Source: Hemileia vastatrix
Taxonomy: Eukaryota > Basidiomycota > Pucciniomycetes > Pucciniales > Zaghouaniaceae
Reading direction: 5' to 3'
Assembly (NCBI GenBank): GCA_030280995.1
Contig: JASXTE010000015.1
Span: forward strand, 23,594,501 to 23,658,500
Length of the DNA: 64,000 nucleotides
Shown here in pieces: positions 1 through 64,000 of this stretch. Positions within the stretch are counted from its first letter, which is position 1. Each line of letters begins with the position of its first letter. The notes beneath the pieces were generated by a model. That model saw nothing but the letters and a program-made list of their open reading frames with translations. It was not told the origin of the DNA and ran no database searches. Position numbers and translations under genes: made by a program.

Positions 1-466
1 TTCTGGCACAAAAAACATCAAATTTGAAAAGTGTTATTTTTATGAATTTTAATATCCAAATCAATAGTTCTAATTAAGAAAAATTTATCTGCCAAGGTGC
101 ATTTTCAATATTATTAAATTTATAGTGCATATATTCAACTTTTAAGTGATTTAAAGCGCATTTCTTATTTTTTCCATAAAACATTGAGAAAAAAGCTTTA
201 AATCTATTTTAGAATTACATAGCCTTATTTTTAAGGTTTTTAAGATCACCATAACATATTAAAACTTAATATTAAGTACATAAGACTTATAAAAGGTGGA
301 TATATGCATGTATATAAGGTGTTATAATGGCATATTTTGTATTTAATCATTAATTTTACTAATGTATACATCTTTTATACCTTTATTCATTGTTCCCATG
401 TGTACTAAATGTGTTCAAAAAATTTATGAGCAACTTTTACTGAGTCCTGGGAATATTCAGGCTGAC
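1..466. repeat. 3' part of an LTR (family F), truncated by window edge
   Basis: This stretch is similar, with many substitutions, to 38820-39740, where the same sequence again ends in a ...ggctgac(a) LTR terminus. The two copies differ by MITE insertions present only in the second, so this copy preserves an empty site (near 280-290). I call it an LTR from its end sequence, which resembles that of gypsy family B (ggctgaca), and from its repetition. The small ORF at 362-577 lies mostly in it and is not credible as a gene. Confidence 0.6.
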
Positions 467-659
467 TTGTTGCCTTCTTTGAAAGAGATATTAACATCTG
501 TACCAGTGGTGAGTGAGACTCCTTTACTGGTGAGCGGTGATAAGGCAAGAAGGTTGAAGCCCAATCCCAGGATGTAAAGGCAGTTGGTGAGTAAAATTAG
601 GTGTTTTTGATAATTAATTAATCTGAATTATCCAATTCCTTTTCCATAAATAATTTTTC

Positions 660-1624
660 CATTTCCAATTTTAACAGGAACTTTGGCCTTTTGAAATGTG
701 GTAAATTCACTTTTTGAATTAAACATATGACTGGATGCCCCCAAGTCAAAGATAAGTTCAGATGAATATTTAGTGAGATCAGAAGAAACATGATAGAAAC
801 AGTAAAGTTTCTCTGTTATATATTCTGTTTTGGTTTCTTCAAATTCTTTATGTTTATTGACATTTTTTATTTTTTGTTGCTGTGGATGCTGATTAGGATG
901 AAGAGCCCAACATTAAGCTTCAGAATGGGTGGTCTTTTGATTATGCTTGAAATTTCTGCAGTATTTGCGTTTCTTTTTTACTTATGGGGTTTTTTAACAG
1001 TTAGAAAAGCTGAGTTTTGTTTGGATTGAGATTGATCAATTTGGTCAGCAAGCTGGGGTAGTTTCTTTAGGATGCTATCAATTGTTAAAGAATTTCCAGA
1101 AATTTCAGGAGATTTGATCATCATTGAACAATGTAGTTCAAGTGAAGAGGGAAATTCCTGTAGAATAGAATATGCAAAAAAATTTGAATCTAATTTTTCT
1201 CCAGCTTGTGCTAAGGTGTTAATAGAGGCTTGAAGTTCAGTGATGAAACATCAAAGATTTCCATTGGCACACTAAAGTTCAGTGAATTTGGTATAAACCA
1301 TTGTGGCTGTTTCTGGATGATTACCTGAATATTGTTCCTCTAGTAATCTCCATAACTTAGTCAGATCGGATTTGTCTTATTTAACGAAATTGGTGATGTT
1401 GGTGGCATCAAGTTTTTGAACAATTAAATTAGTGCAGCATCTACATTTCAGTTTGAAGGAGTTTTCATCATCTTGCAATACTTCTGGCTCCAATTCACAT
1501 CCTTCCAGAATTTCTTCTAGCTCCAGTTGCAATAAGAAAAAAGAATTTTAACCTTCTATGTGGTGTAATTATCATCACTGAGCATTGGAATGTCTTTGAA
1601 ATTGTTATTCAAGAATCCATCCAT
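660..1624 (-). pseudogene. Ty1/Copia gag and start of protease, degraded
   Basis: Read on the minus strand from an ATG at 1624, the frames give a UBN2-type Copia Gag: an MDGFLNNNF start, a DDNYTTWK-like segment with the Trp codon now a stop, and a LWRLLEEQYSG segment. Then comes a zinc-knuckle relic (KYCRNFK..THSEA, stop, CWALHP) near 880-960 and a protease start with a DLGASSHMF motif (normally DSGASxHM) near 720-750. Several stops and frameshifts break it. The rest of pol should lie to the left but is replaced by the LTR at 1-466. It is inactive. Confidence 0.75.
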
Positions 1625-1665
1625 TGTAGAGATTGTCAGACTTTTAATCAGTTTAATAAAAATTC

Positions 1666-2075
1666 TTATTTTAGGAGCCAATGAGTTCCAGTAAGTATTT
1701 CAGACAGGAAACAGTGGAGACCTCAAGTGAATATAGCCAACCAATATTCCCAATGCAAGAGAAGTAAATAAAAAAAAGGTATAATAATATAACTTATGAG
1801 TAAAAAAGTAAAAGATGATCAAAAATAGATAATAGATCAATGAGATTGATGGATTGGATTAATCTACCTTATTTTAGGAACCAATGAGTTCCAGTAAGTA
1901 TTTCAGACAGGGAACAGTGGAAACATCAAGTGAATATAGCCAAATTAATCAACTGAGAAAATTAACTATTTTTGAAATTATGAGGGATAAAATAGTAGTA
2001 CCTATAGTCCCAATGCAAGAGACAGCAATAATCAGAAGGTATAATAATATTAATGATGAGTAACAAAGTAACAGA
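1666..2075. repeat. Two imperfect tandem copies, ~203 bp
   Basis: The segment starting ttattttaggagccaatgag (1666) recurs at 1869 with a few substitutions and indels; shared blocks include ccagtaagtatttcagac and agtgaatatagcc. It lies just upstream of the Copia gag start in the minus direction, so it may be leader or LTR-edge sequence of that element. Its function is unknown. Confidence 0.6.
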
Positions 2076-3830
2076 TGATAAAAAATGGATAAATAGAATG
2101 ATGATATTGATGGAGAAAAAGATAATTTTCAAATGTCTTATATATATATATATATGGTAATGAGCTCCATCAGTCTCTAGTAAACTCTATATAAATTAAA
2201 CATCTACTATCACCAAATTTTGTAAATGACACATGCGGTACCAACATGTAAAATAATATGAAACCATTAAATAGAACAGTTTGCATGAGGGGGTTTGGGA
2301 ACTTTGATATTTTGTTAAAGAGGTATTTCATTAGGAAAAGATGGGTTATGATAACACCTTTTAAATCTGAAAAGGGACTGACACCTATTATCAGGTTCCA
2401 GGTGTTTATTTGTGATGATTAATTGTTATAAACTGTAGCTCCATTGGGAGTCATTTTGAATTCAGGATAGACTACTCAAAATCTCTGACTGAAATTTAAT
2501 TGAGCTCTACTGAACTCTTACCAAGTACAATGGGAAGAACTATATTTTCATTGACTTTCAAATATTTATATGACTTTGGAATAGTTATTTAGATAAAATT
2601 AAACTTTTATGAATAATCAATTTGAACATCTGGACTCATAATAGGGTCCATCAAAGTTGGAAACTCAGCACTTAAGTGACTTGCTGGTTTCAACCAAAAT
2701 CAACCATCAAAAACCATCATCTTGTTTTTTAAGTAAATGGGATATTCCAACAATTTTGAACTCAAATTTTCTTATCAAGAAAGTGTTAATTTAAATAAAA
2801 AGATAGGATTTTCTACTGTTGAAAGACCATAGGGTTGGGATCAATATCATTTACCAATGGAAAATTAATAGATTTCATGTCTGTTTAAACCCAATTTCTG
2901 ATATCCATTTAAATAAATCTGTTAATATTCATCATACTGACAATATATATATATATATCCAGGCTCCTTAGCCTTTTCTTTCCTTTTTAAAGTTACAAAG
3001 ATGCTTCTTAATATATATATAATGATAATATATACTTCAATAAAAGTCAATTTTTGAGGTGTCAGATAGAAAGCTCTAAAGTAGATGGAAGTTATATGAG
3101 AAGAAAGAGAGGGTGAAATATATTTATATCAAAAGAAAAAAGAAAAAAAGGCTAAAAATTATTTATTTTATCTATAAATAATTAAAATATTGTTGAGCTT
3201 TTTTGCTATAATTATGAAGAATTCTACTAAAAAATTTAAGAGGAGAAAAAAATTCTTATTGATACATTTTATTTTTTGAGCTAAAAAATATTTTTCTTCA
3301 TTAACTAAAAATTATAAAGGCTATTACTTTAATAATATAACACAGTTTTGGGATTAGTATCCCAAACCTTAACTATTGAGAAGCACAACCAACCTCTGGC
3401 ATGCACATACCCACAAAAAGAAGAATAAGTATAAAGGTTATAGAAAATAAGAAACTGAATTGAAGAAAAGTAGAGGACTCATCTAGCAATATTATTGGGC
3501 AACTAGGGAAAAAACTTTAAGTTGGAAGCAGTATATATATACACAAGCAATGACTCATACTATTTCCAGGGTTTTTGCACTAAAGATATAAATCATGATG
3601 AAATAATGGTAATAAGGAACTAGGAAATATAACAAAGGAACAGAAAATTATATAATTGTTATAAAAATCAAGTGTGTTTTTTTCTTTCTTTTTTTGGAGT
3701 CAAATGAAAAACATGGAAGTTCCATATGAGTTTTTGTGTTGGGAATTTCCCTTGTAACATCCTTGAAATATTTTTTGATATTGTGCTCTTAATGTTGTGT
3801 CATCATGGACACAGATTCTGGTTTTATTAT
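2076..3830. other. AT-rich stretch without recognisable gene
   Basis: No supported ORF, RNA gene or terminal repeat was recognised. It holds short TA microsatellites near 2138-2155, 2944-2958 and 3530-3540 and A- or T-rich runs. It may be degraded Copia LTR and flank, but I cannot define ends. Confidence 0.4.
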
Positions 3831-5460
3831 GACTGTAAGGAAATAGTCAAGAGGTAAGTAATTTCAAGTAAAGGTCTAGCGGTTGAGTATAAGGTAAAAT
3901 AATAAAGAAGGTAAGTTACCTGTAAGGATATAGTCTACAGGTAAGTAAGGTCAAGTAAAGGTTGAGAGAAGTAAGGTCATGAGTAAAGCTCTAGTTGTCA
4001 ATTTTAAGGTCAAATAATAGAGAATGTCTAGAACTAAGGTAGCTGGGTGAAGAGTAAAGGTCAGATAAGTAAAATAAAGAAAAAATGTTTAGAATTGCAT
4101 CATGAGCACATGTACAAGTTACCTGTAAGGAAATAGTAAACAGGTAAGTAAGGTCAAGAGAAGGTCAAGAGAAGCAAGCTCAAGAGTACAGGTTTTGTCA
4201 GCCAGGCTATTCCAGGAGTCCAGTAAATGATATGTTAACTTATAAGACCTGAAAGAGGGCGTAAGAATTGTATTTAATGTATATAAATTAATATTTTATT
4301 GCATAATAAAATTATATAAGTATCTTATTAAATATAAGTGTTATATTAATTTTATTGTTTATATAAATTTTTATACATTTAAATTAAACATGATATATTT
4401 TATATTCTACAAATAATGGCGCATTTTTATGTATTTAATAATTATAAATTTATATTTAATTAATTAAAAACATATATTATAATTATAAGTGTAAAATTGA
4501 CTTATAATATAATTAAATTAATTATTTAAATTTATATATTAAATAACACCTTTCATATAATATTAAAAAATAATTAATGACGCTTCTTTTGACCCTTAAG
4601 TGTGTCAGGAAAAACAAGTAATTAATTTATACTAAATTGAGATTAATTACATATTTTTTTGCATAACAATATTCTTTGTTTCACTTAAAAATCCTTAAAT
4701 CAGACTGTACAATCTGTTTTGAATTATTTTTCTCATAGTCCCTATGTCCCAGGCTTGTTTAGTTATTGACTATTTTTACTTACTGATTTGGGAATTAATT
4801 GTGGGAAAATTGTATTCTTAATTGGGGTTTTTAATTATTTGTTTCATATTTTTCTCTACATTGTTATGTTTCACTTATTCTTTTATATTCTTGTTTCATT
4901 CTATTATAATTCTTGTATTTACAAATATAGTAGTGCATCAGAGGACCCATTGCCTATAAAAAGGCCTTGGATAATCCCCTGTAGCTCATCACTTACTATA
5001 CACTCAACAATTTAAATATAATTTTATTACGTTTATTATTATTTTTTATTAGTATTACAATCTAATTAAAAATTCTATATAACAATTAAAAGGTTGCCTT
5101 AAGTCTGATAGTAATTAAAGTGTTTGCTGCGCAGAACCCTTACTTGAAATAATATTAATATTAATAAAACCAATTTTGTGTCACCTCTCAAATCACTCGT
5201 CGTTGCTTTCTCTTCAATAGATTAAATAATTTCATTTAATTTTATTTCTTTTGTTTCTCAATCACTATTACCTTCTTGTCTTCCTCTCTTTTCTTCCCTC
5301 TTTTCTTATCTCTTCTAGACGACTGACCGACAGGTTTAGTAGTCAATTATAAGGTCAAAGAATAGAGAAGATCTAGAGGTAAGGCATTTAAGTGAAGAGT
5401 AAAGGGCATATAAGTAAAAGTAGCAGAAAAGATAGATTCTGGAATAAGGATAGAGCAGCC
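3831..5460. repeat. Tandem repeat array, ~203-bp unit, interrupted by a solo LTR
   Basis: Units rich in gtaaggtcaagtaaagg recur: gttacctgtaaggatatag near 3916 matches gttacctgtaaggaaatag near 4119, and gagtaaagctctagttgtc near 3981 matches gagtacaggtttagtagtc across the LTR insertion (4183 continuing at 5338). The period is about 203 bp, with a partial first unit at 3831. The array continues to about 5460 after the inserted LTR (4196-5332). Confidence 0.65.
4196..5332 (+). mobile_element. Solo LTR, gypsy family A
   Basis: It begins TGTCAGCCAGGC and ends GACCGACA, has the canonical TG...CA ends, and is flanked by the 5-bp duplication ggttt (4191-4195 and 5333-5337). It is about 1137 bp and aligns along its length with the LTRs of A1 (40631-41754, 48630-49755) and A2 (53911-55050). 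It keeps the shared TATA-like cctataaaa near 4956. The solo state implies LTR-LTR recombination removed the internal region. Confidence 0.92.
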
Positions 5461-5730
5461 ACCCTTTATGAATGTAGGAAGGTAATGAATAGTAGGGTAA
5501 GAGAAAGAAAATAAAATAACCAATATAGTGCTTAATTAATTATACAAGTAGATAAAATATGATTAAAGAAGAGATAAAGATATGATGTATATGGTTTATA
5601 ATTAAAGACATGAAATGGAGACAATTAGTGAGTGTACCAAACATTAAGTTTTAATACCAAATAAGATAAATAAAGTTAGAATTAATTAAAAGGAAGTAAT
5701 ATTAATTCTGAAAATGAAAAACAAAAGAAT
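5461..5730. other. AT-rich spacer, nothing recognised
   Basis: There is no ORF or terminal repeat. It lies between the 203-bp tandem repeat and the left end of transposon H1. Confidence 0.5.
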
Positions 5731-5799
5731 AGGGGGTATCAATGTTAAGGGATCCACAATTAGGGATCAGGAAATTTTTTTCTGTGATCAGACATTATT

Positions 5800-5860
5800 G
5801 ATTGTGGAAGATTCTTATCCACTAGCCCCAGGGCTAGAGGATAAGGATTGAAGAACAATG
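5800..5860. repeat. Subterminal palindrome of H1
   Basis: A diverged copy of the palindrome at 14724-14779 in H2: arms ttatccactagcccc and ggggctagtggataa, here with mismatches, centred about 100 bp inside the TIR. Its conservation in two copies suggests a protein-binding or hairpin role in transposition. Confidence 0.6.
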
Positions 5861-6129
5861 CATTATCCCACCTCTTATACCGCAATTTTCATTCCTAATT
5901 ATTGATCCCAAACTCATCACATCCATTATTGATTTTTCAGCAAGTCACATGAAATATAATTGTGGATTCCATCCTTATGTCTCTCTTTACTCTATGCTAC
6001 TTGATTTTGATAACAAACACATAATTTTTTTTTTCTATCTACAAACCCCACCTGCTCATTTGGTGGCAAATTTACACTTCCCACTCATCACCTAAGCCTT
6101 TTACTGACAACCTTTTCTACAAAAAATAA

Positions 6130-6390
6130 TGAAGCACCTCTCTACTAGGAAGAAACTTCACTCAGATATGAATTCTATCACTTTCACTTTAGCTGCTGAC
6201 TCTGATTGTGAGTTGGGTTTGGAAGACACTTTAGCTTAAAATTTTTTTCAATTATCTTTATGAAGAAGAGGATCCCAAACCTGCACCAGCTCTCCCCTCC
6301 CTTGGATCACAAAAAATTATTTCCACCAGCATGTGCACTGTCATTATGCCATTCACCCTCCAACATTTTGAAACACAACCCTTTTAATTT
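6130..6390 (+). pseudogene. H1 DDE nuclease, internal deletion derivative
   Basis: The first part (6130-6240) matches the N-terminus seen in H2 and H3 (MKHLSTRK.., a run of acidic residues, LEDTLA). The second (6256-6390) matches the extreme C-terminus (YEEEDPKPAPALPSLGSQK). The catalytic core between them is missing. It is therefore a DDE_Tnp_4 (PIF/Harbinger) relic without catalytic residues. The ORFs called here in other frames are not genes. Confidence 0.65.
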
Positions 6391-6879
6391 TTTTTTCATA
6401 CTCTCCAAGTGTTCAACTTGTGTGCTTAATTCACTTGGTTTGGTGTTCTTGTTTTTTGAATATTCATTTTTATTTTGAATTGACAGTGAATGTCTCTTTT
6501 TTGGATGTCTCATTGGTTTTCATTCACCAGCTCAAGATGAAATTGCATATTCTCTGAAATCACATAATTTCTCACTGTTTCTCTTTCCATTCATACCTCA
6601 TATCCTTTTCCTCCCTTTCTGAAACATCCCTCAAACAATTTGGTTTCATTTATTTTCTCATCTTATCTCTCCAGGTTAGTCATTTTATTCATTTTTTTAA
6701 TTTTTTGATTGCTAATTATGATTTTATATATATTTTTTTTCTGTTTTTATTCTCTCTTTTGTATCTATTATTTTTTAAGTGGTTATTTTTTATTTTAATG
6801 GTAAAATTAACCCTTTTTTCTCTACCCCTTTTCTTTCTTTTTTTAGCTCCATTATCCTAATCTTCATCTCTTCTTGGAA

Positions 6880-7140
6880 TGGTCATTATCCCCTCTTCCC
6901 CCTATTTCACTTTTTTTTGGTTTCATGTCATTAAGACACATACATAGCCTATTCTTTATGAATTTCACTTTCTCCATATTCAATTTCCCCCAAGTTCCAA
7001 TGTCAATCTTTCTCACTCTATTTTTCCTACCTTTCAATAAAGGTAATTTTCATTTCCTTTTTTTCATGCCTATATGATATCTCTTTCCTTCTATGAAAAT
7101 TTTGTACTTAAGTATGTGTATATCACCTATCTGGATAATA
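6880..7140. repeat. Dispersed repeat G copy
   Basis: It resembles, in reverse complement, 35600-35790: shared segments around tatgaatttcactttctcc, ttcaatttcccccaa and tctttctcactctattttt. The ORF-like translation in both copies is hydrophobic and probably not coding. Confidence 0.5.
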
Positions 7141-7439
7141 ATGGACTTATTAAACTCCTCTTGTTGTCATTTCCATTATTACTTCTTGAGTTTTTGTAAA
7201 ATTTAAAAAATCAGAGTCACAATTATGGTTAGGTTTATTCAAATATAATTTCCATTCAAATAAATATTCTCCTGAAGGCTATCTTTAATTTCAAACAAAT
7301 GGATAGTTGAGCCTTTTTTCCGAATTTCACTATACTCATTTCACATTTTATATTGCATAATTAGATAGTAAGGCTTCTTAAACACTTATCTAATGATTAT
7401 CTAGGACTTTATCTCCCAAAGATTAAGATCAATAAATTA

Positions 7440-7663
7440 TTTCTTTTCTAATTGTTTGATAAAACTATATATTCATGCATTTCAATCTAATTATAAACTG
7501 GCCAAGAAAGCTGGACTTCCCAATAGAATGAATATGGAATGGGTTGAGCTCAGTAACAGTTATATCTTTTCTTCTAATGCTTTCATCACCTATGGAAGAT
7601 TTTATAAAAAGAGGTATGTTGACAAAAACAATTTTAATATGCTTACTTTTAGTCTTCTCTATC
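7440..7663 (+). pseudogene. H1 TET-like oxygenase, N-terminal half of split gene
   Basis: The translation KLYIHAFQSNYKLAKKAG... to ..NMLTFSLLY aligns with the H2 TET-like protein (LYNKAFEKNHELATKVG... to ..NFLTFGIFSYI). The iron-binding HxD of H2 (HID) is here YVD. The coding sequence stops abruptly at 7664, where the AGGGGG-type end of H2 begins (first base here T), and resumes at 14851 with YIDPITGRP. It is part of the same gene as 14851-15167. Confidence 0.75.
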
Positions 7664-8057
7664 TGGGGGTATCAATGTATTAAATTAATTGTGGAAAATA
7701 ATCTGCATACCCCAATTATCTTCTGCAATTATTTTTGCTAATAATTAGCTTATTAGACACTTTAAGTGTCAATGTTCACCTCTTATCCAACATTTTTTTA
7801 CTCAATTTTTCATAACCACATCTTGGACAACTTTCTGTCATAACCACATCTTGACCTACATTCTGCCATAACCAAATCATGGATTACTCTCTGGATATGC
7901 CTTCTACCTTGCTGTGCACTCCCATTCTCATCCCATCCTGTTCATTCTATATGATCAGAACCCCTCACCATCTCATCTGCTTGTTTCTTCTCCTTTTCAT
8001 CTGGCTATCTCATATGCTTGTTTCTGCTCCTTTTCATCTTCATTTATATTTTAACAT

Positions 8058-9400
8058 GCCACATGTCCTAGATCTTCTCAAAGGCATCCATCACCCAGTT
8101 GTTCTTCAAATCCCACTACTCCCTCTTTCCCCCGCTCAGCCAAGAAATCTAAGACTGTTCAATTAAAAAAATGATCATCTCATTCTTATCAACTGGCTGA
8201 AAACCAAATCTAACTATGATTCTTGTTTTGGTACTGAGTATGTAACTAAAGTAGGACGGCCACCAGCATCAAAAGGTAATGGCTATCTTCTAATGGCAAA
8301 TGAATTATGGAATAAGGCCAAGGGAAGGATTGATCTTTTGCCTAAACAGATGTCTGAACGCTTCAAGCATTACCAAGCTAAATACAAGAAGGAAAAGGCT
8401 CTTTCATCTTCCACTGGTTTTGGGGTTACCGACATCAATATAACTAAGGGTATCAAATCCATAGACAATAAACTTGAATCTTTATGTCCTTAATTTAAAG
8501 AGATGGATGCAGTTTTTGGAGAGCCAGCCGATGTTAATCCTGTAAACTTGTTGGATGGAGAAGATACTATCTCCAAACATGATGTTGAAGTAAATCTTTT
8601 CCCATCCTCTACCTCCACTCAAGACTCCCCTCATTTGAATGAGACAAATATAGATAGCTTTTCTGTAGATCCTATTGGTGATTTAACCCAACCAAATCTA
8701 ACTCAGGTCTTTTTCTTTTTTCTTTTATCTTATCAATCCTATTTTCTATTTACTTATATTTATCTTATTTCTTAAAAGGCTGACAAACAAACCCACGATC
8801 CTTAATCAAATGAGTCTGAAGGTAGTGAAATTGATGAGGAAGAAAATATGACCTTGAACAAGAAGCTTAGGGCTTCAAGTAGTCTAAATTTCCACTCCTA
8901 AAGAAGACAAAAAAGTGATACTTCATCACAAACCCCTTTTTTGTCTATGGAACAATTTTTAGAGAAACACAATGCTGGTAAGTGATACCATACCTCTTAT
9001 TACTTTACTCTACTTTTCTTCTACTTTATATTAACTTTTACTATCACTCTAGAACAAGTGGAAATTTCTAAAGAGACTCTAAGCTTTGAAAAGAAGAAAT
9101 ACAAGCTCTCTTTAAGGAGGGATGATAGGCTACAAGATTTGGAAGAGAGGAAGTACGATCTCTATTTACGGAAGGATGATTAGGCACAAGATTTGGAGGA
9201 GAAGAATTTTGAGTTAAATCTAAGTATTGAAAAATTAAAAAGAGGAGAAAACACTTGAACATCAAAACCTATTAGAGTAGATGAAATATAAGTTTGATCA
9301 TGAATAAAATTCCAAAAAGAAAGATTTCTTGATAGAATGTGTTAAAGCTAATAAATCTGTTGAGGAAATTGAACGTTTAAATAAATTGTTGGATTACTAG
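8058..9400 (+). pseudogene. H2 Myb/SANT-like DNA-binding protein gene
   Basis: This is the accessory DNA-binding protein typical of PIF/Harbinger elements. After a Ser/Pro-rich start comes QLKK...HLILINWL, KSNYDSCFGTE, then KGNGYLLMANELWNKAKGRI and QMSERFKHYQAKYKKEKA (8290-8400), the trihelix/SANT-like core. TGFGV...KLESLCP..FKEMDAVFGEPADVNP follows. Introns are inferred at about 8707-8778 and 8977-9052 (donor gtaagtg, acceptor ctctag). The C-terminal charged coiled coil ends EEIERLNKLLDY at a TAG at 9400. Stops after the N-terminal segment, at 8491-8493 and in the last exons mark it as damaged. The DNA target is unknown. Confidence 0.7.
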
Positions 9401-9559
9401 TTTGTTTTATTTCTCTCACACTTCAACTGTTCATATTTATTTGTACATAAAATTTACAATAATTTCATGTATTTCATTACTCTATCAATCATTACTTGAT
9501 TTTTTGTATTTTAATGTTAAATATTATTTTTTTAAATAAAATTTTCATGTCTCCTTTGA

Positions 9560-9970
9560 AAATTTGACAATCCCCCACCCCTGGATTTTTTTGAATTAAG
9601 GGGTGGGTATCACCAATATTCTTTCATGTCATGAATCTTGAAAGTCTTATATGAAACTTTGGCTTTACTACCCCCTGCATTTTACTGGTATCCCCAAAAT
9701 TCTTACAAGTCAAGAATTTCACAAGTCTTATAAGAAATTTTGGCAATACCCCCCCCTGGATTTTATTGAAGTAAGGGACGGGTTTCACCAAAACATTTAC
9801 AAGTCAAAAATTTTACATGTTACATTTGAAAATTTGGCAATATCCCCCTACATTTTATTGAAGCAAGGGGTGAATATCACCAAAATTTTTACAAGTCTTC
9901 AATTTTGAATGTAGATTTGAAAATTTGGCAATACCCCCCCTGCATTTTATTGAAGTAAGGGGTGGAAGTC
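9560..9970. repeat. Hairpin-rich spacer minisatellite of H2
   Basis: Four to five units of about 95-105 bp, each with ggcaatacccccctg, attttattgaagtaagg, gggtatcaccaaaat and acaagtcaag blocks. Each unit holds a short C-run and G-run that can pair around attttattgaa. Related units lie between the same two genes in H1 (15480-15560), H3 (25060-25225) and near 52360-52440. It sits between the 3' ends of convergent genes, so it may work as a bidirectional terminator. Confidence 0.65.
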
Positions 9971-10264
9971 ATCTAAATTTAATATAATTACATAAATTAT
10001 TAAATAAATATCTAATATATATCAATTTCCCTAGTTTAAAGTAATGACAATTCCTCAAGCCAAAATGCAGATCAAATCTAGAAACAAAAGTTTGGGACTT
10101 TACATATGTATAGGCTAGAGGAACCCCATTAAACAAATAAATGTTATCATGATTACCTGTTATACAACCAAAGGTTGTTGGCTCATCACTTTAGTTGAGC
10201 AATTTGATATATAAAAAATATTTATAAAAATTTATGAAAAAATATAAAATTTTTGATGAAAACT

Positions 10265-11621
10265 CTAATCCCCATACTTTTTGGATCTAGATAAAGTTTT
10301 TTTAAATAAATTAACTTTACCTTGTTGATTCTTTGAATAAACTTATGACTGATTTGAAATGAGCAACCAAAATGTGTGAAATCTTGACAGGATTCCAAAC
10401 CAGGAGGATCTTTGGTCATTTGATGATTATCCTGAGAAGAATTCCAAATAGTTTTGATGATACCATTTCCCAAACCAAAATCAATGATGCGCTGGTGGTC
10501 TGGAAAATTTAAACCATGTCCTTTGATTTTAGCTGGAGATGGTATTGGTTGGCCAGTTATCGGATAGATATATGAGAATATACCAAAAGTAAGAAAATTG
10601 GTGTCATTCCTATCAATATGAATCCTATTGTGGAATCTAGAATGAGTGATAATAACATTAGAAAATAAAAGATATTTGTGGGTGATATCTTCCCATTTGG
10701 AGTCACTCCAATTCAGTATTCCAACTTTGGTTGCAAGTTCATGATTTTTTTCAAATGCTTTATTATAAAGCTCTTTGAGTCAAACAGCAAGAAAAGAGTT
10801 AAAGGAAGGTAGAGTGTCCAATAAGCAAAAATATTCATCTTTTTGAGCTTTAGTGATATTCTTGAGCAATGAATATATGCCTATATAATTGAAATAAGTG
10901 AAATGATATTAAGAGTGGAACAAAAATTATTATACATACCAAGAGAATATCCTTTAACAAAACCAGGTCTCCAACCAAATCCAATCATGATACCACCCAA
11001 CAAATTCGTATTCCTTATAGGTAACCAAACCAAAGCCATTTGATAAAGAGTTATGATAAGATCGGATAGTTTATTAAAAGATTCATCTTTTACACCATCA
11101 AATGAATGAACTTCCAAAATGAATTGAGCCTTATAAGTATTACTGATAACTGCAACAACTTGATCATCTCCAAATTTGGTTAGATATTTGATATCTTCTG
11201 GTAATTTATTCGGATATTGATTTTTTTTATCTACTTTAGTTTTATGAAAAAAAATGTTTGGAATATGATGAAAAAAACTTTCACAGAGAATTTTTTTTTC
11301 AGATATATTTTCTTCTGATGAGACTGATTATCTTTAATTTTTTTGATGATTTAGAGGATGATTTTTTTTTTCAGATATCTTTTCTTCTGATGAGAATGAT
11401 TATCTTTATTTTTTTTGATGATTCAGAAGAAGAATTTTTTTTATCAGATATCTTTTATTCTGATGAGACTGATTATCATTAATTTTTTTTGATGATTTAG
11501 AAGATGATTGTATTGAAGTTGATTTTGAAGAAGATGATAGAGATGATAAAGATGAAGATGATAAAGAGGATAAAGATGAAGATGATAGAGAAGTAAGGGG
11601 TGAATCTGAAGAAGAAGACAT
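10265..11621 (-). pseudogene. H2 TET/JBP-like 2OG-Fe(II) oxygenase gene
   Basis: Read on minus, after a Ser-rich low-complexity start (11406-11621), the conserved part begins YPNKLPEDIKYLTKFGDDQ near 11220 and continues to GFGWRPGFVKGYSLG. An intron (donor gtatgta, about 10881-10939) precedes GIYSLLKNITKAQKDEYF. The core has WSDSKWEDITHKYLLFSN, then HIDRND (HxD iron ligands), LTFGIFSYI, GHGLNFPDHQRIIDFGLG and THFGCSFQIS, whose His fits the distal ligand. A second intron (about 10287-10320) precedes a short last exon ending RSKKYGD. This matches the fungal Tet-like 2OG-Fe(II) oxygenase family (Pfam type from memory, unverified), which oxidises modified bases in characterised relatives. One stop (FLAV*LKEL) and frame breaks in the repeat-rich N-terminus disable this copy. 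Confidence 0.7.
11285..11520. repeat. Tandem ~72-bp repeats in the TET-like N-terminus
   Basis: Three units containing tcagatatcttttcttctg, atgagaatgattatc and ttttttgatgattta follow one another. On the minus strand they encode Ser/Asn/Lys-rich sequence of the low-complexity N-terminal tail. Copy-number or indel changes here explain why the tail is out of frame with the oxygenase domain. Confidence 0.65.
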
Positions 11622-11639
11622 TTTTTTGATCTGAAAAAA

Positions 11640-12110
11640 ATTTAATTGTCAAAAAAAAATTCACAACATTTTTTTTTTAAAAAAACTCATGTAATAATAT
11701 CTTTTAAAATAAAATTTAAAGCAAAGTCCTTTTAAAAAATTAAAAAAAAAATTTTAAAACAAAAAAAATATATAATAATTTTCAGTAAAAATTATTTCAA
11801 AAAAAAATACAAAAGAAAACCTGAAGTTTGGTTATAAAAAACCTTCACAGATAATTCTGACAAAATAATTTTAAAAAAATTTAAAAATTAAAAAAAAAAA
11901 TAGTAAAAGAAAAATCAAAACAAATGAATTAAAAAAAATTAAATTCAGTAAAATTATTGGGAAAAAAATTAAAAATTAAAATCTAAACCTTTTTTGTTTT
12001 GTAATTTACAGGGAAAGACTTTAACAGAATGTAAAAGATTATTTTTTTTCTAAAATTCTGCCAAAAAAAAAAATTACAAAAAACCAATTTTTAGTATGTT
12101 TTTTAGAAAG
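11640..12110. other. A-rich non-coding segment of H2
   Basis: Runs of A and AAAT with no ORF. It is upstream of the TET-like gene (minus orientation) and so contains its presumed leader or promoter, but no specific signal can be picked out. Confidence 0.4.
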
Positions 12111-12114
12111 TAGG

Positions 12115-12740
12115 TAACCCCGCTTTAACTCACATAAAAGTCCCCTTTCAACCCCCTTTATTTCTCTGAAATCCCCTATAATATCCTTCCCTCCTTGCCT
12201 CAAAATCCCCCTCAAATCCCCTCCTTGCCTGCCTCAAAATCCCCCTGAAACCCCTTCCTTAATTGCCTCAAAACCCCCAAAAATCCCCCCCTTCACCCCT
12301 CTTTAGATGTCCCAACCCCCCCCCCTCTTTAGCCACCTCAAAGGTCCCCGCTTCCACTCCTCTTAAGCCACCTCTAGCCCCTCCTTCTTTCTAACAAACG
12401 ATTGTTAGCAATCTTTTGTTAAGAAGGAGGGGGGGTAGAAGCAGGTTAAGGGGAGGGGACCTAAAAGGCAGGGAAGGGGGAATTTGAGGCGGCTAAAGAG
12501 AAGAGAAGGGGGGAGGGTTGAGGCACCTAAAGGGAAGGGGGTGTCATCAGGCGCCTAAAGAGAGGGGAAGGGGGGCAATGAGGCACCTAAAGAGGGGGGA
12601 AAGGGAGGATTCGGGACAGGTGAAGAGGGTGAAATAAGGGGGACTTGAGGAAGGTAAAGAGAGGGGAGAAGGAGTGACTTGAGGCAGGTAAAGAGAGAGG
12701 AAAAGGGGTGAAATGAGGCAGCTAAAGAGGGTCAAGGAGA
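12115..12740. repeat. Large C-rich / G-rich inverted repeat
   Basis: The left arm (12115-12398) is pyrimidine-rich with repeated tgcctcaaaatccccc, and the right arm (12405-12740) is purine-rich with repeated gaggcrgctaaagagaggg units of roughly 45-50 bp. The arms are imperfect reverse complements. The best-paired core is ctccttctttctaacaaa with ttttgttaagaaggag around a short loop (12381-12431). It lies between the TET-like and DDE genes of H2 and could form a cruciform or triplex. Confidence 0.7.
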
Positions 12741-12816
12741 GAAAAAAAAAGAAAAAAAAAAGAGAAAAAAGAGAAAAAAAAAATTAGTCTAACCTTGAAA
12801 ATAAAAAAAGGACTTA

Positions 12817-12856
<40 letters not shown>

Positions 12857-12950
12857 AACAAAAATAAACAAAAAAAAGCAAAAATAAAAAAATTCATGAT
12901 TAGCAAATAAAAAACATGAAAAAAGTAAAAAAAAGACTTACCTGGTGAGA
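12741..12950. repeat. Poly(A)-rich low-complexity tract
   Basis: It includes an uninterrupted A run of more than 40 bases near 12811-12853, followed by aaaataaac repeats. No coding content is seen. Confidence 0.8.
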
Positions 12951-13210
12951 TGAGTTAAGAAAATAAAAGTAACCAAAATATTTGAGTGATGTTTGAGGAG
13001 AGGATGAAAAGGATATGAGTGATGAATGAAAAAAAAATCACTGACAAAATATGCGATTTCATGTTGAGCTGGTGAAAGAAAACCAATGAGCCATCCAAAA
13101 AAAGATATTCACCGTAAATTCTAAAAAAAATGAATATGCAACAAACCAAAATACCAAAACAAGTGAATAAAGTACAGAAAGAGGACATTTGGAGAGTACC
13201 AAAAAACAAT

Positions 13211-14440
13211 TTAAAAGGGTGGTGAAGAGAAATGTTGGAGAGTAATAGGCATAATGACAGAGTGTATGCTGGTCGAATGAATGTTTTGTGATTCAAGGGA
13301 GGGGAGAGCCTGTGCTGGTTCAAGATCCTCTTTTTCATAAAGATTATTCCACTTATCCTTTAAATCAGCTAGGATAGTGTGGAGTATAATGCAAGTCATG
13401 ATCCAATGATTTGCAGTTTTGATCTCCAATTTTTTTTGAAATTGGATTCTGAGCTCCCAAAGACTAGAAAATCTTCCCTTTAAAATATCTATAGCATGTT
13501 CAATTTGTACTCTTGATTGGGCAAGGTGATAATTAAAGGCAGTTTTGGGGTCACTTTCTAAACTTTCACCACGGAAAGCAGGTATAATGTACTTTCCACT
13601 TGCATATGTTGAGTCTGAAAGGAGTTACTGAGATTCTTCAAAGTATGAATCAGGGGTTTGAGAAATCCTCATTCTTTGGAAGACGGAAGAGTCATGACAT
13701 GAGCCAGGGAAGCCACTATGAAAAGCAATAACTTTTTTATTGACATTGCATACAAGTTGAATGGTAATAGAGTATCTAGAAAGAAGATAAAAAGTTAGAT
13801 TATGAAGGATGAGAAATTGGAGAAGATTTTGAAGAAAAATTTTTTTGCAATCAAAATAATGGTTGCCATGATGAGCAGGCTTTCGACTCAAAGGTATAGT
13901 TGTGCCATCAACAAATCCTACACAGCCAGGGAAAACTTCAGCTTGCATTACTTGAGAAGATTCATGTTGCTGCTCTGGAGTTGGCCAAGCAAGTGTTTGA
14001 GACTTGAGGGAAAGGATAGAAATTATACAGCGCTTGGTGTATAATATCACAGTACCATATCCTATGTTAAAGAGATTATCCAAATGTCTTAAAGAAGCAC
14101 CGTTTCTATTTGAGCCAAAGCAACATAGTGCAACAGCAAGTTGGATGGCAGAATTACGCTGTTTTTTATGGGAATTGTTATGAAAGATAGGATGATTGGA
14201 GATGAGTTGATAAAGTTTGAAAAAAGATTGGGAGAAGTTCTAAAAAGTTGGGTGAAGTTTAAATGAGGAATGTTGAGAATGGAGGCCAGATCATTCGGGG
14301 ATCATGATAAAGACTTGGCCCCCTGGTGATGATGTAACACTTTTTTGAAAGAAAACACATATAAGCTAAAGCATCTTCCAAATCAGAGTCAGATTTTTAG
14401 TAAAGAACTAAAATAAAAGTAATAGCATTCATTGTTGAGT
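13211..14440 (-). pseudogene. H2 PIF/Harbinger DDE nuclease (DDE_Tnp_4-like)
   Basis: The transposase catalyses excision and integration. On minus, a degraded N-terminus (14440-14090; acidic run, LEDALAYMCFLSKK, frameshift) leads into LDNLFNIGYGTVILYTKRC (14083). Then come FPGCVGFVDGTTIPLSRKP with the first Asp, an old intron (13777-13850, acceptor ttctttctag, donor lost), and FHSGFPGSCHDSSVFQRM with the second Asp. A single stop (ESQ*LLSD at 13625) follows, then SGKYIIPAFRGE and VQIEHAIDILKGRFSSLWEL, the usual IEHA.G.LK.RF region with the third acidic residue. The C-terminus ends at 13211. Most of the catalytic core is readable, so decay is recent. Confidence 0.8.
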
Positions 14441-14723
14441 GAAGTAGCTTCCTAGTAGAGAGGTGTTTCATTGTTTCTGGTGGAAGGGTTATGTGATGAG
14501 GGAAGTGGGAATTCACCGCCAAATGTGCAGTTGGGGTGTGTAGATAGAAAAAAACTTAAGTGTTTTCCACCAAAATTAAGTAGCATAGAGTGAGGAAAGA
14601 CTTAAGGATGGCATCAGCAATTATGAATCATGTGACTTTATTGCAAATCCATAATGGATGAGATGAGTTTGGGATCAGGAATTAGGAATGAAAATTTGGG
14701 TATAAGAGGCGGGATAATGCATT

Positions 14724-14779
14724 ATTGTGGATTCCTTATCCACTAGCCCCGGGGCTAGTGGATAAGAATCTTCCACAAT
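14724..14779. repeat. Perfect 32-bp palindrome within a 56-bp imperfect one
   Basis: Positions 14735-14766 are an exact palindrome with arms CTTATCCACTAGCCCC and GGGGCTAGTGGATAAG. Outer arms attgtgga (14724) and tccacaat (14779) extend it. It lies about 80-100 bp from the H2 right TIR, and a diverged copy lies at the same place in H1. Confidence 0.9.
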
Positions 14780-14850
14780 TAATAATGTCTGATCCCGGGA
14801 AAAAAAATTCCTGATCCCTAATTGTGGATCCCTGAACATTGATACCCCCT

Positions 14851-15167
14851 GTTATATTGATCCTATTACTGGAAGACCAATCCCTTCACCAGCTATAACC
14901 ATAGGCCATGGATTATACTTTCAGGATCATAAATTCATTATGAACTTTGGTTTAGGAAATGGGATTATTGAAGCAATTTGGAATTCTTCAAGAGATAATA
15001 ATTAAACTAATAAGGCACCTTCTGGCTTAGAATTTTGTGAGAAGTATTCTCATTTTGGATGTTGTTTCCAGATAAATCAAAGTTTGATAAACTGGGTAAG
15101 TAAAGTAAGGGGTGAATGGTCAATGTCTAGTAAAACATTAGGTAGGGGTTCTAAATATGGTATTTAA
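14851..15167 (+). pseudogene. H1 TET-like oxygenase, C-terminal half of split gene
   Basis: It starts directly at the H2 end with YIDPITGRPIPSP, then GHGLYFQDHKFIMNFGLG, NGIIEAIWNSS, a stop (NN*TNKAP), and SHFGCCFQINQS with the distal His. It ends RGSKYGI before TAA at 15165-15167. It aligns with the H2 protein from the residue at which 7440-7663 breaks off, so the two pieces are one gene split by H2. It is followed by AT-rich DNA and one spacer unit (15480-15560). Confidence 0.78.
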
Positions 15168-15600
15168 AGGATTTTCCAAATGTTTATTTTTATTTCTTAA
15201 ATTTTTAATTTATCAGTTATTAAAAATAATCAATCAAATTTAAGTATTGTACCATTGGGCCCCTGTGCTGCATAAAGGTGTTCATTCAAAAATATAATTG
15301 TATTCTATGAATGAGTTCATAATACCGTTCTTGTCATATTTTTTCTTTGACTTTGGTCATATATGAAATCATTGGCAGATAGTATTTGGGATTCCTTTAC
15401 TCTTACTTGGTTGATTATCTTTTTTAATTGATTTACTTAATTATTTATCAAATTAAAATGAAGATTTGGTAATCCTTACCCCCTTCCAGAGTAAATTTCA
15501 GGGGGGGGGGTATTGCCAAATTTTCAAATAAGATGCATAAAATTTTTGACCTGAAAAAAAATTGGGTGGAAATATGAACAAAATAAAAAAAACTAATCAT
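15168..15600. repeat. H1 spacer between TET-like and Myb-like genes
   Basis: AT-rich DNA ending in a single copy of the spacer unit (taccccctt..cagggggggggtattgccaaa at about 15475-15525), the counterpart of 9560-9970 in H2. No gene is seen. Confidence 0.55.
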
Positions 15601-15607
15601 CAAAAAT

Positions 15608-16959
15608 TTATATTAAGTTCTCAATTTCCTCAACAGATTTATTACCTTTAATGAATTCTATCAAGAAAACTTCCTTTTTTGCACCATCTTCAAGTTGATA
15701 CTTGAGTTTCATCTGATCCAATAGGAAATTGTACTTGAGAGCCTTCTCCTCTTTCTTTATCTCAAATTTCTTCTCCAATTCATGTGCCCCCTCATCCCTC
15801 TGTAAAGAAAGCTTGAGTATTTTCTCCTACAAGTCTTGTGCCCTCTCTTCCCTCTGCAAAGAGAGCTTTAATTTCTTCTCCTCCAAGTCTTGTGCCCTAT
15901 CATCCCTGCTTAAAGAGAGTTTCTATTTTTGCTTTTGAAAGTTAAGAGTATCTCTTGCTACTTCAAATTTAGATAGTGTGAAAAAGAATATTAAAAAAAT
16001 AAAATAAAAGCTCACTAAGTTATTAAGAGGTATGCTATCACTTACCAGCATCATGTTTCTCCAAAAAATCATCAATGGAAGAAAAAGGGGTTTGGGAAAA
16101 ACTATCTCTGTTTTTTTTATTTAACTATTAAAATTCAGTGTAGTTGATGGTCTTTGATTTTTTGGAGGTAAAGTTTTCATCTTCATCATTGATTCTAGCT
16201 TCAGACTTGCTTGCTTGAGAATACTAGGTTCATTCACTAGCCTTTTTAGAAATAAAAAAAAGAGATTTAAATAAAAAATAAAAAAACTAGAAAAGAAATT
16301 AAAGCTCACTGGAGTTAGATTGGGTTGGTTTAAATAAACATAAGGATCTATTGAAAAGATATCTTGATTGGTGGATGTAAAATGAGGGGAGGCTTGAGTA
16401 GAAGAGGAAGGAAAAGTATTCTTTTGACATCATGTTTAGAGATATCATCTTCTCCATCCAACATGTTTTCAGGATTGACATTGGCTTGCTCTCCAGATAT
16501 GGAATCCATCTCTTTATAGTAAGGACATAAAAAATTAAGTTTATCCTCTATATATTTGATTCTCTAACTGATATCAAGGTCAGTAATAACAAAACCAGTG
16601 GAAGATGAAAGAGTCTTAGCCTTCCTATATTTGGCTTGATAGTGCTTGAAGTGTTCAGACATCTGTTTAGGCAAAAGATAAATCCTTCCCTTTGTCTTAT
16701 TTTGTAATTCATTGACCATTAGAAGATATCCATTGACTTTTGATGCAGGGGGCTGTCCTGCTTAAGTTGCATTCTCAGTACCAAAACAAGAATCTTAATT
16801 AGTTTTAATTATCAGTCAGTTGATAAGTATGAGGTAATTATCTTTTTTTAGTTGAAAAGTCTTTGATTTCTCAGCTGAGCAGGGGAAAGAGAGAGTAGTG
16901 GGACTTGAAGAACAACTGGGGGATGGCTGTCTTTGAGAAGACATATGACAGCAAGGCAT
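15608..16959 (-). pseudogene. H1 Myb/SANT-like DNA-binding protein gene
   Basis: The minus-strand start MPCCHMSSQRQPSPS at 16959 continues FPCSAEKSKTFQLKK and DNYLILIN. After a stop the trihelix-like part (NGYLLMVNEL.., QMSEHFKHYQAKYRKAK, TGFVITDLDIS) and YKEMDSISGEQANVNP follow. The last exon repeats charged coiled-coil units and ends SVEEIENLI at 15608. It aligns with the H2 and H3 copies throughout. Several stops inactivate it. The ORFs at 15729-15938 (+) and 16121-16481 (-) are shadows or fragments of it. Confidence 0.65.
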
Positions 16960-17259
16960 GTTGAGATATTTGAAGATGAAAAGGAGATGAAACAAACAGA
17001 TGAGATGGGGAGGCGTTCTGAATGGATAGAATGAATAGACAGGATGGGAGTGCACAGCAAGATAGGGAGGCTGGCACATCCAGAAAGTTGTCCAAGATGT
17101 GGTTATTAAAAATTGAGGATAAAAATTTCAGATAAGAGGTGAACATTGACATGTAAAAGGTCTAATAACCCAATTATTAGCAAAAATAAATGAGGTATAA
17201 TAATTTTTATCTACAATCAAATTAGTTGTGGATCCCTTAACATTGATACCCCATAATGA

Positions 17260-17490
17260 TTACATTACCACTGGCCAAAATAAATAAAACTCCCCACCTA
17301 ATTCCTTCAAAATGTTCTCTGTCTCCAAGAGCCCCCATGATTTCCTTTTAGATGAAAGCAACTGAGGCCTACGTCCAACTTCATTTTTAGCACTACATTC
17401 CATTCCACTAGATATGGGTATATAAAATACATTCACTAGGAAACAAATTTTGGCATCTGCTAACAAGTGCCCCCCCCAATTGAAATACCA
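17260..17490 (-). other. Possible truncated coding fragment, unrecognised
   Basis: Between H1 and the Tc1/mariner element the minus frame is open with a plausible composition (NWGGHLLADAKICFLVNVFY, then CSAKNEVGRRPQLLSSKRK, ending FWPVVM). Base composition is less AT-rich than its neighbours. No family is recognised and no start or splice site is evident on the right, where the Tc1 element cuts it. It may be part of a host gene or of an older element. Confidence 0.25.
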
Positions 17491-19067
17491 TAGTTCAGTG
17501 CCCGGCCAATTGTTTTGGATCATTTTATGCATTTTTTTTGCCACATTAAAATCTCTTCATCATTCGAACATCTTCCTTCTTATTTCACTATAGGTTTGTT
17601 ATCTGGTTCCTTTCCTCTTGGTTTTTAAACTGGTAAGCTTTTTGAGAATTTTCATTTTTTTTTCTTTCTTTGTTGACTGTCCAAAAAACTCTCATTTTAA
17701 TGGAAGTTTGTTTGGAATATGTCTCCAGCTCATGCCCAAAGGCCTCAACTCACACCTGAAGAAAAGTCTGAGATCATTGGCTTGGCAGCTAGGCTCAATA
17801 ACACAACACATTTTGCCCAACATTTTGGGCTTCGTTACTCTACTGTGCACAATATTGTGCAAAAGTATTGCTACACTGGGACAGTCAAAAACTTACTGAA
17901 ATCAGGCTACCCATGCAAAACCAACGGCTGTTACATCCGCAAACTGCACCGTTACTTTTCAGGTAATCATAAAGCTCCTCTTAGTGAGATTGCAAGTAAC
18001 CTCACAACACCAATATCTGTTTGTACAGTCCGTCAAAGAGCCCGTGATTTAAAGATTTTCAACCAAGTAGCTGCAAAAAAACCATTTGTCAACAAGAAAC
18101 AGCAAGTGAAGAGACTTAAATTTGCAAGAAAGTATCAGCACTGGATTGTCAATGACTGCAAGAGGATCATTTGGTCAGATGAGTCCTTTTTTGAGCTAGG
18201 GAAGGCATCATGTCAGGTTAAGGTTTGGAGAAAGAAGGATGAAAAGTTCAAGCAATCTTGCCTTCAACCCACTTTCCAAAGTGGTCGCTCTTCCATAATG
18301 ATTTAGGGGGGCTTTTTTAATGGAACAAAAGTCCCTTTGGTGTTTCTGCCTCCAAAACAACACTCAGCAAAAGATTTTATTTGCAATGTTTACAAATCCA
18401 ACTTGATCCCCTGGCTCAACAATGAAGATCCTGAGCATAATTTGATGCTAATGGAAGACAACGCACCTGTCTACACTGCTAAGATTGCCTGTATCTGTTG
18501 AGAAAGTCTTGGATTGCAAAAACTACCAGATTGGCCACCACAATCACCAGATCTGAACCCAATAGAGAATTTGTGGGCCCAGATCAAGCGTAACATTTAC
18601 CAAGATTATCAGCCTAAATCACTTGAAAAACTTCGTGAAGCCATTCAACAAGCTTGGGAGGACATACCTGAAGACTACTTGATGGGTTTGGTGGCGTCTA
18701 CGCCTGATAGAATGAAGGATGTTATCACAAATGGAAGTGGATCCTGTTTCTGGTGAAAAAAGTAACCTTTTTTCAAAAATTTTTACTCTCAATTTTTTTT
18801 TGCTCCATTGATTTATCAAGAAGAGGGTGTTAAATGGTGAAACTGGTGAATTTTTCATCTTATTAGTTGGGTGACGTAAAATTTTTGCGTTTTCAAAAAT
18901 TCCAAATTAAAAATATACCTGCTATAAAATTATGATATGTTTTTCGAGAAACCAAAATAAGAAGCTAGAGAATCAGGATTTCAAGTTTAACCACAATCTG
19001 ATATAAATTGAACGAGTTATCGATGAATATTGACTATCGGTTATAATTGGCCGGGCACTGTTCAGTA
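17491..19067 (+). mobile_element. Tc1/mariner element with TA duplication
   Basis: TA dinucleotides at 17491-17492 and 19066-19067 enclose inverted ends sharing the exact 16-bp core CAGTGCCCGGCCAATT (17496-17511, reverse complement at 19045-19060). The element is about 1.57 kb, usual for the superfamily, and holds a single transposase gene. It sits about 700 bp upstream of the host gene at 19774. Confidence 0.9.
17719..18756 (+). pseudogene. Tc1/mariner transposase with two nonsense codons
   Basis: One frame runs from ATG 17719 to a stop at 18754-18756, about 345 codons as expected for the family. It has an N-terminal paired-type helix-turn-helix region (PEEKSEIIGLAARLNNTTHF, RYSTVHNIVQKY), a second HTH region (LRDLK-like KIFNQVAAKKP), then IIWSDES (first Asp, 18178-18180), LMEDNAP (second Asp) and SPDLNPIENLW (third acidic residue). 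In-frame stops lie at 18304-18306 (TAG where Trp of the usual IWGG motif is expected) and 18499-18501 (TGA). No frameshift is seen. It cuts and pastes DNA at TA sites but is inactive here. Confidence 0.85.
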
Positions 19068-19773
19068 AGGGATGCGAACCTGCTAGAAGGTGCCAGCTTT
19101 TTTTTTTTCTGGTGATCTTATTATGTTTCTCTTATTTAATTCAGTTAAGTCACTTCATTTTTTTTCTTGAAATTATTTTAAGAATTCGAGCAGGCATTTC
19201 CTGGTTTTGGGAAAATATTTTTCAAACCCTGCTTTTTTGCTTTGATTAAGAACCATGAAGCAACGTGACGTATATGGATGCTTATCGGCGAAATCTCCGG
19301 TGATTAATGAAACTGAAAGCTTTTCAAGCAAATTTGATTTGTCGACGTAGTTTCACAACGCTTGATTTGTTTGACTGATGACGACTTCCTCGACAAAGCA
19401 GTATAGGACATTTTGTGCCATAGCCATACTCTTGACCTGATCCATTGAAAAAATTTGCACCACATGATCTGAATACAAAATTACTTTCCACCTCTCCACA
19501 ACTTGTCTCTACTGACTCGTTGAAACATAAGAAACAATCTCTTATTGCTCAATCTCGGATGAGGAAACATCTCTAACTTATAAAAGCAACGCTTCAAGGT
19601 ACCTGTCAAATTTGATTTATTTATCCCTAAAACAAGTTCAAACATGCAAGCCACGTGATGTCAATAATTAAAATACATATCAGCTTTATCACCCATATAT
19701 AACACATATTTGAACAGGTGGCAAGTATTTCTGCAAACATAGAGAGCTGCTTTATTTGGTCAGTAAGTGGAAG
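19068..19773. other. Upstream region of the host gene
   Basis: No ORF or TE domain. A decayed copy of the CTAGAAGGTGCC repeat motif lies at 19076-19096. The rest is presumed promoter and 5' leader of the gene at 19774; no clear TATA box is visible. Confidence 0.4.
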
Positions 19774-22006
19774 ATGCGCAAAACACTAATTTCATTTTGG
19801 ATCACTTTCTTGTCTTTGCATGCTCACTGGCGAACTTCACAAGCTACAGATAATCTTCAAACAAAGTCTCTTAATTCTTTTCGGCTTCAAAAGACTGATC
19901 AGAAACGAAAAAAAAACGAAATTCACAATGGTTCACTGGCTTACAAAAATAATTCATTGTACGAGTCATGCAACATATTTGATCCTTGCTCAAAAGCACC
20001 ATTAACCCCAAGCTTATGGAAAGATATAGAACTAGATGATTACTTGAAATCATACCCTGAAGGAAATTCTCTTTCACTCGAGGTTCGTAAAATTGAAAAA
20101 ACTGAGTCATGAGAAAAATTATGATAAATTATAATAGCACTGATTAATATGATGTTAGCGGTATGCTGAAAAAGTTGGCGCAACAAATTTTTTATGGTAT
20201 TAAAATTCACTCTCGTATAAGTCGTTCACTTTAGTAATGAAGTGTAATTAGTGGAATAGGCAAAATGTGCAATGCTGGACAAGTCTGTCTTCCCGTAAAA
20301 GCTCCAGATTGGTACATTTTAGTGGCCGCACAGAACTGGAATTTTTTTTGCAACATTCTTTACAATGCAGTTGGATTTGCTGTAACCTTATTACAAGGTA
20401 GCTCATTTTTTATTTTTTTGCCTGATTTATTTTTTTCCCACTTCTAATCATGCGTCTCCTATATTCATCAGGAATGGTGTTGTCAATCGTATGTCATGTT
20501 CGACAGCATATAGACCTTGAGCGATTTTAAAAACCATTTTTTCCAAAATAGGTAGATGATTTAGTTCCAGGCCAGCCCGATGAGCTCATGAGAATTTCGA
20601 CTGTAGTGGGTCTTATGGCTGGAATAGCAGGAGGTATACCCGGATTTTTATTTCCAGTAACCTGGGGGATTTGGGGTCCGAAAATTTGGCCATTTGTACA
20701 AGGAGATTCTGGAGTCCTCGCTGTCGGAGCATGGACCTATCACAATCTTTATTTTAAGGCACCTGCAAATCAAATAGTTAAAGTTCGAAAAATTTTTTGC
20801 GTAAATTTTTTTTGAAAAGTGACGCCAGATGTTATTTTCGCACAGTTAGAAGACGTCTCTTTTATACTATCAAAAGTGCAGAATGCTGCTCAATTACAGA
20901 TTTCGAAATCAATTTCTGTTGCAATGTCAAAGGGAATTAGCTCTGAAGATGGATTGTATGGATTCTTAAGAGATGGAACTTTTTTGAACAATCACAACGA
21001 AGCTTCGGAGCGTACAGCTGGAGAAATAGAGGCTGGTTTAGCAGACGTTACGCGTGCAAGACTGATAGCTGCAATTTGGAAATCTCAAGTAAGTGTGCCT
21101 CACGGTTCGGTGTTTTTTGAAATATAAATAGGTAAATGCTCTAAATTTTTATTTTCATTTTTTTGAACAGCATTATTTTATAACACGTGGGGATAAAACT
21201 TGTAACCTCAATGGTCCTAACGGTGCCGAGTCAGATCCCAATATGCTGTCTTATTGCACTCCTGAAGGAATGTATGTACCGCATGATAATGATGTCATGA
21301 AAACTTAAATTTTTTTAATACAAACTTGGATTATAGAATGATGAACATTGTGCAGGCGCATAAAGACAAGGAAGTGAAGCAATTCAAATTTGCTCCCCAA
21401 ATCTACGAGAAGTATCATTTTACAACTCGGTATTTTACTGAACAATCGTGGAGATGTCAGAAAAAATACAACTCCTTTGACTATGATCCTTATAAGGGAG
21501 GGTAAGTAATAGTACAAATGTTTATTCAATGTGCAGAGAGCAGAAGATAATTAATTGAATACTATTTCAAACCATCATAACTCTTTCACTTTAGCGCGCT
21601 TCCTTGTGATTTAAATCTTGATTGCGTTGTAAAGTAAGGCACTTTCTCATTGAAAGATACATGGTTATAAGAGGGTTAAAGCTGAAAAAAAAATCAATTT
21701 TTAAAATGTGTGCTGCAAGTTTGCCTGTATGTGATTTAACAAGAGATGGTAATTTTTGCACTTGAAACTATTCATCTTTATCTAGTCTAAAAATTATGTG
21801 TTCGCATTCAGATATCCGAAAAAAGCAAAAACAAGAGGGAACAGTGAAAGCTTGCAGAATGGTAGGGGGATTGCCAATTTGATAGAAGCAAGGTTATACT
21901 CGAAAAACTCACAATATACCAATCTCGTAAGTTTAAAGAATATTCTGTTCTTAAACCAACACGCTCTCTTTAGAAAAAGCTTGCAACACTATACACGGTA
22001 TATTAG
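19774..22006 (+). CDS. Secreted/membrane DUF7872-type protein, 11 exons, apparently intact
   Basis: Function unknown. Exons by frame and splice sites: 19774-20082, 20159-20196, 20252-20397, 20472-20488, 20552-20776 (or 20782), 20846-21088, 21171-21271, 21337-21501, 21595-21633, 21812-21926 and 21974-22006, giving 476-478 residues. All introns are GT-AG, 47-178 bases. The start MRKTLISFWITFLSLHAH is a signal peptide. Then come CNIFDPC, RYAEKVGATNFLCGIGKMCN, AGQVCLPVKAPDWYILVAAQ and two hydrophobic stretches (YNAVGFAVTLLQGMVLSI; VVGLMAGIAGGIPGFLFPVT). YGFLRDGTFL, a Cys-containing C-terminal half and a short tail KKLATLYTVY follow. The pattern fits the fungal DUF7872 family as I remember it (unverified). 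No stop or frameshift is needed, unlike anything else in the window. Exons 2 and 4 are very short (38 and 17 nt). Confidence 0.8.
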
Positions 22007-22640
22007 ACAAAAATATATATATAACTTTTTTTGGTTATACTATGATCAAAAAATTGTTCAAAATTTCAAGAAAAAAAGTTATATTGATGTGAATTTTTTA
22101 TTATATTATTTCTGAATGTGGGGAAGCTCGTGCGCGAGAAAGATTACCTTAAAGAGCAGTCAAAACAGCTAAATATAAAATGAGATCATTTTTGTTAACA
22201 TGGGAAAGGATCTCTGCTAATAATTTGATTGAAGAATGTACTTTAATCATGATTTACTTTAAATTAAACAAATCATATTTTTATGACTTAAATATCAATC
22301 ACATGTTCAATATTGGGTTAAAAACTTTTCTGCTCATAAAATTTCATAAAGAACTGTATCCATCTTTCTTTGATTTGAGTGGACATGGTTCTATAATATG
22401 CAGAGCAAAATTGAATATATTGATGAAAAATTTATAAAAATAGAATACTCACTTATTTCAATATAATCCCACAATGATAAACCCAAGAAAATTCAAGCCA
22501 AAAAGATCCCAACAGTGTGCCAAAATAAATCCATAAATTTCCCATGAGTGCAAATGAAATCAGTAAACCTGAAATTTTCTTTGAAAATTCAAAATGACAA
22601 TTAAAAATATGCAAATTAATATGATTTAAGCATTTTAGAA
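22007..22640. other. Downstream region of the host gene
   Basis: AT-rich, no recognisable gene. The ORFs here (21798-22115, 22180-22437) include the last coding exons in part or are AT-rich chance frames. The host gene's 3' UTR presumably lies at the start. Confidence 0.4.
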
Positions 22641-23540
22641 ACTTTACTTGTTAAGTATGTAACATCCAAGAAAATAAAAATAAAAATAGTGCAAAAAAAA
22701 GATTCACATTTAAAGGTCAATATCTCAAAAACCACTGAATCAAACTCAAATGTTTATGGGAAATGAAAGGTAGGATTCAGGAGAATATTCAGTAAAGAGG
22801 ACATGAAATTCATATACACTTAATCTATATTCCAACTTGTCTTTCAAAATTGTATAAGAATTTGAGAAGTGATAGTGAAAATGACAACAAAAGGGATTTG
22901 ATAAGTCTGGCATTTTCCAGAGAAGTGTCCTAAATAGTTTTAGTGTGAATCCATGATAGAAAGTGAGACCTAGTTGACAAAATATTGATTTAACTGTTGT
23001 AGAGAAAATCAGCGAGGAAGCATCAAATACTAATCCAAATCTAATGTTCAGGTATTTGAATGAAGGCTAAAAAGCTAGATAATCCCCAGATAAAAATTTC
23101 AGAAGCCCTATTCTCTAATTATCTAAAATCAAAGAAAAAAAAGTAAAATTTTTCAAAAAAAAAGACTCAACTTTAAAGGTCACACCAGAAAAAAAATGTG
23201 GGCACCTGATAGAAGGTGCCAATCCCTATCTTTGATTTGATTAAGTGTTAGCTCAGCTGTAATTCATATGAGAATACTGTGAACTGAACACTGAGCATGC
23301 CAGCTTGCGCAGTATCAAAGCTGAGTTATGCTTGAATCACAAATGGATTGAGGAGTTGGAACCTGCTAGCAGGTACTGGCTATTTTTTTGTGTTGCCAAT
23401 ATCTCAGTAACCATTGAACCAAATTTAAAACCATTTGTGGGAAATGACAGGAAGGCTTCAGGTGAGTCTTCAGTTAATAGGATATGAGATTTAAATAAAA
23501 CTAACCCTAATTCTAACTTTTTTTTCAAAATTGAATAAAT
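22641..23540. repeat. Dispersed repeat G, left part (split by H3)
   Basis: It contains repeated blocks such as cattgaaccaaatttaaaac, gaaatgacaggaaggcttcag, tttgagaagtgatagtga and tccagagaagtgtcc, and palindromic CCTGATAGAAGGTGCC and CCTGCTAGCAGGTACTGG motifs. The right part (35514-35830) restarts with tttgagaagtgatagtgag, so H3 inserted into this repeat with an AAT duplication. Its class is unknown and no protein was recognised. Confidence 0.6.
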
Positions 23541-23836
23541 AGGGGGTGTCAGTTCTGGAAAATCCTCACTTAAATTTGACCAAGTCCGTACTTATTTAAG
23601 TGCAGATTTCCAAAACACACTAGCCCCAACACTGGTGGATTTCAAAATGAAATAAGTCACTTATTTCACTCAAATCCGCACTTTCTCAACCAAAAGTGCT
23701 GATTTCACCATCAAGTCCCATTTCACTGATTTGTCAGCATCATTCCAATCATACACAGCACTCCGCAGCATAACACTTCATAACTCAAAACATCGTACAT
23801 CATTTACATTTTCATATCATATCATATAAGAGTCAT

Positions 23837-24470
23837 GCTTTCCTCACTTTCAAATTGTGATAAATTACATATAGCAATGACTTTCATGGCTCTTGAACTG
23901 CTCTTGGACTCTGATTGCAATTCTGATTCTGATCTAGAAGAAGATTTTGTCTTTTTATCAAAAATGGCCATGAAAGGTTACCTTCTTCCCAGAAAGCCTC
24001 AAGTACACCATCCAAACACTTCTTAACCTATCTACACACAGTTTTAGAAAGTTGTTCAGGACTTCTCCGGAATATTTCCTTAAAGTTCATGAGCTTATTC
24101 AGGACCATCCCATATTTCACAATAATTCTCAAAAAGAACAACAACATCCTTCAATTCAATTGGCCATCACAGTATGTTGTTTGGGTTCCAATGGTAATGG
24201 AGCCACTTTGAAACGTTTAGAAAATGTATTTGATTTAGGGTATAGTTCAGTTAACACTTATACCAAAAGATGCATCACTTCCATAGACTCCTTGGAATCT
24301 CAACTTCTCACCTGGCCAACAAAAGAAGAGCAACTTGAATAATCTCATGTTAAGCAAGCAGAAGGCTTCCCAGAATGTATTGGTTTTGTTGACAGTACTA
24401 CTATTCCTTTGAGCCAGAAACCTGCTCAAGGTGGAAACAATTACTTTGACCGTAAAAAGAGTTAGATTAT
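23837..24470 (+). pseudogene. H3 DDE nuclease, N-terminal part
   Basis: It begins near the ATG MLSSLSNCDKLHIAMTF and passes an acidic run (DSDCNSDSDLEED), FLSKMAMKGYLLPRKPQ, then LLRNIFLKVHELIQDHPIFH (frame change), AITVCCLGSNGNGATLKRLE, SSVNTYTKRCITSIDSLESQ, a stop, and FPECIGFVDSTTIPLSQKP with the first catalytic Asp. The next intron keeps its acceptor (tctttatag at 24527), but only about 10 bases of the following exon remain before TET-like sequence. The catalytic core after the first Asp is missing. Confidence 0.75.
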
Positions 24471-24527
24471 TTTTAACTCCTTTCATTCTATTTTAAACTA
24501 ACACAAACAACTGTATCTTCTTTATAG

Positions 24528-24770
24528 ATATTCAATGATTTTGGATTAGGAAATGGAATCATCAAAACAGTTTGGAATTCTTCTTAAAATAATCACCAAA
24601 CCACAAAGTCTCCTCCAGGTTTGGAATCTTGTCAAGACTTCACACATTTTGGTTGCTCTTTCAAGATCAGTCAAAAGTTAATCCAACAAATAAACAAGTT
24701 AAAAAAGGAAGAAAAATGTAATAAATTTAAAAATTCTTTAGGTAGATCTAAAAAGTATGGGGATTCATAG
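24528..24770 (+). pseudogene. H3 TET-like oxygenase, C-terminal remnant fused to DDE exon
   Basis: Directly after the DDE-derived acceptor the sequence becomes FGLGNGIIKTVWNSS, a stop, NNHQTTKSPPGLESCQ and THFGCSFKISQK, then an intron-like stretch (acceptor attctttag) and RSKKYGDS at a TAG (24770). It aligns closely with the H2 TET-like C-terminus, including the distal His. The HxD-containing part is deleted. Confidence 0.75.
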
Positions 24771-25367
24771 AGTCACCAAATATTTAATATTCTTCCATAA
24801 ATTTTTAATAAATAAATCTGATATGTCATTTTACTAAACTAAAGTAATGAGACAATGACCTTGGGTTGTAAAAAAGGTAATCATGACAACATTAATTTGT
24901 TTCATGGGGTTCCTCTAGCCTATACCTGTGGAAAAACCCAAAATTAGTTTCTAGACTTGATCTGCATCTTGGCATGAGGAATGGTCATTACTTTAAAAGT
25001 AGTATATTTGACATATATTATTTATATATTAATTAATTTATGTAATTATATTAAATTTTGGTAACTTTCACCCTTTACTTCAATAAAATGCAGGGTAGGG
25101 TATTGCCAAATTTTTAAATCTGAAATGTGAAATTGATGACTTAAAAAAATTTGGTGGTACCCACCCCTTGTTTCAATAAAATTCAAGGGGAGGTATTGCC
25201 AAATTTTCAAAAGAGATATAGAGTTTTAATGACTTAGAAGTATTTAGATAAGCAAACTTATTGACTTGAAAGTAAAGATAGAAAAATTGTATTATATTCT
25301 CAAATTTTTGTTAAAAAAAAGTATAAACAAACTTATTGACTTGAATGTAAAGATAGAAAAACTGTAT
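24771..25367. repeat. H3 spacer between TET-like and Myb-like genes, left of gypsy C
   Basis: It contains two spacer units (ggtattgccaaattt at about 25100 and 25190, with ttcaataaaat stems) like those in H2. Then a 40-50 bp block aacttattgacttgaa.gtaaagatagaaaaa is repeated at about 25256 and 25330. Gypsy C is inserted at 25368-25372 (gatat). Confidence 0.6.
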
Positions 25368-25372
25368 GATAT

Positions 25373-26182
25373 TGTCATGTGCCACATGACACTCGAGGCA
25401 AAAGCAGCTCATTAAATCAATAATACAGAGGTCTAAATCCATACTCGAAGCGCAGAAAGCAATTCTACATAGAAACTGTGACTTTCCTTTGTGTACTCAC
25501 TATTCAACTGCGCTAGTCTAAACTCTAAATCTAAATTAGTTAATCTCTCAATAGTGTGTCTCAGTATTTTCCTCAATAAGCGACGCACAGCGCAATAGTC
25601 AATTTAATAGTACGCTCAAAGGTTTATTAAATGTCTGTGAATTATTAAAAGGGGTAGTGAGCATGGACAGAATGTTTAGTGGAGGATTATAGGGTTGACG
25701 GATGTTAGTGAGGAGGGTCCGGGTGTAACAGGTGTATTTTTTAATGGTCTCTGGTGTGCGGAATAGTGGATGGGTATGAGGTCAATGTGAGGAGGAGTAA
25801 AGCATATAAAAGGGGTTGGGTTTTTGGTTTGACATTCTTTAGAACTAAATTATAAAGCGTATACATAGTTAATAATGGTAAAGCTTTAAGTTAAATCATT
25901 ATAATTGTATCTTTCCTTATTTTGTCAGTAATCATTTCTAAATCCTAAATCTTTGATTATTGAGTTTCCAACGCTCCGTGAGATTTTAAGAATTTTAATA
26001 ATACCTTTAAATTATATTAGACTTCTTCTTGGACATATCTCGAAGCAGTAGCTCTTCCTTTGAGTCATCTTCAAATCACTTCCTCAAACATTTCCTCTGT
26101 GCATTGAAGAAGTTTCTAAACTCCTCCCTCCATCTCACTTCCAGGAACACTCTCAACCTTGTGTGTAGGTCGTCCAGTGACA
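25373..26182 (+). repeat. 5' LTR of gypsy C
   Basis: The first 19 bases are a perfect inverted repeat, TGTCATGTG and CACATGACA around one base. A TATA-like tataaaag lies at 25805-25812 and is kept in the 3' LTR at 33348-33355. The LTR ends gtccagtgaca at 26182. No TGG primer-binding start follows at once. Confidence 0.9.
25805..25812 (+). promoter_or_regulatory. Putative TATA box, gypsy C LTR
   Basis: tataaaag, conserved in both C LTRs in the sequence gcatataaaaggggttggg, probably directing transcription from within the LTR. Confidence 0.5.
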
Positions 26183-26257
26183 GTATAATTTAATTCTCCG
26201 TAGTTCCCATTCTTTGCACTACTATGTTCCTTTTCAGGTGTTTTCTAAATTCTTAAA

Positions 26258-29200
26258 ATGGAACCTGTTCAACACACTCCTCCTACGGGCGCTACTACTA
26301 GAGCTTGCGCCAGAGGCAGGCCAACAGCTACATGGCCTGTTTCCCGCACTCACTCCTTGGAACCTCTCGAACTTAGGGAACGGGGACACTCCGTCCAATC
26401 TGTAGAAGACATACCCCAGGATTTTGATGATTCTAGTGAGGAAGAAGAAGGAGAGGATACAATGCATGAGGCACCATCCGCCCCTGCTACTCACCCTTCT
26501 GGTCAACCTTCGGAACCTGGACCATCTAATTCTCTGGAGGACTTCATGAGACTTTTCATGAAAACCCTCTTTAATTCAACGTCTTTGGAGGGATCTAAAT
26601 TCAAAACTCCTTCCATGAAATCTCCTGATAAATTTGATGGAGAACATCCAGACAGATTGCGGCCCTTTTTGAAAACCTGCAAGTTCCTGTTCCATAATGA
26701 CCCTCAAACCTTCAATAATGACCGATCGAAGGTTGTTTAGGCTTCTTCATTCCTAGCCAGAAAATCAGAAAGATGATTCGAGCCTTATCTTCTCATGCTC
26801 TTTTCAACAGAAACCCACTTACTTATGAATAACTGGGAAAATTTTGAAGACCAACTCTTCACGTTGTTTGGTGACTCTAATGAGACTGACAATGCAGAAA
26901 TCAAACTTGATTTTCTTCGCATGAGTGATAATGGGAAAGCCTCTGAATATATTTTCAACTTCAGAGCACTTCAAACTCAAGTAGGTTGGAATGATGCTGC
27001 CCTTAAGTATCATTTCAAAAAAGGACTTCCTTCAAGGATTCTGGATCAATTAAATCTTCACGGTCAGAAGATTACTACTTTAATGGATTTAATGGATTGA
27101 ACCCTCAAACTCAACGGCTTTACCAAGGACGACTACAACATTGTTGATACGCTAACAAATCTCAAGGCACAAATTTTAAATTGGGACCTTCTTCACACCC
27201 ATGGACAACTCAATCCAAACCCAATAAGGGAAAGGACAAACCTCAACCTAAAAGCTCGACCCCAGGTGATATCAGCAAAGTACTGGATCATAAAGGGGAA
27301 CTTAAAGAAGCTGAGAGGAAGAGACGAGCAGATAATGGGTTATGCATGTATTGTGGGGGTAAGCACAAACTAGAAGATTGTGTGAAGTTGAAGGAATGAG
27401 AAGGTACTAGTTCGAAGTCAAAAAACTAGTATATAGTTTACTTGTGTGCAAAGCAAACTATCCTATCTCTCCCAGTGCACAGAACCTCCATGTCTTAAGG
27501 ACTGGAGTTGCCTTAAACTGCTTGAGATTCATTCTTTCAAGGAGGACACCCCCTTCAGTTGTCTTATAGACTCTGGAGCTTCAATTTCTTTTTTCAGTTT
27601 ATTTTTTTCCGAGAAGCTAAAGCTGACATTCATAGATATCAATGAAACTCCAATATATTTGGTCAAATCAGAGGAACCCAAATATTGGGTAAGTAAGAAA
27701 GTTTTATGGGTTTTCAACTTTCCGAACTCTCCCCCCTTCGAGTGGCAATTGTAAGTCTTGGACGCCCCAAGAATGGACGATACCATCGTTGGCCATGACT
27801 TTTTACCACATTGGAATCCTGAAATTGATTGGTCAGGGGGATTGATCACCCCATGCACTAAGTATATTTTTAATTCTTCAATGCAGGTCAATAGGGAGTT
27901 AAACAACCCACCTGACAATGTCCTGCTAGAGGACAAATCTCTGCCAGATGACTTTCAAGCATCTTATCTTTCTCTAAATGAGCAATTGGCTAACTCTTCT
28001 AGCTTGATCACTTCACTCAAAGAGGATTTGAATTGCCTCGAAGTAGTTGAATTATGCTCTCTCAATTCGGGTCTTCCCTCAACAGACTCTCTCAAAGATG
28101 ATGAGGACAACCAAATCAATGTTGAAGCCATTAAATTAACTCTACCAGAAATCTATCATGATTTACTCAATGTTTTCTCAATCCGCAAGGCCAATAAGTA
28201 ACAACCTCATTGACCCTACAACCATCAAATAGAGTTAATAGGTCCAGTACCTCCGGCAGGTCCTGTCTATTCTTTGTCGAAGGACGAATCTCAAGTTCTT
28301 CAAGACTAACTTGCAGAGAATTTAGCCAAAGGTTTCATCAGAGCCAGTAAATCTCCAACCGGCTCCCCTTTTCTTTTTGTAAAGAAAAAAGACGGTAGCC
28401 TCAGGTTGTGTGTTGACTATAGAAATCTCAACACAGTTACAAAGAAGAATGCATATCCAGTTCCTCCTAGATCATTGCTTCTAACCCTTTTTAATGGTGC
28501 TAATTTCTTTTCTAAAATTGATCTTGGAGGCACTTATAATCTTATTTGCATTGCGGAAGGTCATGAACCACTGACTGCATTGCGCACTAGATTTGGTAGT
28601 TTTGAATATTTAGTTATGGCTTTTGGATTGTGTAACGCACCATCCACTTTTCAAACCTTTGTCAATGACATCTTTCAAGATGTTGTTGAACAATTTGTTG
28701 TTGTCTATTTAGATGATATTTTAATTATCTAGAAGACACTGGATGGACATATCCATCATGTTCAACAGGTTCTAAATCGACTTTGAGATCACAGTCTCTA
28801 CACCAAGCACAATAGATGCAAATTCCATCTTAAATCAATCGATTTTTTGGGTTTTACGTTATCTACTGATGGTTTAGTCATGTAAAACAAAAAGATCCAA
28901 AAAGTCCTGGAATGGCCTGAGCCCAAAACCGTTAAATCCCTCCAAGGATTTTTGGGTTTTGCAAATTTCTATAGAAGATTTATTAAAGATTACTTTAAAA
29001 TTATTTCCAATCTTACTTCTCTTCTTAGAAAAGATATTCCTTTTGTTTTTACTTCTAAAGCACAAAAGGAATTCAAAGAATTGAAGACTTTGTTCACCAC
29101 AGCTCCAATTCTTCAACACTTTGATCCTTCTGCTTTGACAATAGTTGAGATGGATGCGAGCGATTATGCTATCACAGGGGCCATTTCTCAATTAAATCCT

Positions 29201-31059
29201 GAAACAAAATTGTTTCATCCTGTTGCTTTTGATTCACGCAAACTCATTGCAGCAGAATTAAATTATGAAATTCATGACAAAGAGCTTTTAGCTATTATCC
29301 ATTGTCTTAAAAAATGGCGCTCTTTTCTTCTCATCCTACATAGTCTTTTTCAAATTCTAACTGATCATAATGCTTTGAAATACTTTATGTCTTCCAAAGT
29401 GTTAACCAGGCGTCAAGCCAGGTGGGCTGAATTTTTATCTGAATTTCCTTTTTCTATTTCCTATTGCCCAGGTAAGAACTGCATTGTCCCAGATATCTTG
29501 TCACGTCGGGACAATGTTTACCCACAGTGGGGGGACACATTTGCTGACAAGAACCTAGAAAATGTGAAATAAATTTTCAACGAATCAATGTTAACAACTC
29601 ATCAACTTAATTTGATGACAATTCAATTTTTTCGAAATCCACTATCCAACATCCTCAAAGCTCAGTCTAAGGACAATTATTGTTTAGGGTTTAAAGACAA
29701 AATACTCTCGAAGCAAGGGGCCAAAAGATTTAGTATTGAATCAGGTCTATTAGTTTTTGAAGGTAGAGTAGTCATACCCGACAACAATGAAATAAAATTA
29801 TGGAATTTCAATAGTCAACATGATTCTCCATTAGCTGGTCATTTTGGGGTTGATAAAACCTACCAGTTAATAGCGAGGGATTTCTTCTGGCCAGGAATTA
29901 CCAGAGAAATCAAGGCCTATATAAGAGCTTGATACAAATGTAATAGGAATAAGGCTCCCCATCAACGGAAGCATGGGTTGCTTCAACCGCTTCCTATTCC
30001 CTCTAAACCTTCGGAATCTTTATCAATGGATTTCATTTCTCAACTTCCTCTTTCTAATAATTTTGATGCTATATTAGTAATAGTAGAAAGATTTTCAAAG
30101 ATGTCTATTTTCATTAAAACCACTACTACTGCTACAGCAGAAGATTTTTCAAAATTGTTTCTAGAATATGTTTTTTCCAAACATGGCTTACCCAGTGATT
30201 TTATTTCAGATAGAGGCTCATTGTTTGTATCCACATTCTGGACTCAACTGTGTCGATAACTCAATATCACAAGGAATCTCTCCACGGCCTATCATCCTGA
30301 AACTGATGGGCAAACCAAAAGGGTCAATCAAATCCTCAAACAATACCTTTGAATGTATGTCAGTTAACAACAAGACTATTGGACCACATGGTTACCGTTG
30401 GTCAAATTTGCTTATAATAACTTGACAATCTCCTTTCGAAACTGTTTATGGAAGACATCTTCAATTCAACTCAATCCACGTTGGAACTAGTCATCCTGCT
30501 GAACATTTTCTTCGAACCATATCACGACTCCAAGAGGAACTTAAATCAAATTTGGAATTAGCAATTCAAAGTTACAAGGAACAGGCCGACAAACATCAAC
30601 AATCTGCTCCTTCTTTTAAACCAGGTGACAAAGTATGGCTCAAAGCAAGAAACATTTGAACAACTCAACCATCAAAGAAACTGGCTGAAAAACACTTGGG
30701 ACCATTTGAAATTGACTCTGAAGTCTCTAAAACTGCATTTTGACTCAAGCTACCTCCTAAATGGCAGGCTATTCACCCTGTTTTCCACATATCTCTCCTG
30801 GAACTGGCTCAAGAAACATACCCGGGAAGGAACCAACCTCCTCCGGAACCGGTCGAAGTAGAAGACCATCTAGAGTGGGAAGTAAGCTGTATCCTTGATT
30901 CAAGAATGCGCAAGGGGAAACTTCAATACCTCGTGGAATGGGAAGGCTTCCTCGATGACTCAGACAAAACATCCTGGGAACCAGCCATCAATGTTTCTAA
31001 CACCCCTGAACTCCTAAAATCTTTTCATTTTAAATATCCTTTAAAACCAAAACCTTAGA
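26258..31059 (+). pseudogene. Gypsy C gag-pol (chromovirus), many stops
   Basis: Gag starts MEPVQHTPPTGATTRACAR (26258), then FKTPSMKSPDKFDGEHPDRL, NNWENFEDQLFTLFGDSNET, FKKGLPSRILDQLN and a zinc knuckle CMYCGGKHKLEDC (27350). Pol: protease CLIDSGASISFF (27560), RT with [20 protein letters not shown] (28400) and [10 protein letters not shown] (28700), RNase H EMDASDYAITGAISQ (29150), integrase AGHFGVDKTYQL, SMDFISQLPLS, DFISDRGSLFVSTFW and [15 protein letters not shown] (29840-30310). A chromodomain YLVEWEGFLDDSDKTSWEP follows, ending at TAG 31059. At least ten stops or frameshifts, densest in the integrase C-terminal part, make it inactive. Confidence 0.88.
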
Positions 31060-31839
31060 ACTCTCTTTTATTTTTTCTCTTCTTTTTCTTTTCTCTTTTT
31101 CTTTTCTTAAAATTCTAAAACTTCTTCTCTTCTAAAATCCTCATTCTTTGTTTTCTTTTCTTCTTTCTTCTTTTTTCTTTCAAAAGTTTTCAACCTTCTT
31201 TAAAATAAATAAAATTAAAAAAAAATAAAAAAAAATAAAAAAATAAAAAAAATTAAATAATAAAATTAAAATCTTAAAAAATCAATAAATTAATTTAAAT
31301 TTTATTTTCTCTTTTCAAACTTTTTCTTCAAACTATCAAAGTTTTTCATGAACTCAACACGACAATCTTTCTTGAATTTCACTTCAACCTCTAAATCTCT
31401 CTTTTAAAATTTCCTCAAACAAATTACTTCTTTCTTTCAAATTCTTTTTAAAATTTATTTCTTCTCTTCTGTTTCTTCTTTCTTTTCAAATAACCAACAT
31501 TTCTCAAAACTTCAATAAATAAACTTTCACAAATAACAATTTTTTTTCTTTCATTAAATTTTCATTTCAAACAAAATTATTTCAATCAATTATTTTTTTT
31601 TCTTACTTAAATTTTTCTTTCAAATTTTAAACTAAAATTCCTTCAATTAAATATTCTTTCTTTTCTTTCAATCTTTTTCTTTCTTCTTTTTTTCTTTTTC
31701 TCTCAAAATCTTATAAAATAAATATTAAAATTTTAATTAAAACAACAAAATAAAAATAAATAAAAATAAAATTGTTTCTACTTTTCTTTTCCTTTTTTCC
31801 TTCCACTTTAAATTTTCTCCTTTATTTTCTCTCAAACCA
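31060..31839. other. Pyrimidine-rich non-coding interior of gypsy C
   Basis: Long ttcttttctttt runs and AT-rich DNA between the end of pol and the antisense gene. No credible ORF; the frame at 31772-32092 (+) is a shadow of the antisense gene. It could be the 3' UTR shared by pol and the antisense transcript. Confidence 0.5.
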
Positions 31840-32819
31840 ATCCCTTCATCTTCTCCAAAATCACCCTTATTTCCTTCCTACATTTCTCAAAAACCTCTCC
31901 CACTCCTACCAGTACCACTTCCCTGATCTCAAGAAATTCTTCAGCCATGTCAAAGGAGGACACATCAATAATCTTGTCGATATTGCCACTGAACTCTTCA
32001 ATAAACCTAGCTTGTCAACCCTGGAGAGGTTTTTTTGCCCATACCTGGTCAAGAGTTTCTTCATTATCCTCCCTCAAGGCAATCACTGGTAAATGTTCTT
32101 CAGTTGGAATCGATGGCGCCACTTCCACAACGGCCACTTCCACAGCAGTGGTTTCCACCATAGGAGCTCCCACACTCAAGGTTTCCACCATAAGGGCTTC
32201 TGCGATGACATCTAAATTCTAAAATATACGGTCATCAGTAAAATTTTTTTTCTTTGGAAAAAAAAAATTAAAATAAAATAAAATAAAACCAAACTTACTT
32301 CGAACATTGGATCAGCCTCTAGAAATAACTTTGATGTGACTTCCACCACCACCTCTTCTTCTTCTTTGTCATCTTTGATGACCATCCGCCTTAAGATGGG
32401 GACTTCCTCCTCATCTTCCTTCACCAATTCATCCACCTCCTCTTCTACCCTTCGTTTTTACCCATGGCTTGGGTCACCATGGTGTCCTTGACTTCCTCCT
32501 CAACTACTTCTGATTGATCATACCCGATCAACACATCCCATATATCTTTGACCACTTCTTTGGTCTTTGGTATTACCCAATATTTGGTCTCTGTAAACCT
32601 TTGTTTGATGTCAGAGTTTTTTGCTAAAGCATCACACGCCACCCGTCTCCATCGGCAAAACTCACATTTCTGGTGAGGACCTCGAGTAGCTGTGCTTTCA
32701 ACACAGAAGTATTCCATTGTTTCACAAGCCGTGCATTCTTGGGAGTACTGTCAAGTAACGAGCCCACCATCCGCTTTGAGGTGGGGAGGCGTGGGAGCTG
32801 GAGTTGGACAAGCTGACAT
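31840..32819 (-). pseudogene. Antisense Cys-rich, acidic protein gene inside gypsy C
   Basis: Minus-strand exon 1 (32819-32299) starts MSACPTPAPTPPHLKADGG and, after one stop, reads CTACETMEYFCVES, then GPHQKCEFCRWRRVACDALA, a CxxC...C...CxxCx6C zinc-binding-like pattern. An acidic segment VIPKTKEVVKDIWDVLIGYD..EEEVKD follows. A one-base frameshift precedes VDELVKEDEEEVPILRR. An intron with donor gtaagtttgg and acceptor attttag (32298-32219) joins in phase to exon 2 (NLDVIAEALMVETLSVG.. to LDQVWAKKPLQG, then a stop; an open frame continues to about 31840). The intron and protein-like composition argue for a real gene carried antisense. No family was recognised and its function is unknown. This copy is damaged. 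Confidence 0.5.
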
Positions 32820-32915
32820 AATAATAATAATAAACAAGAATTAAATAAAGGGAAAATAGTGTGGGAAGTATATGTCTCACGCTCAATGGAGCTCACGTTT
32901 TTATACCTGGGCATC

Positions 32916-33725
32916 TGTCACGTGCTATGTGACACTTGAGGCAAAAGAAGCTCATTAAATCAACAATACAGAGGTTGAAATCCATACTCAAAGCACAGAA
33001 AGCAATTATACGTAGCAACTGCGACTTTCCTTTGTGTACTCACTATTCAACCGCGCTAGTCTAAACTCTAAATCTAAATTAGTCAATCTCTCAATAGTGT
33101 GTCTCATTCTTTTCCTCAATAAGCGACGCACAGCGCAATAGTCAATGTAATAGTACGCTAAAAGGTTTATTAAATTTATGTGAATTATTAAAAGGTGTAG
33201 TGAGCATGGACGGAATGTTTAGTGGAGGATTAAAGGGTTGACGGATGTTAGTGAGGAGGGTCCGGGTGTAACAGGTGTATTTTTTAATGGTCTCTGGTGT
33301 GCGGAATAGTGGATGGGTATGAGGTCAATGTGAGGAGGAGTAAAGCATATAAAAGGGGTTGGGTTTTTGGTTTGACATTCTTTAGAACTAAATTATAAAA
33401 CGTATATATAGTTAATAGTGGTAAAGCTTTAAGTTAAATCATTATTATTGTATCTTTTCTTATTTTCTCAGTAATCATTTCTAAATCCTAAATCTTTGAT
33501 TATTGAGTTTCCAACCCTTTGTGAGATTTTTAGAATTTTAATATTACCTTTAAATTATATTAGACTTCTTCTTGAACATATCTCGAAGCAGAAGCTCTTC
33601 CTTTGAGTCATCTTTGAATCACTTCCTTGAACATTTCCTCTGTGCATTGAAGAAGTTTCTAAACTCCTCCCTCCATCTCACTTCCAGGAACACTCTCAAC
33701 CTTGTGCATAGGTTGTCCAGTGACA
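32916..33725 (+). repeat. 3' LTR of gypsy C
   Basis: 810 bp, same length as the 5' LTR. The opening palindrome is decayed here (TGTCACGTGCTATGTGACA). It ends gtccagtgaca before the duplication gatat (33726-33730). Confidence 0.9.
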
Positions 33726-33847
33726 GATATTTTTGAAAATTTGTCAAAAAAAAAGTACTATATTCAAGACCTTTTATAAGTCAGCATATAAGAAAATATT
33801 ACCAAAAAGAAATCAAACAAAATTAATTTAACTAGAAAAAAAATTCA

Positions 33848-35145
33848 TTAATTGAAAAGGTCAAGCAATTTTTTAATTTCCTCATAAGATTGGCCATTTT
33901 TTACACATTCCATAAAGAAATCTTTTTTTTAAAAAATTTCTTGTTTTTCCAATTCACAAGTAGCCATTTCTCTTTGAAATTGACGGTCATTTACTCTTTC
34001 CATCTTCTCTGCCTCAAATTTTTTTTCTTCCAAATCTAAGACTTGCTGATCTTTCCTTAGAATATGATCAAACTTCATCTTCTCAAAGTCAAGGGCATTT
34101 TTTGCAATACAGCTTTTCTATACAAAAAGAGAAATGAGAAAAATAAGTTAATGTATAAAATATATAGTAAACAAATCTTACTTATATCTTTTTTTTTTAA
34201 ATATTCCTCAAGGGAGCCAATTGAGCTTGTTGAAGTATTACCATGTTTTAAAAGATGGTTCAAGTTCATTGAAGTTGAGGCTCTTTTCTTTAGTTTGGAG
34301 CTTGAACAAGAGGATTCAGGAAGTTTGTCTAAAGCAGCTTCTAAAGCGGGATTCACATTACCAGAATCGAGATTATTTAATAGAGTTTGAGTTTGAGTAG
34401 GAGGAGACTAGAAAGAAAGAGAAATTTAGAGAAGAATTGAAGAAAAAAGAAAAAGTAAACATACATTTAAATTTTGGGGCTTTGAGGATTCAGATCTGCT
34501 GCAATATAATTGTTCTGCTTGATAGTCGGGATCATCTTCAGCTGAACTCTGGTTAAAAGATGGAAGGGATTTTTCCTGTTGATGTACAGGTATTTCAGGA
34601 TTAGTTGATGGTTGAGATCCAGAGGGTATATCCTTAGTAGTATTGTGTAGAAACCAAGGGTTTACATCAACTTGGGAGCCAAAAAGATTATCCATTTCCT
34701 CATAGAAAGGACATATGACATTGAGCTTTTTGGAAACGGTAGTAATTCCAATCTCCAAATCATCATCATCAATACCAAAGCCAGTTTCATTTGCAGCATG
34801 AAAAGCCTTTTTATATTTTGATTTATAGCTCTTAAATCTCTCCTTCATTTGTTTAGGATTGAAATTGATTCTCCCCCTTGTTTTCTTCCTTACTTCATTG
34901 GCCATCCATAAGTATCCATTAAACTTTGAAGAAGGTGGACATCTAATACGAGTAGACTGTTCACATCCAAAAAATGAATCATAATTTGATTTTATTTTAA
35001 GGAAGTTGATTATGATGAGATAATCATCCTTTTTTAGCTGACCTGACTTTGATTTTTCAGGTGTGGGGCTTGTTTTACAAGGAGACATTTGTGATGAAAC
35101 AGATTTTTGAGTTACCTTTTGAGATTTGGAATGTCTGAGAGGCAT
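33848..35145 (-). pseudogene. H3 Myb/SANT-like DNA-binding protein gene, nearly intact
   Basis: Exon 1 from MPLRHSKSQKVTQKSVSSQM (35145) carries QLKKDDYLIIINFLKIKSNY, GYLWMANEVRKKTRGRI, QMKERFKSYKSKYKKAFHAA, TGFGIDDDDLEIGITTVSKK and CPFYEEMDNLFGSQVDVNPW (trihelix/SANT-like), ending about 34464 at donor gtatgttt. Exon 2 (after ctctctttctag, to about 34190) has SPPTQTQTLLNNLDSG and KLKKRASTSMNLNHLLKHG. The last exon (to 33848) is a charged coiled coil, LDFEKMKFDHILRKDQQ to SYEEIKKLLDLFN. Only one in-frame stop (QEIF*KKD) was seen. In Harbinger elements such a protein brings the nuclease to the ends. It converges on the spacer, as in H1 and H2. Confidence 0.75.
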
Positions 35146-35513
35146 TATAAAACTGGTACATAACAAGAAAAGAGATTAAGAGGTAGAAGAAATAAGTAAA
35201 AAAGAATGTAAACATGCCTGGTCAAAATGTTGTAATAGAATGTTGAAAATGTTAGGAAGAGGTGTGTGCCAAAGATTGATGGGTAGGGAGCAAGGAAGGT
35301 CAGTGTGTCACATGTGACAGGGATGGGGTAAGAAAGGAAGGGATGTTGTGGCCAACATGTGGTTGTGAAAAAAAACAGGAAAAAAGTGCTGATTTGAGGT
35401 CATAACTGACACCCTTTTTTGAAATAAGTAACTTTTTTGCAAAATTTAAGTGCTGGTTTGGTTTGAAATCTGAACTTAAGTTAAGTGCTGATTTGCCAGA
35501 ACTGACACCCCCT

Positions 35514-35830
35514 AATATTTGAGAAGTGATAGTGAGAATGACAATATCAGGGGTTCAATAAGTCTACCATTATCCAGAGAAGTGTCCAATATAGATTGGA
35601 GTGTGCATTCATGATCCAAATAAAGAGATATAAGATAGGTGTGAAAAAAAGGAGATGAGACTTGCCTTGATAGAAATGCAGGAAAAAATAGAGTGAGAAA
35701 GAGTGAAGTTGGAATTTGGGGGAAATTGAATATGGATAAAATGAAATTCATAAAGAATATGCTATTGTCAGTGCAAAAAAGAAGGCTCAAGTTTTAAGTT
35801 CAATATCTCAGAAACCACAAGATGCAGGTA
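35514..35830. repeat. Dispersed repeat G, right part (after H3)
   Basis: It resumes tttgagaagtgatagtgaga as in 22860-22880 and includes caatatctcagaaaccac. The minus-strand ORF at 35512-35790 is hydrophobic and shared with 6880-7140 and is probably not a gene. Confidence 0.55.
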
Positions 35831-35939
35831 AAGATGAGACTTCAGCTGGAAAAAGGTGATGAATAAATAAATGAAAAGTAATGATTTTACTGTGATGAGA
35901 AAGATAAAAATTTGAGTAAGAAATTTAGACTAAGAAAAA

Positions 35940-36237
35940 TTCAAAATTTTTAAAAATGTGACAATAAGGGTGAAGAATTTAAGTGAGAGGTTTGTGCAGA
36001 AAATTGATGGGTAGGTAATGAGAGCTGTGTGTAAAATATTACAGGAAAAAGTGAGAAAGGCAGGGATATTGTGGAAAACATGTGGTTGTAAAAACAAATT
36101 GTGCACAAAGTGCTGCATTGAAGTCAAAACTGACACCCATTTTTGAAATAAGTGACTCTTTTGAAAAATTTATGTGCTGATTTGGCTTGAAATATTCATG
36201 TAAGTTAAGTTCAAATTTTCCAGAGCTGAAACCCCCT
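35940..36237 (-). repeat. Right-end fragment of an H-type transposon (H7)
   Basis: It matches 35220-35513 of H3 (gattgatgggtagg, ggatattgtgg, catgtggttgtg, aataagtgactctttt) and ends gagctgaaaccccct at 36237, a decayed H3-type TIR. The left part is missing. Confidence 0.6.
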
Positions 36238-37485
36238 ATTATGTCATAAAATATCTGCTGTACCAAAGGTAAAATGTGCCACTTGGATGCTCTATTTTAA
36301 GAGCAGCTATTTTGCACCAAATAATTGGCCACATTCTGTTTACCAGTGGTTTGGATTAATTTGAGCTCTGGCCTGGCTAAGAAAAAACATATATTAATTA
36401 ATTTAAGAACAGCCAATATTTATTTTAGAACTGGCCTTTTTTATTGTGATATGTAATATAAGCAGTAGACAATTTATCTAACTAGTTCTGATTATTCTTA
36501 AAATTATCAATTAATTCTCATCTACAGTTAAATTAATGATAACATAATTATTTTTGGAGCTCTTTGCAGATGCTAGTCTAAGACTAAAAGGCACAACTGG
36601 AAGAATTGAGTTGCATAAATGAATAGAATATTTTACTTGAAAAAACAAAGTGAATTCTAAATATACACAGTAGCTTTCAGAACAGGTACTTCCAGGATTA
36701 GGATCTTGGAATATTTATCTGGTCCCTAGAAGTTTCAAGATACCAATATTCAACAACTATTCAGTTTTATTGCATAAATTTACCTTCACTTGCAAGAATT
36801 TTGCATACAAAATGGCCTAAAAACATGCATACAGCTCCAATTCGGGTACCTATTCATTGGGAATCACTTTGGTTTAGGGTTTGGAAAGAAGCCTAGAGCT
36901 GTTTAGGGGATATTTTAGAGTATTATTTTATTATTTAATTATTTTATTCATGTATTTATACATATTTTTGTGTTTTTACCTTTAATAATTTTTTTCAATT
37001 TCAGGGTAATCTTTCCCTTTATTTATCATTAATTTTTTAATTTAAATGTGTTGTAAAGGGATACATTTTTGATAATTTAAATGTGAGTCAGCCCTAAATG
37101 TTTGGTTGCACCAGAAGAAAAATTTTAAGCATTTGATAGTGGGTTTCAATTACAAGGAAAAATCAGTGGAGGTTGGGACCCACATGCAAGCCCACAGTTT
37201 GATCAGCACTCAGAGAAAAATAATTTCATCACTTGTTCACATTTGGCTAAATTTTGACCAACATTCCATCTTTATTTCTTGATAAATTTTTAGCTTCTTT
37301 CATTGTGACTTACTTAAAAAGGAAAAAAAATGTTGGCACCTTCTAGAAGGTGCCAGATTTTTTTTCTGGTGAAAAAATTTACTAAAGCATATCTTTTTTC
37401 ATTTCTTAAAATTTACATTATTGGTAAAATTTTTATTTATTAAAACCCAATTTTCATTCTTCATAACCCCATATGCAATATCCAC
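36238..37485. other. AT-rich stretch, no gene recognised
   Basis: No domain-bearing ORF on either strand. It holds a 22-bp perfect palindrome (37334-37355, separate entry) in sequence related to repeat G. Confidence 0.4.
37334..37355. repeat. 22-bp palindrome with TTCTAGAA core
   Basis: The arms TGGCACCTTCT and AGAAGGTGCCA are exact reverse complements, followed by a T-run and ctggtga. Related decayed copies occur near 19076, 23203 and 23357, each followed by a T-run or AT-rich sequence. The TTCTAGAA centre equals a heat-shock-element core, which may be coincidence. Confidence 0.7.
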
Positions 37486-38454
37486 ATTACAATATTTGTT
37501 GTAAAAGTTGACACATTCACACTTATAAATCCACACTTTTTAAGTGTGGGTTTCCAAAACACATCAGCCCCAACACTGATGTATTTCAAACCTCAAATAA
37601 ATCACTTATTTAACTTAAATATGAACTTTCTCAACCAAAAGTCCTGGTTTCACAATAATGGTGTATTTATGCAATTTTTCAGTATAATTTTCAGGATTAG
37701 CTCATGTACAGATACCTTAATACTTTGATTAGTCAGTTTTCTAAAGGATTTTAATGGTCCAGTATGAATAGTGTTGTTTAAATACAATTAAGTAATAAAA
37801 TATAGTTCAAGGTAATGGTCTCAGTAATTTATTCTCACTAATTCTAAACTATAAAGCTTACATTTGGTAGAAAAATAGAACTAATGATTTAAAGAAACAT
37901 TTAAAAGACTTAAACAGTACTAATGAATATGTATTGTATTGCTTTGGTTATATATTTGTAAGGTGATGTAAAAGAATCTAGAATGTAAGCCCAAAGCCTC
38001 CTCCTATTATACCCATGAATTCCTCAATGTTTCCCCTTATTTTACCAAACCTTTACACAGCCAATGAAGCCTCAAAATAGCAGTTACAAATGCCTATAAA
38101 CCTAAGGACCAACCAATAACAAAAGAAGAAACATATCACATGCTAAAGTACAAAAATAACAGGGGTTAATCCATCAAAACTAAAGTAATAACCAAAATGA
38201 GAGTATATGCATTTAATTCTTAAAATAAAAGACTAAAAAGGAATGAAGAGACATAAATATAATTTCTGATTAAGGAGTATTAACAGTAGAAATGAAGGTC
38301 TTAATTATTACATATTTATATGTGAAATCCCCATCTAAAAATGATTAATATAGCCTGAGAAACCATTGAGAAGCCCAAAATAAGACATGAGATGTGGGAA
38401 AGAAAAATGCAGACTCTTGGAAGGCACTTTCACAGATAAATCCTTGACTAATTA

Positions 38455-38655
38455 GGGGGTATCAACGTTAGAAATCTTCAATTTCAAAATACCTCTTCTT
38501 TCCCCCACATCAACCATAATGATTTTTTAAAATATGCCATGTTGTGTCCCCAAAACAGATTTTTAATGAGAATTGATGTCAAGTTTTTTGCTCTCTTTTT
38601 GCATTGCAAAATACCTTTTTAATAATTACAAACTTCTAACTTTGATACCCCCTAA
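38455..38655. mobile_element. MITE with GGGGGTATCAA ends
   Basis: About 200 bp between agggggtatcaacgttagaa and the inverted ttctaactttgataccccct. The ends resemble the Harbinger-like H family TIRs (AGGGGGTRTCA), so it may be mobilised by the same nuclease. No coding content. Confidence 0.7.
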
Positions 38656-39104
38656 TAGGTGATTTTAATTGTGATAGTGAAATCTGGGGACTAATTTTAA
38701 AGTTATTAATGAAATTAGTGCATATAATAAGGTCAATTTACTAATAATTAAATTAGTGCATGTGTTAATAATGAAACTATGAACATGGGATGAATTCACG
38801 CAGCATGAGGCCATTACACAGAAGTCATTTTGAGCATAAGAAAATCTCAGTTTTAAAAGTTTTATTTGTATAAATTTAAGTAGACAAATCAATAGTTCTA
38901 AATAAGACAAATTGATATGAAAAAGCACAATTTTAATATTATAAAATTTTTAGTAGATATATTCAACTTTAAGTGATTTACAGCACATTTTTTTGTTATT
39001 TCACTATAATAATGAAAATAACAGCTTTAAGTCCACTTAAAAATTATTTAACCTTATTTCTAAGGCTTTTAAGATTGCCTTTACATATACCAACTTACTA
39101 TTAG

Positions 39105-39287
39105 GGGGTGTCAAAGTTAGAAGTCTTTAATTTTTAAAAGATATACCACAACCTTGACATTAATTATCATAAAAATAGTGTTTTAGGTGTAAGATATGCC
39201 TTATATGAAAAAAATAATCATGTCTTATTTGGTGGAAAAAATAGAGATTTTTAAATGGTAGATTTCTAACTTTGATACCCCCTATTA
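39105..39287. mobile_element. MITE with GGGGGTGTCAA ends and visible empty site
   Basis: About 183 bp between AGGGGGTGTCAAAGTTAGAA and the inverted TTCTAACTTTGATACCCCCT, with ATT on both sides. The family F copy at the window start has the uninterrupted acttaatattaagtac (about 265-280), showing the empty site. The 3-bp duplication agrees with H1 and H3. Confidence 0.78.
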
Positions 39288-39352
39288 AGTATATAAGACC
39301 TATAAAATGTGGATATATGCATGTATCAAAAGTATTATAATGGCATACACTA

Positions 39353-39606
39353 CACAATATAGGGGTAAGCTTGCTAGAGCGTCCCCAACCTGAACTCAGA
39401 CAGAAATCAGATGGACCTTGGACTTAAGTCATAATGAACTCATAATGAACTCTACTTGAACACCCACCTGAAACTGTACTTCTGAGTGGTTTCCATCACT
39501 GGTTGTATGGCTCCTTTGTCAATACCTCAATTTGTGTTCAATTTGTGGTGAATTTAGGTCCAAGATAGCAAGCAGACTTGCTAGAAAGTCTTCCACCAAT
39601 ATTGTG
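39353..39606. mobile_element. Tc1/mariner-type MITE
   Basis: About 254 bp flanked by TA (39351-39352, 39607-39608) with ends CACAATATAGGGGTAAG and, inverted, CACAATATTGGTGGAAG. No coding content. The ends differ from those of the element at 17491. Confidence 0.65.
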
Positions 39607-40630
39607 TAGTAATATATTGTAATAACTGACTTATTTTACTAATGTATACATACAATACACTTTCACTTATTATCCCTATGTGTAATACATGTTTTTAGCA
39701 TATTTTCTATGCATTAGTCCTGGGGGTATCCAGGCTGACAATAATCCTATTCATAAACAGCACTCTAAAGCGTAAAAATTCATAACTCAAAACATTTTAT
39801 AAAACTAACATTTTTATATAATATAAGATTAATGACTTCCTCACTCTCAATTATTCAAAAAATAAATCATGCTATTTATTTAATAGTGTTTATAATTGTT
39901 GTAAGTAAGCCTGCATTATGTTACAGATATCCTTTAAAAAATGACAAGCACACTATTCACAAAAATTAAAATAATTTTTGATATAAGAAAAATATTAAAA
40001 TCAATTTTTATTTTTGACTTTCCAGAGAAAATGTGTGAATTTTTAGCAAAAAAATTTTATAAAAGGATAGATGAGGAGGGAGGGGAGGGGTTTTGTAAAT
40101 GTTTTATACATAGAATTAATGAGATGAGTGGTGGAGTAACTTTATGTCAGTGTATGCTAGGATCTAAGTATGACTTAATAGTAAATATTAATGGTCCTAC
40201 TACTTATTTATCAATGATTTAGCTATTAAACCTCAGGTGAAGACTAATAAAATAGTCATGCTCAATGTTAACTCATAATATTTGGATTGTTGCATGCTAG
40301 TGGTGGAAAAAAGGTTGATAAAATATAGTTATAGCTAATGTAAAGATAATATCAATTATAAAAGCTTTAAAATATATTTTTATATGATAATCATTGTGTT
40401 ATAATGTTTATTTGAGTTGTAGAAAGTAATTGATTCATTGATTGAATGATGTCCAATAACCAATCAAATCCTCCCTTACTTATACCAAAATCCACTGGAG
40501 TGCACCGACCTTCAATCCAGATGATGTCACTGCTCTCCCAAAAAATTACAGCACTTTGAGGGCCCATCACCTCCCCATTGCATCCACTTCAAGAATTTTC
40601 AACACCCAGACCTCCAGTAAGGACCCTCTA

Positions 40631-41754
40631 TGTCAGCCAGGCTATTCCAGGAGTCCAGTAAATGATATGTAACTTATAAGACCTGAAAGAGGGGGTAAGA
40701 ATTATACTTAATGTATATAAATTAATATTTTATTGCATAATAAAATTATATAAGTATTTTATTACATATAAGTGTTATATTAATTTTATTGGTTATATAA
40801 ATTTTTTTATACATTTAAATTTAACATAATATATTATATTCTACAAATAATGGCGCATTTTTTATGTATTTAATAATTATAAATTTATATTTAATTAATT
40901 AAAAACATATATTATAATTATAAGTGTAATATTTACTTATAATATAATTAAATTAATTAATTATATTTATATTAAATATCATTTCTTATAATATTAAACA
41001 ATAAATAATGACGCTTCCTTTGACCTATAATTGTGTCAGGAAAAACTAATTAATACTGAATTGAAATAAATTACATATTTGTTGCGTCAGAATATTTTTT
41101 GTTTCACTTAAAAATCCTTAAATCAGACTGTACCATCTGTTTTGAATGATTTTTCTCATAGTTACTATGTTCCAGGCTTGTTTAGTTATTCACTATTTTT
41201 AATTACTGATTTGGGAATTAATGGAGGGAAAATTGGATTCTTAATTGGGGTTTTTAATTATTTGTTTCATATTTTTCTCTACATTGTTGTTTCACTTACT
41301 CTTTGATATACTCTTGTTTTATCCTATTATAATTATTGTATTTACAAATATAGTGGCGCTTCAGAGGACCCATTGCCTATAAAAGGGCCTTGGATAATCC
41401 CCTGTAGCCTCATCACTTATTACACACTCAACAATTTAAAGATAAATTTATTACGCTTATTATTATTTTTATTAGTATTAAATTCTAATTAAAAATTCTA
41501 AATAACAATTTAAAGGTTGCCTTAAGTCTGATAGTAATCATAGTGTTTGCCGCGCAGAACTCTTACTTAAATAATATTAATATTAATAAAACCAATTTGT
41601 TGTCACCTCTCAAATCACTCGTCGTTGCTTTCTCTCAAATAAATTAAATAATTTCATTTGTTTTTATTTCTTTTATTTCTAAATTACTATTTCCTTCTTG
41701 TCCTCCTCTCTTTTCTTCCCTCTTCTCTTATCTCTTCTAGACGACTGACTGACA
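40631..41754 (+). repeat. 5' LTR of A1
   Basis: 1124 bp, from TGTCAGCCAGG to GACTGACA. It includes a TATA-like tataaaag at 41378-41385, repeated in the 3' LTR at 49378-49385. The LTR is followed by actgagggcctttcc, similar to the sequence after the B LTR, rather than by a TGG primer-binding site. Confidence 0.93.
41378..41385 (+). promoter_or_regulatory. Putative TATA box, gypsy A LTR
   Basis: tataaaag in ccattgcctataaaagggcc, kept in all four A LTRs in the window (about 4956, 41378, 49378, 54673). Likely core promoter of the element. Confidence 0.55.
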
Positions 41755-42429
41755 ACTGAGGGCCTTTCCAAACAACAACGACGATCGAGCCTGGCGACGA
41801 ACGACAAACGCACGGACCACCTAGCAAAAACAAAACTTTTGCCGCAACCGTGTTTCGAACTTGGGTTCAATTTCTTAGGTTTATATTATATTAATTCATA
41901 TATTATTTTGAAGTGATTTTTCGATCACTATAGTAAGTTCACCTTTGCACCTCTCACTCATATTACTATATTTTTACTGCAATAACAGTGAATGTGGCTT
42001 AATTGCTGTTTCACTGAGTGTAAGTGTTCAATTAATAAAAAATTTTTTTTCCTAGTTGACCATTATAGAGTGTTAAATCCTCTTAGTCCTAGAAGAATTG
42101 ACATTATTTTTAATACAAATTGAATTATTAAATTAATTTTTATTATTATTAATTATTGTTAATTTTGATTGACGTAAAAGTACTTTGTGCTTAGTCCCAA
42201 ATATATTGCCATATTTAATATTGGTAATTAATTGGTTGAATTAACTTGATTGTTTATTCCCAATTTAACCTTGCAATCCATTTTTTAAATTAATTTTTTA
42301 TGATTATTACTTTATATTAAAAAAACTTTTTTTTATAATTTAATTAATAAACATTTTTTTTATATATTTGGAGCAATTATTAACTAGCTTTTATTATTTT
42401 TTTTTAAAAAAGTTAATCTTCCCACTATT
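41755..42429 (+). other. Leader of A1
   Basis: Untranslated region between LTR and gag. It starts actgagggcctttcc, contains gcctggcgacgaacgac (a possible displaced primer-binding site with TGG, about 34 bases after the LTR) and then AT-rich DNA. It aligns with 55051-55756 of A2. Confidence 0.6.
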
Positions 42430-45400
42430 ATGTCCAACAATTTGTCTGAAAAAATGGATAACATGCAAGTGGATGAAATTGAAATTGACTATGATGCTGA
42501 TACTGTGAGTTCTTCTAAAATTGGACATAAAAAATCTTATGCTAACACAAAAAATTCACATAATTCAGGATGTGGAAATGACAGGAAATGTAAACAAACC
42601 AAACCCCATTCACCCAGCTCAACAGAAGTAAGTAAAGCCTCTAGTACCTCAAGAAGGTCTTCCAAAAGGATTCAGAATAAAAAAGCTTCCTCTGCCACAA
42701 CAAATCAGCAACCTTTCCAGTCATATAAAAGAGTTGAAAACAGAAAATATGACGTACAAAGCAAAAGTAGAAACCTTGTGGGATCAGGTTCAAGAACTCA
42801 GGAACCAGATTCAGGCCCAGGCCCCTCCTCAGTTGCCTCCCAATCAGCCTCAGTTTCAGGCTCAACCTTCACAGCCACCCAGCTCAACCATCCAAAATCC
42901 AAATACTATGGAAGTAGAGCAACGGAAATAGGATTATCTAATGAGTCACTACCAACAGAATGTGCAATACCCTCCTCATCATCAGCCTGGCCCATCCAGA
43001 ACACCCAATTTCCATCCACCTCCTCATCCCTACCAACAAGGCAGGAGAAAGAAGGCCCAAGCACAATCCCAAACCCAGTCCCAGGGGAAGTTTCCTCCTC
43101 TGCAATGGTAAGTAATTTGGTTGATAGTCACTTGGGTATGTTTTCTAATAAATCTTCTTCTGCAGGTAATATTATTGAACATGGTGAAAGAACAGTTAAA
43201 CCTGTTAAAAGACAGCTTCCTGTAACTAGTAGCCCTATTGATGTAATTATCAAATTGTCATTTGATGAAGCTTTAAATTTAACTTCTACTTCTTTAATTA
43301 ATCCTTCTCTTGCAATTAAAAATGATTCTGTTCCCCCTGAAATCTATACCTTAATTGAAAAAACTTCTGAGGAAATATTGAAAGATACCCTTGATTTTAA
43401 TGTTGTGAAATACAAACATGTGAGAGATGTGTTAATCCATGAAAATGATAGATTAAATAATTTACACTTGCAATGTAAAGTGAGTTCTTCTGTACAAGAT
43501 ACAGCTTATTTAAAAATCAAAGAAACCTTGAATATTGTTCTTAGTCAACAAAAACAAATAAGAAGTGACCATAGAGCTATCTCAGATAGAAATATCAGTC
43601 TACATAAGACCTTGAGTGAATTGAAACCCCTTATTGAAGAAAATTATTCATTCAAAAATGAAATAAAATCTCTGAAAAATGAGTTTAAAAAGCTAAGAAA
43701 TGATTTCCATGCACTAAGTACCAAACACTCAGTTTCTGAGGACAGAAATGTTCTATCTCTTGCAAAAGTAAATGACCAGATGTCTGAAATTCCAAGAATA
43801 AGAAACTATGTGTCTGACCTGCAGGAAAAGTTCTCAACCTTAACCATCAATAATGAATTAAATGAAATTTCTGTCAATAAGCTGCATAAAAATAAAGGGA
43901 AAAACCCTGAGAAAAGTTCATCCTTTCTTCCTCATATTTCAACCATTAAACAAACTGACAATGAGTCTGTAAAATCTTTTGCTACTAGCAAAAAATCTTG
44001 TGATGGTCATGCACCAGCTGGTTCTGTAAATAATGAAATCTCTGAAAACCTGGCTAAACTTCAGGAATTATTAATAATGAATAATTCAAACCAAAAAGTG
44101 GACCATCCCAGTAGTCAGAAAAATTGGCCTAAGTTAGACCAATATCCTACCTTTGATGGTGATTCTTCCTCTGATTGGCAACACTTTATCCAAAGAATTG
44201 ATAATTTAAAGATATCTTATAAACTACCTGATGAGGAAATTGTTTCTAAGCTTATTTCTTTATTTTCCAATGTAGCCTTGATGTGGTATGAATCTGTTCT
44301 TTTAGATAACAATAATTATACATGGAATGATTGGAAATCCTTGATTGAGAATCAGTTTGGTGGTTCAAAATTCAGGTTAGCTCAACAGAGACTGTATGAG
44401 AATACTAGATATGTATCCTCCTTTATTGAAAAGCCCATTGTTTTTCTGATGAAAATAACAAAAATCCTTAGAGCAATTGATCCAAAGATGGATTATGATA
44501 TTTGGAGAGATAAAATCTTGTATAAATTACCAAATTCTCTTAGGGATTTGATTGTGGCTAGAACTGAGCATGTAAGAGAAAATTCTTCTTTCATTAATAT
44601 CTGTAATGAGGTACTGCTCAAACATAGATATGAACCAAAGAATTACCTTGGTAAATCTTATAATGATCAGAATAAACCTTCTACAAAGCTCCCAGAAAAA
44701 TCTGGTAAACCCTCTGCCCCAGTTGCACCTAAAAAATATGCAACAAATACTTGTTATAAATGTAAAAAACCATGGCAGAAGGGTTATGTTTGTGACAAGA
44801 AAATTCATCTTGTTGAACAAAATGAAGACACTGATGAAGTTGAACTTTATGTCAATAATTCTTCCAGTGAATTTGAAAGTAATATCTCCTATGAAAATGA
44901 TTCTGTTAAAGATGTTCTAATGTTGGAACAAGATGTCCATTATTTAAATAATATATCTGAAGAATGTGTATTAGATTTATCTTCAGTAGAAAATGCTGAG
45001 ATAATCAAAGATATTACTAATAATTCTATACCTATATCCCCTTTAAAGGCACCTGTTATCATTAATGGTAAAAATGTTGATGTAGTTCTTGATTCTGGTG
45101 CTGGAGGAAGTGTAGTATCTGAAAAAGCTTTTGCTTCAGTGGATAAGGAATATTTGAGTAAATTATTACCTATAACTTCTGGAAAATGGAGAGGGCATGG
45201 TTTTTCCTTATTTCCTATTGGAAAATACAAAACCTCTGTATTCTTCAAATATAATGTTGGTTTTGTCAGAGCTATTTGTGAGTTTGTTGTCATGAAAAAT
45301 GATAATTTGAGCAATTGGTTTATTATGGGAAATGATATTTTAACCATGTTTGGTGTGAAACTGGACCCAGCAAATAATTGCTTTACCTTAGGAATGAATG

Positions 45401-48400
45401 GAAAAAGGAAATTCAAAATTTCCTCTCCTAGAACTTCTGGGCATTTGTTGAAATCTTGTAACTCACTGATCCAGTGTAAAGGTAGAACAACAACTGAAAT
45501 GGATGATTTATTACATGAAATAAATACTGCTTCTTTTGGTGATCAGTTGACTAGTGAACAAAAAGATTCTATTGTTGCCTCTATTACCTCTTTCCCTATG
45601 GCTTTTGCTCATGGTTCTCAAGTCTTGGGAATTGTTCAGGAAGAGATGAAAATTACCTTATCCTGTAATATGAGTGATATTCCTCCTACCCTTAAGAAAA
45701 AACCATATCCTGCTTCTCCATCAAAAAGAAAAGATATTGAAGATAATATTGCAACATTATTAAAAATGAATATCATTGAAAAAGTAGATGTCACCCCTAA
45801 ATATTGTGTCATCTCCCCAGTCTTGATTTCTTATGAAAAAGATAAGGCTAGATTATGTGGAGATTACAGAGATTTGAACACTTATACTGTTGATGATATC
45901 TATCCTTTACCCAGAATTAATTCAATTCATGCTACCTTGCAAGGTGCAAAATTTATTAGTTGTCTGGATGGAAATAAAGGTTATCATCAAGTTCCAGTTG
46001 AGAAAAATTCTCAAAAGTTTTTGCATATTGCTACTCATATGAGAAAATATAGGTATGTTAGGATGCCATTTGGCCCTAAAAATGCTCCTTCAGTTTTCCA
46101 GAAAGTCATGGATAACACTTTCCATCAGGAAATTATTGAATGTTGGCTCATGGTTTATATTGATGATATTATTGTTTTTTCTAAAACTTTTGATGAACAT
46201 ATGATTCACTTGAATAGATTTTTCCAAAAAATGTATGAAATCAATATGACCTTATCCTTAAAAAAGTGTAAATTTGGTTTTCAATCTTTGAAAGTCCTTG
46301 GCCATGTTGTGTCAGGCTTACAAATTTGTGTAGACCACAACAAAGTTGCTGCCATCCAAAATGTGAAAGCACCAACTTCTGTAAGAGAAATCCAAAGTTT
46401 TTTGGGGATGTGTGGCTATTATAGACAATATATTAAGAATTATCAGGTCATAGCCTTACATCTTACAAAACTGACAAGAAAAGATGTTGCCTTTCTCTGG
46501 AATAATGACTGTCAAAAAGCTTTTAATACATTAAAAGGTTACCTAATGACAGCCCCTATATTGGCTCTTCCAGATTTTAATAAGCCATTTGTCCTTTATA
46601 CAGATGCTAGCTTTATTGGTCTGGGTGCTGCCCTTCACCAGAAGCAAATTATTAATGATAAATCCTCAGAGGTTGTAATTTGTTATATTTCAAGAACCTT
46701 AAGAAATAGTGAATTGAAATATGGTGCCACTCAATTGGAGTGCTTAGCAGTTGTTTGGGCTCTTGAGAAGCTTCATTACTATTTGGATGACCAAAAATTT
46801 GAGTTGGTAACTGACTGTAGTGCTGTGAAGTCCCTCTTAAACCTAAAGACACCTAACAGACATATGTTCAGGTGGCAACTTGCTTTTCAAGAATACAGAG
46901 GACGGATGACAATTATCCATAGAACTGGAAATGTTCACTCCAATGTTGATATACTCTCCAGATTGCCTCTGCCAAATAATGACTCAAATCCTTCTTATGT
47001 ACCTGAAGTTGATACTGTTCATATCCATGGTATATTTATAGTTGATATGGAAGAGGAGTTATTACAATTAATACTGGATTCATATGATAAGAATTCTGAT
47101 TTAAATAAATTGGTTACTATCTTAAATGATCCTAAGAATGCTTCAATTCAAGAATTAATAAAAACTCTTCCTGCAAAGTATCAAAATGCTTTAAATAAAG
47201 GAAAGTTCTCTATTGAAGATGGTTATATATATTATAGAAGGAAGCTTACTAATGTAATTGTGATTCCTCCTTCTATGAAAGAAGCTATCCTCAAACTTTG
47301 TCATGATGACATATTAGCTGGTCATTTTGATCTTGAAAAAACATTGATTAGAATCAAAAACACTGCATGGTGGGCTAATATGTCTGAAGACACAAAATTA
47401 TATGTTGAATCTTGTGATTCCTGCCAAAAATCTAAAAGGTTAACAGGTAAGATAGCAGGGTTATTACAACATATTGAAGCACCTAATGCTCCCTGGCAAA
47501 TCATTAATATGGATTTTGTCACTGGTCTTCCTGTTGCAGGTAAAGACAGCTTTAACTCTTGTTGGGTAATAGTAGATAGATTCACAAAAATGTGCAAATT
47601 TATTCCAACCCACAAAGATGTATCCACCAAAGAATTAGCTTTCTTATGGTGGTCTTACATGTTTAATATTATTGGTTTTCCAAAAGCCATTATCTCTGAT
47701 AGGGATTCAAAATTCACTTCTGAGTTTTGGACCTCTTTGATGGATATTTGTGGCTGTGAGTTAAAATTGTCTACAGCTCACCATCCTAAAACTGATGGTC
47801 TAGCTGAGAGAATGATAAAAAATCTTGAAGATATGATTAGAAGGTATTGTGCCTTTGGTTTAGAATATAATGACAATGACAGATTTACTCATGATTGGGT
47901 CACTCTTTTGCCTGGTCTTGAATTTGCATATAATAGCACTGTTCATTCTGTCACTGAGAAAAAGCCTTTTGAGCTTTGGCTAGGTTATGTCTCAAACACT
48001 CCTGCTCAGATTCTCAATAATAAATTATCTAAGTTGGAACTACACCCTGGTGTAAAATCTTTTATGCAAATGCAACAGCTATGCAGAAAACATGCTCAGA
48101 GCTGTATTGATAAAGCATTTGAATATGAAAAGAAAAGATGGGATAAATCCCATAAAGAATACACATTTAACAAGGGTGATGAATGGTTGATCTCTACTGT
48201 CCATTTCAATTTACAAGGTAACCACAAATTAAAAGATCCTTTTGTAGGACCATTTGTTGTTAAAAGAATGGTTGGTGATAATGCAGTAGAAGTTGTATTG
48301 TATTCTCCATATGATAGGAAACATCCTGTTTTTCCCATTTCTTTGCTTAAGCCTTATACTTCCAACAGTGACTTATTTCCCAAAAGAAGAGGAAGACCTA

Positions 48401-48597
48401 AGAAAAACCCTCAGGAAATCACAGAAACAGCAGAAATTGATAAAATTCTCAATGATAGAATTATCACTTCTGAAAGAGGTACTGAATATTTATTGAGATA
48501 TAAGAACAAATCATCTGAACATGATGCATGGATACCTGGCAAGGAGATTTCAAATCTGCCTACTCTGTTGAAAAAGTACAAAAAGAAAAAATCTTAG
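42430..48597 (+). CDS. Gypsy A1 Gag-Pol polyprotein with chromodomain, 2055 residues, intact
   Basis: One frame from MSNNLSEKMDNMQVDEIEID. Residues 1-230 are Ser/Pro-rich, ~280-480 a predicted coiled coil, ~560-740 Gag core (NWPKLDQYPTFDGDSSSDW.., FGGSKFRLAQQRLYENTRY), ~775 a zinc knuckle (CYKCKKPWQKGYVC, Tyr where family B has His). Protease DSGAGGS is at 888. RT has LCGDYRDLNTYTVDDIYPLP, a YIDD box at 1243-1246 and GNKGYHQVPV. RNase H has YTDASFIGLGAALHQ (Asp 1392). Integrase has a HHCC region near 1625-1660, catalytic Asp 1695, Asp 1757 and Glu 1793 (D,D,35,E spacing), and a GPF module. The last ~50 residues form a chromodomain (EYLLRYKNKSSEHDAWIPG), which targets integration to marked chromatin in known chromoviruses. 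Gag and Pol are in one frame with no shift needed. Its 5' part overlaps a second conserved frame. Confidence 0.95.
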   Translation: MSNNLSEKMDNMQVDEIEIDYDADTVSSSKIGHKKSYANTKNSHNSGCGNDRKCKQTKPHSPSSTEVSKASSTSRRSSKRIQNKKASSATTNQQPFQSYKRVENRKYDVQSKSRNLVGSGSRTQEPDSGPGPSSVASQSASVSGSTFTATQLNHPKSKYYGSRATEIGLSNESLPTECAIPSSSSAWPIQNTQFPSTSSSLPTRQEKEGPSTIPNPVPGEVSSSAMVSNLVDSHLGMFSNKSSSAGNIIEHGERTVKPVKRQLPVTSSPIDVIIKLSFDEALNLTSTSLINPSLAIKNDSVPPEIYTLIEKTSEEILKDTLDFNVVKYKHVRDVLIHENDRLNNLHLQCKVSSSVQDTAYLKIKETLNIVLSQQKQIRSDHRAISDRNISLHKTLSELKPLIEENYSFKNEIKSLKNEFKKLRNDFHALSTKHSVSEDRNVLSLAKVNDQMSEIPRIRNYVSDLQEKFSTLTINNELNEISVNKLHKNKGKNPEKSSSFLPHISTIKQTDNESVKSFATSKKSCDGHAPAGSVNNEISENLAKLQELLIMNNSNQKVDHPSSQKNWPKLDQYPTFDGDSSSDWQHFIQRIDNLKISYKLPDEEIVSKLISLFSNVALMWYESVLLDNNNYTWNDWKSLIENQFGGSKFRLAQQRLYENTRYVSSFIEKPIVFLMKITKILRAIDPKMDYDIWRDKILYKLPNSLRDLIVARTEHVRENSSFINICNEVLLKHRYEPKNYLGKSYNDQNKPSTKLPEKSGKPSAPVAPKKYATNTCYKCKKPWQKGYVCDKKIHLVEQNEDTDEVELYVNNSSSEFESNISYENDSVKDVLMLEQDVHYLNNISEECVLDLSSVENAEIIKDITNNSIPISPLKAPVIINGKNVDVVLDSGAGGSVVSEKAFASVDKEYLSKLLPITSGKWRGHGFSLFPIGKYKTSVFFKYNVGFVRAICEFVVMKNDNLSNWFIMGNDILTMFGVKLDPANNCFTLGMNGKRKFKISSPRTSGHLLKSCNSLIQCKGRTTTEMDDLLHEINTASFGDQLTSEQKDSIVASITSFPMAFAHGSQVLGIVQEEMKITLSCNMSDIPPTLKKKPYPASPSKRKDIEDNIATLLKMNIIEKVDVTPKYCVISPVLISYEKDKARLCGDYRDLNTYTVDDIYPLPRINSIHATLQGAKFISCLDGNKGYHQVPVEKNSQKFLHIATHMRKYRYVRMPFGPKNAPSVFQKVMDNTFHQEIIECWLMVYIDDIIVFSKTFDEHMIHLNRFFQKMYEINMTLSLKKCKFGFQSLKVLGHVVSGLQICVDHNKVAAIQNVKAPTSVREIQSFLGMCGYYRQYIKNYQVIALHLTKLTRKDVAFLWNNDCQKAFNTLKGYLMTAPILALPDFNKPFVLYTDASFIGLGAALHQKQIINDKSSEVVICYISRTLRNSELKYGATQLECLAVVWALEKLHYYLDDQKFELVTDCSAVKSLLNLKTPNRHMFRWQLAFQEYRGRMTIIHRTGNVHSNVDILSRLPLPNNDSNPSYVPEVDTVHIHGIFIVDMEEELLQLILDSYDKNSDLNKLVTILNDPKNASIQELIKTLPAKYQNALNKGKFSIEDGYIYYRRKLTNVIVIPPSMKEAILKLCHDDILAGHFDLEKTLIRIKNTAWWANMSEDTKLYVESCDSCQKSKRLTGKIAGLLQHIEAPNAPWQIINMDFVTGLPVAGKDSFNSCWVIVDRFTKMCKFIPTHKDVSTKELAFLWWSYMFNIIGFPKAIISDRDSKFTSEFWTSLMDICGCELKLSTAHHPKTDGLAERMIKNLEDMIRRYCAFGLEYNDNDRFTHDWVTLLPGLEFAYNSTVHSVTEKKPFELWLGYVSNTPAQILNNKLSKLELHPGVKSFMQMQQLCRKHAQSCIDKAFEYEKKRWDKSHKEYTFNKGDEWLISTVHFNLQGNHKLKDPFVGPFVVKRMVGDNAVEVVLYSPYDRKHPVFPISLLKPYTSNSDLFPKRRGRPKKNPQEITETAEIDKILNDRIITSERGTEYLLRYKNKSSEHDAWIPGKEISNLPTLLKKYKKKKS
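42630..42931 (+). pseudogene. Alternative-frame ORF overlapping A1 gag (interrupted)
   Basis: In the +1 frame relative to gag-pol, the sequence VKPLVPQEGLPKGF, RIKKLPLPQQISNLSSHIKE, LKTENMTYKAKVETLWDQVQ and a Pro/Gln-rich part runs to EVEQRK and a TAG at 42929-42931. A2 has a longer intact version reading EVEQWKWDY at the same place, so A1 has lost two Trp codons (TGG to CGG and TGG to TAG). See the A2 and B entries for evidence that the frame is conserved. Confidence 0.5.
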
Positions 48598-48617
48598 CAT
48601 TTTTTTATTGTTTTTTT

Positions 48618-48629
48618 AGAGTGAGGGAG
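48618..48629 (+). other. Polypurine tract of A1
   Basis: agagtgagggag directly before the 3' LTR. The counterpart in element B is the reverse complement of ctccctcaccc at 58614-58624. It primes plus-strand DNA synthesis in LTR elements. Confidence 0.75.
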
Positions 48630-49755
48630 TGTCAGCCAGGCTATTCCAGGAGTCCAGTAAATGATATGTAACTTATAAGACCTGAAAGAGGGGGTAAGAA
48701 TTATATTTAATGTATATAAATTAATATTTTATTGCATAATAAAATTATATAAGTATTTTATTACATATAAGTGTTATATTAATTTTATTGGTTATATAAA
48801 TTTTTTTATACATTTAAATTTAACATAATATATTATATTCTACAAATAATGGCGCATTTTTTATGTATTTAATAATTATAAAGTTATATTTAATTAATTA
48901 AAAACATATATTATAATTATAAGTGTAATATTTACTTATAATATAATTAAATTAATTAATTATATTTATATATTAAATATCATTTCTTATAATATTAAAC
49001 AATAAATAATGACGCTTCCTTTGACCTATAATTGTGTCAGGAAAAACTAATTAATACTGAATTGAAATAAATTACATATTTGTTGCGTCAGAATATTTTT
49101 TGTTTCACTTAAAAATCCTTAAATCAGACTGTACCATCTGTTTTGAATGATTTTTCTCATAGTAACTATGTTCCAGGCTTGTTTAGTTATTCACTATTTT
49201 TACTTACTGATTTGGGAATTAATGGCGGGAAAATTGGATTCTTAATTGGGGTTTTTAATTATTTGTTTCATATTTTTCTCTACATTGTTATGTTTCACTT
49301 ACTCTTTGATATACTTGTTTTATCCTATTATAATTATTGTATTTACAAATATAGTGGCGCTTCAGAGGACCCATTGCCTATAAAAGGGCCTTGGATAATC
49401 CCCTGTAGCCTCATCACTTATTACACACTCAACAATTTAAAGATAAATTTATTACGCTTATTATTATTTTTATTAGTATTAAATTCTAATTAAAAATTCT
49501 AAATAACAATTTAAAGGTTGCCTTAAGTCTGATAGTAATCGTAGTGTTTTCCGCGCAGAACTCTTACTTAAATAATATTAATATTAATAAAACCAATTTG
49601 TTGTCACCTCTCAAATCACTCGTCGTTGCTTTCTCTCAAATAAATTAAATAATTTCATTTGTTTTTATTTCTTTTATTTCTAAATTACTATTTCCTTCTT
49701 GTCCTCCTCTCTTTTCTTCCCTCTTCTCTTATCTCTTCTAGACGACTGATCGACA
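48630..49755 (+). repeat. 3' LTR of A1
   Basis: 1126 bp, TGTCAGCC to GATCGACA, then the duplication ctcta. The small ORFs inside (for example 49143-49493) recur as fragments in other A LTRs and show no domain. Confidence 0.93.
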
Positions 49756-50462
49756 CTCTATCACAATTAATGATATCATAAACCCATACCATAAATAGAG
49801 GAAACAGATAAAAGTGGATACCATAAAGAAAAAAGTAAAATAACTCATACAAAGAGTATAGAATGAAACCCAAAGCATATAAAGAAACCAAATCAACTTT
49901 TAAAGCCCCAAATAAAATCCCCAAGCATCCATATTAACCCAGTAATCATATCACAACCCATAAGTCCATGGAAATCCATCAAAGGAACAGATTAAGTTGC
50001 CCAAACTGGATATATGTGCCTGAAAAGGTGTATATGCTTGTGTAGGTATGGTGATTCCATTGAATATGTCCATATGACCTAAAATAAGCAGATAAATGAA
50101 GCTTATAGGCTTTTCATAGGTTTAAACCTGCTTATAGACCTTTATATACACAATATAACTACATATTTTACTGAATATGAGGTTTATGCATACATATAAG
50201 CTTATGTATGTCTAAAATTATTTAATATCACATAAGATAAGTATATTATGACTGAATTAGCACCTTAATAAGTACTACAGTGCTATGGATAAGCATTTTT
50301 AACTTATATAAGTTATTTAATAGTGTAATAAATATATATATAAGCATAATATACTTATACATAAGTATTATAACCATAATTTTTACTCATAAGCTTAATG
50401 TAATTAAGGCGATCTTATTTTAAGCATAAAAATACTCAGTCCTGGGAATAACTAGCCTGAGA

Positions 50463-50605
50463 CTTGATGAGGTCATATTGTGGTTGTGAGAAATAAAAGT
50501 GCTTATTTAAGGTAAATTTTGACACCTATTTTTGAAATAAGTGATCTATTTAAAAATTGTAAGTGCAGCTCTATAAGTGCAAAGTTTTCTAATTTTGAAA
50601 CAACC
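50463..50605 (-). repeat. Right-end fragment of an H-type element (probably H6)
   Basis: It matches the H3 right end in reverse order (catattgtggttgtgag, aagtgcttattt, gacacctatttttgaaataagtgatct) and ends in a decayed TIR (gaaacaacct). See 37500-39920. Confidence 0.5.
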
Positions 50606-52450
50606 TATTATAGTCTCATACATTTTAGTAATTATTTTTAAAAAATTTTAAAATTCCATGATGTCTTTTTTTCTCCCTATAAAAGGTATTGTCTCTTAGT
50701 AGAACTTCTACATTCTTATTGCATTATATTAATTTACAAAATTTAAATTGTTTATCTTTAGAACTCTTGATAGGAGTTCTCAAACCTTACCAAACATGTC
50801 TAGTGTGTTTCATTTAAAAAATGCTTCACAAACACACCATGGAAAATGGCTGATTTTGTAGTTGGGGCCTCAAACATTGGGCCAAATAAATCTTATTTTT
50901 GTACAATTTTCTCAAGAAAAAAACCAGCCCACCAATACCCACATCTTCCAAATCAATTGTGCATTGAATTCCATCCATTCTATCCCATATACTTCACCTC
51001 ACACCTCTTCTCTTCCAGTTTTTTTACAAATCAGATTTTTCTCCTTCACAAAGTAATAAACTTTTCATTCATTTGTTTATCAAACTATATTGCTCAAATT
51101 TCTATCCTCACAACTTCCTGTTTTTTCTAAGGCATTATATATAGAGTCAAAGTTCATAGAATTTTGAATCTCATACAAATAATCAAGAATTTCCTTAAGA
51201 TCCTTTTATTGACTCTCCTGAAATTGAAGAATCAACTGCATATTCATAAACTTAGCTTGATAAGCCCATGGTAGTAGGCTTAAACTACTCTCTTTATTAT
51301 TTTTTCCTTTTTATCACTTGTTTAATCCCTATGTACTAACCAGAACCAAGGCTCATCACATAAATTTTTTTATAAAGGAAGTAGCTGAAATTAAAAGTTT
51401 AGAAGATAAAGAATTAACACCTCCTTAAAAAAGACTTAAGAAAAGGTCTTCTTCTAGTTTTGGAACAACTCAATCTACTTCAAAGACTGTTTTTTCTGCT
51501 TATGGGGATATTTTTAACATGAGAAAAGCTTTTTTTTGAATTTAATTTAAAATTTTTAAAAAATTTTTCTATTATTCTTAAAAGCTAAACTTGCTTCAGA
51601 AAAAGAAAAATCTCACATTGAAATCATGAAGTTTGAGTCTCAAGAAAAAACTGTGGGAAATCAAGAAAGTTTCAAAGAAAAAAGGTGGCTTGATTCACAA
51701 TCAAAGGATAATTTATTTTTAAAAATTGTTAGAGATTGTTTAGATTTAGAGAGTTATAAGGTTAGAATTTAAAGAAAGGACAATGATAAAGTTAAAAATA
51801 TCTAATTTTAATTGTAAAATGACAAAATTCAGTTAAAAGTTGATGAATTAAAAATGAAGCAACTCAATGCTGAAAAATCAATAAATAAATCTTATTTACT
51901 TTCCTGTGTTAATGCAAATGAATAAAGTGCAGATATTAAAGTGTTTCATTCTTAACTCTGCTAAATTTTAATAAATGTTAGTACGTTTATTTCTTAATTT
52001 CTTCTTTAATTTCAACATGAAATTCATCCAACCATTTATGTATCTCATTCCTTAAATTTTTAAATTGCTCAACATTTTTTTTCTAACTAAACTACTGATA
52101 TATAATAATCTGGATCTGAATCCCTCAATCATACTTTCAATCTTTCTATAAATTACAATTAAGAGTTTTTCTTTTGTCTTTGATTTATGAATTTCTTTAA
52201 TTTTTCCCAAATACTATTTTCTTCCTCAGGTTCTTTTCTGGGTGCAGAACACCAAATTTTTTCTATGTCAAAAAAAATTATTTTAAAAAAAATAATTTGG
52301 AAATATCTTCCCATAATATTTTTTATAGCAAAGTGTCATCATTTTTTTCTTATGTAAAAGAAATATTGTGACCAAAAAATGGAAATACTTTCCCCTGTGT
52401 TTTATTGAAGTAGGGGCCTAGATTTAGAAATTTTAAGTTATTTCCATAAG
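50606..52450 (+). pseudogene. Degraded H-type element with Myb-like gene C-terminus (H5)
   Basis: 51360-51950 reads EVAEIKSLEDKELTPP, RLKKRSSSSFGTTQSTSK, KLASEKEKSHIEIMKFESQE and FLKIVRDCLDLESYKVRI with stops. The layout (basic Ser/Thr-rich part, then a charged coiled coil) resembles the last exons of the Myb/SANT-like genes, of a divergent subfamily. A spacer-type unit (tttattgaagtaggggcc) follows at 52380-52430 and a block like 10100-10180 at 52550-52610. No terminus was found. 50640-51330 shows no recognisable domain. Confidence 0.4.
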
Positions 52451-53100
52451 TTAAAATTTACACAAGTCATATAGAGAAATAAAAGAGCTTATCATAATTA
52501 AAATTCAAGTAAAAATTTGAATGAAAATTATCTGTGACTAAAGCCAATCAAATCAAACACAAGTGTATACATGAACCCTATGAGGAAAACAAATGTCCTC
52601 ATGATTACTTCTATACAAAACATGGCCTGATGGCCCATAAATTTAAGTAAGTAGATTATTATGTAATCAGACCCCATAATTTATTTGGCTACCTAATGCT
52701 TTATTTTTATACTTTACCTTTGTTTCTTACCTTATGAATTGGGTTGGCCAACTCTAGATTTTCAGTCATTTTTATCTAAAAAATTCAGATAAAATAAATT
52801 GAAATGAAAAAAATTGTATAAAAATTAACCAAAATGGTTCAAGAAGTCACCAAAAAAGTTATAAAAAGTTTTGAAAAAATCAATCCAGAAGTCTTCAAAA
52901 AAGCACCCAAAAGTTCCCAGAAATGTGTCAAAAACTTTCAATTTTTTTAAAAAGTTCTAAAAAGCATACAAAAGTCTCCAAAAAACTTTCAAAAAGTTCC
53001 CAAAAAAATGGCAAAACTTACAAAAAAAAAGCCCCAAAAAGTCTTCAGAAAATTTAAAAAAAAAAAAATACATAAAATCACTTGAAAATGCTTCCATATT
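52451..53100. other. AT-rich stretch, no gene recognised
   Basis: Degraded sequence with a repeated aaaagt..caaaaaa pattern at 52830-53050. The minus ORF at 52957-53151 arises from that low-complexity repeat. Confidence 0.4.
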
Positions 53101-53910
53101 AGGGGGTGTCAGTTCTGGAAAATAACCACCTAAATTTGACCAAATACACACTTATCTAAGTGAATATTTCTGAAACACACTAGCACTAAAAATTGTGGAC
53201 TTCAAATGTGAAATAAGTCACTTATTTCACTAACATACAGACTTTCTCCACCAAAAATGCCAGTTACATCATACAGCCCATTTCACTAATATGTCAACAT
53301 CATCTCATTTATATGCAGCACTCCACAGCATAACACTTCATAAATCTAAACATCATACATCAATTACATTTTTATACCATATAAGAGTCATGCCATCTTT
53401 ACTCTCAAATCATGATAAGCTACATCAAGCAATGAAATTCAAAGCTCTTGATCTCCTTATGGAATCTAAAAGTGATTATGATTCTGATCTTAAGGAAGAT
53501 TTTCTTTTTTTATTAAAGTGGCCTGGAAACATTATCTTCTTGCAAGAAAGGCTCAAGTACTTCATACCCCAAAGTACACCATTCAAACACTTCTTAACTT
53601 ATCTGTACCCAGTTTTATAATTTTTTTCAGGACTTCTCAGGAATATTTCCTTAGAATGGCTATTTTTTTGCATATTGACTTTGATTTTGAATTTTCTTTT
53701 ATAGTCTCTTTTTTCAATTCTCTTTGTTTTCCTTCATCAGCTTAACATAAAATCACATATTTTCTGCAATTGTATACTTTTTCAGTCATTATTTTTATCT
53801 TTCATCACTCATATCTATTTCCTCCTTTCCTCTTTCATCCCTCAAATAATTTGAAGTCCATGGTTTTCTCAACTCATCTCTCCATGTAAGTCATTTTTAC
53901 ATTTTCACTT
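53101..53910 (+). mobile_element. Left end of H-type transposon H4, cut by gypsy A2
   Basis: It starts AGGGGGTGTCAGTTCTGG (53101) preceded by ATT, like H3. A DDE N-terminal relic runs from MPSLLSNHDKLHQAMKFKAL near 53393 through an acidic run to FLLKWPGNIIFLQER and LLRNIFLR; then the sequence becomes unalignable with the nuclease. A2's LTR begins at 53911, and the other end lies beyond the window or is lost. Confidence 0.7.
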
Positions 53911-55050
53911 TGTCAGCCAGGCTATTCCAGGAGTCCAGTAAATGATATATAAATTATAAAACCTTAAAGAGTGAGTAAGACTTGTATTTAATGAATATAA
54001 CTTAATATTTTATTACATAATGAAATTATATAAGAATTTTATTATATACAAATGTTACATTAAATTTATTGGTTATATATATTTTTATATACAATTAAAT
54101 TGAGCATAATATAATATATTCTACAAATAATGGCGCATTTTTATGTATTTAATAATTATAAATTTATATTTAATTAATTAAAAAACATATATTATAATTA
54201 CAAGTGTAAATTTGATTTATAATATATTTAAATTAATTACTTAAATTTATATATTAACTAATACCTCTCATATGATACTAAACAATTATTAAGGACGCTT
54301 CTTTTGACCCTTAATTGTGTTAGAAAAAACAAATAAATTAATTTGGACTAAATTGAGATTAATTGCTTGTTTTGTTGCGTCAAATTATTTTTTGTTTCAC
54401 TTAAAATGTCCTCTAATCAGAATGTACCATCTGTTGGGAATTATATTTCTCATAGTTCCTATGTTTCCAATCTTGTTTAGTTATTTACTATTGTCACTTA
54501 CTGATTTGGGGATTAATGGCGGGGAAATTGGATTCTTAATTGGGCTTTTAATTAATTGTTTCATGTTTTTCTCTATATTGTTATGTTTCATTTACTCTTT
54601 TGATATGTTTGTTTTATTCCTTTCTAATCATTGTATTTACTGATATAATAGCGCTTCAGAGGATCCATTGCCTATAAAAGGGCCTTGGATAATCCCCTGT
54701 AGCCTTATCACTTATTATACACTCAACAAATTAAATACAATTTTTATATTACGTTTATATTCTTTTTATTAGTAATAAAATTCTAATTAAAATTTTATAT
54801 AACAATTTAAAGGTTGCTTTAAGTCTGATAGTAATTATATTGGTTGCCGCGCAGAATTCTTACTTAAATAATATTAATATTTATAAAACCAAATTGTTGT
54901 CTCTTCTCAGCTCACTCATCGTTGCCTTCTCTCAATAAATTAAATAATTTTATTAAAATTTATTTCTTTTATTACCCATACACCTTTCCTCCTTCTCCTC
55001 CTCTCTTTCCTTCTTCTATCTTTCTCCTTCTTCTAGACGACCGGCCGACA
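53911..55050 (+). repeat. 5' LTR of A2
   Basis: About 1140 bp, more diverged from the A1 LTRs than these are from each other. TATA-like tataaaag at 54673-54680. Followed by the same actgagggcctttcc as A1. Confidence 0.9.
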
Positions 55051-55756
55051 ACTGAGGGCCTTTCCAAACGACGACGACGATCGAAGCCTGGCGACGAACG
55101 ACAAAACGCACCGACCACCTAGCAAAACTAAACTTTTGCCGCGACTGTGTTTTGAACTTGGGTTCGACATCTTAGGTTTATATAATATTAATTTTTATAT
55201 TATTTTGAAGTGATTTTTCGATCACTATAGTAAGTTCACCTTTGCGCCTCTCACTCATATTACTATATTTTTATTGCAATAACAGTGATTGTGTCTTAAT
55301 TGCTGATTCACTGAGTGTAAGTGTTCAATTTTAAAAAAATTTTTTTTTCCTAGTTGACCATTATAGAGTGTTAAATCCTCTTAGTCCTAGAAGAATTGAC
55401 ATTATTATTAATACAAATTGAATTATTAATTTAATTTTTTTTTTATTATTAATTATTGTTAATTTTGGTTGACTTAAAAGTACATTGTGCTTAGTCCCAA
55501 TATATTGCCATATTTAATATTGGTAATTAATTGGTTGAATTAACTAACTTGTTATTCCCAATTTAAACTTGCAATCCAATTTTAAAAAAAAAAAAAAAAA
55601 AAATTAATTTTTTAATTATTACTTTATATTGAAAGTTATTTTTTCTATAATTTAATTAATTAAAAAATTTTTTTTATATTATTTGGAGCAATTATTGACT
55701 AACTTTGATTATTTTTTTTATAAAGTACAAAGTAAAATATTAATCTTCCCACTAGT

Positions 55757-57436
55757 ATGTCCAACAATTTGACAGAAAAAATGGATAACATGCAAGTGGA
55801 TGAAATAGAAATTGACTATGATGCTGACACTGTAAGTTCTTCTAAAGTTGGTCATAAAAAATCTTATGCTAACACAAAGAATTCACATACTGCAGGATGT
55901 GGAAATGACAGGAAATGCAAACAAACCAAACCCCCTTCCCCCAGTACCACAGAAGGAAGTAAAGCCTCTAGTGCCTCAAGAAGGTCTTCCAAAAGGCTTT
56001 AAAATAAAAAAGCTTCCTCTGCCACAACAAATCAGCAACCTATCCAGTCATATAAAAGAGTTGAAGACAGAAAATATGACGTACAAAGCAAAGGTAGACA
56101 CATTGTGGGATCAGGTCCAAGAACGCAGGAACCAGATTCAGGCCCAGGCCCCTCCTCAATTGCCTCCCAATCAGCTTCAATTTCAAGCTCAACCTTCACA
56201 GCCACCCAGCTCAACCATCCAAAATCCAAATACTATGGAAGTAGAGCAATGGAAATGGGATTATCTAATGAGTCACTACCAACAGAATGTGCAACACCCT
56301 CCTCATCATCAGCCTGGCCCATCCAGAACACCCAATTTCCATCCACCTCCTCATCCCTACCAACAAAGCAGGAGAAAGAAGGCCCAAGCACAATCCCAAA
56401 CCCAGTCCCAGGGGAAGTTTCCTCCTCTGCCATGGTAAGTAATTTGGTTGATAGTCACTTGGGTATGTTTTCTAATAAATCTTCTTCTGCAGGTAATATT
56501 ATTGAACATGGTGAAAGAACAGTTAAACCTGTTAAAAGACAGCTTCCTGTAACTAGTAGCCCTATTGATGTAATTAGCAAATTGTCATTTGATGAACCTT
56601 TACATTTAACTTCTACATCTTTAATTAATCCTTCTCTTGCAATTAAAAATGATTCTGTTCCCCCTGAAATCTATACCTTAATTGAAAAAACTTCTGAGGA
56701 AATATTGAAAGATACCCTTGATTTTAATATTGTGAAAGACAAACATGTGAGAGATGTGTTAATCCATGAAAATGATAGATTAAATAATTTACACTTGCAA
56801 TGTAAAGTGAGTTCTTCTGTACAAGATACAGCTTATTTAAAAATCAAAGAAACCTTGAATATTGTTCTTAGTCAACAAAAACAAATAAGAAGTGACCATA
56901 GAGCTATCTCAGATAGAAATATCAGTCTACATAAAACCTTGAGTGAACTGAAACCCCTTATTGAGGAAAATTATTCATTCAAAAATGAAATAAAATCTCT
57001 GCAAAATGAGTTTAAGAAGCTAAAAAATGATTTCCATGCACTAAGTACCAAGCACTCAGTTTCTGAGGACAGAAATGTTCTATCTCTTGCAAAAGTAAAT
57101 GACCAGATGTCTGAAATTCCAAGAATAAGAAACTATGTGTCTGACCTACAGGAAAAGTTCTCAACCTTAACCATCAATAATGAATTAAATGAGATTTCTG
57201 CAAATAAGCTGCATAAAAATAAAGGGAAAAAACCTGAACAAAGTTCATCCTTTCTTCCTCATATTTCAACCATTAAACAACCTGACAATGAGTCTGTAAA
57301 ATCTTTTGCTACTAGCAAAAAATCTTGTGATGGTCATGCACCAGCTTTTTCTGTAAATAATGAAATTTCTGAACACCTGGCTAAACTTCAGGAATTATTA
57401 ATAATGAATAATTCAAACCAAAAAGTGGACCATCCC
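55757..57436 (+). pseudogene. A2 gag, N-terminal part, one nonsense codon and B insertion
   Basis: Same frame as A1 from MSNNLTEKMDNMQVDEIEID. A single stop at 56000-56002 (TAA after SSKRL, where A1 reads SKRIQNK) interrupts the Ser-rich region; the frame is otherwise open through the coiled coil to QKVDHP, where element B was inserted (duplication atccc, 57432-57436). Apart from the stop it could have been functional before B arrived. Confidence 0.88.
55866..56438 (+). CDS. Alternative-frame ORF overlapping A2 gag, 190 codons, open
   Basis: In the +1 frame relative to gag, from ATG 55866 (MLTQRIHILQDVEMTGNANK) to TAA 56436-56438. Parts in order: a Pro-rich start; GFKIKKLPLPQQISNLSSHI and KELKTENMTYKAKVDTLWDQ (heptad-like); a Gln/Pro-rich middle; EVEQWKWDYLMSHYQQ; a His/Pro-rich stretch; basic RRKKAQ; and the end GKFPPLPW. 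Element B has an ORF in the same relative frame with the same order (IKKTSPPLQDQLSHLAKQV, VDKWKWDWFHQQW, GKKRQKSG, end TIPW). The gag frame itself is poorly conserved here between A and B. So this frame is, or was, coding. Function unknown; a Gag-related early product is one guess. Confidence 0.55.
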   Translation: MLTQRIHILQDVEMTGNANKPNPLPPVPQKEVKPLVPQEGLPKGFKIKKLPLPQQISNLSSHIKELKTENMTYKAKVDTLWDQVQERRNQIQAQAPPQLPPNQLQFQAQPSQPPSSTIQNPNTMEVEQWKWDYLMSHYQQNVQHPPHHQPGPSRTPNFHPPPHPYQQSRRKKAQAQSQTQSQGKFPPLPW

Positions 57437-58613
57437 TGTCAGTACAGTCTAGTATATAAGTATGATATAATAGTGTTATTTTATGGTCCTACTACTTATT
57501 AATAAATGATTTAGTGATTAAACCTCAGGGGAAGACTAATAGAATAGTTATACTCAATTTAAACTCACAATACTTGGATTTAAATGCGTGCTAGTGGTGG
57601 AAAATAGAAGAATAAAATATAATTATAGCTTTTATAAAGATAATATCAATTTATAAGGGCTTTATAATATATTTCTAGATGTTAATAATTGTAGTGTAGT
57701 GTTTGTTTGAAGTGTAGTAATTGAATGATGATAATAAACCGTCAAAATTCCTCCTTACTTATACCCAAATCCACTGGAGTGCACAGACCTTCAATCCAGA
57801 TGATGTCACTGCTATCCCCGGCAATTACAGCACTGTGAGGGCCCATCACCTCCCCATGGCGTCCACTTCAAGCAGTTTCAACACCCAGACCTCCAGTAAG
57901 GACCCTCCATCACTATTAATAATAACACAGAGTCATACCATAAATAGAAATCCCAGATAAAAGCGGATACCATAAAGAAACAGGTAAAATAAAAGATCAA
58001 AAAGAGATTTAATGAAACTAAAAGCATATAAAGGAAACAAATAAAATGTCCAAGCCCCCAATAACATCCCCAAGCATCCATATTAACCCAGAAACATATT
58101 TCCAACCCATAAATCCGTGAATAACCATCCAAGGAAGTAATTTTAGTTGTCCAAACTGGGTGTATGCGCCTGATATAGGTGTCTATGCTTCTGTAGGCGT
58201 TGTGAGTCCACTGGTTTCGTCCATATGACCTAAAATAAGCAGAAAAACAAAGGTTATAGGCTATTAAGGGGCTAAAACCCACTTATATACCTAAATATAC
58301 ATAATATACTGCATATTTCACTGAATATGAGATTTATGTATACATATAAGCTTATGTATGTCAATAATTACTTCATATCACTTAAGATAAGTATATTATG
58401 ACTCCATTAACACCTTAATAAGTATTATTAGGCCATGGATAAGCTATTTAAACTATTATAAATTATATAATAGAATAATAATTATATATATATATAATAA
58501 AATAATATATATTATTATTTTAACCTTATTTTTAAGATATAAGCTTAATCTAATTAAGGTTATCTTATTTTAAGCATAAGGAATACTCAGTCCTAAGGAT
58601 ATTTAGGCTGACA
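57437..58613 (-). repeat. 3' LTR of element B
   Basis: 1177 bp. It is followed on the plus strand by ctccctcaccc, the reverse complement of the polypurine tract. The 134-codon minus ORF inside (57878-58282) is hydrophobic, is repeated in the other LTR, and is not supported as a gene. Confidence 0.92.
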
Positions 58614-58730
58614 CTCCCTCACCCAAAAAAAACAATAAAAAAAAAATGTTAAGACATTTTAATTAATCTTAAGGAATGAAATAATAAAATAAAAAATAAT
58701 TTTTATAATACATATACTGAATGAACAGTA

Positions 58731-59499
58731 TTATTTAGATTTAAATTTTTTCAAGAGATTTTTAAGATCAGAGATTTCATTTTCTGGAATCCACTGGTCA
58801 TATTCACTTGATTTATTTTTAAATCTTAGTAGATACTCAACTCCCTTTTCTTTTGTAAGGTGTCTCTTTTTAAGTATCTTTTCAATTTCTGCTTTTTCCA
58901 CTATTTCTTCAGGTTGCTGTTTATGCCTTCCTGATCTTCTTGGAAAGAGAGCAGTATCATTAGAATGGTATGGTTTTATAAGAGAAATAGGAAATACTGG
59001 ATGTTTTCTATCATAAGGTGCATATAGAATAACCTCAACAGCATTATTACCAACCATCTTTTTAACTACAAATGGTCCAATGAATGGATCCTTCAATTTA
59101 ACATTACCATTTAAATTGAAATGTAGCGTTGAAATAAGGACTTCATCACCCTCTTTGAACATTTGTTCTTTATGGGATTTATCCCATCTTTTCTTTTCAT
59201 ACTCAAAAGCCTTATTTATACATTCTTGAGCATGTTTTCTGCATAGTTCTTGCATCTGAAGAAAAGATTTAGTACCTGGATGAATATCCAATCTAGGTAA
59301 CTTATTAAGAGTTTTAGCAGGGGTATTAGGTACATAACCCAACCATAACTCAAATGGCTTTTTGCCAGTGACAGAATGTACTGTACTATTATATGCAAAT
59401 TCTAAACCTGGGATAAGGGTTACCCAATCATGCGTGAATTTGTCATTGTCTTTAAAATTAAGACCAAAAGCACAATATCTTCTTATATATCCTTAATGA
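58731..59499 (-). pseudogene. Element B integrase C-terminus and chromodomain remnant
   Basis: On minus it is open from the deletion junction (RRYCAFGL.., about 59490) through THDWVTLIPGLEFAYNSTVH, KKPFELWLGYVPNTP, FIGPFVVKKMVGNNAVEV (GPF module) and YLLRFKNKSSEYDQWIPENE (chromodomain) to a stop at 58731. It is strongly similar to the A1 C-terminus. It lacks the catalytic DDE residues and a start, and lies in a different frame from gag. Confidence 0.85.
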
Positions 59500-61780
59500 T
59501 CTTAACATTTTCAAAATTCATTAAAGATTCATTTGAGTCTATATTTAATACTGGATTGTAAAAGATGGACAAATCATCTTCCAACATACAGACTTCATTT
59601 TCATCACTATATGAGATATTACTGTCATAATCACTTGAATCATTACTCTTTTCTACTTCATTTTCAGATTCATGTTGATTTTCAACAATATTTATGTTTT
59701 CCTCACATTTGTGACCTTTAACCCAAGGTTTGTTACACTTATAACAAGTATTTGTTTCATACTTTTTAGGTACTACAGGTGCAGTAGGTTTTTTCTGCTT
59801 CTCCTGAAGTGTTTTTGAATTCTGAGATTTTACAGGTTCAACATTTTGCTTATAAGTGGAATACCTTGATTCATACTTATGGTTCAATAATATTTCATTG
59901 CAAATATTAATAAAATCAGAATATTCAGTAACATTAAATGTTCTAGCTACAACAATATCTCTGACAGATATAGGTAATTTGTAAATTATCTTATCTTTCC
60001 ATAAGTTAAAATCCATATGAGGCTCAATGGCTTTTAATATTTTGTTTAAATTCATTAAAAATACCATAGGTTTGTCACCATTCAACGGATTATACCTAGT
60101 CTTCTCATACAGTCTCTGCTGAGTAAGCCTGAATTTAGAACCTCCAAATTGTTTTTCAATAAGTTGTTTCCATTCAGCCCAAGAGTAGTCTCTACCCTCA
60201 CTTAAGACAGCTTCAAACCATAATAAAGCAACATCCTTAAATAAAGAAATTAATTTTGATGTTATCTCTTCATCTGGTAACTTATATGAGAATTTCAAGT
60301 TGTCAATTCTTTGAATAAAATGTTGCCAATCAGAGCTGGCTTCCCCATCATAAGTTGGGTACTGATCTATCTTAGGCCAGTTCTTCTGATTGGATTTTAT
60401 CTCACTAATCTTAGGTAAATTCAACAACTCATTTACTTTTGATAAATGGTCTTGTATTTCTTCCTGCACGGATTTGTGACTTACATTTTCAGATTTGACA
60501 CTACCACCAGATGGTTTTAATTGTGGTGGTACAGGGAAGGAATGAGATTCACTTTTGCCAATGAAAGGATTATTATTATATTGATTATACTTATGATTAT
60601 CCTGGTTCATTAGTAGATTGGCAGTTTCAATCTCAACTTTAGTTAATCTTTGTAGCAGCTCAGAGACACTTTGATTTGTCTGTGCAAAAGATAACTTTGT
60701 TCTTGATTCAGTTTTTAATAAGTGTGTTTCATATAATTTTTCTAACTCACAAAATTTGTTTGAAAGGTCATTATATTTATTACTTAATGAATCATATTTA
60801 AGAGTTAGAGACAAATGTTCCTTCTCTAATTCTTTATTACGTGTTGCTAATTGAGAAATGTTCAATGTTAAGGATGAAATTGTATCACTAGTGAGCTTAA
60901 CTGTCTGTTCCTCACAATCAGTCATTCTATTCCACAATGCTGAAACAATTCTATGGACAGTTGGATTATTGTTAAAATATTCCATGTCCTCCTTTTCAAT
61001 TCTCTCACTCTCCTGTGAACTACTCATCTCACTAGTAGGTGGTTGCAACTGAGGATTAACTGTATTATCATTGTATATAGTACTGTTATTATGGATAAAA
61101 GACAAGTCAGGTGTATCTACTCTAAAACCCAAATTTCTTAAATCCTCCTCTATTTTTTGTACAGATTTAACATCAATAGAATTACCTATATTGTAATTAT
61201 CAGTATTATGTTTAATCTGAGGGGGTAAGTTACTTACCAAGGGATGGTTGCCAGGCCTGATTTTTGGCGCTTTTTTCCCTTGTAAGGGTGAGCTGAGGAA
61301 GTCAGATGAGGGGGTGGATCCCTGTTGCAACTGTGGCTTGTCCACTGTTGGTGAAACCAGTCCCATTTCCATTTGTCTACCAGGATTTTCTCCTGGGAGT
61401 GAGTGGACCCTCCTTGGGTAGGGGGTTGCTGATTTGATTGACTGGGCAGGCCTCCCTTTAATTCTGCCATTGCCTGATTCATCTGCTGAAATCCTACCTT
61501 GCAATTGTTTTGCAACTGCTCTACTTCTTTGAACATGAGAGATTTTGATTCCTCTAGCTTCAGAACCTGTTTGGCCAGGTGGGACAGTTGATCCTGAAGA
61601 GGAGGAGACGTCTTTTTGATAGTTATCTTTTTTAAGAGGGCGTCCTTTTCCTCTATACTCATGCTTTCTGGTTGGGGGTACTGTTGTCCCTCCATGGTGA
61701 TGTCCTGGAAAGTTTTTATTAGCTTTAGACCTGGTATTATAAGCAGGCTGTTCACTTACACTATCCTGAGGAGCACTCAT
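59483..61780 (-). CDS. Element B Gag, 765 codons, intact
   Basis: From ATG 61780 (MSAPQDSVSEQPAYNTRSKA): a Ser/Pro/basic-rich N-terminus, coiled coil at ~270-390 (LTLNISQLATRNKELEKEHL..), Gag core ~470-640 (NWPKIDQYPTYDGEASSDWQ, FGGSKFRLTQQRLYEKTRY), and zinc knuckle CYKCNKPWVKGHKC near 690, here with the His that A1 lacks. It ends ENVKIIKDI at a stop created by the deletion junction, so no protease follows. It could still assemble particles. The residues shared with A1 over the Gag core are many (over half by eye), while the first ~200 residues hardly align. Confidence 0.85.
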   Translation of the reverse strand: MSAPQDSVSEQPAYNTRSKANKNFPGHHHGGTTVPPTRKHEYRGKGRPLKKDNYQKDVSSSSGSTVPPGQTGSEARGIKISHVQRSRAVAKQLQGRISADESGNGRIKGRPAQSIKSATPYPRRVHSLPGENPGRQMEMGLVSPTVDKPQLQQGSTPSSDFLSSPLQGKKAPKIRPGNHPLVSNLPPQIKHNTDNYNIGNSIDVKSVQKIEEDLRNLGFRVDTPDLSFIHNNSTIYNDNTVNPQLQPPTSEMSSSQESERIEKEDMEYFNNNPTVHRIVSALWNRMTDCEEQTVKLTSDTISSLTLNISQLATRNKELEKEHLSLTLKYDSLSNKYNDLSNKFCELEKLYETHLLKTESRTKLSFAQTNQSVSELLQRLTKVEIETANLLMNQDNHKYNQYNNNPFIGKSESHSFPVPPQLKPSGGSVKSENVSHKSVQEEIQDHLSKVNELLNLPKISEIKSNQKNWPKIDQYPTYDGEASSDWQHFIQRIDNLKFSYKLPDEEITSKLISLFKDVALLWFEAVLSEGRDYSWAEWKQLIEKQFGGSKFRLTQQRLYEKTRYNPLNGDKPMVFLMNLNKILKAIEPHMDFNLWKDKIIYKLPISVRDIVVARTFNVTEYSDFINICNEILLNHKYESRYSTYKQNVEPVKSQNSKTLQEKQKKPTAPVVPKKYETNTCYKCNKPWVKGHKCEENINIVENQHESENEVEKSNDSSDYDSNISYSDENEVCMLEDDLSIFYNPVLNIDSNESLMNFENVKIIKDI
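61234..61695 (-). CDS. Alternative-frame ORF overlapping B gag, 153 codons, open
   Basis: In the +1 frame relative to B gag, from an ATG at 61695 in a strong start context (atcaccATGG; MEGQQYPQPESMSIEEKDAL) to the TAA at 61234-61236. Order: KITIKKTSPPLQDQLSHLAK and a heptad-like run, Gln/Pro-rich part, VDKWKWDWFHQQW, PPPHLTSSAHPY, GKKRQKSG, end LATIPW. The layout and several residues match the A2 ORF (55866-56438), including the terminal PW and stop TGGTAA. A canonical -1 slippery heptamer in this frame (A AAA AAG, 61276-61270) could join it to the gag frame, but family A lacks it. Function unknown. Confidence 0.55.
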   Translation of the reverse strand: MEGQQYPQPESMSIEEKDALLKKITIKKTSPPLQDQLSHLAKQVLKLEESKSLMFKEVEQLQNNCKVGFQQMNQAMAELKGGLPSQSNQQPPTQGGSTHSQEKILVDKWKWDWFHQQWTSHSCNRDPPPHLTSSAHPYKGKKRQKSGLATIPW

Positions 61781-62291
61781 ATTGTTCAGAATAACAATAT
61801 TTTACGTCTACAAAAGGAAAAAACTCTGTGGAATTAGTAGACAAATAATATTAGCAATTATATTACTAATAAAAAAGCAATGGAGCTTACCCTGAATTTA
61901 TATCTTTATTTATTTAAATAAAATATAAGAAAAATTCGAAAAAATCTGTTAAAAATATAATAATAAGTTTAACTAGACCTCTATAAGGGTGAATAATTAG
62001 CTTACCAAGCTTTAGCCAAATACCAATTTTATTGGGTGTTATATTGGTGTCCAAATACCAAGTGAAATTGGGTTTATATTGGGTACAGTTACTACTGTAA
62101 ATATCTAATTTTTATGATAAAAAATTAGTACAATTATTATAAGGATTCTTTTCCGCAATCAATGAGTTATGATGACCCACTTATATGCAGCAGACCCAAA
62201 TATTTGGTTAATTTTGAGTTGTACTAAGGTAAAAATCACGTCCCAAGGCTTATACTAAATAATAAGTAAAATATAAGGAAAGACCCCCAAT
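61781..62291 (-). other. Leader of element B
   Basis: Non-coding region between the 5' LTR (62292-63468) and gag. Next to the LTR, in sense orientation, is attgggggtctttcc (62291-62277), related to actgagggcctttcc after the A LTRs. No other signal was recognised. Confidence 0.6.
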
Positions 62292-63468
62292 TGTCAGTAC
62301 AGTCTAGTATATAAGTATGATATAATAGTGTTATTTTATGGTCCTACTACTTATTAATAAATGATTTAGTGATTAAACCTCAGGGGAAGACTAATAGAAT
62401 AGTTATACTCAATTTAAACTCACAATACTTGGATTTAAATGCGTGCTAGTGGTGGAAAATAGAAGAATAAAATATAATTATAGCTTTTATAAAGATAATA
62501 TCAATTTATAAGGGCTTTATAATATATTTCTAGATGTTAATAATTGTAGTGTAGTGTTTGTTTGAAGTGTAGTAATTGAATGATGATAATAAACCGTCAA
62601 AATTCCTCCTTACTTATACCCAAATCCACTGGAGTGCACAGACCTTCAATCCAGATGATGTCACTGCTATCCCCGGCAATTACAGCACTGTGAGGGCCCA
62701 TCACCTCCCCATGGCGTCCACTTCAAGCAGTTTCAACACCCAGACCTCCAGTAAGGACCCTCCATCACTATTAATAATAACACAGAGTCATACCATAAAT
62801 AGAAATCCCAGATAAAAGCGGATACCATAAAGAAACAGGTAAAATAAAAGATCAAAAAGAGATTTAATGAAACTAAAAGCATATAAAGGAAACAAATAAA
62901 ATGTCCAAGCCCCCAATAACATCCCCAAGCATCCACATTAACCCAGAAACATATTTCCAACCCATAAATCCGTGAATAACCATCCAAGGAAGTAATTTTA
63001 GTTGTCCAAACTGGGTGTATGCGCCTGATATAGGTGTCTATGCTTCTGTAGGCGTTGTGAGTCCACTGGTTTCGTACATATGACCTAAAATAAGCAGAAA
63101 AACAAAGGTTATAGGCTATTAAGGGGCTAAAACCCACTTATATACCTAAATATACATAATATACTGCATATTTCACTGAATATGAGATTTATGTATACAT
63201 ATAAGCTTATGTATGTCAATAATTACTTCATATCACTTAAGATAAGTATATTATGACTCCATTAACACCTTAATAAGTATTATTAGGCCATGGATAAGCT
63301 ATTTAAACTATTATAAATTATATAATAGAATAATAATTATATATATATATAATAAAATAATATATATTATTATTTTAACCTTATTTTTAAGATATAAGCT
63401 TAATCTAATTAAGGTTATCTTATTTTAAGCATAAGGAATACTCAGTCCTAAGGATATTTAGGCTGACA
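62292..63468 (-). repeat. 5' LTR of element B
   Basis: 1177 bp, nearly identical to 57437-58613. Followed by the target duplication atccc (63469-63473) and the continuation of A2 gag. Confidence 0.92.
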
Positions 63469-63473
63469 ATCCC

Positions 63474-64000
63474 AGTAGTCAGAAAAATTGGCCTAAGTTA
63501 GACCAATATCCTACCTTTGATGGTGATTCTTCCTCTGATTGGCAACACTTTATCCAGAGAATTGATAATTTAAAGAGATCTTATAAACTACCTGATGAGG
63601 AGATTGTTTCTAAGCTAATTTCTTTATTTTCCAATGTAGCCTTGATGTGGTATGAATCTGTCCTCTTAGATAACAATCATTATACATGGAATGATTGGAA
63701 ATCCTTGATTGAGAATCAATTTGGTGGTTCAAAATTCAGGTTAGCTCAGCAAAGACTGTATGAGAATACTAGATATGTATCCTCCTCTGTTGAAAAGCCC
63801 ATTGTTTTTCTGATGAAAATAACTAAAATCCTTAGAGCAATTGATCCAAAGATGGATTATGATATTTGGAGAGATAAAATCTTGTATAAATTACCAAATT
63901 CTCTTAGGGATTTGATTGTTGCTAGAACTGAGCATGTAAGGGAAAATTCTTCTTTCATTAATATCTGTAATGAGGTACTACTCAACCATAGATATGAACC
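63474..64000 (+). pseudogene. A2 gag, continuation after element B, open to window end
   Basis: It resumes SSQKNWPKLDQYPTFDGDSS exactly where 57436 stopped and runs open through the Gag core (FGGSKFRLAQQRLYENTRY, KMDYDIWRDKILYKLPNSL) to NHRYE at the edge. No stop or frameshift in this part. Zinc knuckle and pol would follow beyond the window. Confidence 0.9.

What the first reader, a model, noticed from the sequence alone, without database searches (positions are those of the whole stretch)
7664..14850. Harbinger-like transposon carrying a TET/JBP-like oxygenase as a third gene
H2 has inverted AGGGGGTATCA-type ends and three genes: a PIF-type DDE nuclease, a Myb/SANT-like protein (both normal for Harbinger) and a TET-like 2OG-Fe(II) oxygenase with HxD and distal His. 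H1 and H3 keep the same order and orientation, so the oxygenase is part of the family, not a chance insertion. TET/JBP genes have been linked to fungal KDZ transposons; a stable link to a PIF/Harbinger element is, to my knowledge, little described. Inference: the element may edit modified bases on its own DNA to escape silencing or to control excision.
Basis: partly seen in the sequence, partly recalled or inferred. Interest (0 to 1): 0.88.

Follow-up and report, generated by a model that had tools for sequence, protein, structure and literature searches.

The report
TET-carrying Harbinger transposon in rust
A cut-and-paste DNA transposon of a rust-like fungus carries, besides its own jumping enzyme and a probable DNA-binding partner, a gene related to the TET enzymes that oxidise methylated DNA; this kind of element was described in print in 2025, and here the TET gene appears to be an exchangeable and dispensable part.

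Summary
The core observation holds. Window 7665-14849 is a PIF/Harbinger-type transposon with GGGGGTATCAATGT ends, a DDE_Tnp_4 transposase, a Tet-like 2OG-Fe(II) oxygenase (PF20515) and a third gene whose best Pfam match is Myb/SANT-like, below cut-off. All three genes of H2 contain stops. The flanking H1 and H3 are the halves of one older three-gene element (5732-17253) whose TET gene H2 interrupts. A third copy lies at 23543-35511. In the host genome (748 Mb, unnamed, rust-like), 14 copies sampled by their transposase gave 8 with all three genes in order, 2 with both ends but no TET, and 4 with the far end out of range. TA target duplications and gene set match TET+ Harbinger 'PHISTA', published in December 2025 (PMC12730594), so the link itself is known. 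Additions here: a probably Myb/SANT-like third protein; a TET slot that is replaced and lost; strong constraint on TET between families (dN/dS about 0.05, dS saturated); heavy TCG-biased C>T decay of copies, which suggests methylation. Anti-silencing in trans is the likeliest role, but the two TET-less copies are the least mutated of the sample, so TET is not needed in cis.

The parts
7665..14849 (-). H2: TET+ Harbinger (PHISTA-type) element, transposase end on the right; nested inside the older element
   Evidence: TIRs; alignment to the outer element; Pfam
7665..7678 (+). H2 terminal inverted repeat, third-gene end (GGGGGTATCAATGT)
14836..14849 (-). H2 terminal inverted repeat, transposase end (GGGGGTATCAATGT)
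13211..14239 (-). H2 PIF/Harbinger DDE transposase (two pieces, in-frame stop between)
   Evidence: DDE_Tnp_4; named relatives mostly in rusts (Puccinia striiformis, Austropuccinia psidii, Phakopsora), one in a Thalictrum assembly
10225..11327 (-). H2 Tet-like 2OG-Fe(II) oxygenase; likely N-terminal exon about 10884-11327 (no Pfam match of its own), catalytic exon 10225-10779 with an in-frame stop just upstream of 10779
   Evidence: PF20515 E 1.3e-18; relatives; stop seen in the tblastn alignment; exon 10884-11327 inferred
8167..9400 (+). H2 third gene: Myb/SANT-like domain 8167-8490, then linker and coiled-coil-like part near 9040-9400; broken by stops
   Evidence: PF13837 sub-threshold; homologous open frames in L039
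9540..9990 (.). tandem units of about 90 bases between the TET and third genes
   Evidence: self-BLAST; seen
23543..35511 (+). third copy, family B (TIR GGGGGTGTCAGTTCTGG), remnants of all three genes: transposase 24076-24543 +, TET 24537-24807 +, Myb/SANT-like 34708-35031 -; TA at both ends
25373..33733 (.). probable LTR retrotransposon nested in the third copy (direct repeats 25373-26191 and 32916-33733, 94% identical; coding content not examined)
38455..39282 (.). two short TIR-only elements (38455-38652, 39104-39282) with the same type of ends and TA on both sides
53100..53905 (+). truncated transposase end of a family-B element

Best explanation
The finding is a TET-carrying Harbinger element of the PHISTA kind: a rust-fungus cut-and-paste transposon with TA target duplications, a PIF-type DDE transposase, a Tet-like dioxygenase in the same orientation downstream of it, and a convergent third gene whose product probably binds the ends through a Myb/SANT-like domain. 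Shown: the gene order, the ends, the TA duplications, the high copy number, the constraint on the TET protein between families, and CpG/TCG-biased C>T decay of the copies. Inferred: the host methylates CpG in the copies, the TET enzyme oxidises that 5mC, and this lowers silencing or deamination of the family; because copies with no TET or with a lost metal ligand also exist with intact ends, the enzyme works in trans for the whole population of elements. The slot between transposase and third gene is a place where TET genes are replaced and lost. My estimate is about 0.85 for the identification and 0.5 for the anti-silencing role.
For: Identity: Pfam hits, TA on both sides in 7 of 9 copies with both ends whose flanks were printed, and the published description of TET+ Harbinger with TA duplications from six rust species. 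Stable link: remnants in order in the three long window copies; 8 of 14 transposase-anchored genome copies; 25 of 29 TET-anchored 3.5-kb loci, H2 itself left out, run on into the third gene (my reading of the listing), and the two of these extended to 10 kb hold all three genes (L031 = L002, L032 = L006). Function of TET: between-family dN/dS about 0.05 against 0.14 for the third domain and 0.135 for the N-terminal transposase part (dS saturated; the C-terminal transposase part gave no value); within family A 0.37 against 0.43-0.52; 32 of 38 distinct family-A TET copies stop-free over 155 codons and 27 of 38 keep H-x-D and distal H. Substrate: C>T at CpG 265 of 1220 cells against 207 of 11901 elsewhere, TCG highest at 146 of 417.
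Against: Two copies with both ends, L039 and L050, lack TET, keep the other two genes, and are the least mutated of the 14 sampled. 9 of 38 family-A TET copies have Asn in place of the Asp of H-x-D, and 2 more have lost another ligand. TET+ copies show no lower CpG decay than TET-less ones (14 loci, ages differ). H2's own flanks are CT and TG rather than TA. No activity, transcript or 5mC/5hmC data were available.
Confidence: 0.7

Rival explanations
1. TET is a passenger: captured once, carried because the elements multiply, with no present benefit to the transposon.
For: TET-less copies with both ends are young (L039 and L050 are 99.55% identical over 3.57 kb) and the least mutated of 14; family-B copies with transposase and third gene but no TET between them also occur (second elements of L045 and L046, one end seen in each); Asn for the metal-binding Asp in 9 of 38.
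Against: Between families A and B TET has the lowest dN/dS of the three stretches computed (about 0.05), which a passenger would not keep; it is present in 8 of the 10 sampled copies in which both other genes were seen.
Confidence: 0.25
2. A Harbinger lineage of the Nuwa or canonical type (3-bp duplications, Myb/SANT partner) captured TET independently of PHISTA.
For: The third protein's best Pfam families are Myb/SANT-like, whereas PMC12730594 says that no PHISTA third protein has such a domain; H2 is flanked by CTG on both sides if the end is read as GGGG.
Against: TA on both sides in 7 of 9 copies with both ends (the other two, L034 and L042, have it on one side), in the outer element and in two short elements.
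Confidence: 0.12
3. The oxygenase belongs to a separate element with its own ends, nested by chance in H1-H3.
For: The TET region has a different history from the rest of the element in the outer copy, and a distant TET-like gene lies downstream of the transposase in L038.
Against: Same slot and orientation in families A and B and in 8 of 14 sampled copies. No inverted ends or target duplications were noticed around TET in the alignments; no dedicated search for them was made.
Confidence: 0.03

Closest known systems
PHISTA (TET+ Harbinger, Kojima 2025, PMC12730594)
   Same: Rust hosts, Harbinger-type DDE transposase, TET/JBP gene, a third gene, TA target duplications; TET+ and TET- families side by side; TET genes exchanged between transposons
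   Different: The third protein here is probably Myb/SANT-like, which the paper says PHISTA third proteins lack; replacement and loss of TET are seen here inside one Harbinger family. The host was not identified, so whether it is one of the paper's six species is unknown
Nuwa and canonical PIF/Harbinger elements
   Same: Harbinger-type transposase plus a probable Myb/SANT-like partner gene
   Different: Extra TET gene; TA instead of 3-bp duplications (comparison as described in PMC12730594, section 3.1.4)
KDZ elements with TET/JBP genes (Kyakuja, Dileera, Zisupton)
   Same: DNA transposons of Basidiomycota that carry a TET/JBP gene
   Different: Different transposase superfamily; as summarised in PMC12730594; the 2014 original was not read
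CcTET of Coprinopsis cinerea
   Same: Fungal Tet-like dioxygenase linked to transposons, active on 5mC (as reported in PMC12730594)
   Different: AG type, not the rust (PU) type; no PDB chain matched the H2 catalytic exon meaningfully by sequence

Membership tests
PIF/Harbinger superfamily | DDE_Tnp_4-type transposase | tested here: met
   H2 pieces E 1.2e-9 and 2.6e-7 above cut-off; 454-aa open frame in L039 E 6.7e-26
PIF/Harbinger superfamily | Short inverted ends and 2- or 3-bp target duplication | tested here: met
   GGGGGTATCAATGT ends; TA on both sides in 7 of 9 copies with both ends
PIF/Harbinger superfamily | Myb/SANT partner protein (Nuwa and other lineages) | tested here: inconclusive
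   PF13837 matched by 11 of 14 copies at E up to 1, best 1.3e-4; the scores printed (15.2, 19, 17 and 15.3 bits) are below the cut-off of 27; fold model too weak (mean pLDDT 45.8); no PDB match
PHISTA | TA target duplication | tested here: met
   7 of 9; outer element and two short elements; not met at H2 itself (CT/TG)
PHISTA | TET/JBP gene inside the element | tested here: met
   not in every copy (L039, L050)
PHISTA | Third protein without Myb/SANT domain | tested here: inconclusive
   sub-threshold Myb/SANT-like matches; could be the same protein undetected in the paper
PHISTA | Transposase groups with PHISTA in a tree | not testable with these tools
TET/JBP dioxygenases | Tet-like 2OG-Fe(II) oxygenase domain | tested here: met
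   PF20515 68.3 bits against cut-off 27
TET/JBP dioxygenases | H-x-D and distal H metal ligands | tested here: met
   present in H2; HxD..H in 27 of 38 distinct family-A copies, HxN in 9, other loss in 2
TET/JBP dioxygenases | Double-stranded beta-helix fold | tested here: inconclusive
   AlphaFold2 model with mean pLDDT 44.2, not usable, so no fold search was run
TET/JBP dioxygenases | Oxidation of 5mC in DNA | not testable with these tools
   needs biochemistry

The most novel reading that the evidence does not exclude
The TET slot is an exchangeable anti-silencing cassette. Element families share one trans-acting pool of TET enzymes, swap TET lineages into the same slot by recombination, and shed the gene when others supply it, so that young TET-less and ligand-less copies live off TET+ relatives.
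Probability: 0.3. Interest if true: 0.72.

Novelty: new member of a known kind. Interest (0 to 1): 0.45.

Why it matters
It supports, in a chromosome-scale genome, that TET genes ride in Harbinger elements at high copy number. It also offers a natural comparison that I did not see in the parts of the published survey that I read: TET+, TET-less and ligand-less copies of one family, with both ends, in one genome, all exposed to CpG/TCG decay. That would make the anti-silencing idea testable with methylation maps alone.

Tried and rejected
Structure models of the third-gene domain (2 sequences) and of the TET domain (6 sequences) were too weak, so no fold search was run. The one search left for the third protein found 1 candidate and none at the threshold. 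PDB searches gave no useful match. A 3-bp CTG duplication for H2 was considered and set aside because TA is found on both sides of 7 of 9 copies with both ends. I first read the H2-E4 similarity of TET as a recent swap. Third positions between families A and B are nearly saturated in TET too (0.459 against 0.566 and 0.539), so much of that similarity can be constraint, and I keep the exchange claim for the outer copy only. A protective effect of TET on CpG decay was looked for and not seen.
Full report
What is there. H2 (7665-14849) has 14-bp inverted ends GGGGGTATCAATGT and three genes. Reading from the transposase end: a DDE_Tnp_4 transposase on the minus strand (13211-14239, two same-frame pieces with a stop between), a Tet-like 2OG-Fe(II) oxygenase on the minus strand (PF20515, E 1.3e-18, 10225-10779, with a likely further exon near 10884-11327 that has no Pfam match of its own), and a convergent third gene on the plus strand from about 8167. 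All three genes of H2 contain in-frame stops, so this copy is dead.

Correction of the layout. H1 and H3 are not separate elements. 5732-7660 aligns piece by piece and in order to H2 from its transposase end down to H2 position 10575 (about 1 kb of the transposase is missing), and 14853-17205 takes up at H2 position 10572 and runs to the third-gene end. H2 therefore landed inside the TET gene of an older relative spanning 5732-17253, which has remnants of the same three genes in the same order and TA at both outer ends. A third copy, of a related family B with ends GGGGGTGTCAGTTCTGG, spans 23543-35511, again transposase, TET and a convergent third gene, and is split by a probable LTR retrotransposon at 25373-33733 (direct repeats only examined). 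So the three long copies in the window all carry TET remnants in the same slot.

Genome-wide check. The window lies in a 747.6-Mb assembly of 791 contigs. The named database relatives of the TET piece are Puccinia proteins (2 of 5 hits named); those of the transposase piece are from Puccinia, Austropuccinia psidii and Phakopsora, with one from a plant (Thalictrum) assembly. First-look candidates number 17310 for TET, 14443 for the transposase and 11681 for the third domain, of which 150 each were scored and listed. These are loose counts, but the family is clearly large. 139 of the 150 listed transposase places have no stop in the matched stretch (my count). To avoid choosing by TET, I fetched 14 copies by their transposase, picked down the list (stretches reach 7.0 kb past the match in 8 and 6.4 kb in 6). 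The list holds the best matches to H2, so this sample leans to intact family-A copies. All three genes in order: 8 of 14 (L033, L034, L037, L040, L047, L048, L051, L052; both ends in view in the first four and L048). Both ends, transposase and third gene but no TET: 2 of 14 (L039, L050). Far end not reached: 4 of 14 (L035, L036 with the N-terminal TET part, L038 with a different TET-like gene in the expected direction, L049). Six family-B loci fetched by the third gene gave two with all three genes (L041, L042), one with TET 7 kb away and no transposase in range (L044), one internally deleted without TET (L043) and two holding copies with transposase and third gene but no TET between them (second elements of L045 and L046, one end seen in each). 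A seventh, chosen because positions suggested it, has all three (L053). Of nine copies with both ends whose flanks I printed, seven have TA on both sides; L034 and L042 have it on one.

The TET slot changes. In the outer element the third-gene half is close to H2 and the TET part is not: of 711 aligned columns of the third-gene half, H2 agrees with the outer copy against E4 (the third window copy) in 222 and with E4 against the outer copy in 47, while in 601 columns of the TET 3' half and flank the numbers are 43 and 182. Third codon positions say the same: family A against the outer copy differs at 0.229 in the third gene but 0.570 in TET. Decay of an old copy would affect both alike, so the outer copy has a TET of another lineage in the same slot. 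Between families A and B third positions are near saturation in all genes (0.459 TET, 0.566 third gene, 0.539 transposase), so their TET similarity (82% aa over codons 72-155) can largely be constraint; I do not claim a recent A-B swap, although sequence downstream of the catalytic exon is also 75-90% alike in the 100-base bins of L053. TET-less L039 and L050 are a recent pair, 99.55% identical over 3.57 kb, with tandem repeats in the slot; by eye, an ORF of L039's slot recurs in L046.

Selection and decay. Nei-Gojobori dN/dS between families is about 0.054 for TET, 0.141 for the third domain and 0.135 for the N-terminal transposase part; the C-terminal part gave no value (dS near 2 and so rough). 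Within family A the ratios are 0.37, 0.50, 0.43 and 0.52 (TET, third domain, N- and C-terminal transposase), weak constraint as expected for many dying copies. The rows include three duplicates (L001 = H2, L031 = L002, L032 = L006). In 38 distinct family-A TET copies (30 found by TET similarity, H2 among them, and 8 by transposase), 32 have no stop over 155 codons and 27 keep H-x-D and distal H; nine have Asn for the Asp. Taking the majority base as the older one, copies change by C>T at CpG in 265 of 1220 column-sequence cells against 207 of 11901 at other C, and most at TCG (146 of 417) (four gene stretches with 38, 11, 14 and 21 copies). PMC12730594 cites TCG hypermutation in Pucciniomycotina, so this fits a known, methylation-linked process. 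It suggests, but does not show, that the elements carry 5mC.

Mechanism. Shown: ends, genes, order, TA duplication, constraint, CpG decay. Inferred: transposase cuts and pastes, helped by the third protein binding the ends; the TET enzyme oxidises 5mC on the family's DNA and relieves silencing or decay. Against a need in cis: TET-less copies L039 and L050 have the fewest CpG>TpG changes in the transposase (2 of 36 and 0 of 36) and the fewest other changes, and TET+ copies are not better protected (ages differ, 14 loci). A trans-acting enzyme, or a passenger, would both fit that; the constraint favours the first.

Third protein. The domain at 8167-8490 and its relatives match Myb_DNA-bind_4 in 11 of 14 scanned copies at E up to 1, best 1.3e-4, and Myb_DNA-bind_3 in 3 (A2 holds only part of the copies). 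The scores printed (15 to 19 bits) are below the cut-off of 27. A coiled-coil-like open frame follows in L039 (by eye). Four predicted helices are compatible but the model is unreliable. So 'Myb/SANT-like' is likely, not proven.

What is known. I read the abstract, section 3.1, section 3.4 and the first part of section 4 of PMC12730594 and passages elsewhere in it. It describes fifteen TET+ Harbinger families with TA duplications from six rust species, including Austropuccinia psidii, names the lineage PHISTA, reports TET- relatives, frequent TET transfer between superfamilies, a third protein without Myb/SANT domain, and proposes escape from silencing. [quoted passage not shown] In the listings shown by searches I saw no other paper on TET in Harbinger elements; listings were capped, only titles and abstract starts were seen, and subscription journals are not covered.

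Noticed in passing
window 42388-48597 and 53908-63473: Chromodomain retroelement frames (Ty3/gypsy type by inference): a 2069-aa open frame with RT, RNase H, integrase and chromodomain, and a 253-aa frame at 58734-59492 with chromodomain and Tf2-1-like SH3; 57437-58618 and 62292-63473 are 99.7% identical direct repeats. Observed only.
   Followed up: partly
L038:1538-2143 (-): A second, distant Tet-like oxygenase (PF20515 E 1.2e-16, about 23-26% identical to rust TET relatives) in the same direction 4.4 kb downstream of a family-A transposase; slot content or nested element not settled.
   Followed up: partly
family-A TET copies L002, L003, L007, L010, L014, L023, L027, L037, L047; family-B L042, L044: The Asp of the H-x-D metal motif is Asn in these copies; they are scattered over a TET tree with mostly weak nodes.
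   Followed up: partly
window 9540-9990 and the same region in most of L001-L030: About 90-base tandem units between TET and the third gene contain stretches reminiscent of the element's own ends, by eye; possible internal transposase-binding sites.
   Followed up: no
L039 slot; L046:1758-2667: A tandem-repeat open frame in the TET slot of a TET-less family-A copy recurs, by eye, in a family-B stretch without TET.
   Followed up: no
L004, L005, L011, L012, L015, L019, L020, L026, L030: A short form lacks homology to the H2 stretch 12698-10966 including the N-terminal TET part, so that the catalytic TET exon lies close to the transposase.
   Followed up: no
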